This document shows, in pieces, positions 1 to 64,000 of a stretch of 64,000 bases of DNA. The translations under genes were made by a program, and so were the position numbers. Each line of letters opens with the position of its first letter. The first letter of the stretch is position 1. A model generated the notes under the pieces. It did no database searches, had not been told where the DNA came from, and saw only the letters and a list, made by a program, of their open reading frames with translations. The stretch comes from Syntrophaceae bacterium (GTDB taxonomy: Bacteria; Desulfobacterota; Syntrophia; Syntrophales; PHBD01): the NCBI GenBank assembly GCA_013177825.1, contig JABLXX010000001.1:1030936-1094935 (forward strand), written 5' to 3'.

Positions 1-931
1 GTTTTTCCTGAACCGCTACCAGCTCAGCATCCTGAGCGAGATCTGCATCGCCGTCATCGGGGCGCTCGGCCTGAACCTGCTGACGGGATACACGGGACAG
101 ATCTCGCTGGGCCACGGGGCCTTCCTGGCCATCGGGGCCTACACGACGGCCCTGCTCACCGGGGAATTGGGCCTGCCCTTTGCGCTCTCCCTCCCTCTGT
201 CGGGATGCATGGCGGCGCTCCTGGGTATGGTCGTCGGCGTCCCGTCCCTGCGGCTCAAGGGGCTTTACCTGGCTCTGGGCACCCTGGCCTTCGGTTTCAT
301 CGTCGAGTACGTCCTCTTCCACTGGGACCTGACCCAGGGAGACCGGGGGCTGCCCGTGCCGCCTATCGGCCTGGGCGGATTCACCGCCGATACGGAGCGG
401 CAGGTGTTTTTCGTTCTTCTCGCGCTCTCGGTCGCGGCGGTCCTGGCAGCCAAGAACATCTCCCGGACGAAGATCGGCCGCAGCTTCTGCGCGATCCGGG
501 ACCGGGACATCGCAGCGGAGGCCATGGGAATCCCGCTGGCCCGGTACAAAATCATGGCCTTCGGCATCAGCGCCTTCTTCGCCGGGGCGGCCGGCTGCCT
601 TGCCGCCCACTACCAGAAATGGATCGTGCCGGGTCTTTTCGACCTTTCCCTCTCCCTCGCCTACATCGCCATGATCGTCCTGGGGGGGCTCGGCACCATC
701 CTGGGGTCGATCCTGGGCGCGCTTCTGATCTCGGGGATTCCCCACGGCATCACCTATGCGGTCGATCTCTTCAAGGAAAGCCATCCGGCCCTGAGCGGTC
801 TGATCGTGGATTTCAAGCTGGGGATTTTCGGGCTCATCATCGTCCTTACGCTTCTCTTCGAGCCGCGGGGCCTCTTCGGGGTCTACCTGCGGGCGAAGAC
901 GTACTGGAAGACGTGGCCTTTCCGTTACTGA
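1..931 (+). CDS. livM: Branched-chain amino acid-type ABC transporter permease LivM (5' partial)
   Basis: Inner-membrane permease of a HAAT-type ABC importer. The reading frame is open from base 2, so the gene begins before the window; about 309 codons are present and roughly 20 N-terminal residues of a usual LivM are missing. The first visible stretch contains the family motif GLNLLTGYTGQISLGHGAF, and the middle holds the conserved AIRDRDIAAEAMGI loop that contacts the ATPases. Several hydrophobic helices follow and the C-terminus reads FEPRGLFG, as usual for LivM. It is followed 83 bases later by the cognate binding protein. In syntrophic deltaproteobacteria such importers often sit beside catabolic operons and carry aromatic or other organic acids rather than amino acids, so the true substrate is open. 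Family assignment is very secure. Confidence 0.93.
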   Translation, partial: FFLNRYQLSILSEICIAVIGALGLNLLTGYTGQISLGHGAFLAIGAYTTALLTGELGLPFALSLPLSGCMAALLGMVVGVPSLRLKGLYLALGTLAFGFIVEYVLFHWDLTQGDRGLPVPPIGLGGFTADTERQVFFVLLALSVAAVLAAKNISRTKIGRSFCAIRDRDIAAEAMGIPLARYKIMAFGISAFFAGAAGCLAAHYQKWIVPGLFDLSLSLAYIAMIVLGGLGTILGSILGALLISGIPHGITYAVDLFKESHPALSGLIVDFKLGIFGLIIVLTLLFEPRGLFGVYLRAKTYWKTWPFRY

Positions 932-1014
932 GGCCGCGGGAGATTCGGAAACCGGGCCTTTCCGGTCGGCCGGGGGGCGGGCCGGAGGGTCAAACCAGGA
1001 AAAGGAGGAATACC

Positions 1015-2229
1015 ATGAAAAAGAGGACTGTCTTGACCGCCCTCGTGGCGGGGTTGCTGATCGGCCTGATCGTCGTGGCCGGTTCATGGGCTGCGGACGT
1101 GCGGGGAGTCGCGGACAAGTCCGTCAAGATCGCCTGTCTGGTCGATCTGTCCGGGCCGGGCAAATACGGTGGGCCCCCGGTGGCCGACGCCTTCCGGGAC
1201 TATGTTGCCTGGGTCAACGACACAGGCGGCGTTCACGGCCGGAAGATCGACCTGATCGTCGAGGACAACGGCATCCTTCCCAGCACGACCATGGCCGCGG
1301 CCCGGAAGGTCCTCCTGAAGGACGGCGTCTTTGCCATTGCCTTCAACCTGGGAAGCGCCGGCGCCAGCGCCATCGTGCCGCTCTGCGAGGAAAACAGGGC
1401 CGTCCTCATGCCCCACGGGGCGAACAAGAAATTCTACCAGCCGGGAAACAAGTGGGTCTTCGTGCCTCACACGGCGCAGTTCGACATGGCGACCCGGGCG
1501 GTGGAATACATCCTGGAGAAGAATCCGCGGGCGCGGATCGGCATCATCTACCAGGACGACGACTTCGGCCGGGAGGGCCTGGACGGCGCCCGTGCGGCGG
1601 CGGCCTTCAAAAAGACGGCCCTCGTGAAGGAGGCGCCTTACAAGACGGGAACGATCGACTTCACCCCCCACATGAACGCCATGCGGGACGCAAAGGTGGA
1701 CACCATCGTCCTGTGGACCTATTTGCCCCAGTCGGCGGCCATCATCAAACAGAGGGCGAAGATGGGCTGGAGCGTCAGCCTGATCTCCAACAACACCACG
1801 GGGGTTCCGCCCCTTTTCGCCCTGGCGGGGGAGCAGGCCGACGGCTACATGCTCGTGACGCCCTATGCGCCGGGCTGGATGGACCTCCCGGGAATCAAAC
1901 GGATCAAGAAGATCAACGCGAAGTACGGCAACGTGCAGAAGACCCTCGGAAACCCCGCCTATCCGGACTATCTCTACCTGGCCGCCTGGGGCTACATCGA
2001 GGCGTTTGTCGAGGGGCTCCGGAAGGCCGGCCCCAACCTGACGCCGGACACCTTCGTCCGAGGTCTGGAGAGCATCCGCAATCACGACATGGGCGGTCTG
2101 TGTCCGGACATCACCTTCGGGCCGAAGCGGCACGTCAGCAGCTTCTCCAGCCTGATCCTGAAGGCCGACGGCAAGAAGAAGCGCTTCGTCATCGTCGATC
2201 CGATCCGGGAGCCGAAAACGCCGCGCTAG
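1015..2229 (+). CDS. ABC transporter substrate-binding protein (LivK/Peripla_BP_6 family)
   Basis: Periplasmic ligand-binding protein of the HAAT importer, 404 residues. The start at 1015 follows a strong AAAGGAGG site and gives a clear signal peptide: basic MKKR, a hydrophobic helix (about residues 6-24), then cleavage near GSWA-AD. The mature part opens with the typical first strand and loop VKIACLVDLSGPG, and later shows the GIIYQDDDFGREG segment of the bilobal fold. It lies directly after the permease, so the two probably share a transcript, and both precede a CoA-dependent catabolic operon. The frame is open further upstream to about 205, but that portion lies inside livM in another frame and is not coding. 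Ligand is unknown; an organic acid is as likely as an amino acid. Confidence 0.92.
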   Translation: MKKRTVLTALVAGLLIGLIVVAGSWAADVRGVADKSVKIACLVDLSGPGKYGGPPVADAFRDYVAWVNDTGGVHGRKIDLIVEDNGILPSTTMAAARKVLLKDGVFAIAFNLGSAGASAIVPLCEENRAVLMPHGANKKFYQPGNKWVFVPHTAQFDMATRAVEYILEKNPRARIGIIYQDDDFGREGLDGARAAAAFKKTALVKEAPYKTGTIDFTPHMNAMRDAKVDTIVLWTYLPQSAAIIKQRAKMGWSVSLISNNTTGVPPLFALAGEQADGYMLVTPYAPGWMDLPGIKRIKKINAKYGNVQKTLGNPAYPDYLYLAAWGYIEAFVEGLRKAGPNLTPDTFVRGLESIRNHDMGGLCPDITFGPKRHVSSFSSLILKADGKKKRFVIVDPIREPKTPR

Positions 2230-2397
2230 AAGACGGACCGGGCGGTGGGGGCAGGCGGAAACGCAGTCTCCCTCCGCCCGCCGGCGGATTGCGGACGTCC
2301 GGCCGCCCGTCCGGGGAGATGGTAAAGACGGACAGCCGGAAGACAGGATAAAACCGGCGGCGGTCGCTGTGACACGGGCCGGAAAGGGGGGGAGGGG

Positions 2398-3309
2398 ATG
2401 GAAGCGCCGGCGGCGATCCGGACGGAACTGACGGAGATGCTGGGCATCGACTACCCCATCATCGGGGCGCCGATGTTCCTTGTCTCTTTTGAAGAACTGG
2501 CGGCGGCCGTCTCGATGGCCGGAGGGCTGGGGACGCTTCCGCTGCCCAATTTCCGGACCGTCGGCGACCTGAGGAAGTCGCTCGAGGCGGTCCGTCGCGC
2601 CACCGACCGGCCCATCGGGGTGAACATCCACCTGTCGGGCAAGTTTGACTGGCGTGAGCAACTGGCGGTCTGCCTGGACTACGGCGTCCGCTTCTTCCTG
2701 ACCTCCCTGGGAGACCCGCAGCTGATCCTCGACGCCGTCCATGGAAAGGGCGGCGTCGTCTTCGCCGATGTCGTTTCGCTTCGCCAGGCCGTCCGTGCCG
2801 GTGAGAAGGGCGTCGACGGCCTGGTGGCGGTGGGCTCCGCCGCGGGCGGGCATTCCGGGACGACCCCCACGATGATTCTCGTTCCCTATCTGAAAGCAAA
2901 GACCGGCCTGCCCGTCGTGGCCGCCGGGGGCGTCAGCACCGGCGCCCAGATGGCGGCGGCCCTCGCCGTCGGAGCCTGCGGCGTCGTCGTGGGGACCCGG
3001 CTCATCGCCACCCCGGAGGCCCGGGCGGCGGAGGCTTACAAGGATGCCGTCGTCAGGGCCGATCCCGACGATATCGTCGCGAGCGACCGGATCACCGGAA
3101 ACCCGGCCAATTGGCTGGAAGAGAGCATCCGGGCCTTCGACGAGCGGCCCGACCCCGCCTCGAAGCGCTGGCGGGACTTTTGGAGCGCCGGCCGCAGCGT
3201 GGCCCAGACGGAGGAGATCCGCCCCGCCGGGGAGATCGTCCGGGAGATGGCGGCGTCCTACGTCGAGGCGGTCCTACTCCTTGGCGGCACGCTTGCGGGA
3301 AACCGCTGA
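2398..3309 (+). CDS. Nitronate monooxygenase / FabK-like FMN oxidoreductase (NPD family)
   Basis: TIM-barrel FMN enzyme of the 2-nitropropane dioxygenase group, 303 residues. N-terminal YPIIGAPMFLVS is the usual first strand and FMN loop. GSAAGGHSGT near residue 152 carries the family His and Gly-rich phosphate contact. VVAAGGVSTGAQMAAALAVGACGVVVGTR is split over the second FMN-phosphate site. Members oxidise nitronates, or act as enoyl-ACP reductases (FabK) or as enzymes of uncertain role in acyl-CoA gene clusters. The ATG at 2398 sits immediately after a GGGGGGAGGGG ribosome site. It lies 168 bases after the binding protein and before the repeat-rich gap, on the same strand as the catabolic operon. 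Reaction cannot be set from sequence alone. Confidence 0.85.
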   Translation: MEAPAAIRTELTEMLGIDYPIIGAPMFLVSFEELAAAVSMAGGLGTLPLPNFRTVGDLRKSLEAVRRATDRPIGVNIHLSGKFDWREQLAVCLDYGVRFFLTSLGDPQLILDAVHGKGGVVFADVVSLRQAVRAGEKGVDGLVAVGSAAGGHSGTTPTMILVPYLKAKTGLPVVAAGGVSTGAQMAAALAVGACGVVVGTRLIATPEARAAEAYKDAVVRADPDDIVASDRITGNPANWLEESIRAFDERPDPASKRWRDFWSAGRSVAQTEEIRPAGEIVREMAASYVEAVLLLGGTLAGNR

Positions 3310-3316
3310 TTCTCAT

Positions 3317-3353
3317 GCCCCCGCGGAGTTCGGTTTATCCGGGGCGCGGGGGC
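3317..3353. repeat. GC-rich hairpin repeat, copy 1A
   Basis: GCCCCCGCG at 3317-3325 pairs perfectly with CGCGGGGGC at 3345-3353. The flank after it (GCTGTaACGGGGGCgtGCCGCC) matches the flank of copy 2A at 22,079. One of four same-orientation copies in the window, arranged as two pairs (1A/1B and 2A/2B). Confidence 0.8.
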
Positions 3354-3393
3354 TGTAACGGGGGCGTGCCGCCGTCGCGGAAACTTTTCCGGA

Positions 3394-3519
3394 CGGGCTG
3401 TTGAAAAATACCCGTCTGCTGCGTTTCCCTTATCCTTCGCCATTCGACGTACCGAAAAGGGTACGACTCATGGCTCAGGATTTCGGGGGCCTTGCATCCG
3501 GGCATTTTTGAACAGCCCG
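3394..3519. repeat. MITE-like element with 18-bp terminal inverted repeats
   Basis: The left end CGGGCTGTTGAAAAATAC (3394-3411) matches the reverse complement of the right end (3502-3519, ending TTTTTGAACAGCCCG) with two mismatches. The 90-base interior contains a smaller hairpin CGTACC-GAAAAG-GGTACG (about 3449-3466). No coding capacity. It sits between hairpin copies 1A and 1B, where the related locus at 22 kb has only a short unrelated spacer, so it looks like an insertion into a pre-existing repeat pair. Confidence 0.7.
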
Positions 3520-3545
3520 CCCTATACTTCCGACAGGGGCGTCCC

Positions 3546-3618
3546 AATTGCTCCTCTGGAAACCCCCGGCCGCGCCCCCGCGAAGTTCTGTTTTGCCGGG
3601 GCGCGGGGGCTGTCGCCG
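3546..3618. repeat. GC-rich hairpin repeat, copy 1B
   Basis: Stem GCCCCCGCG (3574-3582) with CGCGGGGGC (3602-3610). The 37 bases from AATTGCTCCTCTGGAAACCC at 3546 onward are identical to those starting at 22,202 in copy 2B, which is far beyond chance for extragenic DNA 18.7 kb apart. Confidence 0.85.
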
Positions 3619-3699
3619 GCAAGGATTGGTTTCAAACCGTTCTCCTTTTCGGGCTCGCGGTGCCGCCGGACGGATTTGGCACTTCCCGAAGGTGGGTAC

Positions 3700-3736
3700 G
3701 CACAACATGCAGGTGGTCCTGCGCAACATGTTGTGC
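3700..3736. promoter_or_regulatory. Probable operator: 16-bp palindrome plus phased half-site
   Basis: GCGCAACATGTTGTGC (3721-3736) is a near-perfect palindrome. A third half-site, GCACAACATG, lies at 3700-3709, exactly 21 bases (two helical turns) upstream of GCGCAACATG. The array is centred about 55-60 bases before the start implied by the -10 element at 3764. This spacing suits a dimeric activator or repressor of the catabolic operon. The protein that binds is not identified. Confidence 0.55.
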
Positions 3737-3760
3737 AGGAGGTGGGACCGTACCTCTCTG

Positions 3761-3769
3761 TGCTATGAT
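3761..3769 (+). promoter_or_regulatory. Extended -10 promoter TGCTATGAT
   Basis: TG-C-TATGAT is a good extended -10 element. No -35 hexamer is present at 16-18 bases, which fits a promoter that needs an activator bound at the upstream palindrome. Predicted start near 3776 leaves a leader of about 150 bases before the SDR gene. Confidence 0.4.
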
Positions 3770-3929
3770 AAGTGTGCGATATAAATAAGCTATATATGTT
3801 CCAGAGGATGGCATCGATCTTGCAAAATTGAGATGCGTGACCGTCCATCGGTCTTCAGCCGTTCAAACGGGGGCGGGCCTGCTGCCGGCGCCCACCAACA
3901 GGCAAATCTACGCAGAAAGGAGAACAGCT

Positions 3930-4694
3930 TTGGATACTTCTTACTTGGCCCTGGAAGGAAAGGTGGCCCTGGTAACGGGCGGGAGCCGCGGGATCGGCAA
4001 AGCCATCGCTCTGGCCCTGGCCGATGCGGGGGCGGACGTGGCGGTCAGCGCCCGGAAACTGCCGGACCTGGAGAAAGTGGCGGAGGAGATCCGCGCCAAA
4101 GGGCGGCGCGCCCTGGCCGTCTCAGCCCATGTGCGCGAGATGGAGGCCATCCGCAACATGGTGGAGACCGTCAAGAACGAGTTCGGACGGATCGACATCC
4201 TGGTAAACAACGCCGCCACGAATCCCGGCATGGGGCTCCTCGTGGACATGGAAGAGAAGATGTACGACCAGATTATGGTCACCAATCTCAAGGGCTACAC
4301 CATGACGAGCATCCTGGTCGGCAAGATCATGCAGGGCCAGAAGAGCGGTAACATCATCAACATCTCCTCGGTAGGCGGCGTGTCGCCGGACATCGGCCTC
4401 GGCCTCTACTGCATCAGCAAGGCCGGCATCAACATGCTGACCCGGGCGATGGCAAAGGAACTGGGGCCCTACGGCATCCGTGTCAACTGCATCGCCCCCG
4501 GCGTCGTACAGACCAAGTTCAGCCAGGCCCTCTGGACGAACGAGCCCCTGCTGAAGCAGGAGATGGGCCATACGCCCCTCGGACGGATCTCCCAGCCGGA
4601 AGAGGTGGGCAGGGTCGCCCTGTTCCTGGCTTCGGACGCCTCGTCCTACATGACCGGCCAGATTCTCGTGGCCGACGGCGGCGGATCCATTTAG
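3930..4694 (+). CDS. Short-chain dehydrogenase/reductase (SDR, classical)
   Basis: NAD(P)-dependent oxidoreductase, 254 residues. TTG at 3930 is chosen as start because AAAGGAG lies 7 bases upstream and it gives the normal SDR N-terminus; an upstream ATG at 3828 would add 34 residues of unrelated sequence. Motifs: TGGSRGIG cofactor loop (16-23), NNAA (93-96), and catalytic Ser147, Tyr160, Lys164 in ISS...YCISK. The C-terminus has the usual SDASSYMTGQILVADGG. It is the first gene of the catabolic run and probably oxidises a hydroxyacyl-CoA or a cyclic alcohol intermediate. The nearest families are 3-oxoacyl-ACP reductase and gluconate/secondary-alcohol dehydrogenases; the substrate is unknown. 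Confidence 0.88.
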   Translation: MDTSYLALEGKVALVTGGSRGIGKAIALALADAGADVAVSARKLPDLEKVAEEIRAKGRRALAVSAHVREMEAIRNMVETVKNEFGRIDILVNNAATNPGMGLLVDMEEKMYDQIMVTNLKGYTMTSILVGKIMQGQKSGNIINISSVGGVSPDIGLGLYCISKAGINMLTRAMAKELGPYGIRVNCIAPGVVQTKFSQALWTNEPLLKQEMGHTPLGRISQPEEVGRVALFLASDASSYMTGQILVADGGGSI

Positions 4695-4787
4695 CGGTCA
4701 AAACCAAGCGCCCGGCCCCGCGGGCTGAAAATGAGGATCGGGGACCGGCCTTCGACGAGGCCGACCAAATCAAGGAGGCAAATCGAC

Positions 4788-6233
4788 ATGGGTTTGATGA
4801 CAGCGCAGGAGTACAGGGACAGTCTGAACGACGGCCGTATCGTCTACTACAAGGGCCGGAAGATCGAGAACGTGGCGACGGATCCCGATCTGATGGCCTG
4901 CGTCGAGACCGTTGCCGTCGATTATCTGATGGCCCACGATCCGCAATACAAGGATCTGGCCCTCGTCTATGACGAGGAACTGGGAGAGAACATCAGCCGT
5001 TACAATCACGTGCCGAAGAACGGCGAGGACCTGCTCAAGCACCTGGAGCTCATCATCAAGGCGACGGAGCTGGGCGACGGCTACATTCCCCTGGCCCACG
5101 ACATCGGCGCCGACGCGATGAACGCCATCTCCATCACCGCTCGGACGATGGGGGATGCGGGGAAGGTTTACCTGGAGCGGATCGAGAACTACCGGAAGTA
5201 CCTGAAGAAGACCGACAAGTGCGTCGTCGCCGGAGTCACCGACGTGAAGGGCGACCGGAAGCTCCGGCCCTCCGACGCGGGCCAGGCCCACCCGGACTTC
5301 CATGTCCGGGTCGTCGACAAGAACGACGAGGGCGTCATCGTCCGGGGCGCCAAGGTCCACATCACCGGGGCGGCCTACTGCAACGAGTTCTTCGTCATCC
5401 CCTGCCGGGCCATGAGCGGGCCGGAAGACGCCCCCTACGCGATCGCTTTCGCCATCCCGGCGAACACCAAGGGGATCCGCCAGATCGTCCGGCCCTTCCA
5501 CGGGCGGATCAGCGATATGGAGTTCCCCCTCGAGAGTCCCCTCCGCCGCATGCACACGGACTCCCTGATCATCTTCGACGACGTCTTCGTTCCCTGGGAC
5601 CGGGTCTTCCTGTGCGGCGAGTGGAAAATGGCCGCCACGATGGTCTACAACTTCGCGCTGATGCACCGCCGTACGGGCTGCGCCTACCGCATCCCGCTGA
5701 GCGAGCAGCTGCTGGGAGTCGCCGTGGCCATCGCGGATTACAACGGCGTGAGCGACGCCCCCCACGTCCGGGAGAAGATCACCGAGCTGGTCATCTACCT
5801 GGAGACCCTCTCGGCCCTGTCGCGGTCGGCCTGCCTGGATTTCGTGAACCACGCGGGGATCCCGGTGCCGAACCCCATCACGACGAACATCGCCAAGTAC
5901 CACTTCGCCCACAACTATCACAAGGTCTGCGAGATCATCCAGGACCTCGCCGGCGGCCTCCTCGTGACGGCGCCGACCTACAAGGACTGGCAGAATCCCG
6001 AGACCCAGGCAGACATCAAGAAGTACCTGCAGGGGAAGGCCTCCGTTCCGACGGAGGACCGGCTGCGGATGTTCGACCTGATCCGCCGGATCACCTCGGC
6101 GGACCTGGAGACGATCTGCCTCCATGGCGAAGGCTCACCCTTCGCCGAGCGGATGACGATCTTCATGGAAGCCAGGAAGATCATCGGCCGGTGCAAGGGC
6201 ATCGCCGAGAATCTGGCAGGCATCAAGAAGTAA
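4788..6233 (+). CDS. HpaB/AbfD-family flavoprotein lacking Fe-S ligands
   Basis: Member of the 4-hydroxyphenylacetate 3-hydroxylase / 4-hydroxybutyryl-CoA dehydratase superfamily, 481 residues, acyl-CoA-dehydrogenase-like fold with FAD. ATG 4788 follows AAGGAGG by 9 bases. The N-domain signature TDVKGDRKLRPSDAGQAHPD and VRGAKVHITGAA are plain. In AbfD the [4Fe-4S] cluster is held by Cys99, Cys103, His292 and Cys299. By hand alignment this protein has Pro101, Asp105, His293 and Tyr300, so only the His remains. The monooxygenase residues Arg100/Tyr104 of HpaB also have no counterpart. It is therefore probably neither a true hydroxybutyryl-CoA dehydratase nor a standard phenol hydroxylase. Its place between an SDR and a thiolase-like gene suggests a CoA-thioester dehydration, isomerisation or oxidation. 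Confidence 0.85.
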   Translation: MGLMTAQEYRDSLNDGRIVYYKGRKIENVATDPDLMACVETVAVDYLMAHDPQYKDLALVYDEELGENISRYNHVPKNGEDLLKHLELIIKATELGDGYIPLAHDIGADAMNAISITARTMGDAGKVYLERIENYRKYLKKTDKCVVAGVTDVKGDRKLRPSDAGQAHPDFHVRVVDKNDEGVIVRGAKVHITGAAYCNEFFVIPCRAMSGPEDAPYAIAFAIPANTKGIRQIVRPFHGRISDMEFPLESPLRRMHTDSLIIFDDVFVPWDRVFLCGEWKMAATMVYNFALMHRRTGCAYRIPLSEQLLGVAVAIADYNGVSDAPHVREKITELVIYLETLSALSRSACLDFVNHAGIPVPNPITTNIAKYHFAHNYHKVCEIIQDLAGGLLVTAPTYKDWQNPETQADIKKYLQGKASVPTEDRLRMFDLIRRITSADLETICLHGEGSPFAERMTIFMEARKIIGRCKGIAENLAGIKK

Positions 6234-6381
6234 CCGGGCGGCGGGCGGGGACCCTTTCCCCCGCCCGCCGACTCCCGGGTATCACGGGAAACAGGACGTC
6301 TCGCAGTGGAGGAGCGGCCGCGCAGACCGGCGGGTCCGTCAGCGGCGGGTTCTCGGCACGACGCGAAGCAAGGAGGAAAGC

Positions 6382-7566
6382 ATGAGCAAGCTGAAAGGAA
6401 AGGTCGCCATCGTCGGGATCGGCGAGGTGCCGACAGGCCGTTTCCCCGAGACGGCGGCCATCTACCACGGCATGGCCTCGGCCAAGATGGCCATCAGGGA
6501 CGCCGGGATCGACAAGGACGAGATCGACTACGTCATGCCGACGGGAGCCCTCTACAGCCCCGCCTTCAACACGGAGCTCGTCACCTGCCGCATCGCCGAG
6601 GAGCTGGGCCTCAAGAACGTGAAGAAGAACTGCCAGATCTTCGCCGGTGGCTCCAGCAGCACCTGCGCCCTCGAGATCGCGGCGGCCCTGATCTACAGCG
6701 GCGCCGCGTCGATGATCCTGTTCGTCCACGCGGATAAGCTGGGCACAGGTGTCACCGCCCAGGGGGCCATCGACCTATTCTCCACGGCGGGCATCTCCGC
6801 CGAGTGGGAGGTTCCCTACGGCCAGCACTATTCCGCGGTGACCGCCCTCTCGACGATGCGCTACATGTACGAGACGGGCTGCACCGACGAGCACATGGCG
6901 GCGGTCTGCGTCTCCAACCGGAAGTGGGCGGAGTTGAATCCGAACGCCTTCTTCCGCAAGCCCCTCACGATCGAGGAGGTCGTCAAGTCCAAGATGCTTT
7001 CCACGCCGCTTCGGGCCAAGCAGTCCAACATGCTCTTCGACGGCGGGGCGGCCTTCATCGTGACCTCGGCCGAGCGGGCGCGGGACCTCGTGGAGAAACC
7101 CGTTTATCTGCTGGGAGAGGGAGGAGTGGTCACCCATTTCGTCTATTCCCAGGAGCCCGATGTATCCCGGTTCGGCTGGGCAAAAGCGGGCCGGATGGCC
7201 TTCGAGGAGGCGGGACTCACCGCGGCGGACATGGACCTCGCCGAGATCTACGACTCGTACCCCATCTTCCAGATCATCGGGTTCGAGGAACTGGGCTTCT
7301 GCAAGCGCGGCGAGGCGGGGGAAATCTTCCTCCGGGGAGAGACGTGGCCGGGAGGCAGGATCCCGTGCACCACCAACGGCGGCATGCTCTCCCAGGGCCA
7401 CACGGGAGCCGGTGGCTCCGTGGCGCTCCTGGTGGAGACGGCCCGGCAGCTCATGGGCAAGGCGGGGGATCGCCAGGTGCCGAACGCCCGCTTCGCCGTG
7501 GAGACGGCCGTGGGCGGGACGTACATGGACGCCCAGGTGTCCATTCTCGGAACAGAGATCCCTTAG
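6382..7566 (+). CDS. Thiolase-like (SCP-x/Ltp type) protein without nucleophilic Cys
   Basis: Thiolase-fold protein of the lipid-transfer/SCP-x branch, 394 residues, start at 6382 behind AAGGAGG. Fold markers include VGIGEVPTGRF, the C-terminal NGGMLSQGHTGAGG and the tail AGDRQV. The active-site Cys of thiolases falls at Gly90 (or Ser91) in AGGSSSTCAL. The His of the HDCF motif is Tyr in EIYDSYPI. The GH motif is kept and the final CGGG Cys is absent. Claisen chemistry is therefore unlikely. Proteins of this kind paired with a DUF35 protein include Ltp2, which does a retro-aldol cleavage of a steroid side-chain CoA with ChsH2. The next two genes encode DUF35 and MaoC proteins, the same set. 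Aldolase is the favoured reading, as inference. Confidence 0.85.
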   Translation: MSKLKGKVAIVGIGEVPTGRFPETAAIYHGMASAKMAIRDAGIDKDEIDYVMPTGALYSPAFNTELVTCRIAEELGLKNVKKNCQIFAGGSSSTCALEIAAALIYSGAASMILFVHADKLGTGVTAQGAIDLFSTAGISAEWEVPYGQHYSAVTALSTMRYMYETGCTDEHMAAVCVSNRKWAELNPNAFFRKPLTIEEVVKSKMLSTPLRAKQSNMLFDGGAAFIVTSAERARDLVEKPVYLLGEGGVVTHFVYSQEPDVSRFGWAKAGRMAFEEAGLTAADMDLAEIYDSYPIFQIIGFEELGFCKRGEAGEIFLRGETWPGGRIPCTTNGGMLSQGHTGAGGSVALLVETARQLMGKAGDRQVPNARFAVETAVGGTYMDAQVSILGTEIP

Positions 7567-7580
7567 AGAGGAGGAACGAC

Positions 7581-7997
7581 ATGGACGCACCGAAGAAACC
7601 CGTACCCGTGGTGAACCCCTGGGCGAAACCCTTCTGGGATGCCGCGAAGGAAGAACGGTTCATCATCCAGAAGTGCACGGATTGCGGAAAATACATCTTC
7701 TATCCGCGGATCGCCTGCCCCCACTGCTTTTCGGACAATGTGGAGTGGGTCCCCGCCTCGGGCCGGGCAACCGTCTACACCTACACCGTCGTCGAGAGCA
7801 ATGCCCCCTCGGCCTTCATCGCCGACATGCCCTACGTCGTTGCCGTGGTCCGGCTCGAGGAGGGCGGAGTGCAGATGCTGACCAACATCGTGGGCTGCAA
7901 GCCCGAGGATGTCCGCTGCGACATGCCCGTGGAGGTCGTCTTCGAACAGCTCAACGACGACTTCAAACTGCCCAAGTTCCGCCCCGCGGCGAAGTAA
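7581..7997 (+). CDS. DUF35 zinc-ribbon/OB-fold partner of the thiolase-like protein
   Basis: 138 residues, ATG at 7581 behind AGAGGAGG, 14 bases after the thiolase-like stop. The N-terminal helix (PWAKPFWDAAKEERFIIQKC) is followed by a rubredoxin-like zinc ribbon with two CxxC pairs, CTDC and CPHC (about residues 32-51). An OB-fold follows, with YTYTVV and the MPYVVAVVRLEEGG strands. DUF35 proteins form tight complexes with thiolase-like enzymes, shape the CoA channel and are needed for their stability or activity (HMG-CoA synthase/thiolase in archaea, Ltp2-ChsH2 in actinobacteria). An open frame extends upstream to 6804 inside the thiolase gene but is out of register with any homology. Identification is strong. 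Confidence 0.9.
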   Translation: MDAPKKPVPVVNPWAKPFWDAAKEERFIIQKCTDCGKYIFYPRIACPHCFSDNVEWVPASGRATVYTYTVVESNAPSAFIADMPYVVAVVRLEEGGVQMLTNIVGCKPEDVRCDMPVEVVFEQLNDDFKLPKFRPAAK

Positions 7998-8014
7998 AGG
8001 GAAAGGAGAAAGCC

Positions 8015-8470
8015 ATGCCGGACAAGTACTGGGAAGATTTCGACCCGGGGTTCCATTTCCAGACCCCGTCGATCACCGTCACGGAGACCCACGTGGTGAA
8101 CTGGGCGGGCCTCACCATGGACTTCTATCCGCTCCACACCGACGAGGTCTACGCCCAGAAGACCGTCTTCAAGGGGCGGATCGCCCACGGCCCGCTGATC
8201 TTCGGACTCGCGGTGGGACTGGCGGCGCAGGCCAAGATCGAGGGCGGGGCCATGATCGCCTGGATGGGGACGGACAACATGCGCATGTTCGCTCCCGTGA
8301 AGCTGGGCGACACGATCACGGTCCACATCACCGTGAAGGAGAAAAAGGAAACGGCCAAGCCGGTCCAGGGATTCCAGGTCTGGCATTACGAAGTCCGCAA
8401 CCAGCGTGACGAAAAGGTCATGTCCCTGGACATGAACTTCCTCATGCACCGGCGGCCCCAGGCGGGTTGA
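8015..8470 (+). CDS. MaoC-like enoyl-CoA hydratase (R-hydratase type)
   Basis: Single hot-dog domain, 151 residues; ATG 8015 follows AAAGGAGA by 5-6 bases. The hydratase-2 signature is present: Asp36 and His41 in DFYPLHTDE, then GRIAHGPLIFGLAVGL around the central helix. MaoC proteins add water to an enoyl-CoA, giving the (R)-3-hydroxyacyl-CoA. In the Ltp2/ChsH systems a MaoC hydratase makes the tertiary 3-hydroxyacyl-CoA that the thiolase-like aldolase then cuts; the same gene order is seen here. It lies 17 bases after the DUF35 gene and 37 bases before an acyl-CoA dehydrogenase, so co-transcription is nearly certain. Confidence 0.9.
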   Translation: MPDKYWEDFDPGFHFQTPSITVTETHVVNWAGLTMDFYPLHTDEVYAQKTVFKGRIAHGPLIFGLAVGLAAQAKIEGGAMIAWMGTDNMRMFAPVKLGDTITVHITVKEKKETAKPVQGFQVWHYEVRNQRDEKVMSLDMNFLMHRRPQAG

Positions 8471-8507
8471 TGGATCGGGGAGACCGAGCGGAAAAGGAGA
8501 CGGTGCG

Positions 8508-9650
8508 ATGGATTTGAGCTTTACGGAACAGCAGAACGCCCTCAGGAAGACCGTCCGCGACTTCGTGGAGCGGGAGATGCCCCGGGAGTGGGTCCGGGCC
8601 TTCGACGGCCGGGACGAGTTTCCCCACGACCTTGTCCGGAAATTCTGCGACCTGGACCTGGCGCGGATCAACATTCCCAAGGAATACGGCGGAAAGGGCG
8701 GCGACGTCCTGGACCTGATGATCCTTTTCGAGGAGATCTCGAAGCGCCTGGCGGTCCTTTCCTGGGCACTGGGAAACATCCTCCTCTACGGCAACGAGAT
8801 CATCACCGTAAACGGCAGTGACGAGCAGAGGGCGAAGTACCTCCCGCGGCTGGCGAAGGGCGAGATCATGTTCAGCTTCGGCCTTACGGAGCCCAATGCC
8901 GGGTCCGATGCGGCGAGCATCCGGACGAAGGCCGTCCCGGAGGACGGCGGCTGGGTGATCAACGGCAACAAGATGTTCATCACCGGCGCCGGCGTGACGG
9001 ACTATACCGTCACCTTCACCCGGACGAGCGAATCCAAGTATAACGGGATCACCGCCTTCATCGTCGACACGAAGCTGCCGGGATACAGCACGCGCCCCGT
9101 CGAGAAGCTGGGCTACCACGGCTCCAACACCTGCGAGGTCAACTACGACAACGTTCGTGTACTCCCCGAGGACATCCTGGGCGGCGAGAAAGGTTTAAAC
9201 AACGGCTGGAAACAGGAGATGAAGCTCCTCAACCAGGAGCGCCTTGTCCTGTCGTCCTGCTGCATCGGCATCGCCGAGGCGGCCGTCAAGGACGCCCTGG
9301 CTTTCGCCGCCGAAAAGATCAAGCGGAGTGCCGGGACCGACACCCAGTCCCTCCAGCACACCCTGGCGGAGATGGCCACGGACCTGGAGGCGATGCGGCA
9401 GCTGGCCTATTCCGCCGCCTGGAAGGAGGTGCAGCGGATGCAGCCGGTCCTGGAGACCTCCATGTCCAAGTACTTCTGCGCCGAGACGGCAAAGAAGATC
9501 TGCCTGCGCGGCATCAACGTCATGGGGGAGTCTGGTTCTCTCATGACCCACGACATGCAGCGCTATTTCCGGGACATCCTGATCCTGGCCATCGGCGGGG
9601 GGACGTCCCAGATCCAGAAGAACATCCTCAGCAAGGTCCTGGGGATGTAA
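8508..9650 (+). CDS. Acyl-CoA dehydrogenase with IVD-position Glu
   Basis: FAD-dependent acyl-CoA dehydrogenase, 380 residues, ATG behind AAAAGGAGA. N-terminal FTEQQNALRKTVRDF, middle FSFGLTEPNAGSDAAS (FAD and substrate loop) and NGNKMFITGA are standard. The usual catalytic Glu of the C-terminal YEGT motif is missing: the site reads AIGGGTSQIQ. A Glu is present at residue 244 in NQERLVLSS, the helix-G position used by isovaleryl-CoA and long-chain dehydrogenases. The enzyme is therefore probably active, with geometry suited to branched or bulky acyl chains. It would make the enoyl-CoA that the upstream MaoC protein hydrates. An electron-transfer flavoprotein is expected as acceptor but is not in the window. 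Confidence 0.88.
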   Translation: MDLSFTEQQNALRKTVRDFVEREMPREWVRAFDGRDEFPHDLVRKFCDLDLARINIPKEYGGKGGDVLDLMILFEEISKRLAVLSWALGNILLYGNEIITVNGSDEQRAKYLPRLAKGEIMFSFGLTEPNAGSDAASIRTKAVPEDGGWVINGNKMFITGAGVTDYTVTFTRTSESKYNGITAFIVDTKLPGYSTRPVEKLGYHGSNTCEVNYDNVRVLPEDILGGEKGLNNGWKQEMKLLNQERLVLSSCCIGIAEAAVKDALAFAAEKIKRSAGTDTQSLQHTLAEMATDLEAMRQLAYSAAWKEVQRMQPVLETSMSKYFCAETAKKICLRGINVMGESGSLMTHDMQRYFRDILILAIGGGTSQIQKNILSKVLGM

Positions 9651-9870
9651 CGCCGCCCCTGACACTGTCGTTTCGCTGGAGGGGGTAAAATATTACCGGC
9701 AAAACGACGGAAAGGGATGAAACGCGGCAAGCGGAAGCGAGGAAAGATGCGGAATCGGCCGGACGGGTGCGGGGGGACCAATACCAAAGGCATACCCGGG
9801 AGGCACTCGGGCGGCGAGGGATGGATTGCCACAGTAACGGGGATTCACCATCGATAAAAGGAGAGGAACG

Positions 9871-11520
9871 ATGCAGAGAAACTGGGAACAAAACTGGCCC
9901 AAGCAGGACCCCCTGGTCCCCCCCCTTCCCACGGAGCCTATTTTTGAACTGATCCGCAAGCAGGCGAAGATCCGGCCCGACAAGACGGCCATCCTGTTTT
10001 ACGGACATGAAACGACCTTCCAGGAACTGGACGACGCCACCGATCGCCTGGCCACGGCCCTCGTGAACATGGGCCTCGGGAAGGGCGACCGGATCGGCCT
10101 CTACTTCGAGAACTGTCCCCAGTTCGTCATCGGTTTCTACGGCATCCTGAAGATGGGCGGCATCGTCGTGAACGTAAGCCCCATGTACAAACAGGATGAA
10201 CTCGTTCATGAGCTGAAGGACGCGGGGGTCGAGACGATCATCATGGAGGACTTCTTCTGGCCCGTCCTGGAGCCTGTCATCGGCGAATGCGGACTGAAGA
10301 ACATCCTCGTCACGAGTTTCGCCGACTATCTGCCGGAAAAGCCGACGATCCCCCTGCACGCCTCCATGTCCACGGAGAAGAAGAGCATTCCCGGCACCAT
10401 CGACTTCAAGAGCCTCATCGAGAAGACACCCGCCAATCCGCCGAAGGTGGAGATCGACCTGGAAAACGACGTGGCCCTGCTCCAATACACGGCGGGGACG
10501 ACGGGATCCCCCAAGGGGGCCATGCTGACCCACGGCAACATGGCGGTCCACAATCTGGCGGTGCGCCATTACTATGAGTACACGGAGAACGACGTCCACC
10601 TGATCATCCTGCCCCTGTTTCACATTACCGGCCTGGACATTGCCATGAACCCGGCGCTGGCGGTGGGGAGCACCCTGATCCTCTTCGCCCGGTTCGACCT
10701 CCTGCCCATGCTGGACGTAATCCAGAAATACAAGGTCACCGGGTGGGTCACCATCACGCCCATCAACGTGGCCGTCTGCAACCTGCCCATCATCGGCAAC
10801 TACGACCTGAAGTCCCTCCGCTTCGTCCTCTCCGGCGGCGCCCCGGTTCCGCTGGAGATCCACAAGCGCTGGAAGGAGCTGACGGGGACCCACATCGTGG
10901 AGGGTTACGGCCTCTCCGAGTGCACGGGCGGCATCGTGGGCAACAACTGCCAGAACTTCTCGCCGGGCACCATCGGCAGCCCCGTGTTCTGGCACGACGT
11001 GAAGATCGTCCATCCCGCCACGCCGGACAAGGAAGCCGGCATCGGGGAGGAGGGCGAGCTCTGGATCAAGGGACCCTGCGTCATGAAGGGCTACTGGAAT
11101 GCCCCGGAGCAGACGAAGAACACCATCACCCCCGACGGGTACCTCATGACGGGGGACATGGTTACGGTGGACAAGGACGGCTGGTTCCGCATCGTCGGAC
11201 GGGCCAAGGAGATGATCAAGGTCTCCGGGTTCTCCGTCTTCCTGGCGGAGATCGACGCCTTCCTGTACCAGCACCCGGCGGTCGCCGAGGCGGCGGCCAT
11301 CGGTGTTCCCCATCCCTACCGGGGAGAGGAGCCCAAGGCTTATGTCGTCCTGAAACCCGACTTCAAGGGCAAGGTCACCGAGCAGGAGATCATCGACTGG
11401 TGCAAGGACAAGATGGCGGCTTACAAGGTGCCCGCCTCGATCGCGTTCACGGACGGTCTGCCCAAGAGCGGGGCGGGAAAGGTCCTGCGGCGGCTGTTGG
11501 CGGAACAGGAGAAAAAATAA
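9871..11520 (+). CDS. Acyl-CoA synthetase (AMP-forming), first of three
   Basis: ANL-superfamily CoA ligase, 549 residues, ATG 9871 behind AAAAGGAGAGG. It adenylates a carboxylic acid and transfers it to CoA. Motifs: P-loop YTAGTTGSPKGAML (about 208-221), EGYGLSE (about 346), TGD (about 428), hinge region GRAKEMIKVSG, and C-terminal catalytic Lys in SGAGKVLRR. Full length. A 220-base gap separates it from the preceding dehydrogenase, the longest within the run, so an internal promoter is possible. Closest in style to medium/long-chain fatty acid and aryl-alkanoate ligases; substrate unknown. Confidence 0.9.
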   Translation: MQRNWEQNWPKQDPLVPPLPTEPIFELIRKQAKIRPDKTAILFYGHETTFQELDDATDRLATALVNMGLGKGDRIGLYFENCPQFVIGFYGILKMGGIVVNVSPMYKQDELVHELKDAGVETIIMEDFFWPVLEPVIGECGLKNILVTSFADYLPEKPTIPLHASMSTEKKSIPGTIDFKSLIEKTPANPPKVEIDLENDVALLQYTAGTTGSPKGAMLTHGNMAVHNLAVRHYYEYTENDVHLIILPLFHITGLDIAMNPALAVGSTLILFARFDLLPMLDVIQKYKVTGWVTITPINVAVCNLPIIGNYDLKSLRFVLSGGAPVPLEIHKRWKELTGTHIVEGYGLSECTGGIVGNNCQNFSPGTIGSPVFWHDVKIVHPATPDKEAGIGEEGELWIKGPCVMKGYWNAPEQTKNTITPDGYLMTGDMVTVDKDGWFRIVGRAKEMIKVSGFSVFLAEIDAFLYQHPAVAEAAAIGVPHPYRGEEPKAYVVLKPDFKGKVTEQEIIDWCKDKMAAYKVPASIAFTDGLPKSGAGKVLRRLLAEQEKK

Positions 11521-11592
11521 ACCGATTTCGGGGTGCCGGATCGTCTCCGGTCCGGGCCATCCGGCATCCCGAAACGTGAAAGGATGAAGGAC

Positions 11593-13608
11593 ATGGGAAA
11601 GGCGTTTACCAGCGAGGATCAGGGCGGCATCGCCGTCATCCGGATCGACGTGCCGGGAGAGGCCGTCAACACGTGGACGAACGAGGCCATTGCCGGCTTC
11701 GAGGAGACCCTGGCGGAACTGGAGAAGGACCGGTCGCGCTATCGAGCGGTGGTTTTCTATTCCGGCAAGGCGACGGGTTTCCATGCCGGTGCCAACCTGG
11801 ACATGCTGGGGGAGCAGACGGACATCGAGGCGTTCCGTTCCCGTCTGGCCCATTTCAACGATCTGTTCGGCCGCCTGGAGAACCTCGGCGTCCCTACCGT
11901 GGCCGCCATCAGCGGCCCCTGCATGGGAGGCGGCTACGAGTTTGCCCTGGCCATGACAGCCCGGATCGCCGCGAACGGTCCCCGGACGCAGATCGGACTC
12001 CCGGAGTGCAACGTCGGAGTCATCCCGGGCGGCGGCGGCACCCAGCGCCTGCCCCGACTGATCGGTCTGGGAGCCCTGGAGATGATCGTCCGCGGGGCCG
12101 TCGTTCCCGCCGGCAGGGCCCTGGAACTCGGCCTGGTGGATCGGGTCTGCCCGGAAAAGGAGGATCTCCTGGAGCGGGCCAAAGCCTTTGCAGACGAGAT
12201 CGGCCGGGATGCATCGCTGCTCCGGAGAAGCGCGCCGGACCTCTCCGGCCTGGACGAAGCCGTCGCCGCGGCCCGCGCCCTCGCCCGGAAGGCCGCCCGG
12301 GGCCGGGACCTGCCGGCGCCCCGCCTTGCGATCAAGGCCGTTGAGGAGGGACTGAAGTGCGCTTCCCTCGCGGAAGGGCTGAAGATCGAGACGGAGTGTT
12401 TTCTCGAGGTCCTGGCGACGCCGGAATGCAAAGGCTCCATCAACACCTTCTTCCTGAAGACCTATTCGGACAAGCCTCTGACCATGATCCCCAAAGGGTT
12501 CCATCCCCGGCCCCTGAAGAAACTGGCCGTGCTGGGCTTCGGCACCATGGGACGGGGGATTGTCATCGACATGCTGCGGCGTCTCCAGGTACCGGTCGTG
12601 GTAAAGGATCTCCCCGAGGCCATGGAGCCGGGGATGGCCTTTGTGAAAAAAATCCTGGAGGGCATGGCGGCGAAGGGCCAGCTCAAAAAATCCGTCGATG
12701 ACCTCATGGGGCTGCTCAAGCCGGTGTCGGAATGGACGGCCGATTTCGCCGACGTCGATCTCGTCATCGAGGCGGTTTTCGAGGATCCCGCCGTAAAGGA
12801 GCAGGTCTACGGGGACCTCTGCCGGGCCGTGCCGGAGAACTGCCTGATCGTCAGCAACACATCAAGCCTGCCGGTGGACCGGCTGGCCCGGAGCGTGACG
12901 TTTCCGCAGCGCTTTCTTGGGGCCCATTTCTTTTCCCCCGTCTGGCGCATGGAGCTCCTGGAGATCATCCGGGGAAAGGAGACCACGGACGAGGCGGTGT
13001 ACGATCTCCTGAACTTCGCCGCAGGCCTGCGCAAACGCCCCATCATCTGCAACGATAATCCTGGTTTCGTCGTCAACGCCATGCTATTTCCTTATTTCAT
13101 CAAGGCATACGAGTTGCTGGGGGAGGGCGTGCCCATGGATGCCGTGGACGATGCAATGATGCGGTTCGGCCTCCCCGTCGGCCCGATCCGTCTCACCGAC
13201 GAGGTGGGGATCGACGTGTCCTACCTGGTCCTGACCAAGTCCCTGGGACGGAAGGCGCCGATGGCGCTGGAGAACATCTACAAGGCGGGCCGCTTCGGCC
13301 GGAACAAGAACGGAAAAGGGTTTTACACGAAGGAAGGGGCCGTCGATCCCGAGGCGCTTCCCCTTGTCAATCCGCAGGGGCTGAAGAAGGAAATGAGCGT
13401 CGAGTCCCTCCAGGAAATGCTGTTTCTGCCCTTTGTGGAGACAGGGAAGGAACTGCTCGACAAGGGCGTCGTCAAAGGGCCCCGGGCCGTCGACATCGGC
13501 GCCGTCTGGGGGATCGGCTTTCCCGCCGACAAGGGAGGGCCGCTGAAGTGGGCCGACCTGACCGGGTTGAGCGGGAAGCTTTACGGCAGGAACTTTTACA
13601 AGAGTTGA
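11593..13608 (+). CDS. Bifunctional enoyl-CoA hydratase / 3-hydroxyacyl-CoA dehydrogenase
   Basis: FadB/FadJ-like fusion, 671 residues. ATG 11593 is preferred because AAAGGA lies about 8 bases upstream; ATG 11584 would touch that site. The N-terminal crotonase domain keeps both catalytic glutamates: Glu116 in GGGYEFALA and Glu138 in PECNVGVIPGGGGTQ. The dehydrogenase domain starts near residue 310 with LGFGTMGRG for NAD binding and keeps the catalytic His in GAHFFSPVWRMELLEI; two C-terminal helical repeats follow. It converts enoyl-CoA through (S)-3-hydroxyacyl-CoA to 3-ketoacyl-CoA. With the MaoC hydratase also in the cluster, two hydration routes of opposite stereochemistry are encoded side by side. 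Confidence 0.92.
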   Translation: MGKAFTSEDQGGIAVIRIDVPGEAVNTWTNEAIAGFEETLAELEKDRSRYRAVVFYSGKATGFHAGANLDMLGEQTDIEAFRSRLAHFNDLFGRLENLGVPTVAAISGPCMGGGYEFALAMTARIAANGPRTQIGLPECNVGVIPGGGGTQRLPRLIGLGALEMIVRGAVVPAGRALELGLVDRVCPEKEDLLERAKAFADEIGRDASLLRRSAPDLSGLDEAVAAARALARKAARGRDLPAPRLAIKAVEEGLKCASLAEGLKIETECFLEVLATPECKGSINTFFLKTYSDKPLTMIPKGFHPRPLKKLAVLGFGTMGRGIVIDMLRRLQVPVVVKDLPEAMEPGMAFVKKILEGMAAKGQLKKSVDDLMGLLKPVSEWTADFADVDLVIEAVFEDPAVKEQVYGDLCRAVPENCLIVSNTSSLPVDRLARSVTFPQRFLGAHFFSPVWRMELLEIIRGKETTDEAVYDLLNFAAGLRKRPIICNDNPGFVVNAMLFPYFIKAYELLGEGVPMDAVDDAMMRFGLPVGPIRLTDEVGIDVSYLVLTKSLGRKAPMALENIYKAGRFGRNKNGKGFYTKEGAVDPEALPLVNPQGLKKEMSVESLQEMLFLPFVETGKELLDKGVVKGPRAVDIGAVWGIGFPADKGGPLKWADLTGLSGKLYGRNFYKS

Positions 13609-13757
13609 GCCTGGAGGCGGGAGGCCGGCAGGGTCTGCGGCTGTGCCCTCCATGGAGGGGGCCGGGGGACCGGCCCGCGCGGTCCGGAACAGAACCGGGA
13701 CAAACGGGAAGCCTTCGGCCGAAGGAAAGCCGGGGTGAAAACAGAGGAGGTTGAGCG

Positions 13758-15332
13758 ATGATATTCGGCACGACGGTCGGAGAGCTGTATGACCGGTGCG
13801 TCATGAATTTCAGGCACCGGGTGGCCATGAAGTACCATGACGAATCGTACACATACGACGACATGCAGAAGGCGGCCTACAGCCTGGCGAACGCGCTGAC
13901 GAAGCTGGGGCTGAAAAAGGGAGACACGACGGCGTTCCTGATGGCCAACTGTCCCGAGTACATCTCCTGCGAGTATGCCCTGGCGAAGATCGGCGTGATC
14001 CGGGTGCCCCTGGCGGTCCTGCTGACCAACGACGACCACGTATTCATGATAAACCACGCGGAATGCAAAGCCCTGATCTACCATGAGAAGATGGCGTCCC
14101 GCGTGATGGAGATGCTTCCCCGCCTCAAGACCGTCAAGCACTTGATCTGCATCAGCAAGGACCATGAAAAGATCGCCGAAGGCCATCTGCACCTCCAGAC
14201 GCTGATCAAGGACCATCCTCCGGAGGTTCCGCTCGTGGACATCGACGAGGAAGACCTGGCGGGGATCTACTTCACCGGAGGAACGACGGGCGTTCCCAAG
14301 GGGGTCATGCTCTCCCACCGGGCCTGGACGGGCACGTACATCACCGAGATGCTGGAGTTGGGCTTCGGCTATGACGAGGCGTTCGCCTTCGCGACACCCC
14401 TCACCCACGCGGGGGGCTGCCTGATGATTCCCATCATGATCCGCCGCGGGGTCTGCGTCATCCTCGACGGGTTCGATCCCAAGAGTTTTCTCGCGGCCGT
14501 CGAGAGGTACGGGGTTACATCGACGTTTGTGGTGCCCACGATGATCTATGCCCTGCTCGATTATCCGGACCGGGGGAAGTACGATGTCTCGAGCCTCCGG
14601 AACATCGTCTACGGGGCCGCCGCCATCGCCCCGGAGCGGTTGAAGCAGGCCATCAATACCTTCGGACCCATCTTCACGCAGCTCTACGGCCAGACCGAGG
14701 CGCCCATGATGATCAGCGCCCTGCCCCGGGAGGAGCACGTTATCAAAGACCCGGAGCGGGAGCGGCAGATCTTCAGCTCCTGCGGAAGGCCCACGTTTCC
14801 GGCGATTGTCCGGCTCGTCGACGGTGACGGGAAGGACGTGCCCCAGGGGGAGGTGGGGGACATCGTCTGCCGGCACATCAACGTCATGAGCGGCTACTGG
14901 AAGAATCCCGAGGCCACCGCAGAGACGATCCGTGACGGCTGGCTCTGGACGGGCGACATGGCGAAGATGGACGAGGAGGGGTTCCTCTACATCGTGGACC
15001 GCTCCAAGGACATGGTCGTCAGCGGCGGATTCAACATCTTCCCGCGGGAGATCGAGGACGTCCTTTTCGAGCATCCCGCTGTGAAAGGTGCTGCGGTCAT
15101 CGGAGTTCCCGACGAGAAATGGGGAGAGGCGGTCAAAGCGATCGTCGTCCTCCATGAAGGAAAGACCGCCACGGAGAAGGATCTGATCAACTTCGTGAAG
15201 GAGCGCAAGGGAAGCCTCATCTGTCCCAAGACGGTCGAGTTCTGGGATGCCATCCCGCTGACCAACCTGGGGAAGGTCGACAAGAAGAAGATCCGGGAGC
15301 GCTACTGGAAGGGTTACGAGCGCAGGGTCTGA
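13758..15332 (+). CDS. Acyl-CoA synthetase (AMP-forming), second of three
   Basis: ANL CoA ligase, 524 residues, ATG 13758 behind GAGGAGG. Motifs: FTGGTTGVPKGVMLSH P-loop (about 174-189), YGQTEAP adenine-binding motif, TGD (about 399), VSGGFNIFPREIE after the hinge, and catalytic Lys in TNLGKVDKKK. It resembles fatty-acyl or cyclohexane/aryl carboxylate ligases of anaerobes. Three ligases in one cluster suggest several entry substrates, or re-activation of an acid released part-way through the pathway. Only the family can be assigned. Confidence 0.9.
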   Translation: MIFGTTVGELYDRCVMNFRHRVAMKYHDESYTYDDMQKAAYSLANALTKLGLKKGDTTAFLMANCPEYISCEYALAKIGVIRVPLAVLLTNDDHVFMINHAECKALIYHEKMASRVMEMLPRLKTVKHLICISKDHEKIAEGHLHLQTLIKDHPPEVPLVDIDEEDLAGIYFTGGTTGVPKGVMLSHRAWTGTYITEMLELGFGYDEAFAFATPLTHAGGCLMIPIMIRRGVCVILDGFDPKSFLAAVERYGVTSTFVVPTMIYALLDYPDRGKYDVSSLRNIVYGAAAIAPERLKQAINTFGPIFTQLYGQTEAPMMISALPREEHVIKDPERERQIFSSCGRPTFPAIVRLVDGDGKDVPQGEVGDIVCRHINVMSGYWKNPEATAETIRDGWLWTGDMAKMDEEGFLYIVDRSKDMVVSGGFNIFPREIEDVLFEHPAVKGAAVIGVPDEKWGEAVKAIVVLHEGKTATEKDLINFVKERKGSLICPKTVEFWDAIPLTNLGKVDKKKIRERYWKGYERRV

Positions 15333-15411
15333 GAAGCGAGCGAGCCCCCCGATCCGCCCTGTCCCTTGACGGGCGGAGGGGCGGCGGGGAAAGCCTGAAA
15401 GGGAGTTCAAG

Positions 15412-16566
15412 ATGGATTTCAGACTGACGGAAGAACAGGAAGTGATCAGGGATACCATCCGCCGGTTCATCGCACGGGAATGCACCCGCGATGCGGCCCG
15501 GGAAGCGGACACACAGGGGGGCTTCCCGGAAAAGCTGTACCGTCCCCTGGCCGACAACGGGTTCTGCGGCCTTGTCGTACCCGAAGCGTACGGCGGCGGA
15601 GGCCGGAACGTCCTGGCGGCGGCGCTCATTGTCGAGGAACTGTCGGCCGTCTATCCGGCCCTGGCGGGGGCCTTTGCTGCCTGCGCCTTCGGGGGAGGAA
15701 AAAATCTGGGCGATCTGGGCAGCCCGGAGCAGAAGGAACGCCACCTGCCTTTCGTTGTCGACGGGTCCGCACTGTTTGCCGGCGCCATCCTGGAGCCGGA
15801 CGGGGGGTACGGCCGCTTCGCCGCCGGGATGACGGCTGTTCCGGACGGAGACGGGTTCCTGCTCAATGGAACGAAACAGTTCGTCCGCCTGGCCGGCCGG
15901 GCCGCGGCGATCCTCACCCTGGCCCGGACAGGCCCCGGAAATCCGCCCCGGGAAGGTCTTTCCTTCTTCCTGGTGGACGCGAAGAAGCCGGGAATAGCGG
16001 CCGGAACGGCGGATCTGGTGGGAACCGCGAGCCTCGGCATCGGTGAGGTCCGCTTTGAGAACGTAGCCGTTTCGCGGGAGGACGTCCTGGGCGGCCCGGA
16101 AGGGCTCAATCGGGGCTGGGAGCAGTGGGCGGTGCTGCAGGAAGCGGAACACCTGGAGATTGCCGCCTGCGGGCTGGGGATCGCCCAAGGGGCATACGAC
16201 TACGCCGTCCAGTACGCAAAGGAGCGGGTCCAGTTCGGCCGTCCCATCATTGCCTTCAGTGCCGTGAAAGACATGCTTGTCGACATGGCCGTGCGAATCC
16301 GGGCGGCCCGCCTGGTCGCCCGGCAGGCTGCCTGCCTGGCCGACGAAGAGAAGCGCTGCGCCGCGGAAGCGGCGACGGCCAGGATTCTGGCCGTGGAAAC
16401 GGCCAGGAAGGCCTCCATGGACTGCGTTCAGGTTCTTGGGGGATACGGATACACCATGGAGTACGACGCCCAGCGCTATGTACGGGACGCCCTGGTCCTC
16501 TTCGGCGGTGCAGGTCCGCAGGAGATGCTCAGGGAGGACCTCGGGGAGCTTCTGGGGCTGGGTTGA
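15412..16566 (+). CDS. Acyl-CoA dehydrogenase with IVD-position Glu (second)
   Basis: 384 residues, start behind AAAGGGAG. N-terminal LTEEQEVIRDTIRRF and YAKERVQFGRPI and GGYGYTMEYDAQRYVRD are typical acyl-CoA dehydrogenase segments. The substrate loop is unusual: ILEPDGGYGRFA replaces the common TEPxAGSD. The C-terminal YEGT Glu is replaced (LFGGAGPQEM), while Glu246 in EAEHLEIAACGLG lies at the isovaleryl-CoA-dehydrogenase position. This is the same pattern as the other dehydrogenase of the cluster although the two differ strongly in sequence. It may act as a partner of that subunit or on a later intermediate. Confidence 0.85.
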   Translation: MDFRLTEEQEVIRDTIRRFIARECTRDAAREADTQGGFPEKLYRPLADNGFCGLVVPEAYGGGGRNVLAAALIVEELSAVYPALAGAFAACAFGGGKNLGDLGSPEQKERHLPFVVDGSALFAGAILEPDGGYGRFAAGMTAVPDGDGFLLNGTKQFVRLAGRAAAILTLARTGPGNPPREGLSFFLVDAKKPGIAAGTADLVGTASLGIGEVRFENVAVSREDVLGGPEGLNRGWEQWAVLQEAEHLEIAACGLGIAQGAYDYAVQYAKERVQFGRPIIAFSAVKDMLVDMAVRIRAARLVARQAACLADEEKRCAAEAATARILAVETARKASMDCVQVLGGYGYTMEYDAQRYVRDALVLFGGAGPQEMLREDLGELLGLG

Positions 16567-16816
16567 CACTCCCGGAACGACGTCTTTCAAACCGCCCGCA
16601 ATCACGGGTATTCATCTCCACCCTGCGGGAAGAAGGAGAAACCAGCAATGAATAACGCCTGACGCCGGCTGAAGGACGGCGGCGGGCACGGACCCCGGGT
16701 CCCCGGGCGCCATCCCCTCCGGATGGCGTCGACGGAGAGGTGTTCCCTGCGCACGGCCGGATCGGCCGGATGCGGAGGAGGCGGACGAACCCCGGGAGAA
16801 CGGGAAAGGAGACCCT
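16567..16816 (+). other. Intergenic region with RNA hairpin and 4-codon micro-ORF
   Basis: 250 bases between a dehydrogenase and the last ligase. AGAAGGAG precedes ATG 16648, which opens a frame of only four codons ending TGA at 16662. A perfect stem CGCCATCC (16707-16714) / GGATGGCG (16720-16727) follows; it lacks a U-run. Possibly a vestigial gene start or an intercistronic processing/attenuation hairpin. Confidence 0.35.
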
Positions 16817-18568
16817 ATGGCTGATCAGAATTTACTTCGCGTGGATGAATCGAAACCCTGGCTGCAGCCTGAGGCCGGATGGCCCGAAAAGGTTCCGAAG
16901 AACATCGATTTCCCCCGGATCACCCTCTACGAGATGCTGGCGGAGTCGGCGGCGAAATACGCCGACCATCGTGCGGCCTGGTTCCTGGAGTCTTTCATGA
17001 CCTACCGGGAGATCCTGGGCCACGTGGACGCCTTTGCCCAGAGCCTCCGCAAGCTGGGCCTGAGAAAAGGCGACGTGGTCGCCCTGATCCTGCCGAGCTG
17101 CTTCCAGTACGTAGTCGCCTATTACGCCTGCGCCAAGCTGGGGGTCATCGTGACGGGCATCAATCCCACCTACAAGCCGGGGGAGATCCTCCACCAGCTG
17201 AACATCACCGGGGCGCGGACCCTGATCTTCCTGGACGCCCTCTACGAACCGCTGCTCAAGCCCATCGAGCAGGATCTGCACATCCACCACTGGATCAAGA
17301 CGAACGTGGCGGATCTTCTCAAGATCGCGGACTGGAAGAAGTGGATGGCCAAGAAGCTCAAGAAGATCCCCACCGGTCCCGTGCCCCCCGAATCCCTCTG
17401 CTTCCTCGACCTTCTGAAGGCGAAGCCGGAGCCGCTGCGGACGGCCGTGACCCCCGACGATGTAGCCACGTACATCATGACCGGTGGGACAACGGGCGTT
17501 CCGAAGGCGGCGGTGCTCAGCCATTACAACTGCGTGTGCAACGCCATCCAGGTGGGTGCCTGGATGTGGACCATGGTACCCGGGGCCTGCATGATCGGGA
17601 TTCTGCCCCTGTTCCACTCCTTCGGGATGACGGCCATCATGAACACGGTGCTCCACTGCGGGATGTGGATGATGCTCTTCCCGCGGCCCCCCGAGACGGA
17701 GGTGCTCCTGAAGACGATCTGCGACATCGCCCCGGACCAGCAGACCTATTTCCCGGGAGCGGAGGTCATGTTCCAGCGGATCGCCGACTTCCCGGATATC
17801 GGCAAGTATCCCATTGCGACGAAGCTGTACGGCTGCATCTCCGGGGCCGGCCCCCTGCACCGGAACGTCAAGGAGAGCTTCGAGAAGCTGACGGGGGCGC
17901 GTCTCATTGAGGGCTACGGCCTCTCGGAGGCCTCGCCGGTCGTGGCGGGTGGTCCCATCAGCGATGTGGACACGACAGGAACCATCGGACTGGCCCTGCC
18001 GGGCCTCGAGTGGAAGATCGTCGACATGTTCACGGGCGAGGGCGAGATGCCCGTCGGGGAGAGCGGCGAGCTCATCATGGCGGGCCCGACGGTCATGCAG
18101 GGATACCTGAACAACCCGGAAGAGACCGCCGATACGGTCCGCCTCCGGGAAGACGGCAAACGCTGGCTCTACACCGGCGACATCGGCTTCATGGACGCCC
18201 ATGGGCGGGTGACCCTCAACGATCGCAAAAAGCAGCTCATCAAGGTGAAGGGCTTCTCGGTCTTCCCCACGGAGGTGGAGCAGCTCATGGGGGTTCACGA
18301 GGGAATCAGCGAAGTGGCCGTGGCGGGCCTGCCGGACCCGGAGACGGGAGAGGCCATCAAGGCCTGGGTCGTCCTGAAGGAGGCCTGGGTGGGCAGGATC
18401 ACGGAAGACGGGCTCAAGGACTGGTGCAAGGCGAACATGACCCACTACAAGGCGCCCAGGCACATCGAGTTCATCAAGGAGATTCCCAAGACCCTGGTGG
18501 GAAAGGTGATGCGCCGGGAACTGCAGGAAAACGACCCGCTCTACATTGCAAAATACGGAAAGGCCTGA
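16817..18568 (+). CDS. Long-chain-type acyl-CoA synthetase (AMP-forming), third of three
   Basis: ANL CoA ligase of the FadD type, 583 residues, ATG 16817 behind AAAGGAGA. Motifs: MTGGTTGVPKAAVLSH (P-loop; Ala replaces the usual Gly after Lys), EGYGLSEASP, YTGDIGF, hinge NDRKKQLIKVKGFSVFP, and C-terminal Lys in TLVGKVMRR. Length and the LPLFHSFGM segment fit long-chain fatty acid ligases. It is the last gene of the + strand run; its stop codon lies inside a terminator-like hairpin. Confidence 0.9.
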   Translation: MADQNLLRVDESKPWLQPEAGWPEKVPKNIDFPRITLYEMLAESAAKYADHRAAWFLESFMTYREILGHVDAFAQSLRKLGLRKGDVVALILPSCFQYVVAYYACAKLGVIVTGINPTYKPGEILHQLNITGARTLIFLDALYEPLLKPIEQDLHIHHWIKTNVADLLKIADWKKWMAKKLKKIPTGPVPPESLCFLDLLKAKPEPLRTAVTPDDVATYIMTGGTTGVPKAAVLSHYNCVCNAIQVGAWMWTMVPGACMIGILPLFHSFGMTAIMNTVLHCGMWMMLFPRPPETEVLLKTICDIAPDQQTYFPGAEVMFQRIADFPDIGKYPIATKLYGCISGAGPLHRNVKESFEKLTGARLIEGYGLSEASPVVAGGPISDVDTTGTIGLALPGLEWKIVDMFTGEGEMPVGESGELIMAGPTVMQGYLNNPEETADTVRLREDGKRWLYTGDIGFMDAHGRVTLNDRKKQLIKVKGFSVFPTEVEQLMGVHEGISEVAVAGLPDPETGEAIKAWVVLKEAWVGRITEDGLKDWCKANMTHYKAPRHIEFIKEIPKTLVGKVMRRELQENDPLYIAKYGKA

Positions 18569-18588
18569 AGCGGGGAAGGCCTTTCTTT
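18559..18588 (+). terminator. Rho-independent-like terminator overlapping the stop codon
   Basis: AAAGGCCT (18559-18566) and AGGCCTTT (18577-18584) form a perfect 8-base stem with a 10-base loop, followed by CTTT. It ends the catabolic run, facing the convergent sigma-54 regulator. Confidence 0.55.
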
Positions 18589-18727
18589 CAACGGAAGGCG
18601 ACCGGCGGATTTTCTGCGGGCCGTCTCCCGTGCCATCGATTCCTTTCCGTAGGCAGGCCGCGGCCCCTGTTCCGTGCCCCTCCACACCGGAGCCGCCGCG
18701 GTCTGCCGCTTTTCTTCAAGAATCCCG

Positions 18728-21700
18728 TCAGGAAGAGGTCTCGGGCCTTTGGATCCCCAGTTTCTTCATCCGGAAGGCAAGGGTTGAAGGGGGGAGTTCC
18801 AGAAGCTCTGCCGCCCCGCCCTTTCCCCGGACCTTCCATTTCGTCTTCTGCAGAGCCCAGAGGATGTGACGCCGCTCGTTGTCCATCAGGCTCACGCCGT
18901 TGCCCGGGGGCGGTGCCTCGGAGAAGCGCGACCCCAGTTCCGGTACCCGGAACACCGGGCCGGGATTGAGGATCGTTCCCCGCTCGATAATGTTCTCCAG
19001 TTCCCGGACGTTTCCGGGCCATTCGTAATCGAGCAGCTTCTCCATTTCCACTTCGGGGATCTTGGTAAACTCTTTGCCCCGTTTCTGGGCGTAGATCCTG
19101 AGGAAGTGGAAGGCCAGAAGGGGGATGTCCTCACGACGCTCCCTGAGCGGCGGCACGTAAATGGGGAAGACGGCGAGGCGGTAGTACAGGTCCGGGCGGA
19201 ACTTCTGGGTTTTTACGTCCATCTCCAGGTTCCGGTTCGTCGCCACCAGGAGCCGGAAGTCGGAGCGGATGGTTTCGCTGCCTCCGACCCGCTCGAACTC
19301 CCGGGTCTGGAGGACCCGGAGGAGCCGTACCTGCAAGTCCAGGCTGATCTCGCCGATCTCGTCGAGAAAGAGTGTTCCGCCGTCGGCCAGCTCGAAGCGG
19401 CCGAGGCGCCGGCGGATGGCTCCGGTGAAAGCCCCTTTCTCGTGGCCGAACAGCTCGCTGGGGATCAGGCTTTCCGGAAGGGCGCTGCAGTTCACCTTGA
19501 TGAAGGGCTTGTCTCGCCGCGTGCTGTGGCGGTGGATGGCCCTCGCCACGAGTTCCTTGCCCACGCCGGTCTCGCCGATGATCATCACCGTTGCGTCCGT
19601 TCCGGTGACCTGGTCGATCTGGGCCAGAACCCGGTGGATCCCCGGACTATCACCGATGATGTCGTCGAAATGCAGGTTCTGGAGGTGTTCTTCCTTGTAG
19701 TAGAGATTTTCCTCGCAGAGCTTGCGGTTGAGCCGCTGGATCTCGTCGTAGGCCCGGGCATTGTCCAGGGCGAAGGCCGCCAGGGCCGCGAAATAGGACA
19801 GGAGATCCAGGTCCGATTCCCGGAAGGCGCTGGAGAGAAGCCGGTTGTCGTGATAGAGGACCCCGACGGTCTTGTCCCGAAGAATCATGGGAACGCAGAT
19901 CCGGGACCGGATCACCTCGGCACCCGGGCTCCCGTTCCCTTTTTCGGGCGTTCCGTCGGCCAGGATCCGGCCCTTGCCCGTCGCGGCCACCTCCTCGATG
20001 ATCTTCAGGGACGAGGCGAACGAGCCGTGGCTCACCTGCTCCGAGGTCAGGTTCTTCGATGCCCGCAGAACCGGCCTCGGTTCGCCCTCCACCCCTTCGA
20101 GGAGAAAAATGGCGCTCCGCTCGGCCCCGGTGATCCGGTTCAGGGTTGAGAGGATGTGCTGGACCAGGTCCCGGTTGTCCTGGATTGTGACCACCTTCTG
20201 GCCCAGGTTCAGGATTTCCCTCAGGAGCGATTCCCCGGCGGGCCGATCCCCGAGCAGTATCCGGAGTTCGTCGGGAATGAGCTTGTCGTTGAACGCATCC
20301 AGGGTCTCCGAGGTCATGACCGTCAGTACCTTGGCTTCTTCCCGGTCTCCTTCGGCCAGGTACTGGCGCGCCAGTTCCAGCCGCGATTTGGCCAACTCGA
20401 TCTGCTGCCCCGATTCCTCGATGTTTGCAATGGAGTCCCTGAGTGACCGGATCACCTCTTCGCGCGGACGGCCCTCCCGCTGCCACTGTTGCGCCTGGAA
20501 CCGGTAGGCGACTCCCTTTAGAAAGATGTTGTGCCCACCGATCATTGCCTGAATGTCTTTATCCAGGCAGAGTTCCTCCATGGCCGGGAGTTCCCCCCTG
20601 TCCATGGCGGCACGGAGTTCCAGGAGGTAAGGGTACAGGTAAACCGTTGTGTGAACCTTCCGGGTGTGGTGGAGGAATTCCCGGAGATTCTGCAGAGACT
20701 GCTCGGTATCCCCCTTGAGGTAGTACGCGTAGGCCAGGGACATCTTGCCGGTGATCCATACCCAGTCATTGTGGGCCCGTTTTGCCATTTTCGCGGAGTC
20801 TTCCAGGTACCGGATGGCCTCGTCCACCCGGCCGATCTCCAGCATGACGTTGCCGATGTTGCCCGCCGTATAGGCAGCCAGGTAGAGATCCCCCTTGCCC
20901 AGTCCATGGTTCCGGAGGGCGTCCAGCATTCCCAGTCCCTGGGTCACCTGGCCGATCTGGGCGTAGCAGTAACCCACGGTCATGACCGCCAGCAGGGGAA
21001 AGCCTCCCTGGGGATACCGCTCGATGTCCGGGACGGCTTTTTCGTACATCCGGACCGCCTCCTGGAACCGGCCCTGCCAGAAAAGGAAGAACGCGCTGAA
21101 GGTGGTTGCCGATTGCAGGACGCGGGGATCGTTCAGCTCCTGGGCCAGGGCCCACCCCTCCTCGAAATGCCGGAGGGCGCTGCCGTAGCGGGAACGAAGC
21201 CACTCATTCTTGGCCATGTGCATCTTCAGGAGGGCCCGGGCGCGGTCGACCTTCCAGCGGGTCGCCTTTTCAAGGGCCGACTCCAGGATGGAGAGGACCT
21301 TCATCGTGTCGTGCCGTGCCGTGGAGATCTTGGAGTACTTGATGGCTGTCTCGCTGAAAAGACCGTCCGCCTCGCGTCCCGTCAGTGCGGCGAGATCCTC
21401 CAGGGCCTTGCTGTAACACTGGAGGGCTTCCTCCGGACGAAAGGCCTCGAGGTGCAGATCCCCCGCCTTGATCAGGTACCGGCAGCGGTTGGCGTCGTTG
21501 AGGATGTGGATCAGGTGGTGAGCGACGGCGTGGGCCTTCTCCTCGTTGTCCGGGAGCTGCCGCATGAGGATATCGGCGATGTAGCCATGGAGCCGCTTTT
21601 CTTCCCGGGGATCGAGCGTCGCCCGCAATCGCTTGCGCTTCTTGTCGCTGGCAAATCCGTAGTAGCCGGGTTCTTTCCGGACCAGGCTGCCGTCCGCGAC

Positions 21701-21853
21701 TCCCTGCTCCAGTTGGGCCAGGATCTGGGACGGCTTCAGGTCTGCCAGGAGATCCACCAGCCAATCGATGCAGAAATCGTCCCGAAAGAGGGAAGCGATC
21801 ACCAGGGTTTTTTGTCCGTCGAATCCGCTGTTTCCGTTGGAATGGTAATACAC
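18728..21853 (-). CDS. Sigma-54-dependent transcriptional activator with TPR and GAF sensor region
   Basis: Bacterial enhancer-binding protein, 1,041 residues from GTG 21853. That start has GGGGAGG 8 bases upstream; the frame also allows TTG 21910 without a ribosome site. Order: winged-helix-like segment (about 15-100) resembling the arm after a STAND ATPase, TPR-like helices (about 130-480), GAF domain (about 555-720), AAA+ domain with GETGVGKE (about 758), GAFTGA sigma-54 contact loop (about 804) and DEIGE, and a C-terminal Fis-type HTH (LLELPPSTLAFRMKKLGI). It lacks a receiver domain, so control should be through the TPR/GAF part, perhaps by a CoA thioester or partner protein. It converges on the catabolic operon and is the natural candidate regulator, but no clear -24/-12 promoter was found upstream of it. 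Confidence 0.9.
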   Translation of the reverse strand: MYYHSNGNSGFDGQKTLVIASLFRDDFCIDWLVDLLADLKPSQILAQLEQGVADGSLVRKEPGYYGFASDKKRKRLRATLDPREEKRLHGYIADILMRQLPDNEEKAHAVAHHLIHILNDANRCRYLIKAGDLHLEAFRPEEALQCYSKALEDLAALTGREADGLFSETAIKYSKISTARHDTMKVLSILESALEKATRWKVDRARALLKMHMAKNEWLRSRYGSALRHFEEGWALAQELNDPRVLQSATTFSAFFLFWQGRFQEAVRMYEKAVPDIERYPQGGFPLLAVMTVGYCYAQIGQVTQGLGMLDALRNHGLGKGDLYLAAYTAGNIGNVMLEIGRVDEAIRYLEDSAKMAKRAHNDWVWITGKMSLAYAYYLKGDTEQSLQNLREFLHHTRKVHTTVYLYPYLLELRAAMDRGELPAMEELCLDKDIQAMIGGHNIFLKGVAYRFQAQQWQREGRPREEVIRSLRDSIANIEESGQQIELAKSRLELARQYLAEGDREEAKVLTVMTSETLDAFNDKLIPDELRILLGDRPAGESLLREILNLGQKVVTIQDNRDLVQHILSTLNRITGAERSAIFLLEGVEGEPRPVLRASKNLTSEQVSHGSFASSLKIIEEVAATGKGRILADGTPEKGNGSPGAEVIRSRICVPMILRDKTVGVLYHDNRLLSSAFRESDLDLLSYFAALAAFALDNARAYDEIQRLNRKLCEENLYYKEEHLQNLHFDDIIGDSPGIHRVLAQIDQVTGTDATVMIIGETGVGKELVARAIHRHSTRRDKPFIKVNCSALPESLIPSELFGHEKGAFTGAIRRRLGRFELADGGTLFLDEIGEISLDLQVRLLRVLQTREFERVGGSETIRSDFRLLVATNRNLEMDVKTQKFRPDLYYRLAVFPIYVPPLRERREDIPLLAFHFLRIYAQKRGKEFTKIPEVEMEKLLDYEWPGNVRELENIIERGTILNPGPVFRVPELGSRFSEAPPPGNGVSLMDNERRHILWALQKTKWKVRGKGGAAELLELPPSTLAFRMKKLGIQRPETSS

Positions 21854-22065
21854 GGCATCGGCCTCCCCGAAGTAACGCGGAATCCTACACCAGAACGGTA
21901 TTTTTTTCAATCGGGCAAAGGGGTTAAGTCTTGTCTTCCGTCTGTGGTGGGCGTTTTGGGAAAAGCGTTCCGTGGACGCCGCCCGGATGCCGGGATCCGA
22001 AAAGAGGGAGTGGGGCTTTGACTTTGCAGGGCTTGTCGTTTATAGCTTTCCCGTGCCTCCGGCCC

Positions 22066-22140
22066 CCTGCCCAGCCGCGCCCCCGCGGCTGGATGTTTTG
22101 TCCGCGGCGCGGGGGCTGTCACGGGGGCTTCCGCCGTCGC
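22066..22140. repeat. GC-rich hairpin repeat, copy 2A
   Basis: GCCCCCGCG (22,079-22,087) pairs with CGCGGGGGC (22,108-22,116). The 3' flank (GCTGTCACGGGGGC, then CCGCCGTCGCG) parallels copy 1A. Confidence 0.8.
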
Positions 22141-22200
22141 GAAAACGTTTCCGTCCTCTGCCTTTTGAAACCGGGCAGCCGTGAAAATGGAAACGTTTTC
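22141..22200. repeat. Perfect 12-bp inverted repeat between hairpin copies
   Basis: GAAAACGTTTCC at 22,141-22,152 and GGAAACGTTTTC at 22,189-22,200, with a 36-base spacer. Each arm contains the self-complementary AACGTT core. A degenerate left arm (GGAAACTTTTCC) is present after copy 1A at about 3379. Confidence 0.6.
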
Positions 22201-22201
22201 T

Positions 22202-22280
22202 AATTGCTCCTCTGGAAACCCCCGGCCGCGCCCCCGCGGCTGGACGGCTGGTTTCGGCGCGGGGGCTGTCACGGGCGGCG
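22202..22280. repeat. GC-rich hairpin repeat, copy 2B
   Basis: Stem GCCCCCGCG (22,230-22,238) with CGCGGGGGC (22,258-22,266); its first 37 bases are identical to copy 1B. A much weaker, possibly related stretch (AATTGCTCCGG then CCCGGCCTCGCCTCTGCGGG) occurs at about 24,373-24,430. Confidence 0.85.
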
Positions 22281-22333
22281 CAGGGGGGGATCTCCATCCG
22301 CCCCTGCATTCTTCGGATGCAAGGATCGGGTTC

Positions 22334-23488
22334 GTGGAAAACGGGAAGCTCTATGACGTGATCATTGCCGGTGCTGGTCCCGCAGGGACCGCGGCGGGTC
22401 GGATGCTGGCCGAATCGGGTGCCCGTGTCCTGATCCTGGACAAGGCCCGGTTTCCCCGCCAGAAGCCCTGCGGCGGCGGCCTGCCGCCCCACATCGTTCC
22501 CCTCGTGGGGCCCCTTCCGGGGCATGTCCTGGAATCGTCCGTCGGCAGAGTCCGCTTTTCCTATGCCGGAGGCCGCCCGTTCGACGTGGTGCTGGATCCG
22601 CCCGGCATTGTCATGGTGATGCGGGACCGCTTCGACGACCACCTCCTGCAGTGTGCGGAGGAGGCGGGATGCGAGGTCCGGGAGGGGCTGGAGGTGACGG
22701 GCGCTTCGGAAGGGGACGACTCCGTGGAGGTCGTGACGGAAGACGGCGGGTCATGGCGGTCCCGATGGCTCATCGGTGCCGACGGGCCGCTCAGCCGGGT
22801 CGCCCGGACCGTCGGTCTCTTTCCCCGGAGGTCCCTGGGCATCGGGCTCTCTGCGGAGACGGAGGTTTCGCCGGCAGACCTGGAACGGTGGGGCGGGACC
22901 ATCTGTATCGATTTCGGAGTCGTGCCCGAAGGGTACGGGTGGGTCTTCCCCAAGCGGAGCCATCTCTCCTGCGGCATGGCGACCATGCTGCCTCGGCTGC
23001 CGGACATCCGTAGGAGGCTCCAGGACTTCCTGGACCGGACCCCTGCCACGAAAGGCAGGATCCGCACCCGATTCCAGGGGCATCTCATCCCCTACTGCGA
23101 CGGGACGCCGGCGATCACGTCCCGCCGAACCCTGCTCGCGGGAGATGCGGCCAGCCTCGTGGATCCCCTCACGGGTGAGGGAATCCACTTCGCCGTCCTG
23201 AGCGGACGGATGGCCGCCCGGGTCATTGCGGAAGGACGGCCGCTCCGGGAGTATGAGGAGCAGGTGAACGACGAGATCCGCCTGGACCTGCAATATGCCG
23301 CCCGCCTCGCCGGCCTGTTCTACCGGTTCCCCGGCGTTTCCTATCGCATTGGTGTCCGGAGCCGGCGGGCCGTTCGCTACTTCGAGGAACTCCTGGCGGG
23401 GAAACGGACCTACGGGTCCGTCCACGCAGAGCTGAAATCCCTCTTTGCCGCCCGGTTCCTCAGGGGCATCGGCGGCCGCCGAGACTGA
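22334..23488 (+). CDS. FAD-dependent geranylgeranyl reductase-family oxidoreductase
   Basis: 384 residues from GTG 22334, which has AAGGA 8 bases upstream and leads straight into the Rossmann strand YDVIIAGAGPAGTAAG. The frame upstream to 22,181 is repeat DNA and is left out. Other motifs: DKARFPRQKPCGGGLP (the conserved CGG of the GGR family), GADGPLSRVAR, and FAD pyrophosphate motif GDAASLVDPLTGEGI. Enzymes of this family saturate isoprenoid chains (lipids, chlorophyll, menaquinone) or oxidise other hydrophobic substrates. No isoprenoid genes adjoin it, so the substrate is unassigned. It ends 7 bases from the convergent crotonase gene. Confidence 0.88.
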   Translation: MENGKLYDVIIAGAGPAGTAAGRMLAESGARVLILDKARFPRQKPCGGGLPPHIVPLVGPLPGHVLESSVGRVRFSYAGGRPFDVVLDPPGIVMVMRDRFDDHLLQCAEEAGCEVREGLEVTGASEGDDSVEVVTEDGGSWRSRWLIGADGPLSRVARTVGLFPRRSLGIGLSAETEVSPADLERWGGTICIDFGVVPEGYGWVFPKRSHLSCGMATMLPRLPDIRRRLQDFLDRTPATKGRIRTRFQGHLIPYCDGTPAITSRRTLLAGDAASLVDPLTGEGIHFAVLSGRMAARVIAEGRPLREYEEQVNDEIRLDLQYAARLAGLFYRFPGVSYRIGVRSRRAVRYFEELLAGKRTYGSVHAELKSLFAARFLRGIGGRRD

Positions 23489-23495
23489 GGAAGAA

Positions 23496-24311
23496 TCAGT
23501 CCTTCTTCTTCCCCTTGCCGGCGGACTTCATGGCCGCCTCCTGAACGTCCCGGATGCTGAAAAAAGAGGAATTCCAAAGGGCCACGTAATCCAGTCCCTC
23601 CTCGACGCTGTGGTTTTCCATGAAGTTCAGGAGCCGCTTGGATCCCCTCACGGCGGAGCGAGGGTTGTCGGTGATCTCCGCCGCCAGCTTCAACGCCCCC
23701 TCCAGAAGCGCTTCCGGTGTGTCGAATATCTCGCTGAGCAGGCCCATCCGGAGGCACTCGGCGGCGGTGAAGTCCCGGGCCGTGAAGGCCATGAGCCTCG
23801 CATTGCCCTGGCCGATGATCCGGGGGAGCCGGTTCAGGCTGCCCATGTCCGCCACGATGGCGACCCGTGCTTCCCGGAGGGAGATGACGGCATCGCTCGA
23901 CGCCAGGCGGATGTCGCAGGCGGCGGCCAGGTCGAGCCCTCCGCCGAGGCAGTAATGGTGGATGGCGGCAATGTAGATGTTGTCGCCGCTGTGCATCCGG
24001 TTGAATCCCTGCTGCATCTGGAGAATCAGGCGGCGGAAGTCCTCCCTGTTCGCGGGGGTCGCAGCGCTGATGGTCTCCAGGAATTCCGAAGCGAAACCGA
24101 AGATATCGATGCCGACGCTGAAGGCCCTGCCTTTTCCGGCAACCACGACCGCCTCCACCTCGGGGTCCTTCTCCAGTTCGTCCACCACCAGCGCCAGGTC
24201 CCTCCAGAAAGGCCAGTTCATGGCGTTCATCTTCTCCGGCCGGTTCAGGTAGAGGATGGCGGTCTTCTGTTCGGGTCTCTTTTCCACCGTGTAGGTTTCG
24301 TACATGTACAT
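23496..24311 (-). CDS. Crotonase-family protein, delta3,5-delta2,4-dienoyl-CoA isomerase-like
   Basis: 271 residues from ATG 24311, about 10 bases after AAGGAAGGAG; an in-frame extension upstream to 24,452 has no ribosome site. The crotonase oxyanion loops are visible. Rather than the two hydratase glutamates it carries Asp127 (GGGLDLAAACDIR), Glu147 and Asp155 (REARVAIVADMGSLNRLP). Spacing 20 and 8 is identical to the Asp176/Glu196/Asp204 set of mammalian dienoyl-CoA isomerase ECH1. It is therefore called a dienoyl-CoA isomerase rather than a hydratase. Such an enzyme moves double bonds during oxidation of unsaturated or ring-derived acyl-CoAs. The tail is Lys-rich (GKGKKKD). Confidence 0.85.
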   Translation of the reverse strand: MYMYETYTVEKRPEQKTAILYLNRPEKMNAMNWPFWRDLALVVDELEKDPEVEAVVVAGKGRAFSVGIDIFGFASEFLETISAATPANREDFRRLILQMQQGFNRMHSGDNIYIAAIHHYCLGGGLDLAAACDIRLASSDAVISLREARVAIVADMGSLNRLPRIIGQGNARLMAFTARDFTAAECLRMGLLSEIFDTPEALLEGALKLAAEITDNPRSAVRGSKRLLNFMENHSVEEGLDYVALWNSSFFSIRDVQEAAMKSAGKGKKKD

Positions 24312-24467
24312 GCTGCCTGTACTCCTTCCTTTTGAGATATGCTGCAGGAGCGCCGTCAACGGCCGCTCCGGGAATTGCTCCGGTTTATGCCGGAGTCGCC
24401 CCGGCCTCGCCTCTGCGGGTGGATGGTTCTTCCGTGGCACCGGGTTCGTCATGGCGGTTTCCGCGTC

Positions 24468-25142
24468 TTATTTCCAGACCCCCCAGAGGATTGCCAGGAC
24501 CAGGGCCGGGATCAGGTTGCCGATCCGGATTTTCGTGAGCTCCAGGAGGTTGATCCCGATGGCCACAATGAGGAGCCCTCCCGTGGCGGTGACCGCGTCG
24601 AGGACCGCGGGGGCCTGGAGGAAAACAAGCCGCGACGCCAGGAGCGTCAGGCTCCCTTGGACGGCGAGGACCGAGAGGGCGGAGAAAAGGACGCCCGGAC
24701 CCAGCGCGGAGGCCAGGGCGATGGACGCCACGCCGTCGAGAAGGGATTTGATGTACAACGTCCGGGGATCCCCCGCCACGCCGTCCTGGATGGAGCCGAC
24801 GATGACCATGGCGCCCGTCACGTAGAGCAGGGAGGAGGTGACAAAGCCCTCCACGAACGTGGAGGAGCCGGAGCGGGCCCGGGCCTTCAGCCACTCGCCG
24901 AGTTGCTCGATCCACCCTTCGAGGTTCACCGCCTCGCCGATGATGGCGCCGAGGAGCAGGCAGGCGATGTTGGCCATAAGTTCCTTGCCGGAGAGGGCCA
25001 TCTGGAGACCGATGAGCAGGGTCGACAGGCCGAGGCACTGAAGAAGGAGCGTTTTCATGCGCTCCGGAAGACGTTTCCCCGCGGCCAGGCCGAGGAGGCT
25101 TCCGGCGACGACGGCGCCGGTGTTGACAATGGTTCCGGTCAA
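24468..25142 (-). CDS. DUF554 integral membrane protein
   Basis: 224 residues, about six or seven hydrophobic helices. The start is TTG 25142 with CCCGGAG 6 bases upstream, giving the family N-terminus MTGTIVNTGAVVAGSLLGL. Other conserved parts are LIGLQMAL, FVTSSLLYVTGAMVIVGSIQDG and the GGLLIVAIGINLLELTKIRIGN pair of helices (split here). DUF554 (YdfK-like) proteins are widespread putative transporters without a settled function. It lies 157 bases upstream of the crotonase gene on the same strand, a gap that may hold its own signals. Confidence 0.85.
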   Translation of the reverse strand: MTGTIVNTGAVVAGSLLGLAAGKRLPERMKTLLLQCLGLSTLLIGLQMALSGKELMANIACLLLGAIIGEAVNLEGWIEQLGEWLKARARSGSSTFVEGFVTSSLLYVTGAMVIVGSIQDGVAGDPRTLYIKSLLDGVASIALASALGPGVLFSALSVLAVQGSLTLLASRLVFLQAPAVLDAVTATGGLLIVAIGINLLELTKIRIGNLIPALVLAILWGVWK

Positions 25143-25408
25143 GAGAGACTCCGGGATTGGATTGCGGCGGCAGTCCCACGCTTGTACCGGAGGCCGGAAA
25201 AGGTTGTCAATGAGTTTTATAACTATCCGATTAGCAAGCCGAAAATGTTGATTTGCATGTCAAGTACCGCTTTCCCTGCCGGACCGATTGTGCTATGCAT
25301 CTCCCCAATGTCCCGGAGAAGGGAGCCGGCCCGCGATCCCGCCGGCCAAAGAAGCAAAGCTCCTCTTCCCGGGCCTGAACCTCTCTTGGGAAGGAGGCAG
25401 TAAGAATC

Positions 25409-27280
25409 ATGGGAAGCTTGATTGTTGACGAACGGGATCAGAAGTTTCTTCTCTACGAACTGCTGGACGTGGAAAAACTGTGTGCAGCGGATCGCTTTCA
25501 GGATCTCTCGGCGGATCTGTTCGACATGATTCTCACCGAGGCCCGGAAACTGGCAACGGAGGAGATCCTGCCCACCCTCGCCGCGGCGGATCGCGCGGAG
25601 TGCTCCCTGAAGGACGGCAACGTCGCCGTGCCGGAGGTCTTCCATCGTCCCTACAGGCTGTACTGCGAGGGCGGATGGATGGGCATGAGCCGCCCCGCCG
25701 AGCACGGCGGACAGGGACTGCCCATCGTGATCAGCTCGGCGGCGAAGGAATGGTTCATGCACAACTTCGCCTTTCATGCCTATCCCGGCCTCACCGAGGG
25801 GGCGGCGCACCTCGTCGAGACCTTCGGAACGGAGGAGCAGAAACGGAAATACATGGAAAAAATGTATTCCGGCGCCTGGGGTGGCACCATGGCCCTGACG
25901 GAGCCGGGTGCCGGGTCCGACGTGGGCAACCTCAAGACGAAGGCCGTCCGTATGCCCGACGGGACCTTCCGCCTCTCGGGAACGAAGATCTTCATCACCG
26001 GGGGAGACAGCGACCTGACGGAAAACATCGTCCACCCGGTCCTGGCGCGCATCGAAGGAGATCCTCCCGGGACGGCGGGCATCTCCATCTTTCTCGTCCC
26101 GAAGTTCCTGGTGAACGACGACGGGACGCTGGGAAAGAGGAACGATTACACCATCGGCAACATCGAACACAAAATGGGGCTCAAGGGCTCGGCGACCTGC
26201 CTGATCAACTTCGGCGACAACGGGGATTGTTATGCCGAGCTTCTCGGCGCGGAACGGCAGGGCATGCGCGTCATGTTCCAGATGATGAACGAGGCCCGCA
26301 TCGGCGTCGGCCTCCAGGGGCTGTCCAGCGGCTCCATCGCGTATCTTCACGCCCTTCAGTATGCCAAGGAGCGGTTTCAGGGGTCGTCGCTCATGAACAT
26401 GAAGAACCCCGAGGCGCCCCGGGTTCCCATCATCCAGCACCCCGACGTCCGCCGGATGCTCCTGTGGATGAAGGCCCAGGTGGAAGGAATGCGGGTCCTC
26501 ATGTACTACACGGCCTGGTGCGTCGACAAGGCCCGCACGGCGGTCGAGGACGGCGAACGGGAAAAGTGGACGGGACTTCTGGAGATCCTCACGCCGATCT
26601 GCAAGGCCTACTGCTCCGACATGGCGTTCCGGGTGACCGAGCAGGCCATCCAGGTCTATGGAGGATATGGCTTCTGCCAGGAATACCCCGTGGAGCAGTT
26701 CATGCGGGACGAGAAGATCGCCTCCCTTTACGAGGGGACGAACGGCATCCAGGCCCTGGACCTGGTGGGACGCAAGCTGGGCATGAAAAAGGGCATCTAC
26801 TTCATCAACCTCCTCGGCGAGATCGGGGCCGTCACGGCCCGGTACAGGGAAAGGCCCCTTCTGAGCGGGTTGTCCGACGGCGTCCAGGCCGCCGCCAACG
26901 TGCTCGGCGAAATGGCCATGTTCTTCGGAGCCAGCAGCAAGGCCGGGAAATTCATGATTCCCGTCGCCAATGCCTATCCGTTTCTCATGATGATGGGCAA
27001 GGTCGTCCTCGGGTGGCTCCTCCTCTGGGAGGCCGGCGTGGCGGAAGAAAAGCTCGAAGCCCTGTGCCGGGAGAACGGCGTCGCCCCGGAAGACCTCTTC
27101 AAGCTTTTTGAGGTCCACGATCTACTGAGAAACAACGCTGATGCGGCGTTCTACCAGGGAAAGATTGCGGCGGCGAAATACTTCATCCGGCACGTCCTGC
27201 CGGAGGTGGAAGCGGCGGCGCAGTCCATCCGCAGCGAAGACCTCTCCATGCTGGAGATTGCCGACGAGAGTTTCGGCTGA
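25409..27280 (+). CDS. Long-form acyl-CoA dehydrogenase (DmdC/FadE-like, C-terminal extension)
   Basis: 623 residues, ATG 25409 behind AAGGAGG. Unlike the dehydrogenases of the first cluster it keeps the canonical catalytic Glu in SLYEGTNGIQALDLVGRK (about residue 450). It also has the FAD loop MALTEPGAGSDVG and GTKIFITGG. The extra C-terminal 150 residues are the helical extension found in 3-methylmercaptopropionyl-CoA dehydrogenase (DmdC) and related anaerobic fatty acyl-CoA dehydrogenases. It reads divergently from DUF554 across 266 bases and stands alone, suggesting a housekeeping fatty-acid role. The exact chain length preference cannot be read. Confidence 0.9.
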   Translation: MGSLIVDERDQKFLLYELLDVEKLCAADRFQDLSADLFDMILTEARKLATEEILPTLAAADRAECSLKDGNVAVPEVFHRPYRLYCEGGWMGMSRPAEHGGQGLPIVISSAAKEWFMHNFAFHAYPGLTEGAAHLVETFGTEEQKRKYMEKMYSGAWGGTMALTEPGAGSDVGNLKTKAVRMPDGTFRLSGTKIFITGGDSDLTENIVHPVLARIEGDPPGTAGISIFLVPKFLVNDDGTLGKRNDYTIGNIEHKMGLKGSATCLINFGDNGDCYAELLGAERQGMRVMFQMMNEARIGVGLQGLSSGSIAYLHALQYAKERFQGSSLMNMKNPEAPRVPIIQHPDVRRMLLWMKAQVEGMRVLMYYTAWCVDKARTAVEDGEREKWTGLLEILTPICKAYCSDMAFRVTEQAIQVYGGYGFCQEYPVEQFMRDEKIASLYEGTNGIQALDLVGRKLGMKKGIYFINLLGEIGAVTARYRERPLLSGLSDGVQAAANVLGEMAMFFGASSKAGKFMIPVANAYPFLMMMGKVVLGWLLLWEAGVAEEKLEALCRENGVAPEDLFKLFEVHDLLRNNADAAFYQGKIAAAKYFIRHVLPEVEAAAQSIRSEDLSMLEIADESFG

Positions 27281-27431
27281 GGGGGAGGCGGTTTCCCATG
27301 ACAAGGAGACGATCCGGTCGGGGCACGGGCGGCTGTTTGTGGAAGCCCCCGCGCCCTCGTGAATGCAAGGCAGAGGGACAGATTCGAAACCGATTCCGTT
27401 TCTCAGACTCCGATCCTGCTTGGGGAAATCC

Positions 27432-28202
27432 ATGAGGGCAATTTTTCTTTCCGATACGCACCTGATCGACCGGCACGAGCCGGTCTATGGGGCGGTGATG
27501 CGGTTTCTGGAAGGATTGCAGGGTCCCCGCGGCGCACCCGGAGGAGTGCAGGCCCCCGGCGACGGGGCGGGGCGCTGCGACGCCCTGTTCCTTGCCGGGG
27601 ATTTCTTTGATTTCTGGTTCGGCCGGGAGGGCCGGATCTTTCCCGATTTCCTTCCCGTCATCGAGCGGTTGACCGCCCTCCGGGACCAGGGGGTCCGGAT
27701 CGGACTCTGCGAGGGCAATCACGATTTCTTCCTGGGGGACTACTTCACCGGTGTCCTGGGCATGGAGGTTTTTCCCGACTGGGCGGAACTCGATCTGGAC
27801 GGGAAGCGGGTCCTCCTGACCCACGGCGACGTCATCGATCCGCCCGATTCAGGGGCCGCCCTGGTTCGTAAAGTGCTCCGGAGCCCTTTTATCTACCGGC
27901 TCCAGCGAATCCTGCCGTTCCCCTTCGTCTGGCGGGCTGCCCGCCTGACCTCCCTGGCGAGCCGCCGCTTCTCCGGGGAGGCGGAGAGCCTCCTCGTCGA
28001 CGGCATGCGCCGCTTCGCCCTCGAAAAGTTCGGAGAGGGATACGATGCCGTCATCTGCGGCCACAGCCACCGGCCCGTCATCGAGCACTACGAGACGGCC
28101 GGGCTGACCCGCACCTTCCTGACTCTCGGCGACTGGCTCCGCCACTGCTCCTTTGGAGTATTCGAAGACGGCGTGTTTTCACTGTCGTTTTACAAGCCCT
28201 GA
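27432..28202 (+). CDS. lpxH: UDP-2,3-diacylglucosamine diphosphatase-like phosphoesterase
   Basis: 256 residues; ATG 27432 follows GGGGAAAT, and the frame upstream to 27,363 adds no homology. Calcineurin-like metallophosphoesterase motifs occur in order: LSDTHL (metal 1), GDFFDFW (bridging Asp), CEGNHDFF, THGD and GHSHRP. The layout matches LpxH, which hydrolyses UDP-2,3-diacylglucosamine to lipid X in lipid A synthesis at the inner membrane face. The protein is about 15 residues longer than E. coli LpxH because of a Gly/Pro-rich insert (residues 34-50). It supports a lipopolysaccharide-making Gram-negative host. Confidence 0.8.
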   Translation: MRAIFLSDTHLIDRHEPVYGAVMRFLEGLQGPRGAPGGVQAPGDGAGRCDALFLAGDFFDFWFGREGRIFPDFLPVIERLTALRDQGVRIGLCEGNHDFFLGDYFTGVLGMEVFPDWAELDLDGKRVLLTHGDVIDPPDSGAALVRKVLRSPFIYRLQRILPFPFVWRAARLTSLASRRFSGEAESLLVDGMRRFALEKFGEGYDAVICGHSHRPVIEHYETAGLTRTFLTLGDWLRHCSFGVFEDGVFSLSFYKP

Positions 28203-28312
28203 AAGGCAGGGGAGAAGCCGTCTCTGCCGGGGGGGTAAGACGACACGGTTCCCCCCGGTCTCGACATCGGGCGGGGGGTGTGCTATGGTCCCTTTCCTTT
28301 TGGGAGGTGGTT

Positions 28313-29173
28313 ATGAATTTCGGGGGCTTGGATCCTGAATTCTGTGCTCTGGGGCAGTCCGCATTCGTCGTGATTCCCGTTCCCTACGACCTGACCTCGA
28401 CCTACCAGTCGGGGTCCCGCCGGGGTCCGCTGGCGATCCTGGAGGCTTCGGGCAACATGGAGCTTTACGACGAAGAGCTGGACCGGGAGACCTATCGCTC
28501 GGGGATTCATACCGCTCCCGCCATCGAAGCGGATGCGTCGGGGCCGGAATCCATGGTCCTCACCGTAAGGGAACGGGTGGAGGAAGTTCTCGATCTGGAA
28601 AAGATTCCCGTCCTTCTGGGAGGCGAACACAGCGTTTCCCTGGGGGCCGTCCAGGCGGTCCGGCGGAAGTATCCGGGACTCAGCGTGCTCCAGCTGGACG
28701 CCCACGCGGACCTGCGGGACGCCTATCAGGGTACGCCCTTCAGCCATGCCTGCATCGCCAGGAGGATCGTGGAGCTTTGTCCCCTCGTCCAGGCTGGCAT
28801 CCGCAGCATGAGCGCGCCGGAGGCGCTATACCTGAAAGACTCGGGGATCCGATCGTTTTCTGCCGATTTTGTCATGGCAGGCGAGGAAAACCTGGACCGT
28901 ATCAGCGAACTCCTGGAGGGGGACCTTTACATCACCGTGGATCTGGATGCCCTCGACCCGGCCTTCATGCCCGCCACGGGAACGCCGGAGCCCGGCGGCA
29001 TCGACTGGAGAGCCCTCACGGGACTGCTCCGGCGGGTCTCGCGGCGGGCCCGGATCCGGGGCTTCGACGTCGTGGAGCTTTCCCCCCTTCCGGGTCTCGT
29101 GGCCCCCGATTTCCTGGCGGCAAAACTTGTCTACCGAATGATGGGGTATGCCGGATTAACGGCAGCCCTTTGA
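28313..29173 (+). CDS. speB: Agmatinase (ureohydrolase)
   Basis: 286 residues from ATG 28313, 5 bases after GGGAGG; an upstream in-frame start at 28,280 has no ribosome site. Ureohydrolase Mn-binding motifs are complete: GGEHSVS, DAHADLRD (with the following SHA) and DLDALDPAFMPATGTPEPGG. The enzyme converts agmatine to putrescine and urea. It is followed 121 bases later by pyruvoyl arginine decarboxylase, which makes agmatine, so the two genes encode a complete arginine-to-putrescine route. Arginase and guanidinobutyrase are alternatives for the family, but this context favours agmatinase. Confidence 0.9.
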   Translation: MNFGGLDPEFCALGQSAFVVIPVPYDLTSTYQSGSRRGPLAILEASGNMELYDEELDRETYRSGIHTAPAIEADASGPESMVLTVRERVEEVLDLEKIPVLLGGEHSVSLGAVQAVRRKYPGLSVLQLDAHADLRDAYQGTPFSHACIARRIVELCPLVQAGIRSMSAPEALYLKDSGIRSFSADFVMAGEENLDRISELLEGDLYITVDLDALDPAFMPATGTPEPGGIDWRALTGLLRRVSRRARIRGFDVVELSPLPGLVAPDFLAAKLVYRMMGYAGLTAAL

Positions 29174-29294
29174 GTTCCCTCGGGAATCGGCGCCTTTGCG
29201 GAGCCGGTTGATTCGACTTGAAAAAAAACAAAAAATAGCGCATGAAGCCTCTCGGCGCAGCCATGCCAAATTTTCCGGCTGGAGGAAAAGAATC

Positions 29295-29843
29295 ATGATT
29301 GGATATGTCCCGAAGAAGATCTTCTTCACGAAAGGGGTGGGTGTCCACCGGGAAGAACTCCATTCGTTCGAGTTGGCTCTTCGGGACGCGGGAATCGAAA
29401 AGTGCAACCTGGTCCAGGTGTCCAGCATCATGCCACCAGGGTGCAAAGTGGTTTCCAAACCGAACGGCCTCAAGGAGCTCAAGCCCGGGGCCATAACCTT
29501 CTGTGTCATGAGCCGCTGTTGCAGCAACGAGATGAGGCGCCTGCTCGCCGCCTCCGTGGGCTGCGCCGTCCCCGCCGACAAGGGCGCCTACGGGTACATC
29601 AGCGAGCACCATGCCTTCGGCCAGACGGAGAAACAGGCCGGGGAATACGCTGAAGACCTGGCGGCGGCCATGCTGGCATCGACCCTCGGGATCGACTTCA
29701 ACGTCGACGAGAGCTGGGACGAAAAAAAGGAAATCTTCAAGATCAGCGGAAAGATCGTCCGGACCCTGAACAGCACGCAGTCGAGCATCGTCAAGGCAAA
29801 CAGCTACACGACCGTCCTCGCGGCGGCCGTGTTCCTTTTCTGA
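29295..29843 (+). CDS. pdaD: Pyruvoyl-dependent arginine decarboxylase
   Basis: 182 residues; ATG 29295 follows GGAGGAAAAG, and the open frame upstream to 29,196 is rejected. The proenzyme cleaves itself at Ser43-Ser44 in LVQVSSIMPPG, giving the beta chain and an alpha chain capped by pyruvoyl. The alpha chain shows the conserved GYISEHHAFGQTE region. It decarboxylates arginine to agmatine without pyridoxal phosphate. The family is common in archaea and scattered in bacteria (Chlamydia, some delta-proteobacteria). It works with the preceding agmatinase. Confidence 0.92.
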   Translation: MIGYVPKKIFFTKGVGVHREELHSFELALRDAGIEKCNLVQVSSIMPPGCKVVSKPNGLKELKPGAITFCVMSRCCSNEMRRLLAASVGCAVPADKGAYGYISEHHAFGQTEKQAGEYAEDLAAAMLASTLGIDFNVDESWDEKKEIFKISGKIVRTLNSTQSSIVKANSYTTVLAAAVFLF

Positions 29844-29982
29844 GGCGGCCGGCAAGACCGTGCAAGGCGGGACGTCCTCCCGGGACGGCCCGTTCGCGAA
29901 TCCATCTTCCCAGTCTCGCCCTCAGGGGCACCCTGCAGGGGGGTGAGGCATTGCAAATGCCGGAACCGTACCGGTTGAAAGC

Positions 29983-32196
29983 ATGCTTCCCGATCCCCGA
30001 TACATCGCTTACGCCACTGCCATCCCCCCCGTTCTCGGCTTTTTCGTTCTCGTCTTTCTCACCGCCGTCACCCTTCTGAAGGGGCGACGAACGCCCGCAA
30101 ACCGGCTTTTTGCCGTCCTGTGCCTTCTTGGGGCCCTCAACAACGCGGACCTGGCGATGCTGAGCCTCATAACCGACGGTGAACGGGTGCTCGCCGTAGA
30201 GCGGCTGATCTATGTCGTCTTCGTGTTCAGCCTGCCCGTGTACATCCAGTTCGTTCACCGCCTGCTGGGCATCATGGGGCGGCGATGGACGGAGCGTCTT
30301 GCCTGGCTCCTCGGCTTCGGATTGCTGCCGCTGACGCAGACGGATCTGTTCATCCGGGGGCTTCACCGGGGTGCCCGCGGATTCGTCGCCGAGGCGGGGC
30401 CCGCATTCCATATCTTTTCCATCCTGGCGGGATGCACGCTGGCATACTGCCTTTCTCTCCTGGTGCAGGGCCTGGGAAGGTCCGCCGACAACCGGGAGCG
30501 GAACCGGCTTAAATACATCACGGCCGGGGTAGGAATCAGCTCGCTCTTGATTGCCCTGAACATCCTGCCGGTCATCGGGCTGGACATTCATCCCATGGGG
30601 GGCTTCAGTTTCGTGCCGGCGGCGATCCTGGCCTACGGCATCCTCCGCTATGACCTGCTGGATGCCGGGGCGGTGATCCGCAGGGGGATCGTCTATTCGA
30701 TCCTGGTGCTCCTCCTGGCGGCGCTTTGTGCGGCCGGCCTTTCCCTCATTCATGTGCTGTTTGTCCGCAACGGTTTCCACGATGTCGCCGCTACGTCCCT
30801 CCTGCTGGCCCTGATGATGGTCTTCCTGTTCCAGCCGATCCGGGAACGGGTTCAGGCCTTCCTGGACCGCCTGTTCTTCCGCGGCGGGTACGATGCCCGC
30901 AGGCTTCTTCGGGAGTTGAGCGGCGAACTGGCGAGCCTGAAGCACTCCGACGAGGTCCGGGACCTGCTGTTCGCGTCCATATCGGAGGCCATCCCGGTCG
31001 GGCGATTTTTCCTGCTTGTCCGGGACGCCGGGACCGGCCGCTTCCGGGCGTACGGGCGGGGAGAGGATTCCGCCGGACTGGAGGATATGCCGCCGGACCA
31101 TCCCCTGGCTCTGCTCCTGGAGGAAGCGGGCGAACCGGTCAGCCGCTCCCAACTGGATGAAGAGGCCGGGGTCGTGCCGGGAGGTGAATCCCCGACGGCG
31201 TTTCTTGACGCGTACCGGATCGACCTCGCTGTGCCCATGCTGTCCCGGAACCGGCTGATTGGAGCGATCCTGCTGGGGCAGAAACGATCGGGGGCACTGT
31301 TCGTCCATGAAGATCTGGAACTGCTGGACACGATCGCCAACCAGGCGGCCATCGCGATCGAAAACGCCGCCGGGTATGAGGAGATCGAGCGGATGAACCG
31401 GGAGCTGGAGCGGCGGATCGAAGAGCGGACCGCCGAACTCCGCAGGATGCTGGAGGAAAAGGAGCAAACGCAGCAGCAGCTGATCCGATCCGAGAGCCTG
31501 GCCTCCATCGGCCAGCTCGTGGCGGGAACGGCCCATGAGCTGAACAATCCCCTGGCCAGTGCCTCCAGCCTGATTGAATCATCCCTCGATGAACTCCGGG
31601 AGCGGCCGGTCGAGGGGGCATCCGGGGAGGTGCTGGACGATCTCCGGTTTTCCCTGAAGGAGCTTCGCCGTGCCGGCTCAATTGTCCGGAGCCTGCTGGA
31701 CCTTTCACGCCAGACCCAGACCTACACGGAACCGGTTGACCTTCACGCCGTGGTGGACGACGCGCTCCGGATCCTGTATAACAGCTACAAGCTCCTGCCG
31801 GTGCACATTGAACGACGGTATGCGGCGGACCTGCCGCGGGTGGAGGGCAACTTCGCCAATCTCGGCCAGGTCTTCGTCAACATCGTCAAAAATGCCCTCG
31901 ATGCTCTGCCGGGGGAAGGGGGGGCGATCACCATCACCACCGCCACCGACGGCGGCCGGGAGGGCAACCGCGTGTCCGTGTCGTTCCGCGACACCGGACA
32001 GGGGATTCCCGACGGCCGGTTGGTGGACATCTTCAAGCCCTTCTTCACCACCAAAGAGGTCGGACGGGGAACGGGTCTCGGGCTCTACATTTCCCATGAG
32101 ATCATCAAGCGGCACGGGGGAGAGATCCTCGTCCGCAGTGAAGGGGGGCAGGGGACGGAGGTGACGGTCCTGCTGCCGGCAAGGAGAATGCCATGA
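29983..32196 (+). CDS. Membrane histidine kinase (7TM-type sensor, GAF, HisKA, HATPase)
   Basis: 737 residues. The first 270 contain about eight hydrophobic helices of the histidine-kinase N-terminal 7TM type. Then come a GAF-like domain (about 310-465), a coiled coil with many Glu/Arg (465-505), and HisKA with phospho-acceptor His518 in GTAHELNNPLAS. The HATPase domain has NIVKNALDALPG (N box), FRDTGQGIPDG (G1) and GTGLGLYISHEI (G2). The gene overlaps the response regulator by four bases (ATGA), so the two form a cognate pair. The start at 29,983 has only a weak ribosome site. The stimulus is unknown; the architecture resembles PrsK-like sensors. Confidence 0.88.
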   Translation: MLPDPRYIAYATAIPPVLGFFVLVFLTAVTLLKGRRTPANRLFAVLCLLGALNNADLAMLSLITDGERVLAVERLIYVVFVFSLPVYIQFVHRLLGIMGRRWTERLAWLLGFGLLPLTQTDLFIRGLHRGARGFVAEAGPAFHIFSILAGCTLAYCLSLLVQGLGRSADNRERNRLKYITAGVGISSLLIALNILPVIGLDIHPMGGFSFVPAAILAYGILRYDLLDAGAVIRRGIVYSILVLLLAALCAAGLSLIHVLFVRNGFHDVAATSLLLALMMVFLFQPIRERVQAFLDRLFFRGGYDARRLLRELSGELASLKHSDEVRDLLFASISEAIPVGRFFLLVRDAGTGRFRAYGRGEDSAGLEDMPPDHPLALLLEEAGEPVSRSQLDEEAGVVPGGESPTAFLDAYRIDLAVPMLSRNRLIGAILLGQKRSGALFVHEDLELLDTIANQAAIAIENAAGYEEIERMNRELERRIEERTAELRRMLEEKEQTQQQLIRSESLASIGQLVAGTAHELNNPLASASSLIESSLDELRERPVEGASGEVLDDLRFSLKELRRAGSIVRSLLDLSRQTQTYTEPVDLHAVVDDALRILYNSYKLLPVHIERRYAADLPRVEGNFANLGQVFVNIVKNALDALPGEGGAITITTATDGGREGNRVSVSFRDTGQGIPDGRLVDIFKPFFTTKEVGRGTGLGLYISHEIIKRHGGEILVRSEGGQGTEVTVLLPARRMP

Positions 32197-33215
32197 ACGG
32201 ATTGCTCATTGTTGACGACGAGGAAGGTGTGCGGCGGTCTTTGAAGAAGGTCCTGGAGCGGGATGGATATGATGTATGCATGGCGGAGAGCGGCGGGGAG
32301 GCGATCCAACTGGTCCGGGAACGGGGGGAGGACATAGAGACGGTCATCTCCGACTACAAGATGCCGGGAGTCGACGGGATGGAGACCCTGATCGCCATCG
32401 GACGGATCAATCCCGAGATCACCCGGATCATGCTGACGGGTTACGCCACGATGGAGAGCGCCATCGAGGCGGTGAACCAGGGGATTGACGGCTTCCTGAC
32501 GAAGCCGTTCGAAAATAACGAACTGAGGGCGAAGATCCGGGAATTCAATGTCAAAAAGCGGCTCAAGCAGTTTGTCCCCGAGCAGGTTCTCGGGGAGCTC
32601 CAGAAACGGGGGAAGGGCATCCAGCCCATCAGCCAGACTGTGACGGTCGTGTTCACCGACATCCGGGGATTCACCGAGATCGCCGAGGGGATGACACCGG
32701 AGGAAGTCGCCCGTTTTCTCAACCTGTATTATTTTTCCCCGCTCGATGGGATCATCCTGGAGTACAACGGCACCCTGGACAAGCACATCGGGGACGGAAT
32801 CATGAGCCTCTTCGGCGCCCCGGTGGCCGGTCCCGACGACGCCCTCCGGGCGGTCCGCAGCGCCCTCGGCATGCGGGACGAAATCGCGCGCATCAACGAG
32901 CGGCTCTCGGGTCGTCCGAAAGAACTGGCCATCGGCATCGGCATTGCGACAGGGGAGGTGATGGCGGGCATCTTCGGGTCTCACCGGAAAAAGGAGTACA
33001 CCGTCTTCGGCGCCGCCGTGAACCTGGCCGCCCGGCTGATCGGGGCGGCAAAGGGGAACCAGATCCTGGTCTGCGAACGGACCTGGGAGCAGGTCCGGGA
33101 CGCCGTGGAGGCCGTCCGCCTGGATCCCTTCCCCATCCGGGGAATCAAGCGGAAGGTGGCGATATATGAGGTGCGGGGAGAAAACTGCTTGACAAACGGA
33201 CGGGACGGAGCGTAA
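32193..33215 (+). CDS. Response regulator with class III adenylate cyclase output
   Basis: 340 residues. The receiver domain (1-120) has the acidic pair DDEE, phospho-acceptor Asp54 (VISDYKMPG) and the conserved Thr/Lys. The class III cyclase domain (about 145-330) has metal-binding Asp156 (VFTDIRGFT), Asp201 (KHIGDGIMSLFGAP) and the transition-state region GAAVNLAARL with Asn and Arg. The Lys before HIGDG suits an adenylate-type purine pocket. Phosphorylation by the overlapping kinase should therefore control cAMP synthesis. Cyclic-nucleotide targets are not encoded nearby. Confidence 0.9.
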   Translation: MNGLLIVDDEEGVRRSLKKVLERDGYDVCMAESGGEAIQLVRERGEDIETVISDYKMPGVDGMETLIAIGRINPEITRIMLTGYATMESAIEAVNQGIDGFLTKPFENNELRAKIREFNVKKRLKQFVPEQVLGELQKRGKGIQPISQTVTVVFTDIRGFTEIAEGMTPEEVARFLNLYYFSPLDGIILEYNGTLDKHIGDGIMSLFGAPVAGPDDALRAVRSALGMRDEIARINERLSGRPKELAIGIGIATGEVMAGIFGSHRKKEYTVFGAAVNLAARLIGAAKGNQILVCERTWEQVRDAVEAVRLDPFPIRGIKRKVAIYEVRGENCLTNGRDGA

Positions 33216-33244
33216 GAAACGGACTCTTTTTGAGGCGGACATGA

Positions 33245-33400
<156 letters not shown>

Positions 33401-33756
33401 TTCCGTCTTCGATGGAAATAAAAAAAGGCCAACCTTCTGGCTGGCTCCCTCCTCGTCCAAGTCGTGTTGTCCATTTGATCATCGACGTCATACCTGCCAA
33501 ATTATCTTCTCTCACACGGCATTTTCCAGTTGCATCATCGTCGGATGACGACTACATTCGGCACGTTTCAAACCCTACACCCTACTATTCTCCTAACAGT
33601 TAGCATTGTGGCCTTCACAGGAGGATGTATGGGCTAATCCCAAGACCAAGTAGGCTTGTTCAACGGCCCTTCCGAGGGGTTCCAGAAGCAGAAAACTAAC
33701 TCTAGATGTGGTAAATCTTTTTGGGGCAGGTCAGTCTTAGCGTTTGGGATATAAAG

Positions 33757-34359
33757 ATGAATGCTGACCAATATAGAAACGTTGAGCAAATTGTCGATGA
33801 TTTATGCGACAACCTTGCATGGTCTCGGGCTTACTTAATGACCCTCAAGGGACTCCATGAAGTCGCCAAGTCATCACCTAAATATCTTGATTCGTATCCC
33901 CAATTTGTTTCATGTCTTTATCACGGCCTGTTTGATTGCCTGTTCATCAAAATACATAATTTTGTCGACTCGTCAAAAGGTGCTTGCGGATTCCCGCACT
34001 TTTTTAAGGTGCTTCGTAAGTATTACCCTGACGACAACCCACTGATGACTCAAGTCAAGATAGACGTTGATCGCCTCAAGAAGCAGGTAAGCATAGAAAA
34101 AATAAAAAACTGGAGAAATAAAATTTCGGCACATCTGACACAAACCTACCGCCAGCCAGGCTTTTTTTCATCAAATAGCCTTTATCTCTCTGAGTTAGAG
34201 GAGTTACTTAACCTCATTGAAGAAATGGTCGAGAACTATTCATTCAATATGCTTTCGAGGAGAAATGATACAAGGAATCCCTCGGCCGATATAATTAAAG
34301 AAATTTCGAAATTGTTTTGGCTAAGTACCGAATCAGGCAGTGCAACGCATCACAAATAG
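33757..34359 (+). CDS. HEPN/AbiU2-like protein
   Basis: 200 residues from ATG 33757; a TTG at 33,721 in frame is possible but has no better ribosome site. All-helical, soluble. It shows WRNKISAH with Arg120 and His126, an Rx5H pattern within the Rx4-6H rule of HEPN ribonucleases, followed by a helix and EELLNLIEEMVENYSF. The overall layout resembles the AbiU2-type HEPN family known from abortive infection and mobile islands. Codon use is AT-rich and unlike the chromosome on either side. It lies 99 bases before a RloC-like ATPase in the same direction. RNase toxin is the inference; family match is by eye only. Confidence 0.6.
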   Translation: MNADQYRNVEQIVDDLCDNLAWSRAYLMTLKGLHEVAKSSPKYLDSYPQFVSCLYHGLFDCLFIKIHNFVDSSKGACGFPHFFKVLRKYYPDDNPLMTQVKIDVDRLKKQVSIEKIKNWRNKISAHLTQTYRQPGFFSSNSLYLSELEELLNLIEEMVENYSFNMLSRRNDTRNPSADIIKEISKLFWLSTESGSATHHK

Positions 34360-34458
34360 ACCCGGCTCCCAGAGACATCGTTAGTTATACATAAAAATCC
34401 TTGTAACAGTGGTCTCGTCGGTTTGAATTCTATTTGATGCAGGCAAAACGGAGGACGA

Positions 34459-37059
34459 GTGATACTTCAAGAAATACTGAAGTGGTCTAAAGGACTACCA
34501 GCTTGGCAAAGCGACGCATTAGCTCGATTACTTACACAGCAGGTTGTGACACCAGACGATATAGATGACTTGTTCGCGTTGCTCAAAGCAACTCATGGCA
34601 TTCCCGATCCGAAAGGGCGTACTCCAAAGCCACTCGCAGCCGATCAGATCCCCGCGCCAGTTGCGGCATCGACGAACGTCGTTCTCTGTGCCATGAAAAA
34701 CTTGCGGCACGTAAACGCAATTGCCGAGAACCAATATCTTCCATTTGGCACTTCCGGGTTGACGGTCATTTATGGTGACAACGGTTCAGGAAAATCCGGG
34801 TATTCGCGCGTTCTGAAGCGCGCTTGCCGTGCGCGCGATCAGGCGGAGGCGATTCACCCAAACGCAAACTTACCCGCTGGGGGAGCCACTACTGCCGAAG
34901 CTGTCTTTGAAATTATCGTCGATGGTGTTGCTAAAGATGCATTTTGGACTGCTGGCAAGGTGGCTCCCCCCGAATTATCACAGCTCTCAATTTTTGATTC
35001 ACGCTGCGCCCGCTCCTACCTCAACAGCGAAGATGATTTCTCCTATGTACCTTACGGGCTCGATGTTTTCGAAGGACTGGCAACAATCTGCCGGCAATTG
35101 AAGAGCCGAGTCGATAAGGAGTACGAACAGTCATCTGTCGATTTGACCGCATTCGCGCCGCTGCAAGGTGACACAATGGTTGGCAAACTGATCTCAACCT
35201 TGTCCGCCAAGACAACAATAGAGCAGGTTGAGACATTGGCTACACTGTCACCAGGAGAACTGACTCAGCATACCGAACTGGACAAGAGCCTGAAAGAAAA
35301 TAATCCGAAAGAGAAAGCCAACCAATTACGCTTACGTGCTCGTCGCATAGCCGCCATTTCAGCGAGTGCAACCAGTAAAGGTGCACTGGTAAATTCAGAA
35401 ATGATTGCTAAACTGCGACATTTGGCTAACAACTACCGCACAGCGCAGGCTACGGCCGAGCTCGCCGCCAAGAAGTTCAAGGAAAGCGAGAAACTGCTTC
35501 CAGGCACTGGCGGTGAGGCATGGCGCGAATTGTTTGATGCTGCCCGTAAGTTTGCGCTCGAATCACACCCAGATAGAACATTCCCCGATCTTGGCGCCGA
35601 TGCACCTTGCCCTCTTTGCCAGCAGCCTCTTGCAGAGGGCGCAGCGCGTTTGCTTCGCTTCGAGACATTCATCCAACAGGAAGCGGAAAAAACCTCTCAG
35701 GAGCGCCGCATTGCTCTATTCACCGAAGTCGAGTCATTTGCAGCGAATAATCTGACGTTAAATCTCGATGATGTGACCTACAGCGAAATAGAGGTAATTG
35801 ATAAACTGCTTGCAGCGGACACACGGACTTTCGAGCAGGCGCTGACCGAACGCCAAGACGCTATTAAAGCCGCCGTAATATCAAATCAGTGGGACAGCAC
35901 AGAGAAAATCTTGGCCAGCCCAGCAGTACGTCTTCAGGCAGTCGCCGATAAATTGAATACCGAAGCCGAAACCTTGGAAAAGGCATCGGACGAGAAAGCC
36001 CGTACCGTGCTAATGAAGCAATTTGCTGAACTGGATGCGCGAGTTCGGTTGAAACAGGTCAAGGATGCGGTTGTTACCGCCGTGTCCTGTCTCAACCACC
36101 AGGCTAAGCTGGCGCAATGCCTATTAGCGGTCAAGACCACGGCCATTTCCTTGAAAGCATCGGAGTTGGCCGAAAAGGTCATCTCAGTGAAGCTGGCCGA
36201 GGCGCTCAATCGCGAGTTCAAGGCGTTGGGCGTCGGAAAGCTAAGTGTTTCGTTGCAGAGCCGAGTGGAAAAGGGCAAGGCTTTGCACAAACTCAAGCTA
36301 AATCTGCAGCAGAGTTGTAGTCCCGTTGAAATCCTGAGCGAGGGAGAACAGAGTGCTATTGCTATCGGTTCCTTCCTCGCCGAAGTTGGCCTAAGCGGCA
36401 GCAAGGGCGGTGTCGTATTCGATGATCCGGTATCCTCACTGGATCATCGAATACGTGAGCGTGTGGCCAAGCGATTGGTGAATGAGGCCATTCAGCGTCA
36501 GGTCATCGTTTTCACCCATGATATCTATTTTCTATGTGTCCTTGTAGAGGAAGCGGAAGCTACCGGTGTACCGTTCGCAACGCAGAGCCTGATCCGTCGT
36601 GCCAAAGGTTTCGGCATCGCCGAGCCCGATCTTCCCTTCGAGGGCAAGAACACGAGCAAGCGGATCGGTGCACTAAAGGCCCATCATCAGTCCATCGCCA
36701 AGTTGCATAAAGATGGCGAAGAGCAGGAGCACCGCAGACAGACGGTCGAAGCTTACTTCCATCTGCGTATGGCTTGGGAACGAGCAGTCGAAGAGGTGCT
36801 CTTTCGCAAGGTTGTCCTCCGCTTCCGTAAAGGAATTGAAACACAGCGCTTGGCAGAAGTCGTAGTTGATGACAATGATTATGCTCAAGTGAATGCCGGG
36901 ATGACGAAGTGCTCGAACTACGCACACGACAAGGCGATCATGGGAGGTACAGCGGTGCCTAATCCCGATGAATTACTTGCTGATATCATGGCACTGGAAG
37001 CTTGGCGGAATGAGATCGAGACAAGGAGTAAAGAAACCGGCAAACGGCGTAAAACATGA
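34459..37059 (+). CDS. RloC/PrrC-like AAA_13 ATPase with zinc hook and candidate anticodon nuclease domain
   Basis: 866 residues, GTG start behind GGAGGACGA. SMC/Rad50-like ATPase halves flank a coiled coil: P-loop GDNGSGKSG (106-114), zinc-hook Cys384 and Cys387 in CPLCQQPL, ABC signature LSEGEQSA (626-633), Walker B VVFDDPVSSLDH with Asp655/Asp656, and VIVFTHD. The C-terminal 130 residues hold RMAWE (Arg770, Glu774) and SNYAH (His823). This copies the Arg-x3-Glu...His order of the PrrC/RloC anticodon-nuclease site. RloC proteins join exactly this ATPase, zinc hook and nuclease. It is proposed as a phage- or damage-triggered tRNA nuclease. DNA composition and neighbours mark it as acquired. 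Other AAA_13 proteins lack nuclease activity, so function is not proven. Confidence 0.75.
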   Translation: MILQEILKWSKGLPAWQSDALARLLTQQVVTPDDIDDLFALLKATHGIPDPKGRTPKPLAADQIPAPVAASTNVVLCAMKNLRHVNAIAENQYLPFGTSGLTVIYGDNGSGKSGYSRVLKRACRARDQAEAIHPNANLPAGGATTAEAVFEIIVDGVAKDAFWTAGKVAPPELSQLSIFDSRCARSYLNSEDDFSYVPYGLDVFEGLATICRQLKSRVDKEYEQSSVDLTAFAPLQGDTMVGKLISTLSAKTTIEQVETLATLSPGELTQHTELDKSLKENNPKEKANQLRLRARRIAAISASATSKGALVNSEMIAKLRHLANNYRTAQATAELAAKKFKESEKLLPGTGGEAWRELFDAARKFALESHPDRTFPDLGADAPCPLCQQPLAEGAARLLRFETFIQQEAEKTSQERRIALFTEVESFAANNLTLNLDDVTYSEIEVIDKLLAADTRTFEQALTERQDAIKAAVISNQWDSTEKILASPAVRLQAVADKLNTEAETLEKASDEKARTVLMKQFAELDARVRLKQVKDAVVTAVSCLNHQAKLAQCLLAVKTTAISLKASELAEKVISVKLAEALNREFKALGVGKLSVSLQSRVEKGKALHKLKLNLQQSCSPVEILSEGEQSAIAIGSFLAEVGLSGSKGGVVFDDPVSSLDHRIRERVAKRLVNEAIQRQVIVFTHDIYFLCVLVEEAEATGVPFATQSLIRRAKGFGIAEPDLPFEGKNTSKRIGALKAHHQSIAKLHKDGEEQEHRRQTVEAYFHLRMAWERAVEEVLFRKVVLRFRKGIETQRLAEVVVDDNDYAQVNAGMTKCSNYAHDKAIMGGTAVPNPDELLADIMALEAWRNEIETRSKETGKRRKT

Positions 37060-37231
37060 AACAACTCGGCCAAGATTCTTCTATGAGAAGCCAACAAAGC
37101 GCTGTACCGGATAGTTGCCCTTTCGGACCACTCCCGGTTGCCTTCCTATTGGGCACCACAAATAAGTAAGATGTCAAAATCACGTTTACTGGGAAGAGAT
37201 ATCAACAGACAGGCCGGGCGCAGAATTGGAG

Positions 37232-37873
37232 ATGAACTTGATTCGATGGATTAAAGATCTGCTCAATTGGGTATTAGAGCCTCGTCCATTATGGCTATGT
37301 GTTCTGGTTTTGGGCTTGTCCTTATATCTCGCATTTGTCGGTCAAGTAAGTGAACCGAGGATAAGGCTCATGGGCCTCTTTCTGCAACTTAGCGGCGTTG
37401 CTACCGTCGTATGGGGACTTCGGGAAACAAGACAGTTGTTTGGGTATCCAACACTGTTTCAACATGCTATCGATTGGGCCAAGCGCTTTCCGAGGTACAA
37501 ACCTTCCCCCATATCTGGAGAAGGAAAAGCCACTCTACCTGCATTCACTTGTGAGGGTAGTGGATACATATGGGAGTCTTTTAGTCGCGAAGTAGCAATA
37601 GAGAAGAGAGTGGCAGCCATCGAAAGAAATCTTAAGTGTGTGGATGAAAGACTAAACAAAGTGCAGGGACGATTGCATTACGAGACAAACAGGATCACTT
37701 CTGAGCTGCACAAAGAACGGTTACGCAGAGAAGAGGAAGACATCAACACAAGGAGACAACTGGAACTTTCTCAGACGGGTGGACTAGGAATTTCCGCCGT
37801 AGGATTTATTTGGCTCTCTATGGGGCTGATACTTAGTACGGCATCGCAAGAAATAGCACAATGGCTTACTTGA
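37232..37873 (+). CDS. Membrane-anchored coiled-coil protein, unknown function
   Basis: 213 residues from ATG 37232, with GGAG directly upstream (TTG 37,226 or 37,238 are alternatives). Two N-terminal hydrophobic helices (about 19-36 and 47-62), a soluble middle, a charged coiled coil (about 120-180: EIRVAAIERNL-like and HKERLRREEEDINTRRQLE regions) and a third C-terminal hydrophobic helix (about 188-206). No family is recognised. AT-rich composition and position 172 bases after the RloC-like gene, same strand, suggest it belongs to the same island module, perhaps as a membrane effector or anchor. Confidence 0.6.
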   Translation: MNLIRWIKDLLNWVLEPRPLWLCVLVLGLSLYLAFVGQVSEPRIRLMGLFLQLSGVATVVWGLRETRQLFGYPTLFQHAIDWAKRFPRYKPSPISGEGKATLPAFTCEGSGYIWESFSREVAIEKRVAAIERNLKCVDERLNKVQGRLHYETNRITSELHKERLRREEEDINTRRQLELSQTGGLGISAVGFIWLSMGLILSTASQEIAQWLT

Positions 37874-38204
37874 GGAACAACTAATCGATAAGGGAAGGAT
37901 CCTGCTCAGCCTTTCTTCGAATCACTCCACACCATTGTAATTCGGATCCCACCTACGGCTCCCCTGACTCAGGTAGTATCCCGAGGAAATGCTTGGAATG
38001 AAAGGGGTGCAAAAAGGTGGTAAATGAGCAATCTTCTGAGCATCCAGATCCAGAGCAAAGTACCTTACAAATTCTCGAACGCTTGGCGTACTTGTTTGTT
38101 ATCGACATAACTAGCTTTTTACCAGATTTGAACTGGTTCAGTTAGTCAAGATCCTTAATTAATATGTTCTCTTGAATTTGGGTTGAAGGAGGGAAGGTAA
38201 AAAT
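37874..38204. other. AT-rich intergenic stretch in the island
   Basis: 331 bases. A 42-codon frame from GTG 38,017 to TAG 38,145 is present but has no clear ribosome site or recognisable product. Otherwise nothing was seen. Confidence 0.45.
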
Positions 38205-38477
38205 ATGGGAGCAAACAATCAAACAGGCTGCAACAAAGAGCATGTAATCTTCCATTCTGGTGAAGGAGAAACGGTACAAATTGGCTATGTGAATGATAAC
38301 TGTCAAAAATGTCACGGAACTCTTTTTGTTGAAGGTAACGACAAGTATGCGAATGTCTACCGTCTGGAATGCCTTCATTGTGGTTATGTTTACGGAGCAA
38401 ATAGCGGTGATGTGTGGGAACGCCGTTGCCCGATATGTCAGAACGGTGCGGCGGGCATTGACTACTGGAAGGCTTGA
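38205..38477 (+). CDS. Small zinc-ribbon protein, unknown function
   Basis: 90 residues, ATG 38205 behind GAAGGAGGGAAGG. Three CxxC pairs, CQKC, CLHC and CPIC, indicate one or two zinc ribbons. The remainder has EHVIFHSGEGETVQIGY at the N-terminus and AGIDYWKA at the end. Small proteins of this look occur in mobile regions beside restriction or defence genes, but no function is known to me. Its stop is followed closely by the group II intron remnant, which might have inserted just downstream. Confidence 0.6.
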   Translation: MGANNQTGCNKEHVIFHSGEGETVQIGYVNDNCQKCHGTLFVEGNDKYANVYRLECLHCGYVYGANSGDVWERRCPICQNGAAGIDYWKA

Positions 38478-38520
38478 CCTGAGGTTATGTAGAGAAGGCG
38501 AATCGACGCACCAAACAGCC

Positions 38521-38739
38521 TTGGAGCGTCAGAACCGGGGCATGCGCGCCTTGCAGCTCAATCACTGGCGCCGGGGCACGACGATGTACCGGGAATTACG
38601 GAAGATGGGCGCTTCGGAAGCGGATGCCCACAAGGTCGCCGCGAACAGCCGGTGCTGGTGGCGCAACAGTGGCCGGGCGCTGAATCGAGTGATGCCGATC
38701 GCCTACTTCGACCAGCTCGGCGTACCCCGGCTCTCATGA
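38521..38739 (+). pseudogene. Group II intron reverse transcriptase/maturase, C-terminal remnant
   Basis: The last 72 codons of an ltrA-type intron-encoded protein are preserved: ALQLNHWRRGTTMYRELRKM, VAANSRCWWRNSGRALNRV and IAYFDQLGVPRLS are the characteristic tail after the maturase domain. All reverse-transcriptase motifs are missing. The frame opens upstream into the zinc-ribbon gene in another register, so there is no real start. A 5'-truncated retro-insertion or later deletion explains it. Confidence 0.8.
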
Positions 38740-38830
38740 CCTCAACGACTCGAACCGCCCGGTGCGGACCCGCATGCCGGGTGGTGTGGGAGGGGAACGG
38801 TCAGGAATCCTGACCGCCCCTATCCCGATT
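38740..38830 (+). ncRNA. Group II intron 3' end (domains V-VI), truncated intron
   Basis: Directly after the maturase stop, CCGCCCGGTGCGG and CCGCATGCCGGGTGG form the bulged domain V hairpin. GGTCAGGAATCCTGACC within a GGGG...CCCC stem forms domain VI, with the sequence ending CCCTATCCCGATT, a usual intron 3' end. Domains I-III are absent, so it cannot splice. Confidence 0.75.
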
Positions 38831-39088
38831 CAGAGGGGTTTTCCCCAACAAATTTCCAACGGACTGGTTGAAAGTTTTTCCGGGAGGCCTGCCTGCTCAT
38901 CGTTGCAGGCCTCGTCATTGAAAAAATGACCGTACACCTGAAGACGGCACCCCGGCCGGGTCTCATCCAGGCTGCCTGTCAGGCAAGAATCCGAAGGCTC
39001 CATCGATGTTCCCCACCCGATCGCATCCTTTGACAAATCGGGCATTCTTTCTTATGATGCCCGAACATTGCCGACAGGAGAAAAATCA
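38831..39088 (+). promoter_or_regulatory. Near-consensus sigma-70 promoter at 39,030-39,058
   Basis: TTGACA (39,030-39,035), 17-base spacer, TATGAT (39,053-39,058), predicted start near 39,065. It drives the FlgO-like gene at 39,089 with a leader of about 24 bases. The rest of this stretch (from the intron end) shows nothing else. Confidence 0.7.
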
Positions 39089-39898
39089 ATGATCATGAGA
39101 AAATGTAGCTTTTGGGGCGTCCTTTTTTCCCTGATCATATCGCTCACACTTTCCCTCCCATCTTCTGCGTCCTCCTATGAACGGGAAATTGCCAACCTGT
39201 CTTCCATCATCGTTTCCAGCATCAGCAAATCCGGGAAAAAATCGATCGCGGTGGTCGATTTTACCGACCTTCAGGGCCAGGTAAACGAACTCGGAAGATT
39301 CATTGCCGAGGAAATGTCCGGCAACATAACTTCTCAGTCTCCCAAATTCGACGTTCTTGACCGTAATCACATCAAGCGGCTCCTTGAAGAGCAGAAGCTT
39401 TCAATGTCGGGTCTGATGGATCCGAATGCAATCAGGAAAATCGGTAAACTGGCAGGCGCTGACGTCATCATTACCGGGACCATTACACCCTTCGGCGACA
39501 GCATCCGCGTTTCTTGCAAGGCCATTGATACAAAGAGCGCCAAGGTGGTTGGATCAGCACGCGGAGACATTGCAAAGACGGCAACCATCGCCGACTTGAT
39601 CAAGCTAGGCGTAACGACCTCCCGGCCTTCCCAGGAGCCGGTGAAGCAGCCGGCGTCCTCCAGGATCTTCAATAAACCCCTGTACCGCGGGTATCGCGTC
39701 GACATCTGTCTGCACTGGAGCCGATTGTGCCAAAAACCCGCTGCCGACCGCTTCTGCCAACTCAATGGATTCAGGGAGGCCAGGACATGGAAGATCGCCT
39801 ACGATATCGGGTACATGACCCCTACCTACGTGATCGGAGACGACAAAACCTGTGGGATAAGGGGCTGCGACGGATTTGAAGTTATCGAGTGTGAGTGA
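39089..39898 (+). CDS. Exported FlgO/CsgG-like domain protein
   Basis: 269 residues, ATG 39089, 8 bases after AGGAG. A signal peptide is clear: MIMRKCSFWG then a hydrophobic run to SSAS (about residue 28). The middle (55-170) reads KKSIAVVDFTDLQGQ, FDVLDRNHIKRLLEEQKLS, AGADVIITGTITPFGDSIRVS, the pattern of FlgO/CsgG-like periplasmic domains. The last 75 residues are Cys-rich (five Cys) and unfamiliar. The periplasmic location fits the exported CHAT protein 470 bases downstream. The function of such FlgO-like proteins outside flagella or curli is unclear. Confidence 0.7.
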   Translation: MIMRKCSFWGVLFSLIISLTLSLPSSASSYEREIANLSSIIVSSISKSGKKSIAVVDFTDLQGQVNELGRFIAEEMSGNITSQSPKFDVLDRNHIKRLLEEQKLSMSGLMDPNAIRKIGKLAGADVIITGTITPFGDSIRVSCKAIDTKSAKVVGSARGDIAKTATIADLIKLGVTTSRPSQEPVKQPASSRIFNKPLYRGYRVDICLHWSRLCQKPAADRFCQLNGFREARTWKIAYDIGYMTPTYVIGDDKTCGIRGCDGFEVIECE

Positions 39899-40368
39899 CA
39901 AAGCCGTTTCACTGGGTGACAGGTCTCCCCAACCCCTGCTCCGGAATCGGCAGGGATGACCCCGAATGCTGGCGGCGTAGTCCAGATTGTGCATGATGGA
40001 CGGCGTTGGTCAGGGCGACAGTCAGGATGGTGTCATCCATGAACCGGCAGCCCGGTGAGAATAGCGGGATCCCGGTGATCTTGATCGGCCTGTATGCGCA
40101 GACGGACCCGATGATGTCTCCGGCGATGTCTCCGAGCATGGCAAGCATCCGGGTTGAGACCGCGACAGAACTCCAACACCGATTGCTGTACAAGATTTGA
40201 AAACAGGTTCATTCCGAGATTGAAACATGCCCTTGGAAAAAGTTTTGATATCATGCTCGGCATCGGATTTCTGCTCATTCGATAGCGGAAAGATTATGCC
40301 GGAATAAAGGAAGATTCCAAATATGACTGCCTGCCAGGTTTTGTTACTCCCAGGGGGAGGGAAAAGCC
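39899..40368. other. Intergenic region with gene relic
   Basis: 470 bases between the FlgO-like and CHAT genes. It holds the ADP-ribosylglycohydrolase fragment on the minus strand; from 40,140 to 40,368 no feature was seen apart from the ribosome site GGGGGAGGG before the CHAT gene. Confidence 0.6.
39925..40139 (-). pseudogene. ADP-ribosylglycohydrolase relic (N-terminal fragment)
   Basis: On the minus strand from ATG 40139 the frame reads MLGDIAGDIIGSVCAY, PLFSPGCRFMDDTILTVAL, the unmistakable N-terminus of DraG/ARH proteins including the metal-binding DDT. After about 45 codons a frameshift moves the remaining homology (DYAASIRG) to another frame and nothing further is recognisable. A full protein would be about 250-300 residues, so the gene is dead. 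Confidence 0.7.
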
Positions 40369-43344
40369 ATGAAGATGTGCACACCAGTCGCCTTGCTCCT
40401 CGCCATTCTGATTACTTGTCCTGGTTCTTCCCCGTCCGCTGACGCGCAGGGCCTGCCATCCGAAATCGGAGCGGAAATTGCAGTCGGCAGGAATCTGACA
40501 AACGATGACTGCAAGCTGCGGCGCATCCAGCCGGCAGACTGGGGAGGCGACGCGGAGCGATATGCACTTTTTTGCGAGGGGTGGTCGCAACAGAGCGGGC
40601 AGATGATCGTATTGCGCTCCGATTCGCGGCTGAGCGCATGGTGGCTGGAGGAAAGCGGCTGGGCCCAGGTCATCCTTGCGGCTGGAGACTGTGAGCCGCC
40701 AAAGGCCGAAGCCAATGTCAGTGATCTCAAGGTGGCGGCTCGCCTTTGCCGGCATAGGCTCGGCTGGCGCCAGATCATGCTGGTGGCGAAGTCCGAATCC
40801 GGCACCTATGTCGCGAATTTTCTGCCCAACAACGCACCTTTGATCGAGCGTGCCCTGCTGACCGCCACTGGAAAGAATGCCCCGGAGACTTCCGCAACGC
40901 AGGGAAGGAAAATGATCAGCCTGAGGGCGTTGGAAGAGCTCATCGGGAAGGATTCCGAGCTGCCGTCGATCCGGGAGATCGGGAGTATCTTCGAGTTGAG
41001 CAGGCTGGCCCACTATCAGCATGAAGCTCGGTTCTACCGAACAGCAGAGTTGACATGGCTTCGGGTCCTGGCGGCCCAGGAACGCCTCTTCGGGCTGGAC
41101 AGCCCCGCGCTCGCCATGACGCTGCTGAACATGTCCCATCCCATTCGGAACCAGCGCCGTCTGGACGACGCCCTGGCGTTCACGAAAAGGGCCGAGCCAC
41201 TCGTGCGGAAGTCCCATAATCCCGTCCTGACCTCCCAATTATACAACCACTTTGCGTTCGACGCGCAATGGCGCAGAAACTATACAGCGGCCATCACGTT
41301 CAATCAGGATGCGATTGCCGCCTTGCCGGATGCCTGGCCGGGCTCGTCGGGCTGGCTGGCCGAAGTGTACTTCAGCCTGTCCATCGCCCAGTATGCAACC
41401 AAAGATTACAAAGCGGCCGAAAAGGCGGCACGTAATTCACTCTCGCGCTACATCAAAGCCCAGGGCCCTGACAGTGGGTGGACCAATCGGGTCCGCATGC
41501 AACTTGCGAGAATCCTGACGGCACAAAAGAATTTCGATGAGGCGGAATCCCACCTGAAAGATGCTCTTCCCTCCGCGGAACGGATGTTCGGCCGGACGAT
41601 CTGGTGGGCAAATGCGAAGGTTTTGGAGGCCGGCCTTGCACGGGCGAAGGACGACCCGGACAGGGCCCTGGGTGCATACCGTGCCTTTGCCTCCGTCGCG
41701 GCGCGTGAACCATTCGCATGTTTCTACGGTCCTTGCCTCAGTCCGTATGTCGATCTGCTCATCACCCGAGCCGGCAATGATCCCGATCAAGCTCAAGGCG
41801 TTCTGAGCGAGGCGTTTTCGGCGGTCCAACTGTTCGATTTCCCTGTCGTCAGTACTGCGATCCAGCATCTGACCGCTCGAATCAGCGCCGAGGATCCGGA
41901 GCTTGCGGCCTTCACGCGTGAGCAGCAGGACCTGGCGGAACAGCAGACAAACCTCCGGGCGCAGTTGATGGTGGAGTCCAGAAAAGCGGCAAAAAATCGC
42001 TCCCCAAAAAGAGAGCAATCCATTGAGAGCAAAATCCACAAGTTGCAGGAAAAAATCGACGAACAGGAGCCGAAGCTGCAGGACCGCTTTCCCAAATATG
42101 CTCAACTCGTTTCCCGAAGGCCTGTCGATGCTCGATCGATTGACGAGATCCTGCAGCCTGACGAGGCTCTCCTGTACATGTCTCACGTCGGCGACAAGGG
42201 GTACACCTTCCTGCTGCACCGGAACAGTCTGAAAATCCACACCGTCAATCTGTCGCGAGAGCAACTCCGGCAGAAAGTAACCGCGTTGCGCAGCGGGTTA
42301 ACCGTGGAGGCCGGCCACATGCGTCCCTTCGACACGGCGTTGGCGCATGCGCTCTACCGTGACCTCGTGGGATCTCTCCTGGATTCCCCGGGACCGGTTC
42401 GCCGTTTGGTTGTCATTCCGGCAGGACCGCTGCTCAGCCTCCCGCCTGACGTCCTGGTGTCCGGTGAACCGGGTACGGACGGAAAGATCCCCTGGCTGGC
42501 CCGTCGGTTCAGTATCCTGGTCGTCCCGGACGTGCGGGCTTTCGTGAACTTGCGCGGCATGGGCAAGCCGCCGTCGTCCGCTTCCGGGTTTCTTGGCATT
42601 GGCAATCCGAGATTTGACGCAGGCCAATCCGGCCCGGCGCTTTCAGGCAGGGCAAGCAATACCGGTGCAATGAGCAGGGGAATTCATCTTGTTTCTGCAA
42701 GCAAGGAGTTTCACGGAACTTCCTGCGCAGAAAAGTTGGACGTCCGCGCCCAGGTCGCGCGGCTGGCACCACTCCCCGAGTCTGATGACGAGGTGCGGGT
42801 CATGTCTTCATCCCTTGGTCATGGGAAGGCTGTGGTGCTTCTGGACGAGAAGGCGACCAAATCGGGACTCCGCAAGGCGAACCCGGAGACGTGGGGAATT
42901 GTTGCCTTCGCCACCCATGGGCTGCTGCCGGACGACCTCTACTGCGAGAACGAGCCCTCACTTGCTTTGGCGCCTGGCCCCGCCGGCGACCTTCATGACG
43001 ACGGTTTGCTCCGTGCGAGCGAGATCGCCACGATGCGCCTCCATGCTACACTGGTGATCCTTTCAGCCTGCAATACGGCAGGAGCGGACGGACGACTGGG
43101 CGGGGAGAGCCTTTCCGGGTTGGTCAGGGCCTTTTTCTATGCGGGTGCGCGAAATGTGCTCGCAACACACTGGTCGATAGCTTCCCGGCCCACGGTCGAT
43201 CTCATGAAGGAGATGGCAAGACGTCGAGAGCAGGGGATGAACTGGCCGGAGGCTCTGACGGAAAGCAAGTTGCGGATGATGGACGATCCCGCAACGTCCC
43301 ATCCTTTCTTCTGGGGGGCATTCAGCCTGGTTGGGGGTGGCTGA
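40369..43344 (+). CDS. Exported TPR-CHAT caspase-like protease
   Basis: 991 residues, ATG behind AGGGGGAGGG. The N-terminus MKMCTPVALLLAILIT...SADA is a signal peptide. Residues about 190-470 are TPR-like helices (repeated LNMSHPIRNQRRLDDALAF-type units), then a charged coiled coil (about 520-565). The CHAT domain (about 600-991) has catalytic His850 in FATHGLL and Cys901 in ILSACNTA, then GESLSGLVRAFFYAGARNVLAT. CHAT proteases cut partner proteins in bacterial defence and death pathways (for example gasdermin- or Csx-type systems), but those are cytoplasmic. The signal peptide here places the protease outside the cytoplasm. No obvious substrate gene adjoins, unless the FlgO-like protein is one. 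Confidence 0.85.
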   Translation: MKMCTPVALLLAILITCPGSSPSADAQGLPSEIGAEIAVGRNLTNDDCKLRRIQPADWGGDAERYALFCEGWSQQSGQMIVLRSDSRLSAWWLEESGWAQVILAAGDCEPPKAEANVSDLKVAARLCRHRLGWRQIMLVAKSESGTYVANFLPNNAPLIERALLTATGKNAPETSATQGRKMISLRALEELIGKDSELPSIREIGSIFELSRLAHYQHEARFYRTAELTWLRVLAAQERLFGLDSPALAMTLLNMSHPIRNQRRLDDALAFTKRAEPLVRKSHNPVLTSQLYNHFAFDAQWRRNYTAAITFNQDAIAALPDAWPGSSGWLAEVYFSLSIAQYATKDYKAAEKAARNSLSRYIKAQGPDSGWTNRVRMQLARILTAQKNFDEAESHLKDALPSAERMFGRTIWWANAKVLEAGLARAKDDPDRALGAYRAFASVAAREPFACFYGPCLSPYVDLLITRAGNDPDQAQGVLSEAFSAVQLFDFPVVSTAIQHLTARISAEDPELAAFTREQQDLAEQQTNLRAQLMVESRKAAKNRSPKREQSIESKIHKLQEKIDEQEPKLQDRFPKYAQLVSRRPVDARSIDEILQPDEALLYMSHVGDKGYTFLLHRNSLKIHTVNLSREQLRQKVTALRSGLTVEAGHMRPFDTALAHALYRDLVGSLLDSPGPVRRLVVIPAGPLLSLPPDVLVSGEPGTDGKIPWLARRFSILVVPDVRAFVNLRGMGKPPSSASGFLGIGNPRFDAGQSGPALSGRASNTGAMSRGIHLVSASKEFHGTSCAEKLDVRAQVARLAPLPESDDEVRVMSSSLGHGKAVVLLDEKATKSGLRKANPETWGIVAFATHGLLPDDLYCENEPSLALAPGPAGDLHDDGLLRASEIATMRLHATLVILSACNTAGADGRLGGESLSGLVRAFFYAGARNVLATHWSIASRPTVDLMKEMARRREQGMNWPEALTESKLRMMDDPATSHPFFWGAFSLVGGG

Positions 43345-43377
43345 AGGCAAAGACTTGAATCGGGAGACGAACAAAAA

Positions 43378-43401
43378 GGGAGGCCGGACATATAGCCTCC
43401 C
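43378..43401 (+). terminator. Hairpin after the CHAT gene
   Basis: GGGAGGC (43,378-43,384) and GCCTCCC (43,395-43,401) form a perfect 7-base stem with a 10-base loop, 33 bases after the stop. No U-run follows, so termination strength is uncertain. Confidence 0.4.
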
Positions 43402-43402
43402 C

Positions 43403-43500
43403 GGTGGTTCGAATTCATCCCTGCTACCAATCGAATCAGGGGCTTAAGCGGATCGTTTAAGCCCCTTTGATTTGCCGTGTCATCATCCTGCTGCCGGGCG
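43403..43500 (+). repeat. Right direct repeat / decayed tRNA-fMet 3' end and terminator (putative attR)
   Basis: GGTGGTTCGAATTCATCC, CTGCTACCAATCGAATCAGG, then a second terminator hairpin (GGGGCTTAA at 43,439-43,447 with TTAAGCCCC at 43,457-43,465, then TTTGATTTG). All parallel the tRNA 3' end at 33,294. The T-arm no longer pairs properly and no 5' half exists, so it is not a tRNA gene. Confidence 0.75.
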
Positions 43501-43943
43501 TCTCCTTTTCGGCCTTCCCGATCAGCGAAAAGACGGTTCATCCTTCCGGCCGGTCCCCCAGGTCATGGATTCACCGTCTGATCGTGGATGCCAGCGGCGT
43601 CACTCGAGTTGCTCTCGAAATTCTTTTCATCCATGCGTTGACATCCGCTTCCTTTTTTTTTTACACTGATGCCGCCCGCAGGCCGCCGGCAAGCCGCTTT
43701 CCCCTGGCGGCGGTTGTTTTGCCGCGCGGTCTCTGCCCGATGTACAGCCAAGGCCGATCGTGACCCGTGATGTTACAGCTTCCAGCGACAGGTCCGGCCG
43801 AGTTCTCATTCAAATTTTCAAGACAAAGAAGAAAGATCGCGAAGACGGTGCGAACCTGCAATGTCTGCCGCGACGGAAGATTCTGTCTAGCGGTGTGCTG
43901 AAAAGCTCGTTTTGCGACAGTCCGATAAACCGGGGGTAGAATC

Positions 43944-46900
43944 ATGAGTGTTATTCATCTGCGGGAGCGCGTGGGCCGAAACGTCTTTTCCCTGAGACCG
44001 GGGAGCCGGCCGGGGGTGCAGATCCTTTGCGCCGTTCTCATCGTGCTGGCCGGTACGGTCATGACGGCGCAAGCCGCTACGAAGCTCGTGCCGGACACGA
44101 ATTACTCCGATATTATCATGAACATTTATGACGACAGTTACGCGGACGATGATCCTTATACAAATCAAGGGATCATTAACGTCTACAGCACACTGGACAA
44201 CTACGGCACGTTTCGCAATGAGCCGGATGCCCTGCTTCGCAACTACGGCACGCTGCGCAGCGATACCGGCGCCACGCTGCACAACCGGTCGGGAAGCAGG
44301 CTGTTCAATGAATCAGGCGGTACGCTGATCAACCGTACGGGCGGTACACTGAACAACTCCGGCGAGTTCGTCAACACAGGCACGGCGACCAACTCCGGTG
44401 CACTGGTCAACTCGGGCGATTTGACGAACAAGCTGCACGGGACGCTGAACAACAACTCCGGCGCCACGCTGACCAACGATGCAACCGGGACGCTGACCAA
44501 CCTCGGCACAATAAACAATTCCGGAACGCTGACCAACCTCGGCGTTTTCGGCGGCTCGGGAACCATCGTCAACGACGGGGGCACCATCGACAATTCCGGC
44601 ACGTCCATGTCCATCACGACCCTGGTCGTGAATACGGGCAAGACGGGCATTGTCACCGGTTCAACCCCGACCACCGTCTCAACGGGCAACGTGAGCGGTA
44701 CCCTGAACCACACGGGGAGCGGCGGCCTTTCCTTTACCATCCTCAACCTGGATGGCGGCGTCTTCAACAACAACGGCAGCGGCGGTACGAACATCGGAAC
44801 CGCAGCCGTTGCCGACGGCTACACGGGCACCATCGGGGGCACGGGGCCCATCGGGCTGACCGCGGCCAATGTGGACGGAACGCTCAATGTCACCGCCGTT
44901 CTCTCCGGTACGGACTCCCTCACGAAGACGGGCACGGGCACGCTGACGCTATCCGGCGACAACACCTACACCGGGGGCACGAACATCAATGATGGAACAA
45001 TCAGCGTGGGCAGCGACGGCAATCTCGGCGACGCTTCAGGAGCGCTTACCTTCGGCGGCGGTACCCTCAAGGTGACAAACAGTTTTACGACGAACCGGTC
45101 CGTCGCGCTGGACAGCAGCGGCGGCACGTTTGACACGAACGGCAACAGCCTGACCCTGTCCGGGGTCGCCTCCGGCACGGGCTCCCTTCATAAAAGCGGC
45201 GACGGCACCCTCACGCTCACCAGCGCCAACACCTATACCGGGGGCACGACCGTGAGCACGGGAACGCTCGCCCTCTCGGGAGCCGGCACCCTGGGCGATG
45301 CGACGGGGAGTACAACGGTGTCGGGAGGCACCCTCGATCTGGGAACGACCACCCAGACGCAGGCGGAACTCAGGCAGTCCGGCGGAACGGTGCAGAACGG
45401 AACCATGAATGTCACGACCTATCAGATGACCGGCGGGACGCTTTCGTCGGACGCAACGGTCTGTGCCGCATCCGGCTTTGACATGCAGGCCGGCACCGTG
45501 AACGGCGTTCTCTCCGGTACGGGCTCGCTCACCAAGACGGGCCCGGGCGAACTGACCCTGTCCGGCACGAATACCTACACCGGCGGAACGAACGTCAACG
45601 GCGGGACGGTCAGCGTGGGCAGAGACGACAATCTCGGGGATGCAACGGGAGGGCTCGCCTTTGACGGCGGCACCCTCAAGGCGACCGGCAGCTTTTCGAC
45701 GGGCCGGTCCGTCATGCTGGGCAGTGGCGGCGGCACCATCGACACGAACGGCAACGACCTGACCATAAACGGGGATATTTCGGGTACGGGCTCCCTCACC
45801 AAAGAAGACGGCGGCAAGCTCATCCTCACCGGCACGAACACCTACACCGGCGGTACGAGCATCAACGGCGGGACCGTCAGCGTGAGCAGAGACGAAAATC
45901 TCGGCGATGCATCGGGGGCGCTCACCTTCGGCGGGGGCACCCTCGAGGTGACGAGCGGCTTTACGATGAACCGGTCCGTTGCGTTGAACAGCGGCGGCGG
46001 CACCATCGACACGAACGGCAGCGACCTGACCATATGCGGGGATATTTCGGGTACGGGCTCCCTCACCAAGGAAGACGGCGGCAAGCTCATCCTCACCGGC
46101 ACCAACACCTACACCGGCGGCACGACCGTCAACGGGGGCATTCTGCAGGGCGATACGGCAAGCCTTCAGGGCGATATCACCAACAACAGCCAGGTAACCT
46201 TCGACCAGGAATCGACGGGCACGTACGCCGGGAACATGAGCGGCACGGGCTCCCTCGTCAAGGAAGGCGACGGCATCCTCGTTCTCACCGGCATCAACAC
46301 CTATGCAGGAGGCACCTTCGTGGACCACGGCGCTCTCGCCGTGGAAGGCAGCATAACGGGCGATCTCGCTATCGGCGCATCGGGCACCCTCATGGGCAAC
46401 GGCACGATCACCGGCAACACCGTGAATTCCGGCACCCTCGCCCCGGGGAACTCCATCGGAACCCTGACGATCGCCGGCGACTACACCCACAACGCCGGTG
46501 CCGTCTATGCCGTAGAGGTCAACGCGGCCGGCGAGTCGGACCGGCTCGTCGTCACCGGGACAGCCACCCTGAACGGCGGGACGGTATCCGTTCTGGCCGG
46601 CTCGGGGCAGTATTTCATGAATACGACCTACACGATCCTCTCCGCCGGGAGCGTCGTGGGTACGTTTGACAGCGTCACGAGCAACCTGGCTTTTCTCACC
46701 CCGTCGCTGAGTTACGACGCCGCGAACGTTTACCTGCTCTTGACCAGGAACTCCACCCGCTTCGCCGATGTGGCCCTCACCCCCAATCAGTATGCCGTTG
46801 CCTCGGCCCTCGATCGCGGCACTCCAGCCGCTGCCGGCGATATGGTCACGGTATACAACAACCTCCTGGGTCTATCCGCCGCAGGGGCGAGAAGCGCCTA

Positions 46901-47972
46901 CAACCATACGGGCGGCCTTTCGCACATATCTCTTGCAGAGGCGACATTCTTCTCTTTCAACCGGTATGTCAGCGCCCTCGCCGGGCGCATGGAAGGCTTC
47001 GGCGCGGGAGGATCGTCGCTTGCCGGTTCGGGAAACGTACTTCTGGCCTTCCGGGAGGATGCGGGAAGCGATGCGGGAAACACCCTCCTGGCCGCCATCA
47101 AAAGTGCTAACAGTGGAAACACAAACAGCGGGGATTTTTCACCCTGGGGACTCTGGGCAAAGGGATACGGCAACCTGGGAGAACGCCGGGGGGATGACAT
47201 TTCGACGAGGTATGACTACCGCGGCGGGGGGCTGGTCGTCGGCTTCGACGGGAAGGTGAGCGAGAAGCTGCTTCTGGGTGCATCCGCTGGCTACTCCTAT
47301 ACGAAGGTGAACATGAAGAACCTGAACGACGACATCAGGGTGGCAGGCTATCAGGGGTCACTTTACGGAGCATACGATGTGGATCCCTGGTATGTTCACG
47401 GTCTTGTCGCCTACGGCTTCAACCGCTACGACACGACCCGCAACATCATCTTCGGAACCATCGCCAGGACCGCCCATGCCGGCTATGGCGGTCACAGCCT
47501 GAGCGGCTATGGCGAGGCGGGTTACCGCTTCCGGATCGGCACGGTCAGCGTCATCCCGACGGCCTCTTTGCAGGCGGGATCGCTCTGGCGCAATGCCTTC
47601 ACGGAGACGGACGCCGGGGCGCTCGGTCTCGCTGCGGACAGCGACCGGATGTCGTCGCTGATCGGTTCCCTGGGAGTCGGGCTGAAGAAGGAATTCAGGA
47701 TGGAGAACGGTTCCATCACCCCGGAGATCCGGGTCCGGTGGCTCCATGAGTTTGTTGACGGCGACTATACGCTCGATGCCTCCTTTACGGATGATCCCGT
47801 TTCCACCTTCAGTGTCAGGGGCGACAGGGTGCAGCAGGACAGCGCGGTCATCGGTTTCGGGCTGAGCTGGGAGATCGGGAAGAGCTTCGATCTTGCCCTG
47901 TCCTACGATGCCACTCTGTCGGGAGACAGCACGGAGCACAGCGGGACGGCAGGAATCCGGTACGAGTGGTGA
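43944..47972 (+). CDS. Autotransporter adhesin (type Va) with PATR repeats
   Basis: 1,342 residues. A long signal peptide (hydrophobic about 26-43, cleaved near AQA-AT) is followed by an Asn/Thr/Gly-rich start with short N-x-G-T-L beta-helix turns. Autotransporter-associated beta-strand repeats follow (GSLTKTGTGTLTLSGDN, NTYTGGTNINDGT and variants, residues about 310-800), a linker region and a C-terminal 12-strand barrel domain (about 1,065-1,342) ending RYEW. The barrel secretes the beta-helical passenger to the surface, where it would act as adhesin or matrix protein. The repeats are also conserved at DNA level, two of them as exact 267-base units. The gene starts just outside the tRNA-linked island. 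Confidence 0.9.
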   Translation: MSVIHLRERVGRNVFSLRPGSRPGVQILCAVLIVLAGTVMTAQAATKLVPDTNYSDIIMNIYDDSYADDDPYTNQGIINVYSTLDNYGTFRNEPDALLRNYGTLRSDTGATLHNRSGSRLFNESGGTLINRTGGTLNNSGEFVNTGTATNSGALVNSGDLTNKLHGTLNNNSGATLTNDATGTLTNLGTINNSGTLTNLGVFGGSGTIVNDGGTIDNSGTSMSITTLVVNTGKTGIVTGSTPTTVSTGNVSGTLNHTGSGGLSFTILNLDGGVFNNNGSGGTNIGTAAVADGYTGTIGGTGPIGLTAANVDGTLNVTAVLSGTDSLTKTGTGTLTLSGDNTYTGGTNINDGTISVGSDGNLGDASGALTFGGGTLKVTNSFTTNRSVALDSSGGTFDTNGNSLTLSGVASGTGSLHKSGDGTLTLTSANTYTGGTTVSTGTLALSGAGTLGDATGSTTVSGGTLDLGTTTQTQAELRQSGGTVQNGTMNVTTYQMTGGTLSSDATVCAASGFDMQAGTVNGVLSGTGSLTKTGPGELTLSGTNTYTGGTNVNGGTVSVGRDDNLGDATGGLAFDGGTLKATGSFSTGRSVMLGSGGGTIDTNGNDLTINGDISGTGSLTKEDGGKLILTGTNTYTGGTSINGGTVSVSRDENLGDASGALTFGGGTLEVTSGFTMNRSVALNSGGGTIDTNGSDLTICGDISGTGSLTKEDGGKLILTGTNTYTGGTTVNGGILQGDTASLQGDITNNSQVTFDQESTGTYAGNMSGTGSLVKEGDGILVLTGINTYAGGTFVDHGALAVEGSITGDLAIGASGTLMGNGTITGNTVNSGTLAPGNSIGTLTIAGDYTHNAGAVYAVEVNAAGESDRLVVTGTATLNGGTVSVLAGSGQYFMNTTYTILSAGSVVGTFDSVTSNLAFLTPSLSYDAANVYLLLTRNSTRFADVALTPNQYAVASALDRGTPAAAGDMVTVYNNLLGLSAAGARSAYNHTGGLSHISLAEATFFSFNRYVSALAGRMEGFGAGGSSLAGSGNVLLAFREDAGSDAGNTLLAAIKSANSGNTNSGDFSPWGLWAKGYGNLGERRGDDISTRYDYRGGGLVVGFDGKVSEKLLLGASAGYSYTKVNMKNLNDDIRVAGYQGSLYGAYDVDPWYVHGLVAYGFNRYDTTRNIIFGTIARTAHAGYGGHSLSGYGEAGYRFRIGTVSVIPTASLQAGSLWRNAFTETDAGALGLAADSDRMSSLIGSLGVGLKKEFRMENGSITPEIRVRWLHEFVDGDYTLDASFTDDPVSTFSVRGDRVQQDSAVIGFGLSWEIGKSFDLALSYDATLSGDSTEHSGTAGIRYEW
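45575..46108 (+). repeat. Two tandem 267-bp units within the autotransporter
   Basis: 45,575-45,841 and 45,842-46,108 are in-register copies (89 codons each), with shared stretches such as CTCACCAAxGAAGACGGCGGCAAGCTCATCCT split across both. A partial, more diverged copy covers about 44,966-45,178. Recent intragenic duplication, a source of length variation in the passenger. Confidence 0.8.
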
Positions 47973-48052
47973 GGAATGCTTCCAACGGGTACGGCCCCCT
48001 GCAACCACTCCATTGTGCGTCTCTCAAGACAGTGAGTGGCGACTTGCTTCCC

Positions 48053-49258
48053 TCACTTCATTTGCATTCCTTCATCGGAGATTCGAACCCTGTTTACGAC
48101 GGGCCGATAGAGAAAAAGGTTCCTGCGGATGAAGCTTGTCCTCTTCTCGAGATCCTCATGTGAATTGCATACATACGTGACGACAAGGGTTCCGTTCCCG
48201 GCGAATTCCGGATGCTCCTTGCCGGCATAGCAGAAGTTGTTCCTGTCGTATCGGGAGCTGTTCCGGTCGACTTCGGGAATCGACGCGATCAGAGGCTTCG
48301 GTTCGGACCAGGGGCCTTCCGGCGCGTCCGCTGTCTGGTACAGCATCCGGTCGCCGTTGTTCCGGACGGAAAGGTAAACGGCGATCCATTTGCCGATCCC
48401 CGGATGATAGCGTATGCTCAGTTCGGAGACGGCGGCATCGAGGACGACCCTGACGTTCGCGGGGTCCGGATCTCTTTCCCATCGTCCGCTCCGGGTCAGG
48501 TATTCGATGGCCCGGGCCGGATCGTCCAGTTTTCCGACGGGGATGCGGGCCAGGATGTTACCAAGAACGCTTTTGCCATTCCTCGTTGCGCCATACAGCG
48601 GGTAGAAATAGACATAATTCCGAAAAGCCACTGCCGTGGTCGCAAACGCGAGAATCTCCTTCGGGATTCCGGGAGTCAGGTCCAGATACTCGACGTTCCA
48701 CCGGTTCGGATTGGCCTCCTCGAAGCTCATGATCCGGGCGAGTTTGTGTCCTGCGATCTCGAACTTGAAGGGGCCCGGCATTTCCGGATTTGCCTTTATG
48801 GACAGGAGCGGGATATAAAGCACATGGTCGACCAGGAAGGGATCCTGCGGCCACAGCCATTCCTTTTCCTCGAAGGACGATACGAATTCTCCGTTTTTCC
48901 TCTTCAAGTAATGACGGATTTGAAACCCGGAATCGGCGCTGCAGGTTGAAACGGCCAGCGTGGTTCCCAGGACCACCTTCATGTCCGTACGATCCTGTCT
49001 GCCTTCCTCGTCCGAAACGAAGGTGTCCCCAAAAAGCCACAGGACGCGCCCGTCATTCAGGCCGATTGAATACGCGCCGTCCCCGCCGTACCAGCCATCC
49101 CGGTCGTGGAAAAAGGGCAGGCAGTCCGCCGGTGTGGGTCGCAGAAGATCGGCCTTCTCCGGAACGGTCGAACAGGAAAGAAGCAGGAGGCAGAACAGGA
49201 ACAGGACAAGCCGGACGGCCGTATGGGTCGGTTTCTGCATGGATTGGAACGTTTTCAT
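48053..49258 (-). CDS. Lipoprotein, DUF4185-like beta-propeller
   Basis: 401 residues. N-terminal basic segment, hydrophobic VRLVLFLFCLLLLSC with lipobox LLSC (Cys about residue 29), so anchored by a lipid. The mature part resembles DUF4185 / glycoside-hydrolase-43-like propellers: GWYGGDGAYSIGLNDGRVLWLFGDTFV, then WPQDPFLVDHVLYIPLLS and DAPEGPWSEPKPL. Such proteins are proposed to bind or cut carbohydrate, but activity is unproven. ATG 49258 and ATG 49240 are both possible. It converges on the autotransporter, with 80 bases between them. Confidence 0.75.
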   Translation of the reverse strand: MKTFQSMQKPTHTAVRLVLFLFCLLLLSCSTVPEKADLLRPTPADCLPFFHDRDGWYGGDGAYSIGLNDGRVLWLFGDTFVSDEEGRQDRTDMKVVLGTTLAVSTCSADSGFQIRHYLKRKNGEFVSSFEEKEWLWPQDPFLVDHVLYIPLLSIKANPEMPGPFKFEIAGHKLARIMSFEEANPNRWNVEYLDLTPGIPKEILAFATTAVAFRNYVYFYPLYGATRNGKSVLGNILARIPVGKLDDPARAIEYLTRSGRWERDPDPANVRVVLDAAVSELSIRYHPGIGKWIAVYLSVRNNGDRMLYQTADAPEGPWSEPKPLIASIPEVDRNSSRYDRNNFCYAGKEHPEFAGNGTLVVTYVCNSHEDLEKRTSFIRRNLFLYRPVVNRVRISDEGMQMK

Positions 49259-49386
49259 AGGTTCTGTTCTCGCTGTTGGTTCCCGGAGATCAGGCGATCG
49301 GTCTCCTTTCGCGATTCCTGGCGATTCCGGGGCCGGTCCGTTTCCATGCTTCCGGGCATCTTCCGTAATTGCAGCGGATGTGGGGA

Positions 49387-51339
49387 TCAGTCCAGGCTGT
49401 ATCCCTTTTCGCGAAACAGCCTGACACAGGCGGAGACCACGTCCGGATCGTAACGAAGCCCTTGGTTTCCTGAAATCTCCTCCATGGCGACTTCGATTCC
49501 CAGCGCCGGCCGGTATGGCCGGTGGGAGGCCATCGATTCGACGACATCGGCGACGGCAAGGATCCGGGCCTCGATCAGGATGCTTTCCCCGGTTATGCCA
49601 TGCGGGTATCCCGACCCGTCCATCCGCTCATGGTGCTGGAGGATCACTTCCGCCACCGGCCAGGGAAAGTCGATATCCTTGAGGATTTCATGCCCAGTCT
49701 CCGGGTGGATCTGGATCAGCCTGAACTCGATGGCGGAGAGCTTGGTCGGCTTGCTGAGGATCTCCGCCGGGACGGAGATCTTCCCAATGTCGTGAATGGT
49801 GGCCGCTATGCGGATGAAATCGATCTGGTCCGCCGGAAGGCCCATCTCCGTCGCAATCGCCCGGGCCAGATCGGCTGTCCTTTTCTGGTGGCCCGCCGTG
49901 TAAGGATCCCGGGCTTCCACGGCGATGGAAATGGCCTGAACCGTTGCCGCCAGGCCCCTCCTCAGCCTGTCCGTTGCCGCCTCCCGTTCCATCTCCAGTT
50001 GCTTTCGCTCGGTGATGTCCACGCAGGTGCCCACCATGCGGACGGGATGGCCGGATGCGTCATAGGTGATGGTCGCCCGGATCGACATCCACCGGACGTC
50101 GCCGTTTTTATGGACGATCCGGTAGTCCGCCTCCATCTCCTTTCGGCCCTCTCGGATGCTTCGCTTTACAACGGACTCGGCTTCCTCCCGATCCTCCGGG
50201 TGAATCAGCGGGAGCCATTCATAGCCGCGATGCTCACGCTGCTCCGGTTCCATTCCGTAGAGAATCTCCAGCTGCGACGTCCAGATTTCTTTCCCGCTCA
50301 CCATGTCCCAGTCGAAAACGCCGACCTTCCCTGCGGACTGGGCCAGATCCAGCCGGTCCTGCTGCCGGCGAAGGATCTGCTCCGTCCGTTTGCGTTCGGT
50401 GACATCGATGAGAAAATTGAGGGAGGCGGGGACGCCCTCCCAGGGGATGGCCTTCGAATGGATTTCCAGCCACAGTTCGGCTCCGGACGCCGTAATGGCC
50501 CGGAAATCGTATCCCGTTTCGACCTCTTCGCCTCCGAGTCTCCGGAGATGACGATCCAGGACCTTCCGGCGGTCTTCGGGATGGATGAACGAAACGAAAG
50601 GCCTGTTTTTGATGACCTCCTCCGGATATCCGAGGGCGTTGACAAGCGATGGATTGACGAACTGAACCTTCTCGTCCTGGGCGATCAGGATGCCCTCCAC
50701 GGCGTTTTCGAAGAGGAATCGGTACTTCTCTTCGTTTTTCCGAAGCATGTCCTCCGCCTGTTCCCGTTTCAGCCGGTTGACCATCAGAACACCCAGGAAC
50801 GTCGTCCCCAGCGGGAAGACGGCAAGAACGGGCAGAGTGAGATTGGAAAGCGCCCGCAGGGCGGACTCCCAGGGAAGCGTCAGCATCAGGGACAGCATGG
50901 CCAGGTGGATAACAAGGCCGAACAGGTAAATCTCGCGCCACGACATCCCGTCCAGAGAGCCTCGACGCAGGTGCCGCCATGCAATCCCGATCGTTCCGGT
51001 CGTGACGATCACGCTGACACCCGTCAGGACGCCCGGTCCCCCCTGATGAATGCGAAACAGTGCGGTCATCGCCATGGCAATCACGGTGGGGATGAGACCG
51101 AAGAAAAGACCCGATATGCCCAGGAGTACGGAGCGCGTATCGAAAATAATGCCCGGCATGAACGTCCACGACGTCAGCATGACGGTGATGCCGATCACTC
51201 CGATGACAAAGCCGACGGGCAGCTGATGGAGCGATGTCCGGCCCTTGGTCCAGCGGGTCGCGCTCACATCGAAGATAAAAGCGACCGCCAGCAGGAGAGC
51301 TGCATTGTGAATCAGGCCAAGAAAGGGAATGTCGGTCAT
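49387..51339 (-). CDS. 5TMR-LYT / PAS / HD-GYP cyclic-di-GMP phosphodiesterase-like protein
   Basis: 650 residues from ATG 51339, 7 bases after AGGAGA; the frame reaches 51,384 without a ribosome site. About six N-terminal helices match the LytS-type 5TM receptor (MPGIIFDTRSVLLGISGLFFG, FRIHQGGPG). Two PAS domains follow (about 215-330 and 345-465). The HD-GYP domain (about 475-650) keeps TAGHQKRT, HDIGK, HHERMDGSGYP and RILAVADVVESM. It should hydrolyse c-di-GMP in response to a membrane or PAS-bound signal. Its promoter region is shared, divergently, with the MucR gene. Confidence 0.9.
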   Translation of the reverse strand: MTDIPFLGLIHNAALLLAVAFIFDVSATRWTKGRTSLHQLPVGFVIGVIGITVMLTSWTFMPGIIFDTRSVLLGISGLFFGLIPTVIAMAMTALFRIHQGGPGVLTGVSVIVTTGTIGIAWRHLRRGSLDGMSWREIYLFGLVIHLAMLSLMLTLPWESALRALSNLTLPVLAVFPLGTTFLGVLMVNRLKREQAEDMLRKNEEKYRFLFENAVEGILIAQDEKVQFVNPSLVNALGYPEEVIKNRPFVSFIHPEDRRKVLDRHLRRLGGEEVETGYDFRAITASGAELWLEIHSKAIPWEGVPASLNFLIDVTERKRTEQILRRQQDRLDLAQSAGKVGVFDWDMVSGKEIWTSQLEILYGMEPEQREHRGYEWLPLIHPEDREEAESVVKRSIREGRKEMEADYRIVHKNGDVRWMSIRATITYDASGHPVRMVGTCVDITERKQLEMEREAATDRLRRGLAATVQAISIAVEARDPYTAGHQKRTADLARAIATEMGLPADQIDFIRIAATIHDIGKISVPAEILSKPTKLSAIEFRLIQIHPETGHEILKDIDFPWPVAEVILQHHERMDGSGYPHGITGESILIEARILAVADVVESMASHRPYRPALGIEVAMEEISGNQGLRYDPDVVSACVRLFREKGYSLD

Positions 51340-51788
51340 CGGGTGTCTCCTGATTTGTTCTTCATCCCGTTCGTGACGGTTCAATCAGATGTGAAAGAGA
51401 ATAATATGTCGCAATTTATTCTGTATCCCCGAATCATGATCCCAAGTTCCCGATGTTGAAAAAGCTGCCAAGAAAATATCGTTTTGTCCAACAAATAATT
51501 CCACCGTCCACTATCAAGATCCATGCTCTTCCGTGAATGACATGTCCGTTTCCGGTTGCCGATACATTGGAAAAACCTGGATCCGTTCACTGACAATAAT
51601 AATGGAATCACCGGAAACCATAAAAGGAGACATCAAATAAATCATGAATATAGGAAGAAAAATAATAACGTACGCATACTGAATATTCATTTATAAGAAA
51701 TTGCGTAAAAAGGAATATTGACAGTCCGTGTAAAGCATGTAAGATAAAACAAAAAAATCCTATTCCAAAGAAGGAGGATTCAATCAAG
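51340..51788. promoter_or_regulatory. AT-rich divergent promoter region of the HD-GYP and MucR genes
   Basis: 449 bases, the most AT-rich stretch of this part of the chromosome. TTGACA (51,718-51,723), 16-base spacer, TAAGAT (51,740-51,745) is a good sigma-70 promoter for the MucR gene, followed by a strong AAGGAGG site. MucR/Ros proteins bind AT-rich DNA and repress themselves, so this is a likely self-regulation site. Confidence 0.6.
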
Positions 51789-52328
51789 ATGGCCAATCCA
51801 CTCGTCGAACTAACAGCGGAAATTGTTATTTCCCATGCATCCAGTGCGGCTTTGACAAAAGAAGAGCTTCTGGAAACAATAAAGGAAGTCTATTCAACCC
51901 TCGAAGCGCTGGAAAAAGGCGTTCCGGCCGGGGGTGCCGAAGCAAAGCCGACAGCGGGAGTAAAAGCAAAGAGAGGACGACCGAGGACCAAAGTTATGGC
52001 GGAGAAGCCGGCAAAGCAGGAAAAACCGGCGGAACCCGTGAAACCGCTTGTTCCCGAAGGACCGGTGTTGTCGTTTGAAGAGGCGTTTCAGCCGGACGAG
52101 GTGGGCTGCATGATCTGCGGCAAGAGAGGCATGAAGACCCTGAAAAAGCATCTCTCGGCCGAACATGGGCTGAAACCCGGCCAGTACAAGAGAAGGTTCA
52201 AGATTCCCAAGGATGTGGATCTGGTGGCCCCGAAGTATGCCGCAGCAAGGCGCCAGATGGCCATCGACAGGGGGCTTCCGGAAAAGCTGGCGGCCGCCAG
52301 GGCCTTGCGGAAAAAGAAGGCCGAATAG
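51789..52328 (+). CDS. mucR: MucR/Ros-family zinc-finger regulator with AT-hook-like linker
   Basis: 179 residues. The N-terminal helical part (1-40: LVELTAEIVISHASSAALTKEEL) matches the MucR oligomerisation region. The C-terminal zinc finger has Cys107, Cys110, His121 and His126, followed by KPGQYKRRFKIPKDVDLVAPKYAAARR, typical of MucR. Between them is a 60-residue Lys/Pro/Ala-rich linker that includes KRGRPRTK (61-68), an AT-hook core not found in the classic alphaproteobacterial proteins. MucR homologues silence AT-rich, acquired or virulence genes, much like H-NS. An AT-richer island lies 8 kb away and could be a target. It faces the TMTC-like gene across a strong terminator. Confidence 0.88.
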   Translation: MANPLVELTAEIVISHASSAALTKEELLETIKEVYSTLEALEKGVPAGGAEAKPTAGVKAKRGRPRTKVMAEKPAKQEKPAEPVKPLVPEGPVLSFEEAFQPDEVGCMICGKRGMKTLKKHLSAEHGLKPGQYKRRFKIPKDVDLVAPKYAAARRQMAIDRGLPEKLAAARALRKKKAE

Positions 52329-52358
52329 ACGGCTGGATTCAAGAAGATCGTTTGTCCG

Positions 52359-52386
52359 GGAAAGGCGCAGGGAACTGCGCCTTTCC
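52359..52386. terminator. Bidirectional terminator-like hairpin
   Basis: GGAAAGGCGCAG (52,359-52,370) and CTGCGCCTTTCC (52,375-52,386) form a perfect 12-base stem with a GGAA tetraloop between two convergent genes. Confidence 0.75.
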
Positions 52387-52404
52387 TGCATTTCAGGGTC
52401 TGTC

Positions 52405-54243
52405 TTACCGGCTGTGCACCGTTTCCGCTTCCATGGCAAGCAAGTTCTTCCTTGCTTCCCGATGGTTCGGATTCAGTTGAAGCACCCGCCTGAACGAAGC
52501 CATCGCTTCCGGCTTTTTCCCTTTCATCGCCTGGGCAACGCCCAGGTTGTTCCACGCATCGGAATTGTTCGGTCGCATGGATACGGACCGCTCCAGATGC
52601 GGGAGCCCCTCGTCGATCCGTCCCAGTTTCACGAGGGCGATCCCCAGATTGTAATGGGCGTCGACGAAGGAGGGATCGATCCGCAGGGCGATCCGGTAGT
52701 GGCGCAGTGCATCTTCCTTTTTTCCCCCGGCGATGAGGCTGTTGGCGAGATTGCTGTGGGCCGAGGCCAGGTCCGGATGGATCTCCAGGGCCTTCCGGTA
52801 CTGTGCTCCCGCCTCCTCATAAGCGCCCGTCGCCATCAGCGTGTTCCCGAGGTTGTTGTAGCCTGCGGCGTAGTGCGGCCTGATGGCCAGAGCCTTCCGG
52901 ATGGCTGCGATGGATGCTTCATGGTCGCCTCGTTCCCTCAGGGACGTACCCAGGCTGTTATAGGCAAGCCAGTTGTCCGGTACAGCCCGTAGGGCTTGCG
53001 AAAACAGGGCCCGGTCATTTTGCCAGGCCTCCACCTGGCGAGCCGACAGAAGTGCCGGAGCCAGGATCAGGGCTGCAGAAAGGAACATCCGAAGCGGCCG
53101 CCGGAGACGCAGTGCCGCCGCGAGATCCGCGCCTCCCCAGGCAAGAATGATGAAGATGCCGATCAGGGGGATATAGGTATAGCGGTCCGCCATGGCCTGG
53201 GAGCCGATATGCACCAGTCCGATGACCGGAACAAGGGTGCCCAGGTACCAGAGCCAGCCCAGGGCCAGGTATGGATAACGCCGCCTTCCGATCAGGACGC
53301 CAAGACTGATGGCGACAAGGAGAAAACCATAGGACAGGATTTCAAGCACGGGCCAGGCAGCCGGAAGCGGATAAAAGACAGAGAGGTCCGTTGGCCAGAG
53401 AGTTTTGACAAGGTAGCTGCCGTACGAGACGATTGCATTGGCCAGCCTGGCATCAAATCCATACGTATCGACAGGAACCAGGGCGCCGGCCTTTCCCTGG
53501 CTGTACACGGCCGCCGCGCTTGCCGCTGCGGCAAGCAGGATCAGGGGCAGCTTCTCCAGGACGAGAACGGAAAAGGCGGCTCTTTTCCACGGAGACGATT
53601 CCACAGGGGGCAAGTCTTTGCCGATGACCCTGTGAAGCGGGTAGAAATCGAGCAGGACCAGGAGGAAAGGCAGCGTCACGATCATCGCTTTCGAGGCCAG
53701 GCCCAGGAGAAAGAGGCTGCAGACCGCGAGGTAGCGGCCAATGCCGGGCTTTCTCGCGTACCAGAGATAGGACCCCATCGTCAGCATCCAGAACAATCCG
53801 CACAGGACGTCCTTTCGCTCGGCGATCCAGGCGACGGACTCAACGTGGAGGGGGTGGATCCCGAACAGGGCGGCCGCCAAGGCGCTTTTCCGAAGGGAAC
53901 CCGTCATGGCCGAGAGCACGAGAAACAGCAGTGCCGTCGCCAGGGCGTGGATCAACATGTTCGTGCGGTGAAAGCCGCCCGGAGAAGGGCCGTACAGGCT
54001 GTAATCGACGAACAGGGAAAGCCATGTCACGGGATGCCACATTCCTCCGTCCGTCGCCGTAAGCATCCACTTCAGAGATTTTGCGGTGAGGCCTTCCGTG
54101 AGGCAGTCGTTGTCCTGAACGTAGAGATTGTCGTCGTAGTTGACGAAATCATAACGCTGCAAGGGCCAGAACACGGCCAGCACAAGCAGGACGAGGGCGG
54201 CGCAGATGACAATTTTCTTCGTTCGGGTGTCCGGCCGTTTCAT
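52405..54243 (-). CDS. TMTC-like membrane protein with C-terminal TPRs (GT-C type)
   Basis: 612 residues, ATG 54243 with GGAGG 5 bases upstream. About ten membrane helices fill residues 1-400. The first periplasmic loop has the acidic FVNYDDNLYVQDN, and HPLHVESVAWIAERKDVL follows, both hallmarks of the TMTC/DUF1736 group of GT-C glycosyltransferases. The C-terminal 200 residues are five or six TPRs (ALAIRPHYAAGYNNLGNTLM, ALEIHPDLASAHSNLANSLI and similar). Eukaryotic TMTCs mannosylate cadherins; bacterial ones may glycosylate exported proteins or polymers. A nearby surface target would be the autotransporter, but that is speculation. Confidence 0.82.
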   Translation of the reverse strand: MKRPDTRTKKIVICAALVLLVLAVFWPLQRYDFVNYDDNLYVQDNDCLTEGLTAKSLKWMLTATDGGMWHPVTWLSLFVDYSLYGPSPGGFHRTNMLIHALATALLFLVLSAMTGSLRKSALAAALFGIHPLHVESVAWIAERKDVLCGLFWMLTMGSYLWYARKPGIGRYLAVCSLFLLGLASKAMIVTLPFLLVLLDFYPLHRVIGKDLPPVESSPWKRAAFSVLVLEKLPLILLAAAASAAAVYSQGKAGALVPVDTYGFDARLANAIVSYGSYLVKTLWPTDLSVFYPLPAAWPVLEILSYGFLLVAISLGVLIGRRRYPYLALGWLWYLGTLVPVIGLVHIGSQAMADRYTYIPLIGIFIILAWGGADLAAALRLRRPLRMFLSAALILAPALLSARQVEAWQNDRALFSQALRAVPDNWLAYNSLGTSLRERGDHEASIAAIRKALAIRPHYAAGYNNLGNTLMATGAYEEAGAQYRKALEIHPDLASAHSNLANSLIAGGKKEDALRHYRIALRIDPSFVDAHYNLGIALVKLGRIDEGLPHLERSVSMRPNNSDAWNNLGVAQAMKGKKPEAMASFRRVLQLNPNHREARKNLLAMEAETVHSR

Positions 54244-54563
54244 CTCGCCCTCCGGGGGAGGGAAACAGGACTTTTGACAATGGGAGGCGAAGTCATTTCA
54301 ATCATGATTCGAGCTGGGCGTTTCGAACTTTACGGTCGGGACTGCGGTTTGGAGAGCCGGCAACGCCGCATTCTGTATCACAGGTCGGGTCGGAATGCCT
54401 TCATTAGTCATTTGCTGACCGGGCCGTCCGCCCGGGACAGCGTCCCATACCATTGTTCCGGAGGAGTCGTTCTTCCCGGATGGTATCATTTTTGCGTTGA
54501 ATCCATCAGAGCCATTGAAACCATAGAGACAAGTCGTCGGAAAAGAGAGGGAGGCCGCACTGT
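54244..54563. other. Upstream region of the TonB receptor operon with interrupted inverted repeat
   Basis: 320 bases between divergent genes. ATACCA (54,447-54,452) and TGGTAT (54,481-54,486), with inner TCCGG / CCGGA arms, form an interrupted 11-pair stem about 80 bases before the TonB-receptor start. It could be an operator or leader hairpin. No cobalamin or other known riboswitch sequence was found. Confidence 0.4.
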
Positions 54564-56609
54564 ATGGAGAAACAATCAAGTGACGGTAAAACGCCGAATT
54601 GCAATGTTAATCCGATTGGTTGCGTCCTTATGCTTCTATTCATGGTCCTCTGCACGATTCCTGCCCGGGCAGGCCAACAGATTGACAGTGCAAACATCGA
54701 TTTGACGGCCAGGAGCCTTACCGAACTCATGAACATCGAAGTGGATACGGTGTACGGGGCGTCGCGGTTCGAACAGAAAGTCACCCGGGCTCCGGCGTCC
54801 GTCTCCATCATCACGGCGGACGACATCCGGCATTACGGCTACCGCACCCTGGCGGACATCCTTTCCGGCGTCCGGGATTTCTACATAAGCAATGATCGGA
54901 ATTACAGCTATATAGGCAGCAGGGGTTTCTCCCGCCCGGGGGACTACAACAGCCGGTTTCTGCTGATGATCGACGGCCACCGCCTCAACGACAGCATCTA
55001 CGAGCAGGCGGCGATCGGATCGGATTTTCCCCTGGATGTGGACCTGATCGATCGGGTGGAGGTCATCCGCGGTGCCAGTTCATCCCTGTACGGAACAAAC
55101 GCTTTTCTCGGGGTCATCCATGTCCTGACGAAAAAGGGCGGGCGGGTGGGCGGCGTGGAGCTGTCCGGCGAAACGGGATCGCAGTACACCTTCAAGGGCA
55201 GGCTTACCTATGGCGGGCGTTTCGAGGACCGGAACACGGAAGTCCTGTTCTCGGCGACGAAGTATCGCAGCAAAGGGAACCGGGAGCTGTTCTATCCCGA
55301 GTTCAACAGTCCGGAAACCTCGTATGGAACCGTGCAGGGCGGAGACGGGGAGGCATATGGAAACGCTTTTCTGAACCTGTCGAATGGATTCTTGAATCTA
55401 CAGGGGGCGTTCTTGAGCAGGGAAAAGGACATCCCGACAGCGGCCTGGGGAACGGTTTTCAACCAGGCGGGGACGAAATCCATCGACGACAGGGGGTATG
55501 CCGATCTTCGTTTCGACCGGACCTTCGACAACGGGCTCGGTGTCCTGGCCCGTCTTTATTATGACCATTATCGTTATGACGGGGATTATGTGTTTCCGTA
55601 CCTCCTGAACAGGGACCAGGCGATCGGCCAGTCCTGGGGTGGGGAACTGAAAGCCACCAAAGTGCTCTTCGATCGTCACCGGCTGGTCGCAGGTGTGGAA
55701 TACACGGATTATTTCCGGCAGGATCAGTTGAACTGGGACGAGAATCCAAGGATCGAGTACCTCAACGACCAGCGGTCAACGTACCAGTGGGCGGCGTACC
55801 TGCAGGGTGAAGTCACGCTCCTTCCGGAACTGATTCTAAATCTGGGTGTCCGTTACGATCATTACGGCACCTTCGGCGACACGGTGAATCCGCGGCTGGC
55901 GCTGATTTACGCCCTTCGGGAAACGACACACCTCAAACTCCTGTACGGCGAGTCTTTCCGGGCGCCGAGCGTCTATGAGCTGTATTACAGCGACGGCAAT
56001 GTGGCATCGAAGGCCAATCCTGATCTCCAACCGGAGAAGATCGCCTCCTATGAGTTCGTCCTGGAACAGTATTTCCCCAGGGATATCAAGATGACGGGCT
56101 CGCTGTTCCGGAACACCATCCGGAACCTGATTGTGCTCCAGACGGATCCGTCGGACGGTCTGCTGGTTTTTCGGAACGTGGACAAAATGGAGACGGCGGG
56201 GATCGGCCTGGAGTTTGAAAAGCGCTGGAGCAGCGGAATCCGGGGGCGCATCGCCTACACCTACCAGGAGTCCGAAAACAAACTGGATGGAACGGTCCCG
56301 GTCGCATCCCCGAGACACCTGGCCAAGATGCGAGTACTGATTCCATTCCTCGACGAGCGGCTGACGCTGTCGCTGGAAGAACAATACGTGGACAGCCGCC
56401 GGACGATCGGCGGGACCGACGCGGCCCCTTACTTCCTGACGAACGTCACCCTTCTGGGCAGGGGTTGGATCCCGGGCCTGGAGGGGTCGGTCAGCGTGTA
56501 TAACGTCTTCGACAAGCGATACGAAGACCCGGCCTCCCAGGAGCACGTGCAGAATACGATCACCCGGGACGGACGTGAATTCAGGTTCAAACTGACGTAT
56601 CGCTTCTGA
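54564..56609 (+). CDS. TonB-dependent outer-membrane receptor
   Basis: 681 residues, ATG behind GAGGGAGG. After a signal peptide (hydrophobic about 18-36, ARA-GQ) comes LTELMNIEVDTVYGASRFEQKV, an EVDTVYGAS TonB-box-like stretch, then the plug domain (APASVSIITADDIRHYGYRTLADIL, VEVIRGASSSLYGTNAFLGVIHVLTKKGG). The 22-strand barrel ends with FRFKLTYRF. It lacks close Fe-siderophore or B12 hallmarks. The gene begins a three-gene operon with a YfiR-like protein (6 bases later) and a CHASE8 hybrid kinase, an arrangement in which receptor and sensor may work together. Confidence 0.9.
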   Translation: MEKQSSDGKTPNCNVNPIGCVLMLLFMVLCTIPARAGQQIDSANIDLTARSLTELMNIEVDTVYGASRFEQKVTRAPASVSIITADDIRHYGYRTLADILSGVRDFYISNDRNYSYIGSRGFSRPGDYNSRFLLMIDGHRLNDSIYEQAAIGSDFPLDVDLIDRVEVIRGASSSLYGTNAFLGVIHVLTKKGGRVGGVELSGETGSQYTFKGRLTYGGRFEDRNTEVLFSATKYRSKGNRELFYPEFNSPETSYGTVQGGDGEAYGNAFLNLSNGFLNLQGAFLSREKDIPTAAWGTVFNQAGTKSIDDRGYADLRFDRTFDNGLGVLARLYYDHYRYDGDYVFPYLLNRDQAIGQSWGGELKATKVLFDRHRLVAGVEYTDYFRQDQLNWDENPRIEYLNDQRSTYQWAAYLQGEVTLLPELILNLGVRYDHYGTFGDTVNPRLALIYALRETTHLKLLYGESFRAPSVYELYYSDGNVASKANPDLQPEKIASYEFVLEQYFPRDIKMTGSLFRNTIRNLIVLQTDPSDGLLVFRNVDKMETAGIGLEFEKRWSSGIRGRIAYTYQESENKLDGTVPVASPRHLAKMRVLIPFLDERLTLSLEEQYVDSRRTIGGTDAAPYFLTNVTLLGRGWIPGLEGSVSVYNVFDKRYEDPASQEHVQNTITRDGREFRFKLTYRF

Positions 56610-56615
56610 ACGGGA

Positions 56616-57170
56616 ATGGCCATGTCCGGAAATCGCTCATCCAGGCTCATCGTCTTCATGCTGATCGCAGGGATCGTCCTGGGGTTTCCGGCCACAGCTC
56701 TTTCCGAAGACAAGCCCGTCCGCGAATATGATCTCAAGGCGGCATTCCTGTATAATCTTCTGAAGTTCGTCAACTGGCCCGATGAAATCCAGTGCGGTTC
56801 CCACCTGGTCATCGGGATTTTCGGCGATGATCCTTTCGGTGCCTCCATGGAGGTCCTGAAGGACAAGATGATCGGCAGGCGCCTCATCGTCATCCGCAAG
56901 GGACGCAGCCTCCAGGCGCTGAAGCGCTGCGATGTCCTGTTCGTTTCCCGGTCCGAGTCGGATAGGGTCGAAAGGGTCGTGCGTTCCGCCCTTCCGATGC
57001 ATACCCTGGTCGTCGGGGACTCGGCCGGGTTTGCGGAACGGGGCGTCATGATCAACTTTTTCCTTCATGAACGGAAGCTTCGTTTTGAAATCAATGTGGA
57101 TGCGGTCCGACGCGCGGGATTGACGGTCAGTTCCCAGGTTCTGAGGCTGGGACGGGTGGTCCAGGAGTAG
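56616..57170 (+). CDS. YfiR-like periplasmic protein (DUF4154)
   Basis: 184 residues (ATG 56622 is an alternative start). Signal peptide to about residue 29. The mature domain matches YfiR: EYDLKAAFLYNLLKFVNWP, LVIGIFGDDPFG, RCDVLFVSRSESDRV, HTLVVGDSAGFAERGVMINFFLHERKLRFEINVDAVRRAGL (split here), the usual end INxxAARRAGLxxS. YfiR binds and represses the periplasmic sensor domain (CHASE8) of the diguanylate cyclase YfiN in Pseudomonas. The next gene has a CHASE8-like domain but a kinase output. The paired Cys of YfiR are not conserved as such: only one Cys in the mature domain follows CG at residue 66 and another at 109. Confidence 0.85.
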   Translation: MAMSGNRSSRLIVFMLIAGIVLGFPATALSEDKPVREYDLKAAFLYNLLKFVNWPDEIQCGSHLVIGIFGDDPFGASMEVLKDKMIGRRLIVIRKGRSLQALKRCDVLFVSRSESDRVERVVRSALPMHTLVVGDSAGFAERGVMINFFLHERKLRFEINVDAVRRAGLTVSSQVLRLGRVVQE

Positions 57171-57198
57171 CGGCTCCTTGCAAAGAGGGATATACACC

Positions 57199-59613
57199 AT
57201 GCCTTTCGAACGATTCAAATCGATGCCCATCCGGAGGAAGCTGGTCTCCATCGGCCTCATCACAATGGCCGTCGCCGTCGGCATCATGTCCCTTTTTCTG
57301 CTGGTCCGAGAGATTGTCACGTTCCGGACAACGTTCCTCGAGCATCTTACGGCGCAGGCCGATATGGCCGGTTACAGCATCAAGGCCGCCCTGGTATTCG
57401 ATGTTCACAAGGATGCGGAGGAGGCGATCGCCGCCCTCGGGCTGGACAGGAACATTCTGTCCGTGGCCGTTTACGACAGGCAGGGAAAGATTTTCGTCAC
57501 ATACAACAGAGATGTGTCGAAGGCATCGTTTGATCTGCCGGGAGAACCAAAGGAAACCTTTGACTGGCTCGGAGGATTTGTCCAGATCGTCGAGCCCGTT
57601 GTCGTGGACGGCGAGCCGGTGGGATCGATCCTGATCCGGTCGAGTCTGGGCCCGTTTTTTAGCCGGCTGGTCGGCTACATTGTCATGAGCTTGATTGCAA
57701 TGCTCATTGCGATGGCCATCGGCTTCGGTCTGGCGACCCGGCTCGGCAATCTGATCGCCCGGCCGATCCTGGAGATCACGGATGTCATGCAACGTGTTGC
57801 GAGCAGGAAGGATTTTCGCTTGCGCGTGGAGTCCGATTCCCGTGACGAAATCGGATTTCTCGCCGGGAACCTGAACGAGATGCTGTCACAGATCCAAATG
57901 CGGGACGAGGAACTGGAGGAGCATCGCCATAATCTGGAGAGGCTGGTCCGGCTGCGGACCGACGCCCTGGAGAAGGCGAACCGGCGCCTCACGGCGGAGC
58001 TGCAGCACCGCAAGCTCGCGGAGGAAGAACATCTTCGGCTGGCAACGGCCATCGAGCAGTCGGCGGAAGGGATCTATCTGGCGGATCCCAACTGGATCAT
58101 CCTCTATACGAATCCTGCCTTTGACAGGATGCTCGGCTACAAACCGGGAGAACTGCTCGGCTGGCATACACGGCTTCTGAAGAGCGGCATGCACGACAGG
58201 GACTTCTACAGGAACATCCGGGAGACCATGGCCCGGGGAGAGATATGGACGGGGAGGGCGTTCAACAAACGAAAGGACGGATCCATCGTCCCCATTGAAG
58301 CCACCCTGTCTCCGGTCCGGGACGGGACGGGGCGCATCATCAACTATGTCAGCAGCCATCGTGACATCACCCTCCAGCTGGAGGCGGAAGAGGTGCGCAT
58401 GGCCCTGCAGGACCGCCTGCAGCGCGCCGAAAAGATGGAGGCGCTGGGAACGCTGGCCGGCGGAGTGGCCCACGATCTCAACAACGTCATCGGCGTCCTG
58501 GTCGGGTATTCGGAACTGCTTCTCATCAAGAGCCCGGAGAACAGCCCGCTCAAGGCTTACGCAGCGCAGATCCTGCAGGGTGGACAGCGGGCGGCGGCCA
58601 TCATCCAGGACCTCCTGACCCTGGCGAGGAGAGGGGTGACGGTCTCGGAAGTGCTGAATATCAATCACGTCATAACCGATTTCATGAAGTCTCCGGAGCA
58701 GGAGAATATCCGGTCTTATAACGCGGGCGTCCGGTTCGACGTCCACCTGGACCAGGGGCTTCTGAACATCAGGGGCTCCAGGATCCACCTGACCAAGACC
58801 GTGATGAACCTGCTTCTGAATGCCGTCGAGTCCATACCGGGGGACGGGCGGGTGACGATCCGGACGGAGAACGTCTATCTTGACACGCCCCTTCCCGGTT
58901 ACGAGAGCACGAAAGAGGGCGAGTATGCGGTCCTCACGGTGGCCGATTCGGGGATCGGAATTTCACAGGATAACCTGGAGCGGATTTTCGAGCCCTTCTA
59001 CACGAAGAAAGTCATGGGCAGAAGCGGCACCGGCCTGGGGCTGGCCGTCGTATGGGGCACCGTCAAGGATCATGACGGGTATATCCATGTGCAGAGCGAG
59101 GAGGGTTTGGGGACGACCTTTGCACTGTACTTCCCCCTGTGCCGGGAATCTCTGCCGGAACAGCAGGAAGCCGTTTCCCGGAAAGAATACGAGGGTCGGG
59201 GGGAACGCATCCTGGTGGTCGATGACGTCGAAGGCCAGCGCAATCTTGCCGTTTCCATGCTCGACGGCCTTGGCTATACGGTTCATGCCGTGGCCAGCGG
59301 TGAAGAGGCGGTTCTGCACCTCAAAGCGAATCCGGCCGACCTCGTGGTGCTGGACATGATCATGGATCCGGGATGGGACGGCCTGGAAACCTACCGGGAG
59401 ATCGTCAAGATCTATCCCCGCCAGAAAGCGATCATCGTCAGCGGATACGCCCTGACGGAGCGAGTGCGGGAAGCCCAGGCACTGGGTGCCGGCGCTTACA
59501 TCCGCAAGCCCTATGTCATGGAGCAGATCGGGCTGGCCGTTCGCGGGGAGCTGCGGCAACCCGGTGAGAGGCGGCAGACGCCGGTCCGGCCGGGCGAAGG
59601 ATCCGCATCGTGA
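57199..59613 (+). CDS. CHASE8-HAMP-PAS hybrid histidine kinase with receiver domain
   Basis: 804 residues from ATG 57199 behind AAGAGGGA; TTG 57,178 is rejected. TM1 (about 16-36), periplasmic CHASE8-like domain (AQADMAGYSIKAALVFDVHKD... AEEAIAALGLDRNILSVAVYDRQG split), TM2 (about 155-185), HAMP (about 186-238), coiled coil, PAS/PAC (about 285-400), HisKA with His425 (GGVAHDLNNVIG), HATPase (ESIPGDGR, VADSGIGIS, GTGLGLAVVWG) and receiver with Asp719 (VVLDMIMDPG). It is the output partner of the YfiR-like protein 28 bases upstream. Thus a YfiR-type sensor controls phosphotransfer instead of c-di-GMP synthesis. No HPt or DNA-binding partner is encoded next to it. Confidence 0.9.
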   Translation: MPFERFKSMPIRRKLVSIGLITMAVAVGIMSLFLLVREIVTFRTTFLEHLTAQADMAGYSIKAALVFDVHKDAEEAIAALGLDRNILSVAVYDRQGKIFVTYNRDVSKASFDLPGEPKETFDWLGGFVQIVEPVVVDGEPVGSILIRSSLGPFFSRLVGYIVMSLIAMLIAMAIGFGLATRLGNLIARPILEITDVMQRVASRKDFRLRVESDSRDEIGFLAGNLNEMLSQIQMRDEELEEHRHNLERLVRLRTDALEKANRRLTAELQHRKLAEEEHLRLATAIEQSAEGIYLADPNWIILYTNPAFDRMLGYKPGELLGWHTRLLKSGMHDRDFYRNIRETMARGEIWTGRAFNKRKDGSIVPIEATLSPVRDGTGRIINYVSSHRDITLQLEAEEVRMALQDRLQRAEKMEALGTLAGGVAHDLNNVIGVLVGYSELLLIKSPENSPLKAYAAQILQGGQRAAAIIQDLLTLARRGVTVSEVLNINHVITDFMKSPEQENIRSYNAGVRFDVHLDQGLLNIRGSRIHLTKTVMNLLLNAVESIPGDGRVTIRTENVYLDTPLPGYESTKEGEYAVLTVADSGIGISQDNLERIFEPFYTKKVMGRSGTGLGLAVVWGTVKDHDGYIHVQSEEGLGTTFALYFPLCRESLPEQQEAVSRKEYEGRGERILVVDDVEGQRNLAVSMLDGLGYTVHAVASGEEAVLHLKANPADLVVLDMIMDPGWDGLETYREIVKIYPRQKAIIVSGYALTERVREAQALGAGAYIRKPYVMEQIGLAVRGELRQPGERRQTPVRPGEGSAS

Positions 59614-59939
59614 GGACGCCGATTTCCGGTGATGCTCCTATTCTCTATTTATCCACGTTTTTTTAACCGATATGGTTTCGGATTCCTGCCGCGTATGTAC
59701 TATTGAGTGTTGCCGGCCTTCGAAACATGATAGAGAAAATGCCGGACACACCCGCCTTTGATTTTATGAAGGTTCCCTTTGCATTCGAGACTGTGTGGAT
59801 AGATGTGGTCGGGGTGCTGCAGACCGTCAACTGTTCGCAAGCCTCCCGTTGATCCGGCGGATTCGGCAGCGTTACAGGGATAAAGAAGAAACCGACTGAG
59901 CGGCCCCCGCGTTCCGGGACCGCGGAAAGACAGGCAGAA
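59614..59939. other. Intergenic, no feature seen
   Basis: 326 bases between the hybrid kinase and the methyltransferase, with a T-run (about 59,660-59,666) but no paired stem before it. No promoter or coding frame is convincing. Confidence 0.5.
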
Positions 59940-60761
59940 ATGGAGAGACAGGGATTCTATCTGATGGACAATGAGGAGGAAACGGTCCGCCTGGAGGTCA
60001 AAACGGACCCGGATGCCGTTCGCGAGGAAGCCCGCTGGTGCGGCGTGAAACCGGGTATGCGCATCATGGATGCCGGGTGCGGACCGGGCCTCACGAGTTT
60101 TCTTCTTCTGGAGATGGCCCGGCCCGGAGGAGAAGTGATGGGCGTCGATTACATGGGCCCGAGGATTCAGGACGCGCGGGAGAAATACGGTCGCCAGCCC
60201 GGGATCGGGTTCCTTCTGCACGATTTAAGGAATCCCCTGCCCCCGATGGAGTCCTTCGACCTGATCTGGGTCCGTTTTGTCCTGGAATACAATCTGCGGG
60301 AAAGCCTCGATATCGTGCGGAACCTCACCGCCTGCCTGAAACCCGACGGGCTCCTCTGTCTCATGGATCTGGACTACAACTGCCTGAGCCACTACCCTCT
60401 GCCGGGGCCCATGGAAGCCGCCCTGCAGGAGGGAATGCAACTGTTCCAGAAGGACCTGAATTTCGATCCCTATGCCGGCCGCAAACTCTATTCCTATCTT
60501 TACGACCTTGGGTACCGGGACGTTGCGGTCCGCATGAAGGCCCATCACCTGATTTACGGGGACGTCCGGCCCTCGGACCTCTTCAACTGGACGAAAAAAC
60601 TGGAGGTTGCCGCCGTGCAGGTCCAGGGTGCCTTTGACGCCTATCCCGGCGGATTCGAGGGATTCTTTACGGATTTCAAGGCGTTCTTCAACGATCCCCG
60701 GCGGTTCACATACACGCCCCTGATTCTCTGCAAAGGGCGGAAACCCTCCGCGGGTGCATGA
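59940..60761 (+). CDS. Class I SAM-dependent methyltransferase
   Basis: 273 residues. Motif I is MRIMDAGCGPGLTSF (about 41-55), motif II acidic residue in VMGVDYMG, then FDLIWVRFVLEY (motif IV) and CLKPDGLLCLMDLD (motif V/VI). The C-terminal half carries a helical cap (LYSYLYDLGYRDVAVRMKAHHL). Similar to UbiE/small-molecule methyltransferases; the acceptor is unknown. The start has only a weak AGGCAG site. It converges with the HD-GYP gene, four bases apart. Confidence 0.85.
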   Translation: MERQGFYLMDNEEETVRLEVKTDPDAVREEARWCGVKPGMRIMDAGCGPGLTSFLLLEMARPGGEVMGVDYMGPRIQDAREKYGRQPGIGFLLHDLRNPLPPMESFDLIWVRFVLEYNLRESLDIVRNLTACLKPDGLLCLMDLDYNCLSHYPLPGPMEAALQEGMQLFQKDLNFDPYAGRKLYSYLYDLGYRDVAVRMKAHHLIYGDVRPSDLFNWTKKLEVAAVQVQGAFDAYPGGFEGFFTDFKAFFNDPRRFTYTPLILCKGRKPSAGA

Positions 60762-60765
60762 TTTT

Positions 60766-63048
60766 TTACTTGAGGACAAAAGACTTCTCCCGGAAGAGAC
60801 GCAGGCAGGCGTCCGCGACTTCCGGGTCGTAATACGTCCCGCGGTTCGCGACGATTTCGTCGAGAGCCTTTTCGATGCCCAGAGCCGGTCGGTAGGGGCG
60901 GTGGTTCATCATTGCCTCCACCACGTCGGCCACCGCCAGGATTCTTGCCTCCAGGAGAATTTCATTCCCGGAGAGCATTCCCGGATAGCCGGAGCCGTCA
61001 AACCGTTCGTGATGCTGGTGGACGATTTGAGCCACCGGGTGATGGAACTCGATGTTCCGGAGAACCCGGAAGCCGACGTCCGGATGGGTCTGGATAAGGC
61101 TCATCTCGATGGCGCTGAGCCGGCCCGGTTTGCTCAGGATCTCCGCGGGAATCTGCATCTTGCCGATATCGTGGATCAGGGCCGCCATCTGGAGCCCCTG
61201 GATCCGTTCGTCCGAGAGACCCATTTCTTCCGCTATCGCCGCCGACAGTTCCCGAACGTGGCGCTGATGGCCGGCCGTGTAGGGATCCCTGGATTCGACA
61301 ATGTCCGAGATGGCCTTGATCGTGCTTTGCAGGGCCGCCTGCAGCGTTGCATGGCTCTTCTCGAGGGCCGTCATGTCTTTCATCGTCCCCACGATTCCCG
61401 TCAGCTGCCCCGAGGAGTCCGCGTTGGGACAGGCGCTGATGCTGAAAAGCCGTTCCGACCCGTCCCGGCCGATGATGCGCGCCATTTCGCTCTTCACCGT
61501 TTCCCCTTTTTCCCGGATTCTCCTGAAAATCCTGGAATAAGAAGAAACTTCCTCCGTGCTCACAAAATCGGAGAAGGATTTCCCCACCACTTCCCCGATT
61601 TTGTGTCCAAGCAGGGTTTCCCAGGCCGGATTCACGTAGGTATAGGTCCCTTCCGAGTCCAGGGTGTAGATGATGTCGGGGGCGTTTTCACCGAGGGTCC
61701 GGAAGCGTTCCTCGCTTTCCCGGATTTTTTCAATATCCCGAACCCGGTTGATGCTGATGCCGATCTGCGGGGCGATCCCCTGGAGCAGATTCAGGTCGCT
61801 CTGGCTCATGGTGCGCTGGGAACGAAAGTTATCCACCGCCAGGATCCCCTCCGCACGGCCTTCATACAGGATGGGCACGCAGGCGAAGGCCTTGACGCCC
61901 ATGAAGCGAGCGTATTCATAGCTCTTGGCGGAGAGTTCGGGGCGGATCTGCTCGACGTTGTCGACGAGGAACGGCTTCTGTTCCTTGAAGGAAACAATGA
62001 AGGGGCCTTTCGAGCCGGGCTTGTCCAGATGGAAGGCCGTATTTCTCAGGAACCACGACTCATCGGTGTTGTAGCCATATCCGTCGGCGTACAGGAGCCT
62101 CGTCCTTTCCGGATTTGCCAGAAGCACAAGACCTCGGTCGAAGTCCAGGAGCCTTTCCATGGAGTTCATGACGGAACGGAGAAGATCCTTCGTGTTGAGG
62201 ATGCTGGCGGTCGCCTGCCCGATTTCGTTTACCAGGAGTGTATTGTTGTAGCTCGTGTTGATCCGGTCCAGAAGTTCCCCGGTTCGCTCTCCCTTTTTCT
62301 TGAGAGCCGTTTCGACTTCCGTTTTTTCCACCCGCTCCAGGCCCAGGGACAGCAGGGATACGATGGTGATGGCCGAGAGGGTGAATACAACCCATTCGGT
62401 TTCTTCCATGAAGAAGAAAAGAACCGCCGCCAGTGCCGCCCCGACGAGAAGAGATGCATTCCGCAGCTGTTTCCACAGATGGCTGGGGGAAACCTCCCAG
62501 GAGACGACGTAACGGCAGGCATCCCCTCCCTTGTGGACGCAGGTATCATGGTCGATCTGGGCGAATTTGTCGGTGAACAGCCGGCCGATGGCCTCCAGGG
62601 TGCCGAGCCGGTTGTCGCACTGGTAAGGCTTTTCGATGACCCCCGGCTTGAGTCTGACCGTGATCTCGATCTGCTGCTTTCCCAGGTTTTTCGTGGAGAC
62701 AAGACAGGCCCGGGAGGCCCGGGTGAAGATCCTGCTGAGCATCCGGTAGGCGATGGATGGATTCACGAAACTCAATGCATACTGCTGAACGTCCCCGGCC
62801 GCGGCGGAGAGAGCGGAAAAACGGCCGGCCTCCCGGGATATGTCGGGATCCGGGATCGCCATGGTGATGGCCTCGTGGAAGCGATCCACCTGATTCTGGG
62901 TGAACCAGTGCCCGCCGTCCTCGATCTGATAAGGGGTCATTCCCGCATATTCAAGGAGGGCGTGGACGTCCACCGCAGGATGGTGCTTTTTGAGGTACTC
63001 CACATAATTCTTGGTGATTCTGCTATTGTAAAGCGCATCCGTTTTCAT
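60766..63048 (-). CDS. V4R-like / GAF / PAS / HD-GYP sensor protein
   Basis: 760 residues from ATG 63048, which overlaps the stop of the upstream gene (ATGA). The N-terminal 180 residues (YLKKHHPAVDVHALLEYAGM, HDTCVHKGGDACRYVVSWE) resemble V4R/heme-NO-type small-molecule sensor domains and end in a Cys-rich loop. Two membrane helices (about 190-230) follow, then a GAF domain (about 275-430), PAS (about 440-555) and HD-GYP (about 570-760) with HDIGK, HHERFDGSGYP and RILAVADVVEAM. A c-di-GMP phosphodiesterase controlled by several inputs. Its HD-GYP part is close to that of the gene at 49,387, suggesting duplication. A long frame continuing upstream to 63,861 is out of register. Confidence 0.85.
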   Translation of the reverse strand: MKTDALYNSRITKNYVEYLKKHHPAVDVHALLEYAGMTPYQIEDGGHWFTQNQVDRFHEAITMAIPDPDISREAGRFSALSAAAGDVQQYALSFVNPSIAYRMLSRIFTRASRACLVSTKNLGKQQIEITVRLKPGVIEKPYQCDNRLGTLEAIGRLFTDKFAQIDHDTCVHKGGDACRYVVSWEVSPSHLWKQLRNASLLVGAALAAVLFFFMEETEWVVFTLSAITIVSLLSLGLERVEKTEVETALKKKGERTGELLDRINTSYNNTLLVNEIGQATASILNTKDLLRSVMNSMERLLDFDRGLVLLANPERTRLLYADGYGYNTDESWFLRNTAFHLDKPGSKGPFIVSFKEQKPFLVDNVEQIRPELSAKSYEYARFMGVKAFACVPILYEGRAEGILAVDNFRSQRTMSQSDLNLLQGIAPQIGISINRVRDIEKIRESEERFRTLGENAPDIIYTLDSEGTYTYVNPAWETLLGHKIGEVVGKSFSDFVSTEEVSSYSRIFRRIREKGETVKSEMARIIGRDGSERLFSISACPNADSSGQLTGIVGTMKDMTALEKSHATLQAALQSTIKAISDIVESRDPYTAGHQRHVRELSAAIAEEMGLSDERIQGLQMAALIHDIGKMQIPAEILSKPGRLSAIEMSLIQTHPDVGFRVLRNIEFHHPVAQIVHQHHERFDGSGYPGMLSGNEILLEARILAVADVVEAMMNHRPYRPALGIEKALDEIVANRGTYYDPEVADACLRLFREKSFVLK

Positions 63049-64000
63049 CTCTGTATCATTTTCTGGGCCCACTGAAGCAGCGCCAGAAGCGGCTTGCTTC
63101 GTTGAATCTTGCGTTCCATGTAGTCGATGAAGGCGCGTCCGTACTGGACGTCCATGATCCACAAGGCATATTGCTTGTCCTGCTTGATTCCCTGCTCCGC
63201 CGGATAGGATGCCGGGTAGATCAGGACCGGCACCTTGGGGATGTCGTATACCTCGGTCAGCTGTCCGACGGCGGCCCGGAGAACGTTCCAGGGTGTGCCG
63301 GCCGGATCCAGCATGAAAACCTTGAAACCGTTGAGCAACTCCGACAGGTTCAATCCCAGGTCCGATTCGTTCCTCCAGAGGGCGGCCTTCATCTGCCCGT
63401 CGTAGAGGAGCGCGTGCGTCGAGATGCGTCGCATCATCCCGTTTCTCCGGTAGATCTCCTCGACCGAGGGGTCCTTCTCTCCGGGCGAGGCGTTCAGCAC
63501 ATCCATCAGCAGTCCTCCGGAGGAGTGACGGTAGAAGCTCTCCAGGCTCCTCCGCAGGGCGGGAGACAGCGCTTCCAGCGTCCATCCCGGGGGAAGGCCG
63601 CCCAGGCTTTCGTCGTGCGTGGGAAATTCGATGAAGGCGAAGATATCCTGGGAGCAGGCCCGGGGTTCTTTCATGGCCTTGGCAAAGTCCCCCACCATAT
63701 TCGGGAAACGGTTCTCCGGCCGGAAGTAGAAAGTGAGATGGTCCATCCTTACAGAGGGGAGCCGATGGATGCCCTCGAAGTAATTGACGATCAGTTTGAG
63801 CATGGCCAAGGCCACCCGGAGAGACCCCTTGCGCCTCGCCGCCAGGTGATGGACCATCCATGACCGTTCATAGGCCTTGACCATCGAAAGGTGACCGTAG
63901 ATGACGCCGTCCTCCTGGTAGAGGAAATGCTCGGCGATTTCCGGATGATCGCAGTAGAGCTTCCTGTATGTCTCCTTGAACTGCTCACGATATTCCTGGA
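63045..64000 (-). CDS. Unknown protein, 5' partial, coupled to the HD-GYP sensor
   Basis: The frame is open to the window edge, so the start is not visible; about 318 codons are present. An internal ATG at 63,884 is not the start, because homology-like sequence (KLYCDHPEIAEHFLYQEDG, VIYGHLSMVKAYERSWMVHH) continues upstream of it. It is soluble and rich in aromatic residues. The segment GHLSMVKAYERSWMVHHLAA followed by a long helix is suggestive of a GNAT-type acyltransferase fold, but no firm family is recognised. Translational coupling (ATGA) shows it works with the downstream sensor protein. Confidence 0.6.
   Translation of the reverse strand, partial: QEYREQFKETYRKLYCDHPEIAEHFLYQEDGVIYGHLSMVKAYERSWMVHHLAARRKGSLRVALAMLKLIVNYFEGIHRLPSVRMDHLTFYFRPENRFPNMVGDFAKAMKEPRACSQDIFAFIEFPTHDESLGGLPPGWTLEALSPALRRSLESFYRHSSGGLLMDVLNASPGEKDPSVEEIYRRNGMMRRISTHALLYDGQMKAALWRNESDLGLNLSELLNGFKVFMLDPAGTPWNVLRAAVGQLTEVYDIPKVPVLIYPASYPAEQGIKQDKQYALWIMDVQYGRAFIDYMERKIQRSKPLLALLQWAQKMIQR

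Follow-up and report, generated by a model that had tools for sequence, protein, structure and literature searches.

Gene organization and host

The window, the whole 64,000-nucleotide stretch of Syntrophaceae DNA that was analysed, carries a compact gene trio on the forward (+) strand. An ORF encoding a thiolase-like protein of 394 amino acids, the candidate thiolase-fold retro-aldolase (6382..7566), is followed by genes for a DUF35 protein of 138 residues with zf-ChsH2 and OB_ChsH2_C domains (7581..7997, +) and for a MaoC enoyl-CoA hydratase of 151 residues (8015..8470, +). The intergenic gaps are only 14 and 17 nt, and a purine-rich, Shine-Dalgarno-like stretch lies ahead of each of the three ORFs. 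The gene order given in a preliminary description of this DNA was thus borne out, and it recurs in relatives.

The surrounding genes are also encoded on the + strand. Upstream of the trio are genes for an ABC substrate-binding protein (Peripla_BP_6; 1015..2229), an NMO/FabK-like flavoprotein (2398..3309), a short-chain dehydrogenase (SDR; 3945..4694), and a flavoprotein of the HpaB/4-hydroxybutyryl-CoA dehydratase fold (4731..6233). Downstream are a gene for the acyl-CoA dehydrogenase ACAD1 (8508..9650), the acyl-CoA ligase gene ACS1 (9871..11520), a gene for a FadJ-like hydratase/3-hydroxyacyl-CoA dehydrogenase (11533..13608), a second ligase gene, ACS2, whose product has FadD8 as its best solved match and which is a recurrent neighbour (13758..15332), a gene for a second acyl-CoA dehydrogenase, ACAD2 (15412..16566), and a third ligase gene, ACS3 (16841..18568). 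An ABC permease is encoded at 2-931, and more Liv-type genes lie upstream, outside the window.

The host genome encodes dsrA (566 bits against a cut-off of 393), while a search of it for the haem-copper oxidase COX1 found none, and the host is a sulfate-reducing anaerobe on these grounds. The same genome contains 15 DUF35 matches. The flavoprotein encoded at 4731..6233 was considered as a 4-hydroxybutyryl-CoA dehydratase (AbfD) and rejected. In a column mapping that derives from one pairwise alignment, the AbfD Cys103 position is Asp or Glu and the Cys299 position is Tyr in 18/18 rows of the family, His292 is retained in all 18, and Cys99 lands in an alignment gap. These residues are Fe-S ligands in AbfD, and, judged by the aligned columns, the protein is not AbfD. 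An HpaB monooxygenase is also an unlikely reading, because the genome has dsrA and no COX1.

Active site of the thiolase-like protein

The 6382..7566 product matched Pfam Thiolase_C_1 above cut-off (175 bits). Among the 25 of 33 NCBIfam matches listed, no model reached its cut-off, the best being PRK06158 (289 versus 421 bits). The best-matching solved relatives were 4u4e, CtSal (9myr), 7yvy, 4yzo, TcLtp2 (6ok1), and BbsB (7pxp). The nearest of these was 4u4e (215 bits), which is entitled 'Thiolase' with no stated function and ranked ahead of 9myr and 6ok1.

In an 86-row alignment with solved thiolases, the nucleophilic Cys is replaced by Gly90, the His of the HDCF motif by Tyr290, and the Cys of the same motif by Ser292, while the GHP motif still has its His, as His340. 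The conservation table and the tree described below drew on 29 of the 44 close relatives termed group A, together with the window and the rows g_L058 and g_L079 (32 rows), and on nine of the 16 paralogues from the host's own genome; the key columns were recounted on all 44 group-A loci. Gly90, Tyr290, and His340 were each present in 48/48 rows of a wider set of groups A-D (the window protein plus 47 relatives). Across the 44 group-A loci, Gly90 and Tyr290 were found in every sequence, Asp291 was invariant, Ser292 was present in 43, and His340 occurred in 43/43 sequences reaching that column, the sequence from L132 ending before it. Position 292 is Ser, Ala, or Gly in groups A-D, with Ala in 3/3 rows of group B, 9/9 of group C, and 3/4 of group D. 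By contrast, on the thiolase branch, position 290 is His in all ten rows and position 90 is Cys in eight of them. The residue pattern Gly90, Tyr290, and His340 is not chance, given its conservation over 44 loci, and the statements in the preliminary description that the thiolase nucleophile is missing and that Tyr replaces the HDCF His hold throughout the group.

The possibility of a displaced nucleophile was explored on the same columns. Cys95 is Cys in 18/44 group-A loci (the others having Asn, Thr, Val, Ser, or Asp) and in 11/48 rows of groups A-D. Cys176 is retained in 40/44 group-A loci, with Val or Gln in the other four, and, as far as the alignment places it, does not coincide with a thiolase catalytic position. 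Across groups A-D, no column is Cys in every row. A thiolase with a displaced Cys at either position, neither being invariant nor on a catalytic column, is therefore very unlikely.

A phmmer alignment to 6ok1, counted on the printout, paired Tyr290 with Tyr294 of TcLtp2 and His340 with Tyr344. According to the available part of the source, Tyr294 is the base and Tyr344 the acid in TcLtp2, while the catalytic pair of CtSal is Tyr302 and Cys304, and the substitutions C304A, C304S, and C304H left no detectable activity (PMC12329534). The position of CtSal Cys304 is Ser292 in the window protein, and because this essential residue is replaced, the CtSal mechanism is not simply transferable. By analogy, Tyr290 may act as base and His340 as acid. 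The best reading of the aligned residues is that the window protein would use a Tyr/His pair instead of the Tyr/Tyr of Ltp2 or the Tyr/Cys of Sal.

Phylogeny

A quick maximum-likelihood tree of the 86 rows was prepared with SH-aLRT support and no bootstrap, and long branches were flagged. A branch with SH-aLRT 100 separated 18 rows on a thiolase side from 68 rows on an Ltp2/Sal side. The thiolase side included the five references 7yvy, 6esq, 7pxp, 6hsj, and 4yzo together with nine own-genome rows; the 68-row side included TcLtp2, CtSal, 4u4e, and groups A-D. Groups A-D formed one clade (SH-aLRT 100, branch length 0.67), which was neither the TcLtp2 nor the CtSal clade and which did not include 4u4e. 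Its placement relative to Sal and Ltp2 had a support of only 41, and the branch setting group A apart from the rest one of only 78. The preliminary description had proposed a tree with Ltp2 and archaeal thiolases: the window protein does fall on the Ltp2/Sal side, but in a clade of its own and not that of Ltp2. A literature search, from which subscription journals were mostly absent, found no publication on this clade.

Eight own-genome paralogues that share Tyr290 and Gly90 sit on the thiolase side, and in three of the eight a Cys lies one column earlier, where a shifted alignment could make it the nucleophile. Because of these eight paralogues, Tyr290 and Gly90 alone are no proof of an aldolase. 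Sequence-level features of a DUF35-associated acyl-CoA retro-aldolase in the wide sense are present in the window protein: an aldolase-side clade, the Tyr at the base position, and a DUF35 neighbour.

Distribution and conservation of the module

Within the order, 8/149 genomes matched at E 1e-60 or better, six of them (the host included) at 79% identity or above, and in a sample of the phylum 27/395 genomes matched, five of them (the host included) at 70% or above. Two peptide patterns scanned against named genomes picked out 106 relatives, and 79 loci were kept. Forty-four of the 79 (L091-L134, group A) match the window protein at 53-97% identity. All 44 are titled as MAGs and represent 41 bins by accession, labelled Deltaproteobacteria/Desulfobacterota, Spirochaetes, SAR324, Pseudomonadota, Actinomycetota, Chloroflexota, and Bacillota, that is, about seven phyla, although these labels rest on metagenome bins and binning errors are possible. 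A 3.3-kb contig labelled 'Methanotrichaceae' is probably misbinned.

Both partners of the thiolase-like protein were well conserved. The DUF35 protein matched zf-ChsH2 (65 bits) and OB_ChsH2_C (83 bits) in Pfam, both above cut-off, and its nearest solved relative was TcChsH2 (6ok1_B), followed by the partner chain in 9myr. It has an ordinary C4 zinc finger (C32-x2-C35-x10-C46-x2-C49), whose Cys residues are retained in 40-41 of 41 rows. The MaoC protein scored 77.5 bits against Pfam MaoC_dehydratas, above cut-off; its catalytic Asp36 and His41 are present, and the Asp and His were found in 39/39 rows. In 41 group-A loci, 0.6 kb or more of contig remains beyond the thiolase-like gene; in 40 of them the DUF35 gene started no more than 0.15 kb downstream, and in the other, L098, the distance was 0.64 kb. 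A MaoC at least 40% like that of the window lay within 3.5 kb downstream in 37/40.

The other 35 loci (L135-L169) served for comparison, 27 being counted for DUF35 and 26 for MaoC, as five had no label for the thiolase-like gene and the rest end near it. DUF35 came next in 25/27, while a MaoC like that of the window was found in 0/26. The two loci with no downstream DUF35 gene are L148, where it lies upstream, and L152, a 65% fragment (residues 1-124) on a complete chromosome, which is a broken group-A copy counted among the comparison loci. A DUF35 neighbour is thus characteristic of the wide family and a MaoC neighbour of group A, with the note that distant MaoC proteins could be missed. The module of thiolase-like, DUF35, and MaoC genes is real and conserved, and the DUF35 protein would be expected to form a complex with the thiolase-like protein.

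Neighbouring genes were counted in those group-A loci that span 14 kb or more (n = 31), with an identity floor of 45% (38% for ACAD2). ACS2 was found in 27, ACAD1 in 22, SDR in 18, a carotenoid-isomerase-like flavoprotein in 16, NMO in 15, and ACAD2 and HpaB in 13 each. Bins labelled Burkholderiales, Acidimicrobiaceae, Rhodospirillales, and Steroidobacteraceae (L109, L117, L114, L111, L129) have the order flavoprotein, thiolase-like protein, DUF35, MaoC, ACS2, dehydrogenase. The setting 'in an anaerobe' given in the preliminary description is thus right for this genome, but not for the trio as a whole, which also occurs in these bins of aerobic type. In a sister locus (L091/L036), an HMG-CoA-synthase-DUF35 fusion and a thiolase are inserted alongside the trio.

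The acyl-CoA dehydrogenase pair

ACAD1 has the helix-G Glu at the place known from IVD and LCAD in 22/22 rows, with Gly at the usual C-terminal Glu position. The RxxFG and GGxGY motifs are degenerate in the ACAD1 of the window, while its ACAD2 keeps both (RVQFG, GGYGY). The helix-G Glu is absent from ACAD2 in 11/18 rows and present in seven, the ACAD2 of the window among them. In the available text of PMC11153573, only two enzymes, LCAD and IVD, depart from the rule by using a helix-G Glu, LCAD accepts branched and bulky chains, and ChsE4-ChsE5 and ChsE1-ChsE2 are alpha2beta2 assemblies in which one subunit has the catalytic Glu and the other lies on the ADP side of the FAD. The division of motifs is like that described there, in that ACAD1 keeps the Glu with no RxxFG and ACAD2 keeps RxxFG; unlike those enzymes, the heteromer is here predicted from motifs, and the ACAD2 of the window still has its helix-G Glu. 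This suggests that ACAD1 and ACAD2 could form an alpha2beta2 pair of predicted alpha and beta subunits.

Loss of RxxFG in ACAD1 coincided with the presence of ACAD2 (13/14 degenerate versus 0/6 intact; Fisher p 1.8e-4 before kinship correction), the motifs being sorted by eye, with the intermediate L100, L106, and L130 classed as degenerate, and the window row and L097 (a 3.3-kb contig, too short) omitted. The exception is L123, which has a degenerate ACAD1 and no ACAD2 in the locus. As statistics the association was rejected, since on the ACAD1 tree it reduces to one independent contrast, a single evolutionary event.

Proposed function and alternative explanations

The data taken together make it probable that the thiolase-like protein and its DUF35 partner are an acyl-CoA retro-aldolase, which would cleave a 3-hydroxyacyl-CoA and release a carbonyl compound together with a short acyl-CoA. 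In the proposed pathway, a ligase would form the acyl-CoA, ACAD1, with ACAD2 as its FAD-binding partner, would oxidize this bulky or 3-branched thioester to the 2-enoyl-CoA, and MaoC would hydrate the latter to the 3-hydroxyacyl-CoA. Tyr290 would then deprotonate the 3-hydroxyl, the C2-C3 bond would break, and His340 would protonate the resulting acyl-CoA enolate.

Given aldolase activity, a tertiary alcohol as substrate and a ketone as product is a guess with about even chances. Nine queries from the host's own genome, run at 1e-8 against the window and the 44 loci, found no ALDH or AOR homologue. This search had no positive control and could miss other subfamilies; its outcome tips the balance slightly towards a ketone product, and hence a tertiary alcohol, and away from an aldehyde.

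A secondary-alcohol aldolase, acting for example after hydration of a phenylpropenoyl-CoA and releasing an aldehyde and acetyl-CoA, would need no more than MaoC and the aldolase, and an HpaB-family gene adjoins the trio. The result of the aldehyde dehydrogenase search and the IVD/LCAD type of ACAD1 both speak against it, and such an enzyme is unlikely. The chances of a true steroid side-chain aldolase, catalysing an Ltp2- or Sal-type step in the anaerobic breakdown of sterols or bile acids, appear slightly lower still. The gene kit does resemble the igr operon, with its dehydrogenase pair, MaoC, DUF35, and aldolase, a Steroidobacteraceae bin (L129) belongs to group A, and MMPL and DUF1302 genes lie upstream in L117. 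However, the clade is separate from those of TcLtp2 and CtSal and the active-site residues differ. In addition, no 3-ketosteroid dehydrogenase was found above cut-off in the host genome (best 132.7 versus 788 bits), although this is a weak test of one marker family that 0/14 control genomes passed.

The thiolase fold also supports condensations, as in the archaeal thiolase/HMG-CoA synthase, and the fusion gene and thiolase beside the trio in the sister locus would suit a biosynthetic enzyme, either an aldolase working in the condensing (forward) direction or some other acyl-CoA lyase or decarboxylase. The neighbourhood looks catabolic instead, with its ligases, dehydrogenases, FadJ, and ABC uptake genes, and a biosynthetic role is considered improbable. 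Least credible of all is a thiolase that has kept its activity through a nucleophile at another position, for instance Cys95 or Cys176. The retained GHP His (His340) and the frequency of Cys176 in group A would fit it, but the distribution of both Cys residues described above leaves it very little room.

Under the preferred retro-aldolase reading, a broader proposal can be made, though tentatively and with the balance somewhat against it. Groups A-D would add a third catalytic class, of Tyr/His type, to the thiolase-fold acyl-CoA retro-aldolases, and group A would be the core of a laterally spread module of heteromeric dehydrogenase, hydratase, and aldolase with which sulfate reducers and other bacteria would cut bulky, 3-branched, non-steroid acyl-CoAs with no use of oxygen. 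The new parts would be the Tyr/His chemistry and the 3-branched non-steroid substrate, both of which are predicted. To our knowledge, the anaerobic passage of quaternary and 3-branched carbons, such as those of isoprenoids and naphthenic acids, is open for many substrates. If the proposal is true, a Tyr/His acyl-CoA aldolase shared by many kinds of host would offer a general solution for such carbons. The thiolase-like proteins named 'lipid-transfer proteins' and 'acetyl-CoA acetyltransferases' (NCBIfam names that matched below cut-off) would then be seen more broadly, and biocatalysis would gain an enzyme that breaks or makes C-C bonds.

Comparison with known systems

A close parallel in design is TcLtp2-ChsH2 (6ok1), the actinobacterial C3 steroid side-chain aldolase, which shares the thiolase fold, the Gly in place of the nucleophilic Cys, the catalytic Tyr at the HDCF-His position, and the DUF35 partner. 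The igr operon also encodes a hydratase and paired dehydrogenases, according to the available portion of PMC12502768. The view that the set copies Ltp2-ChsH nevertheless went too far. The acid Tyr344 is replaced by His340, and the motif is YDSY versus YDHF, though the Tyr itself is kept; DUF35 and MaoC are encoded by separate genes, with a single MaoC that has its catalytic residues; the window protein lies in a separate clade in the quick tree; and there was no sign of steroids in the one weak test applied.

CtSal-CtShy (9myr), the proteobacterial C5 bile-acid aldolase, likewise has Gly at the nucleophile position, a Tyr base, and a DUF35 partner. It differs in its essential Cys304 (motif YDCY; Ser here), in Gln352 (His here), in its separate clade, and in the Cys3His zinc finger of CtShy, where the DUF35 protein of the window has a C4 finger. 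The structure 4u4e is similar in having GGSS, YDSF, and His at the 340 column, but stands outside groups A-D. BbsAB benzoylsuccinyl-CoA thiolase (7pxp) and the archaeal thiolase (6esq) share the combination of thiolase fold and DUF35; unlike the window protein, they retain the nucleophilic Cys and the HDxF His.

A Shy of Sterolibacterium denitrificans is listed in a figure legend in the available part of PMC12329534, and this organism is denitrifying according to the portion available of PMC11061730. The limonene and benzene clusters, as far as their gene sets are described in the accessible parts of PMC12583861 and PMC13101534, respectively, differ from that of the window. ThnQS, an AtuA-like lyase of naphthalene-degrading sulfate reducers, is stated in the available text of PMC12016498 to open a ring by cleaving a tertiary 3-hydroxyacyl-CoA, a result cited there as the authors' unpublished work. 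The HMG-CoA-synthase-like LrcC was proposed from omics data to act on 3-hydroxy-3-isopropenylglutaryl-CoA, as described in the accessible part of PMC12583861. Both are like the step proposed here in that tertiary 3-hydroxyacyl-CoAs would be cleaved in anaerobes, but they belong to different protein families. Since they have been reported or proposed, at least in the available parts of these sources, it was too strong to suggest that such a step opens chains otherwise closed to anaerobes. An Ltp2-like step would instead be a further solution beside ThnQS and LrcC, and not the sole one.

Residues and paralogues of the thiolase-like proteins

The candidate retro-aldolase of the window is the thiolase-like protein encoded at 6382-7566 (+). 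Alignment placed its Cys176 (codon region at 6907-6912) outside every known catalytic column, and this residue was found to be kept in 40 of the 44 group A loci. In group C of the same clade, the YDSY motif (residues 290-293 of the window protein) is replaced by YLAY in eight of nine rows (L136, L137, L138, L140, L144, L063, L034, and L035), and these rows retained both Tyr290 and His340 despite loss of the Asp. In the genome from which the window was taken, thiolase-like genes also occur as adjacent pairs in the stretches L047, L048, L049, L050, L051, L052, and L053, where one or two DUF35 genes are found nearby. Eight thiolase-like proteins from these stretches formed a separate clade in the tree, and the alignment showed Tyr at position 290. 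A fragment of a group A thiolase-like gene, covering residues 1-124, was present on a complete Desulfobacterales chromosome (L152:10001-10372), and is either a broken gene or an assembly error.

Neighboring genes and recurrent partners

The sister locus (L091 / L036) encodes an aldolase 97% identical to that of the window. There, an HMG-CoA-synthase-DUF35 fusion and a thiolase are inserted between the HpaB and aldolase genes (L091 / L036:6475-9180), while the corresponding window gap (6233-6382) is without them. A related pair lies outside this gap in the window's own genome (L174:4467-8355).

A carotenoid-isomerase-like flavoprotein was a recurrent partner (e.g., L040:6825-8399), being found in 16 of the 31 long group A loci (at least 14 kb), and phmmer returned no solved relative at 1e-3. 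The own-genome copy (L173:9164-10783) is located ~100 kb from the window cluster. Within the window, the catabolic cluster is adjoined by a gene for a sigma-54 activator (18728-21853, -) that contains TPR and GAF domains and could be its regulator. Elsewhere, a CHAT-domain TPR protein (40369-43344) sits beside a large autotransporter with PATR repeats (43944-47972).

The window gene at 4731-6233 encodes an HpaB/AbfD-fold flavoprotein, a 38-41% relative of which is encoded directly 3' of DUF35 in three group A loci, L126 (11653-13119), L127, and L128. One pairwise alignment was used to place the Cys and His columns of 4-hydroxybutyryl-CoA dehydratase (AbfD) on this family. The flavoprotein may act in the pathway as a flavin-only acyl-CoA enzyme. 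The AbfD Cys103 and Cys299 columns are occupied by D/E and Y, respectively, in all 18 rows of the family, while the His292 column is still His in 18/18.
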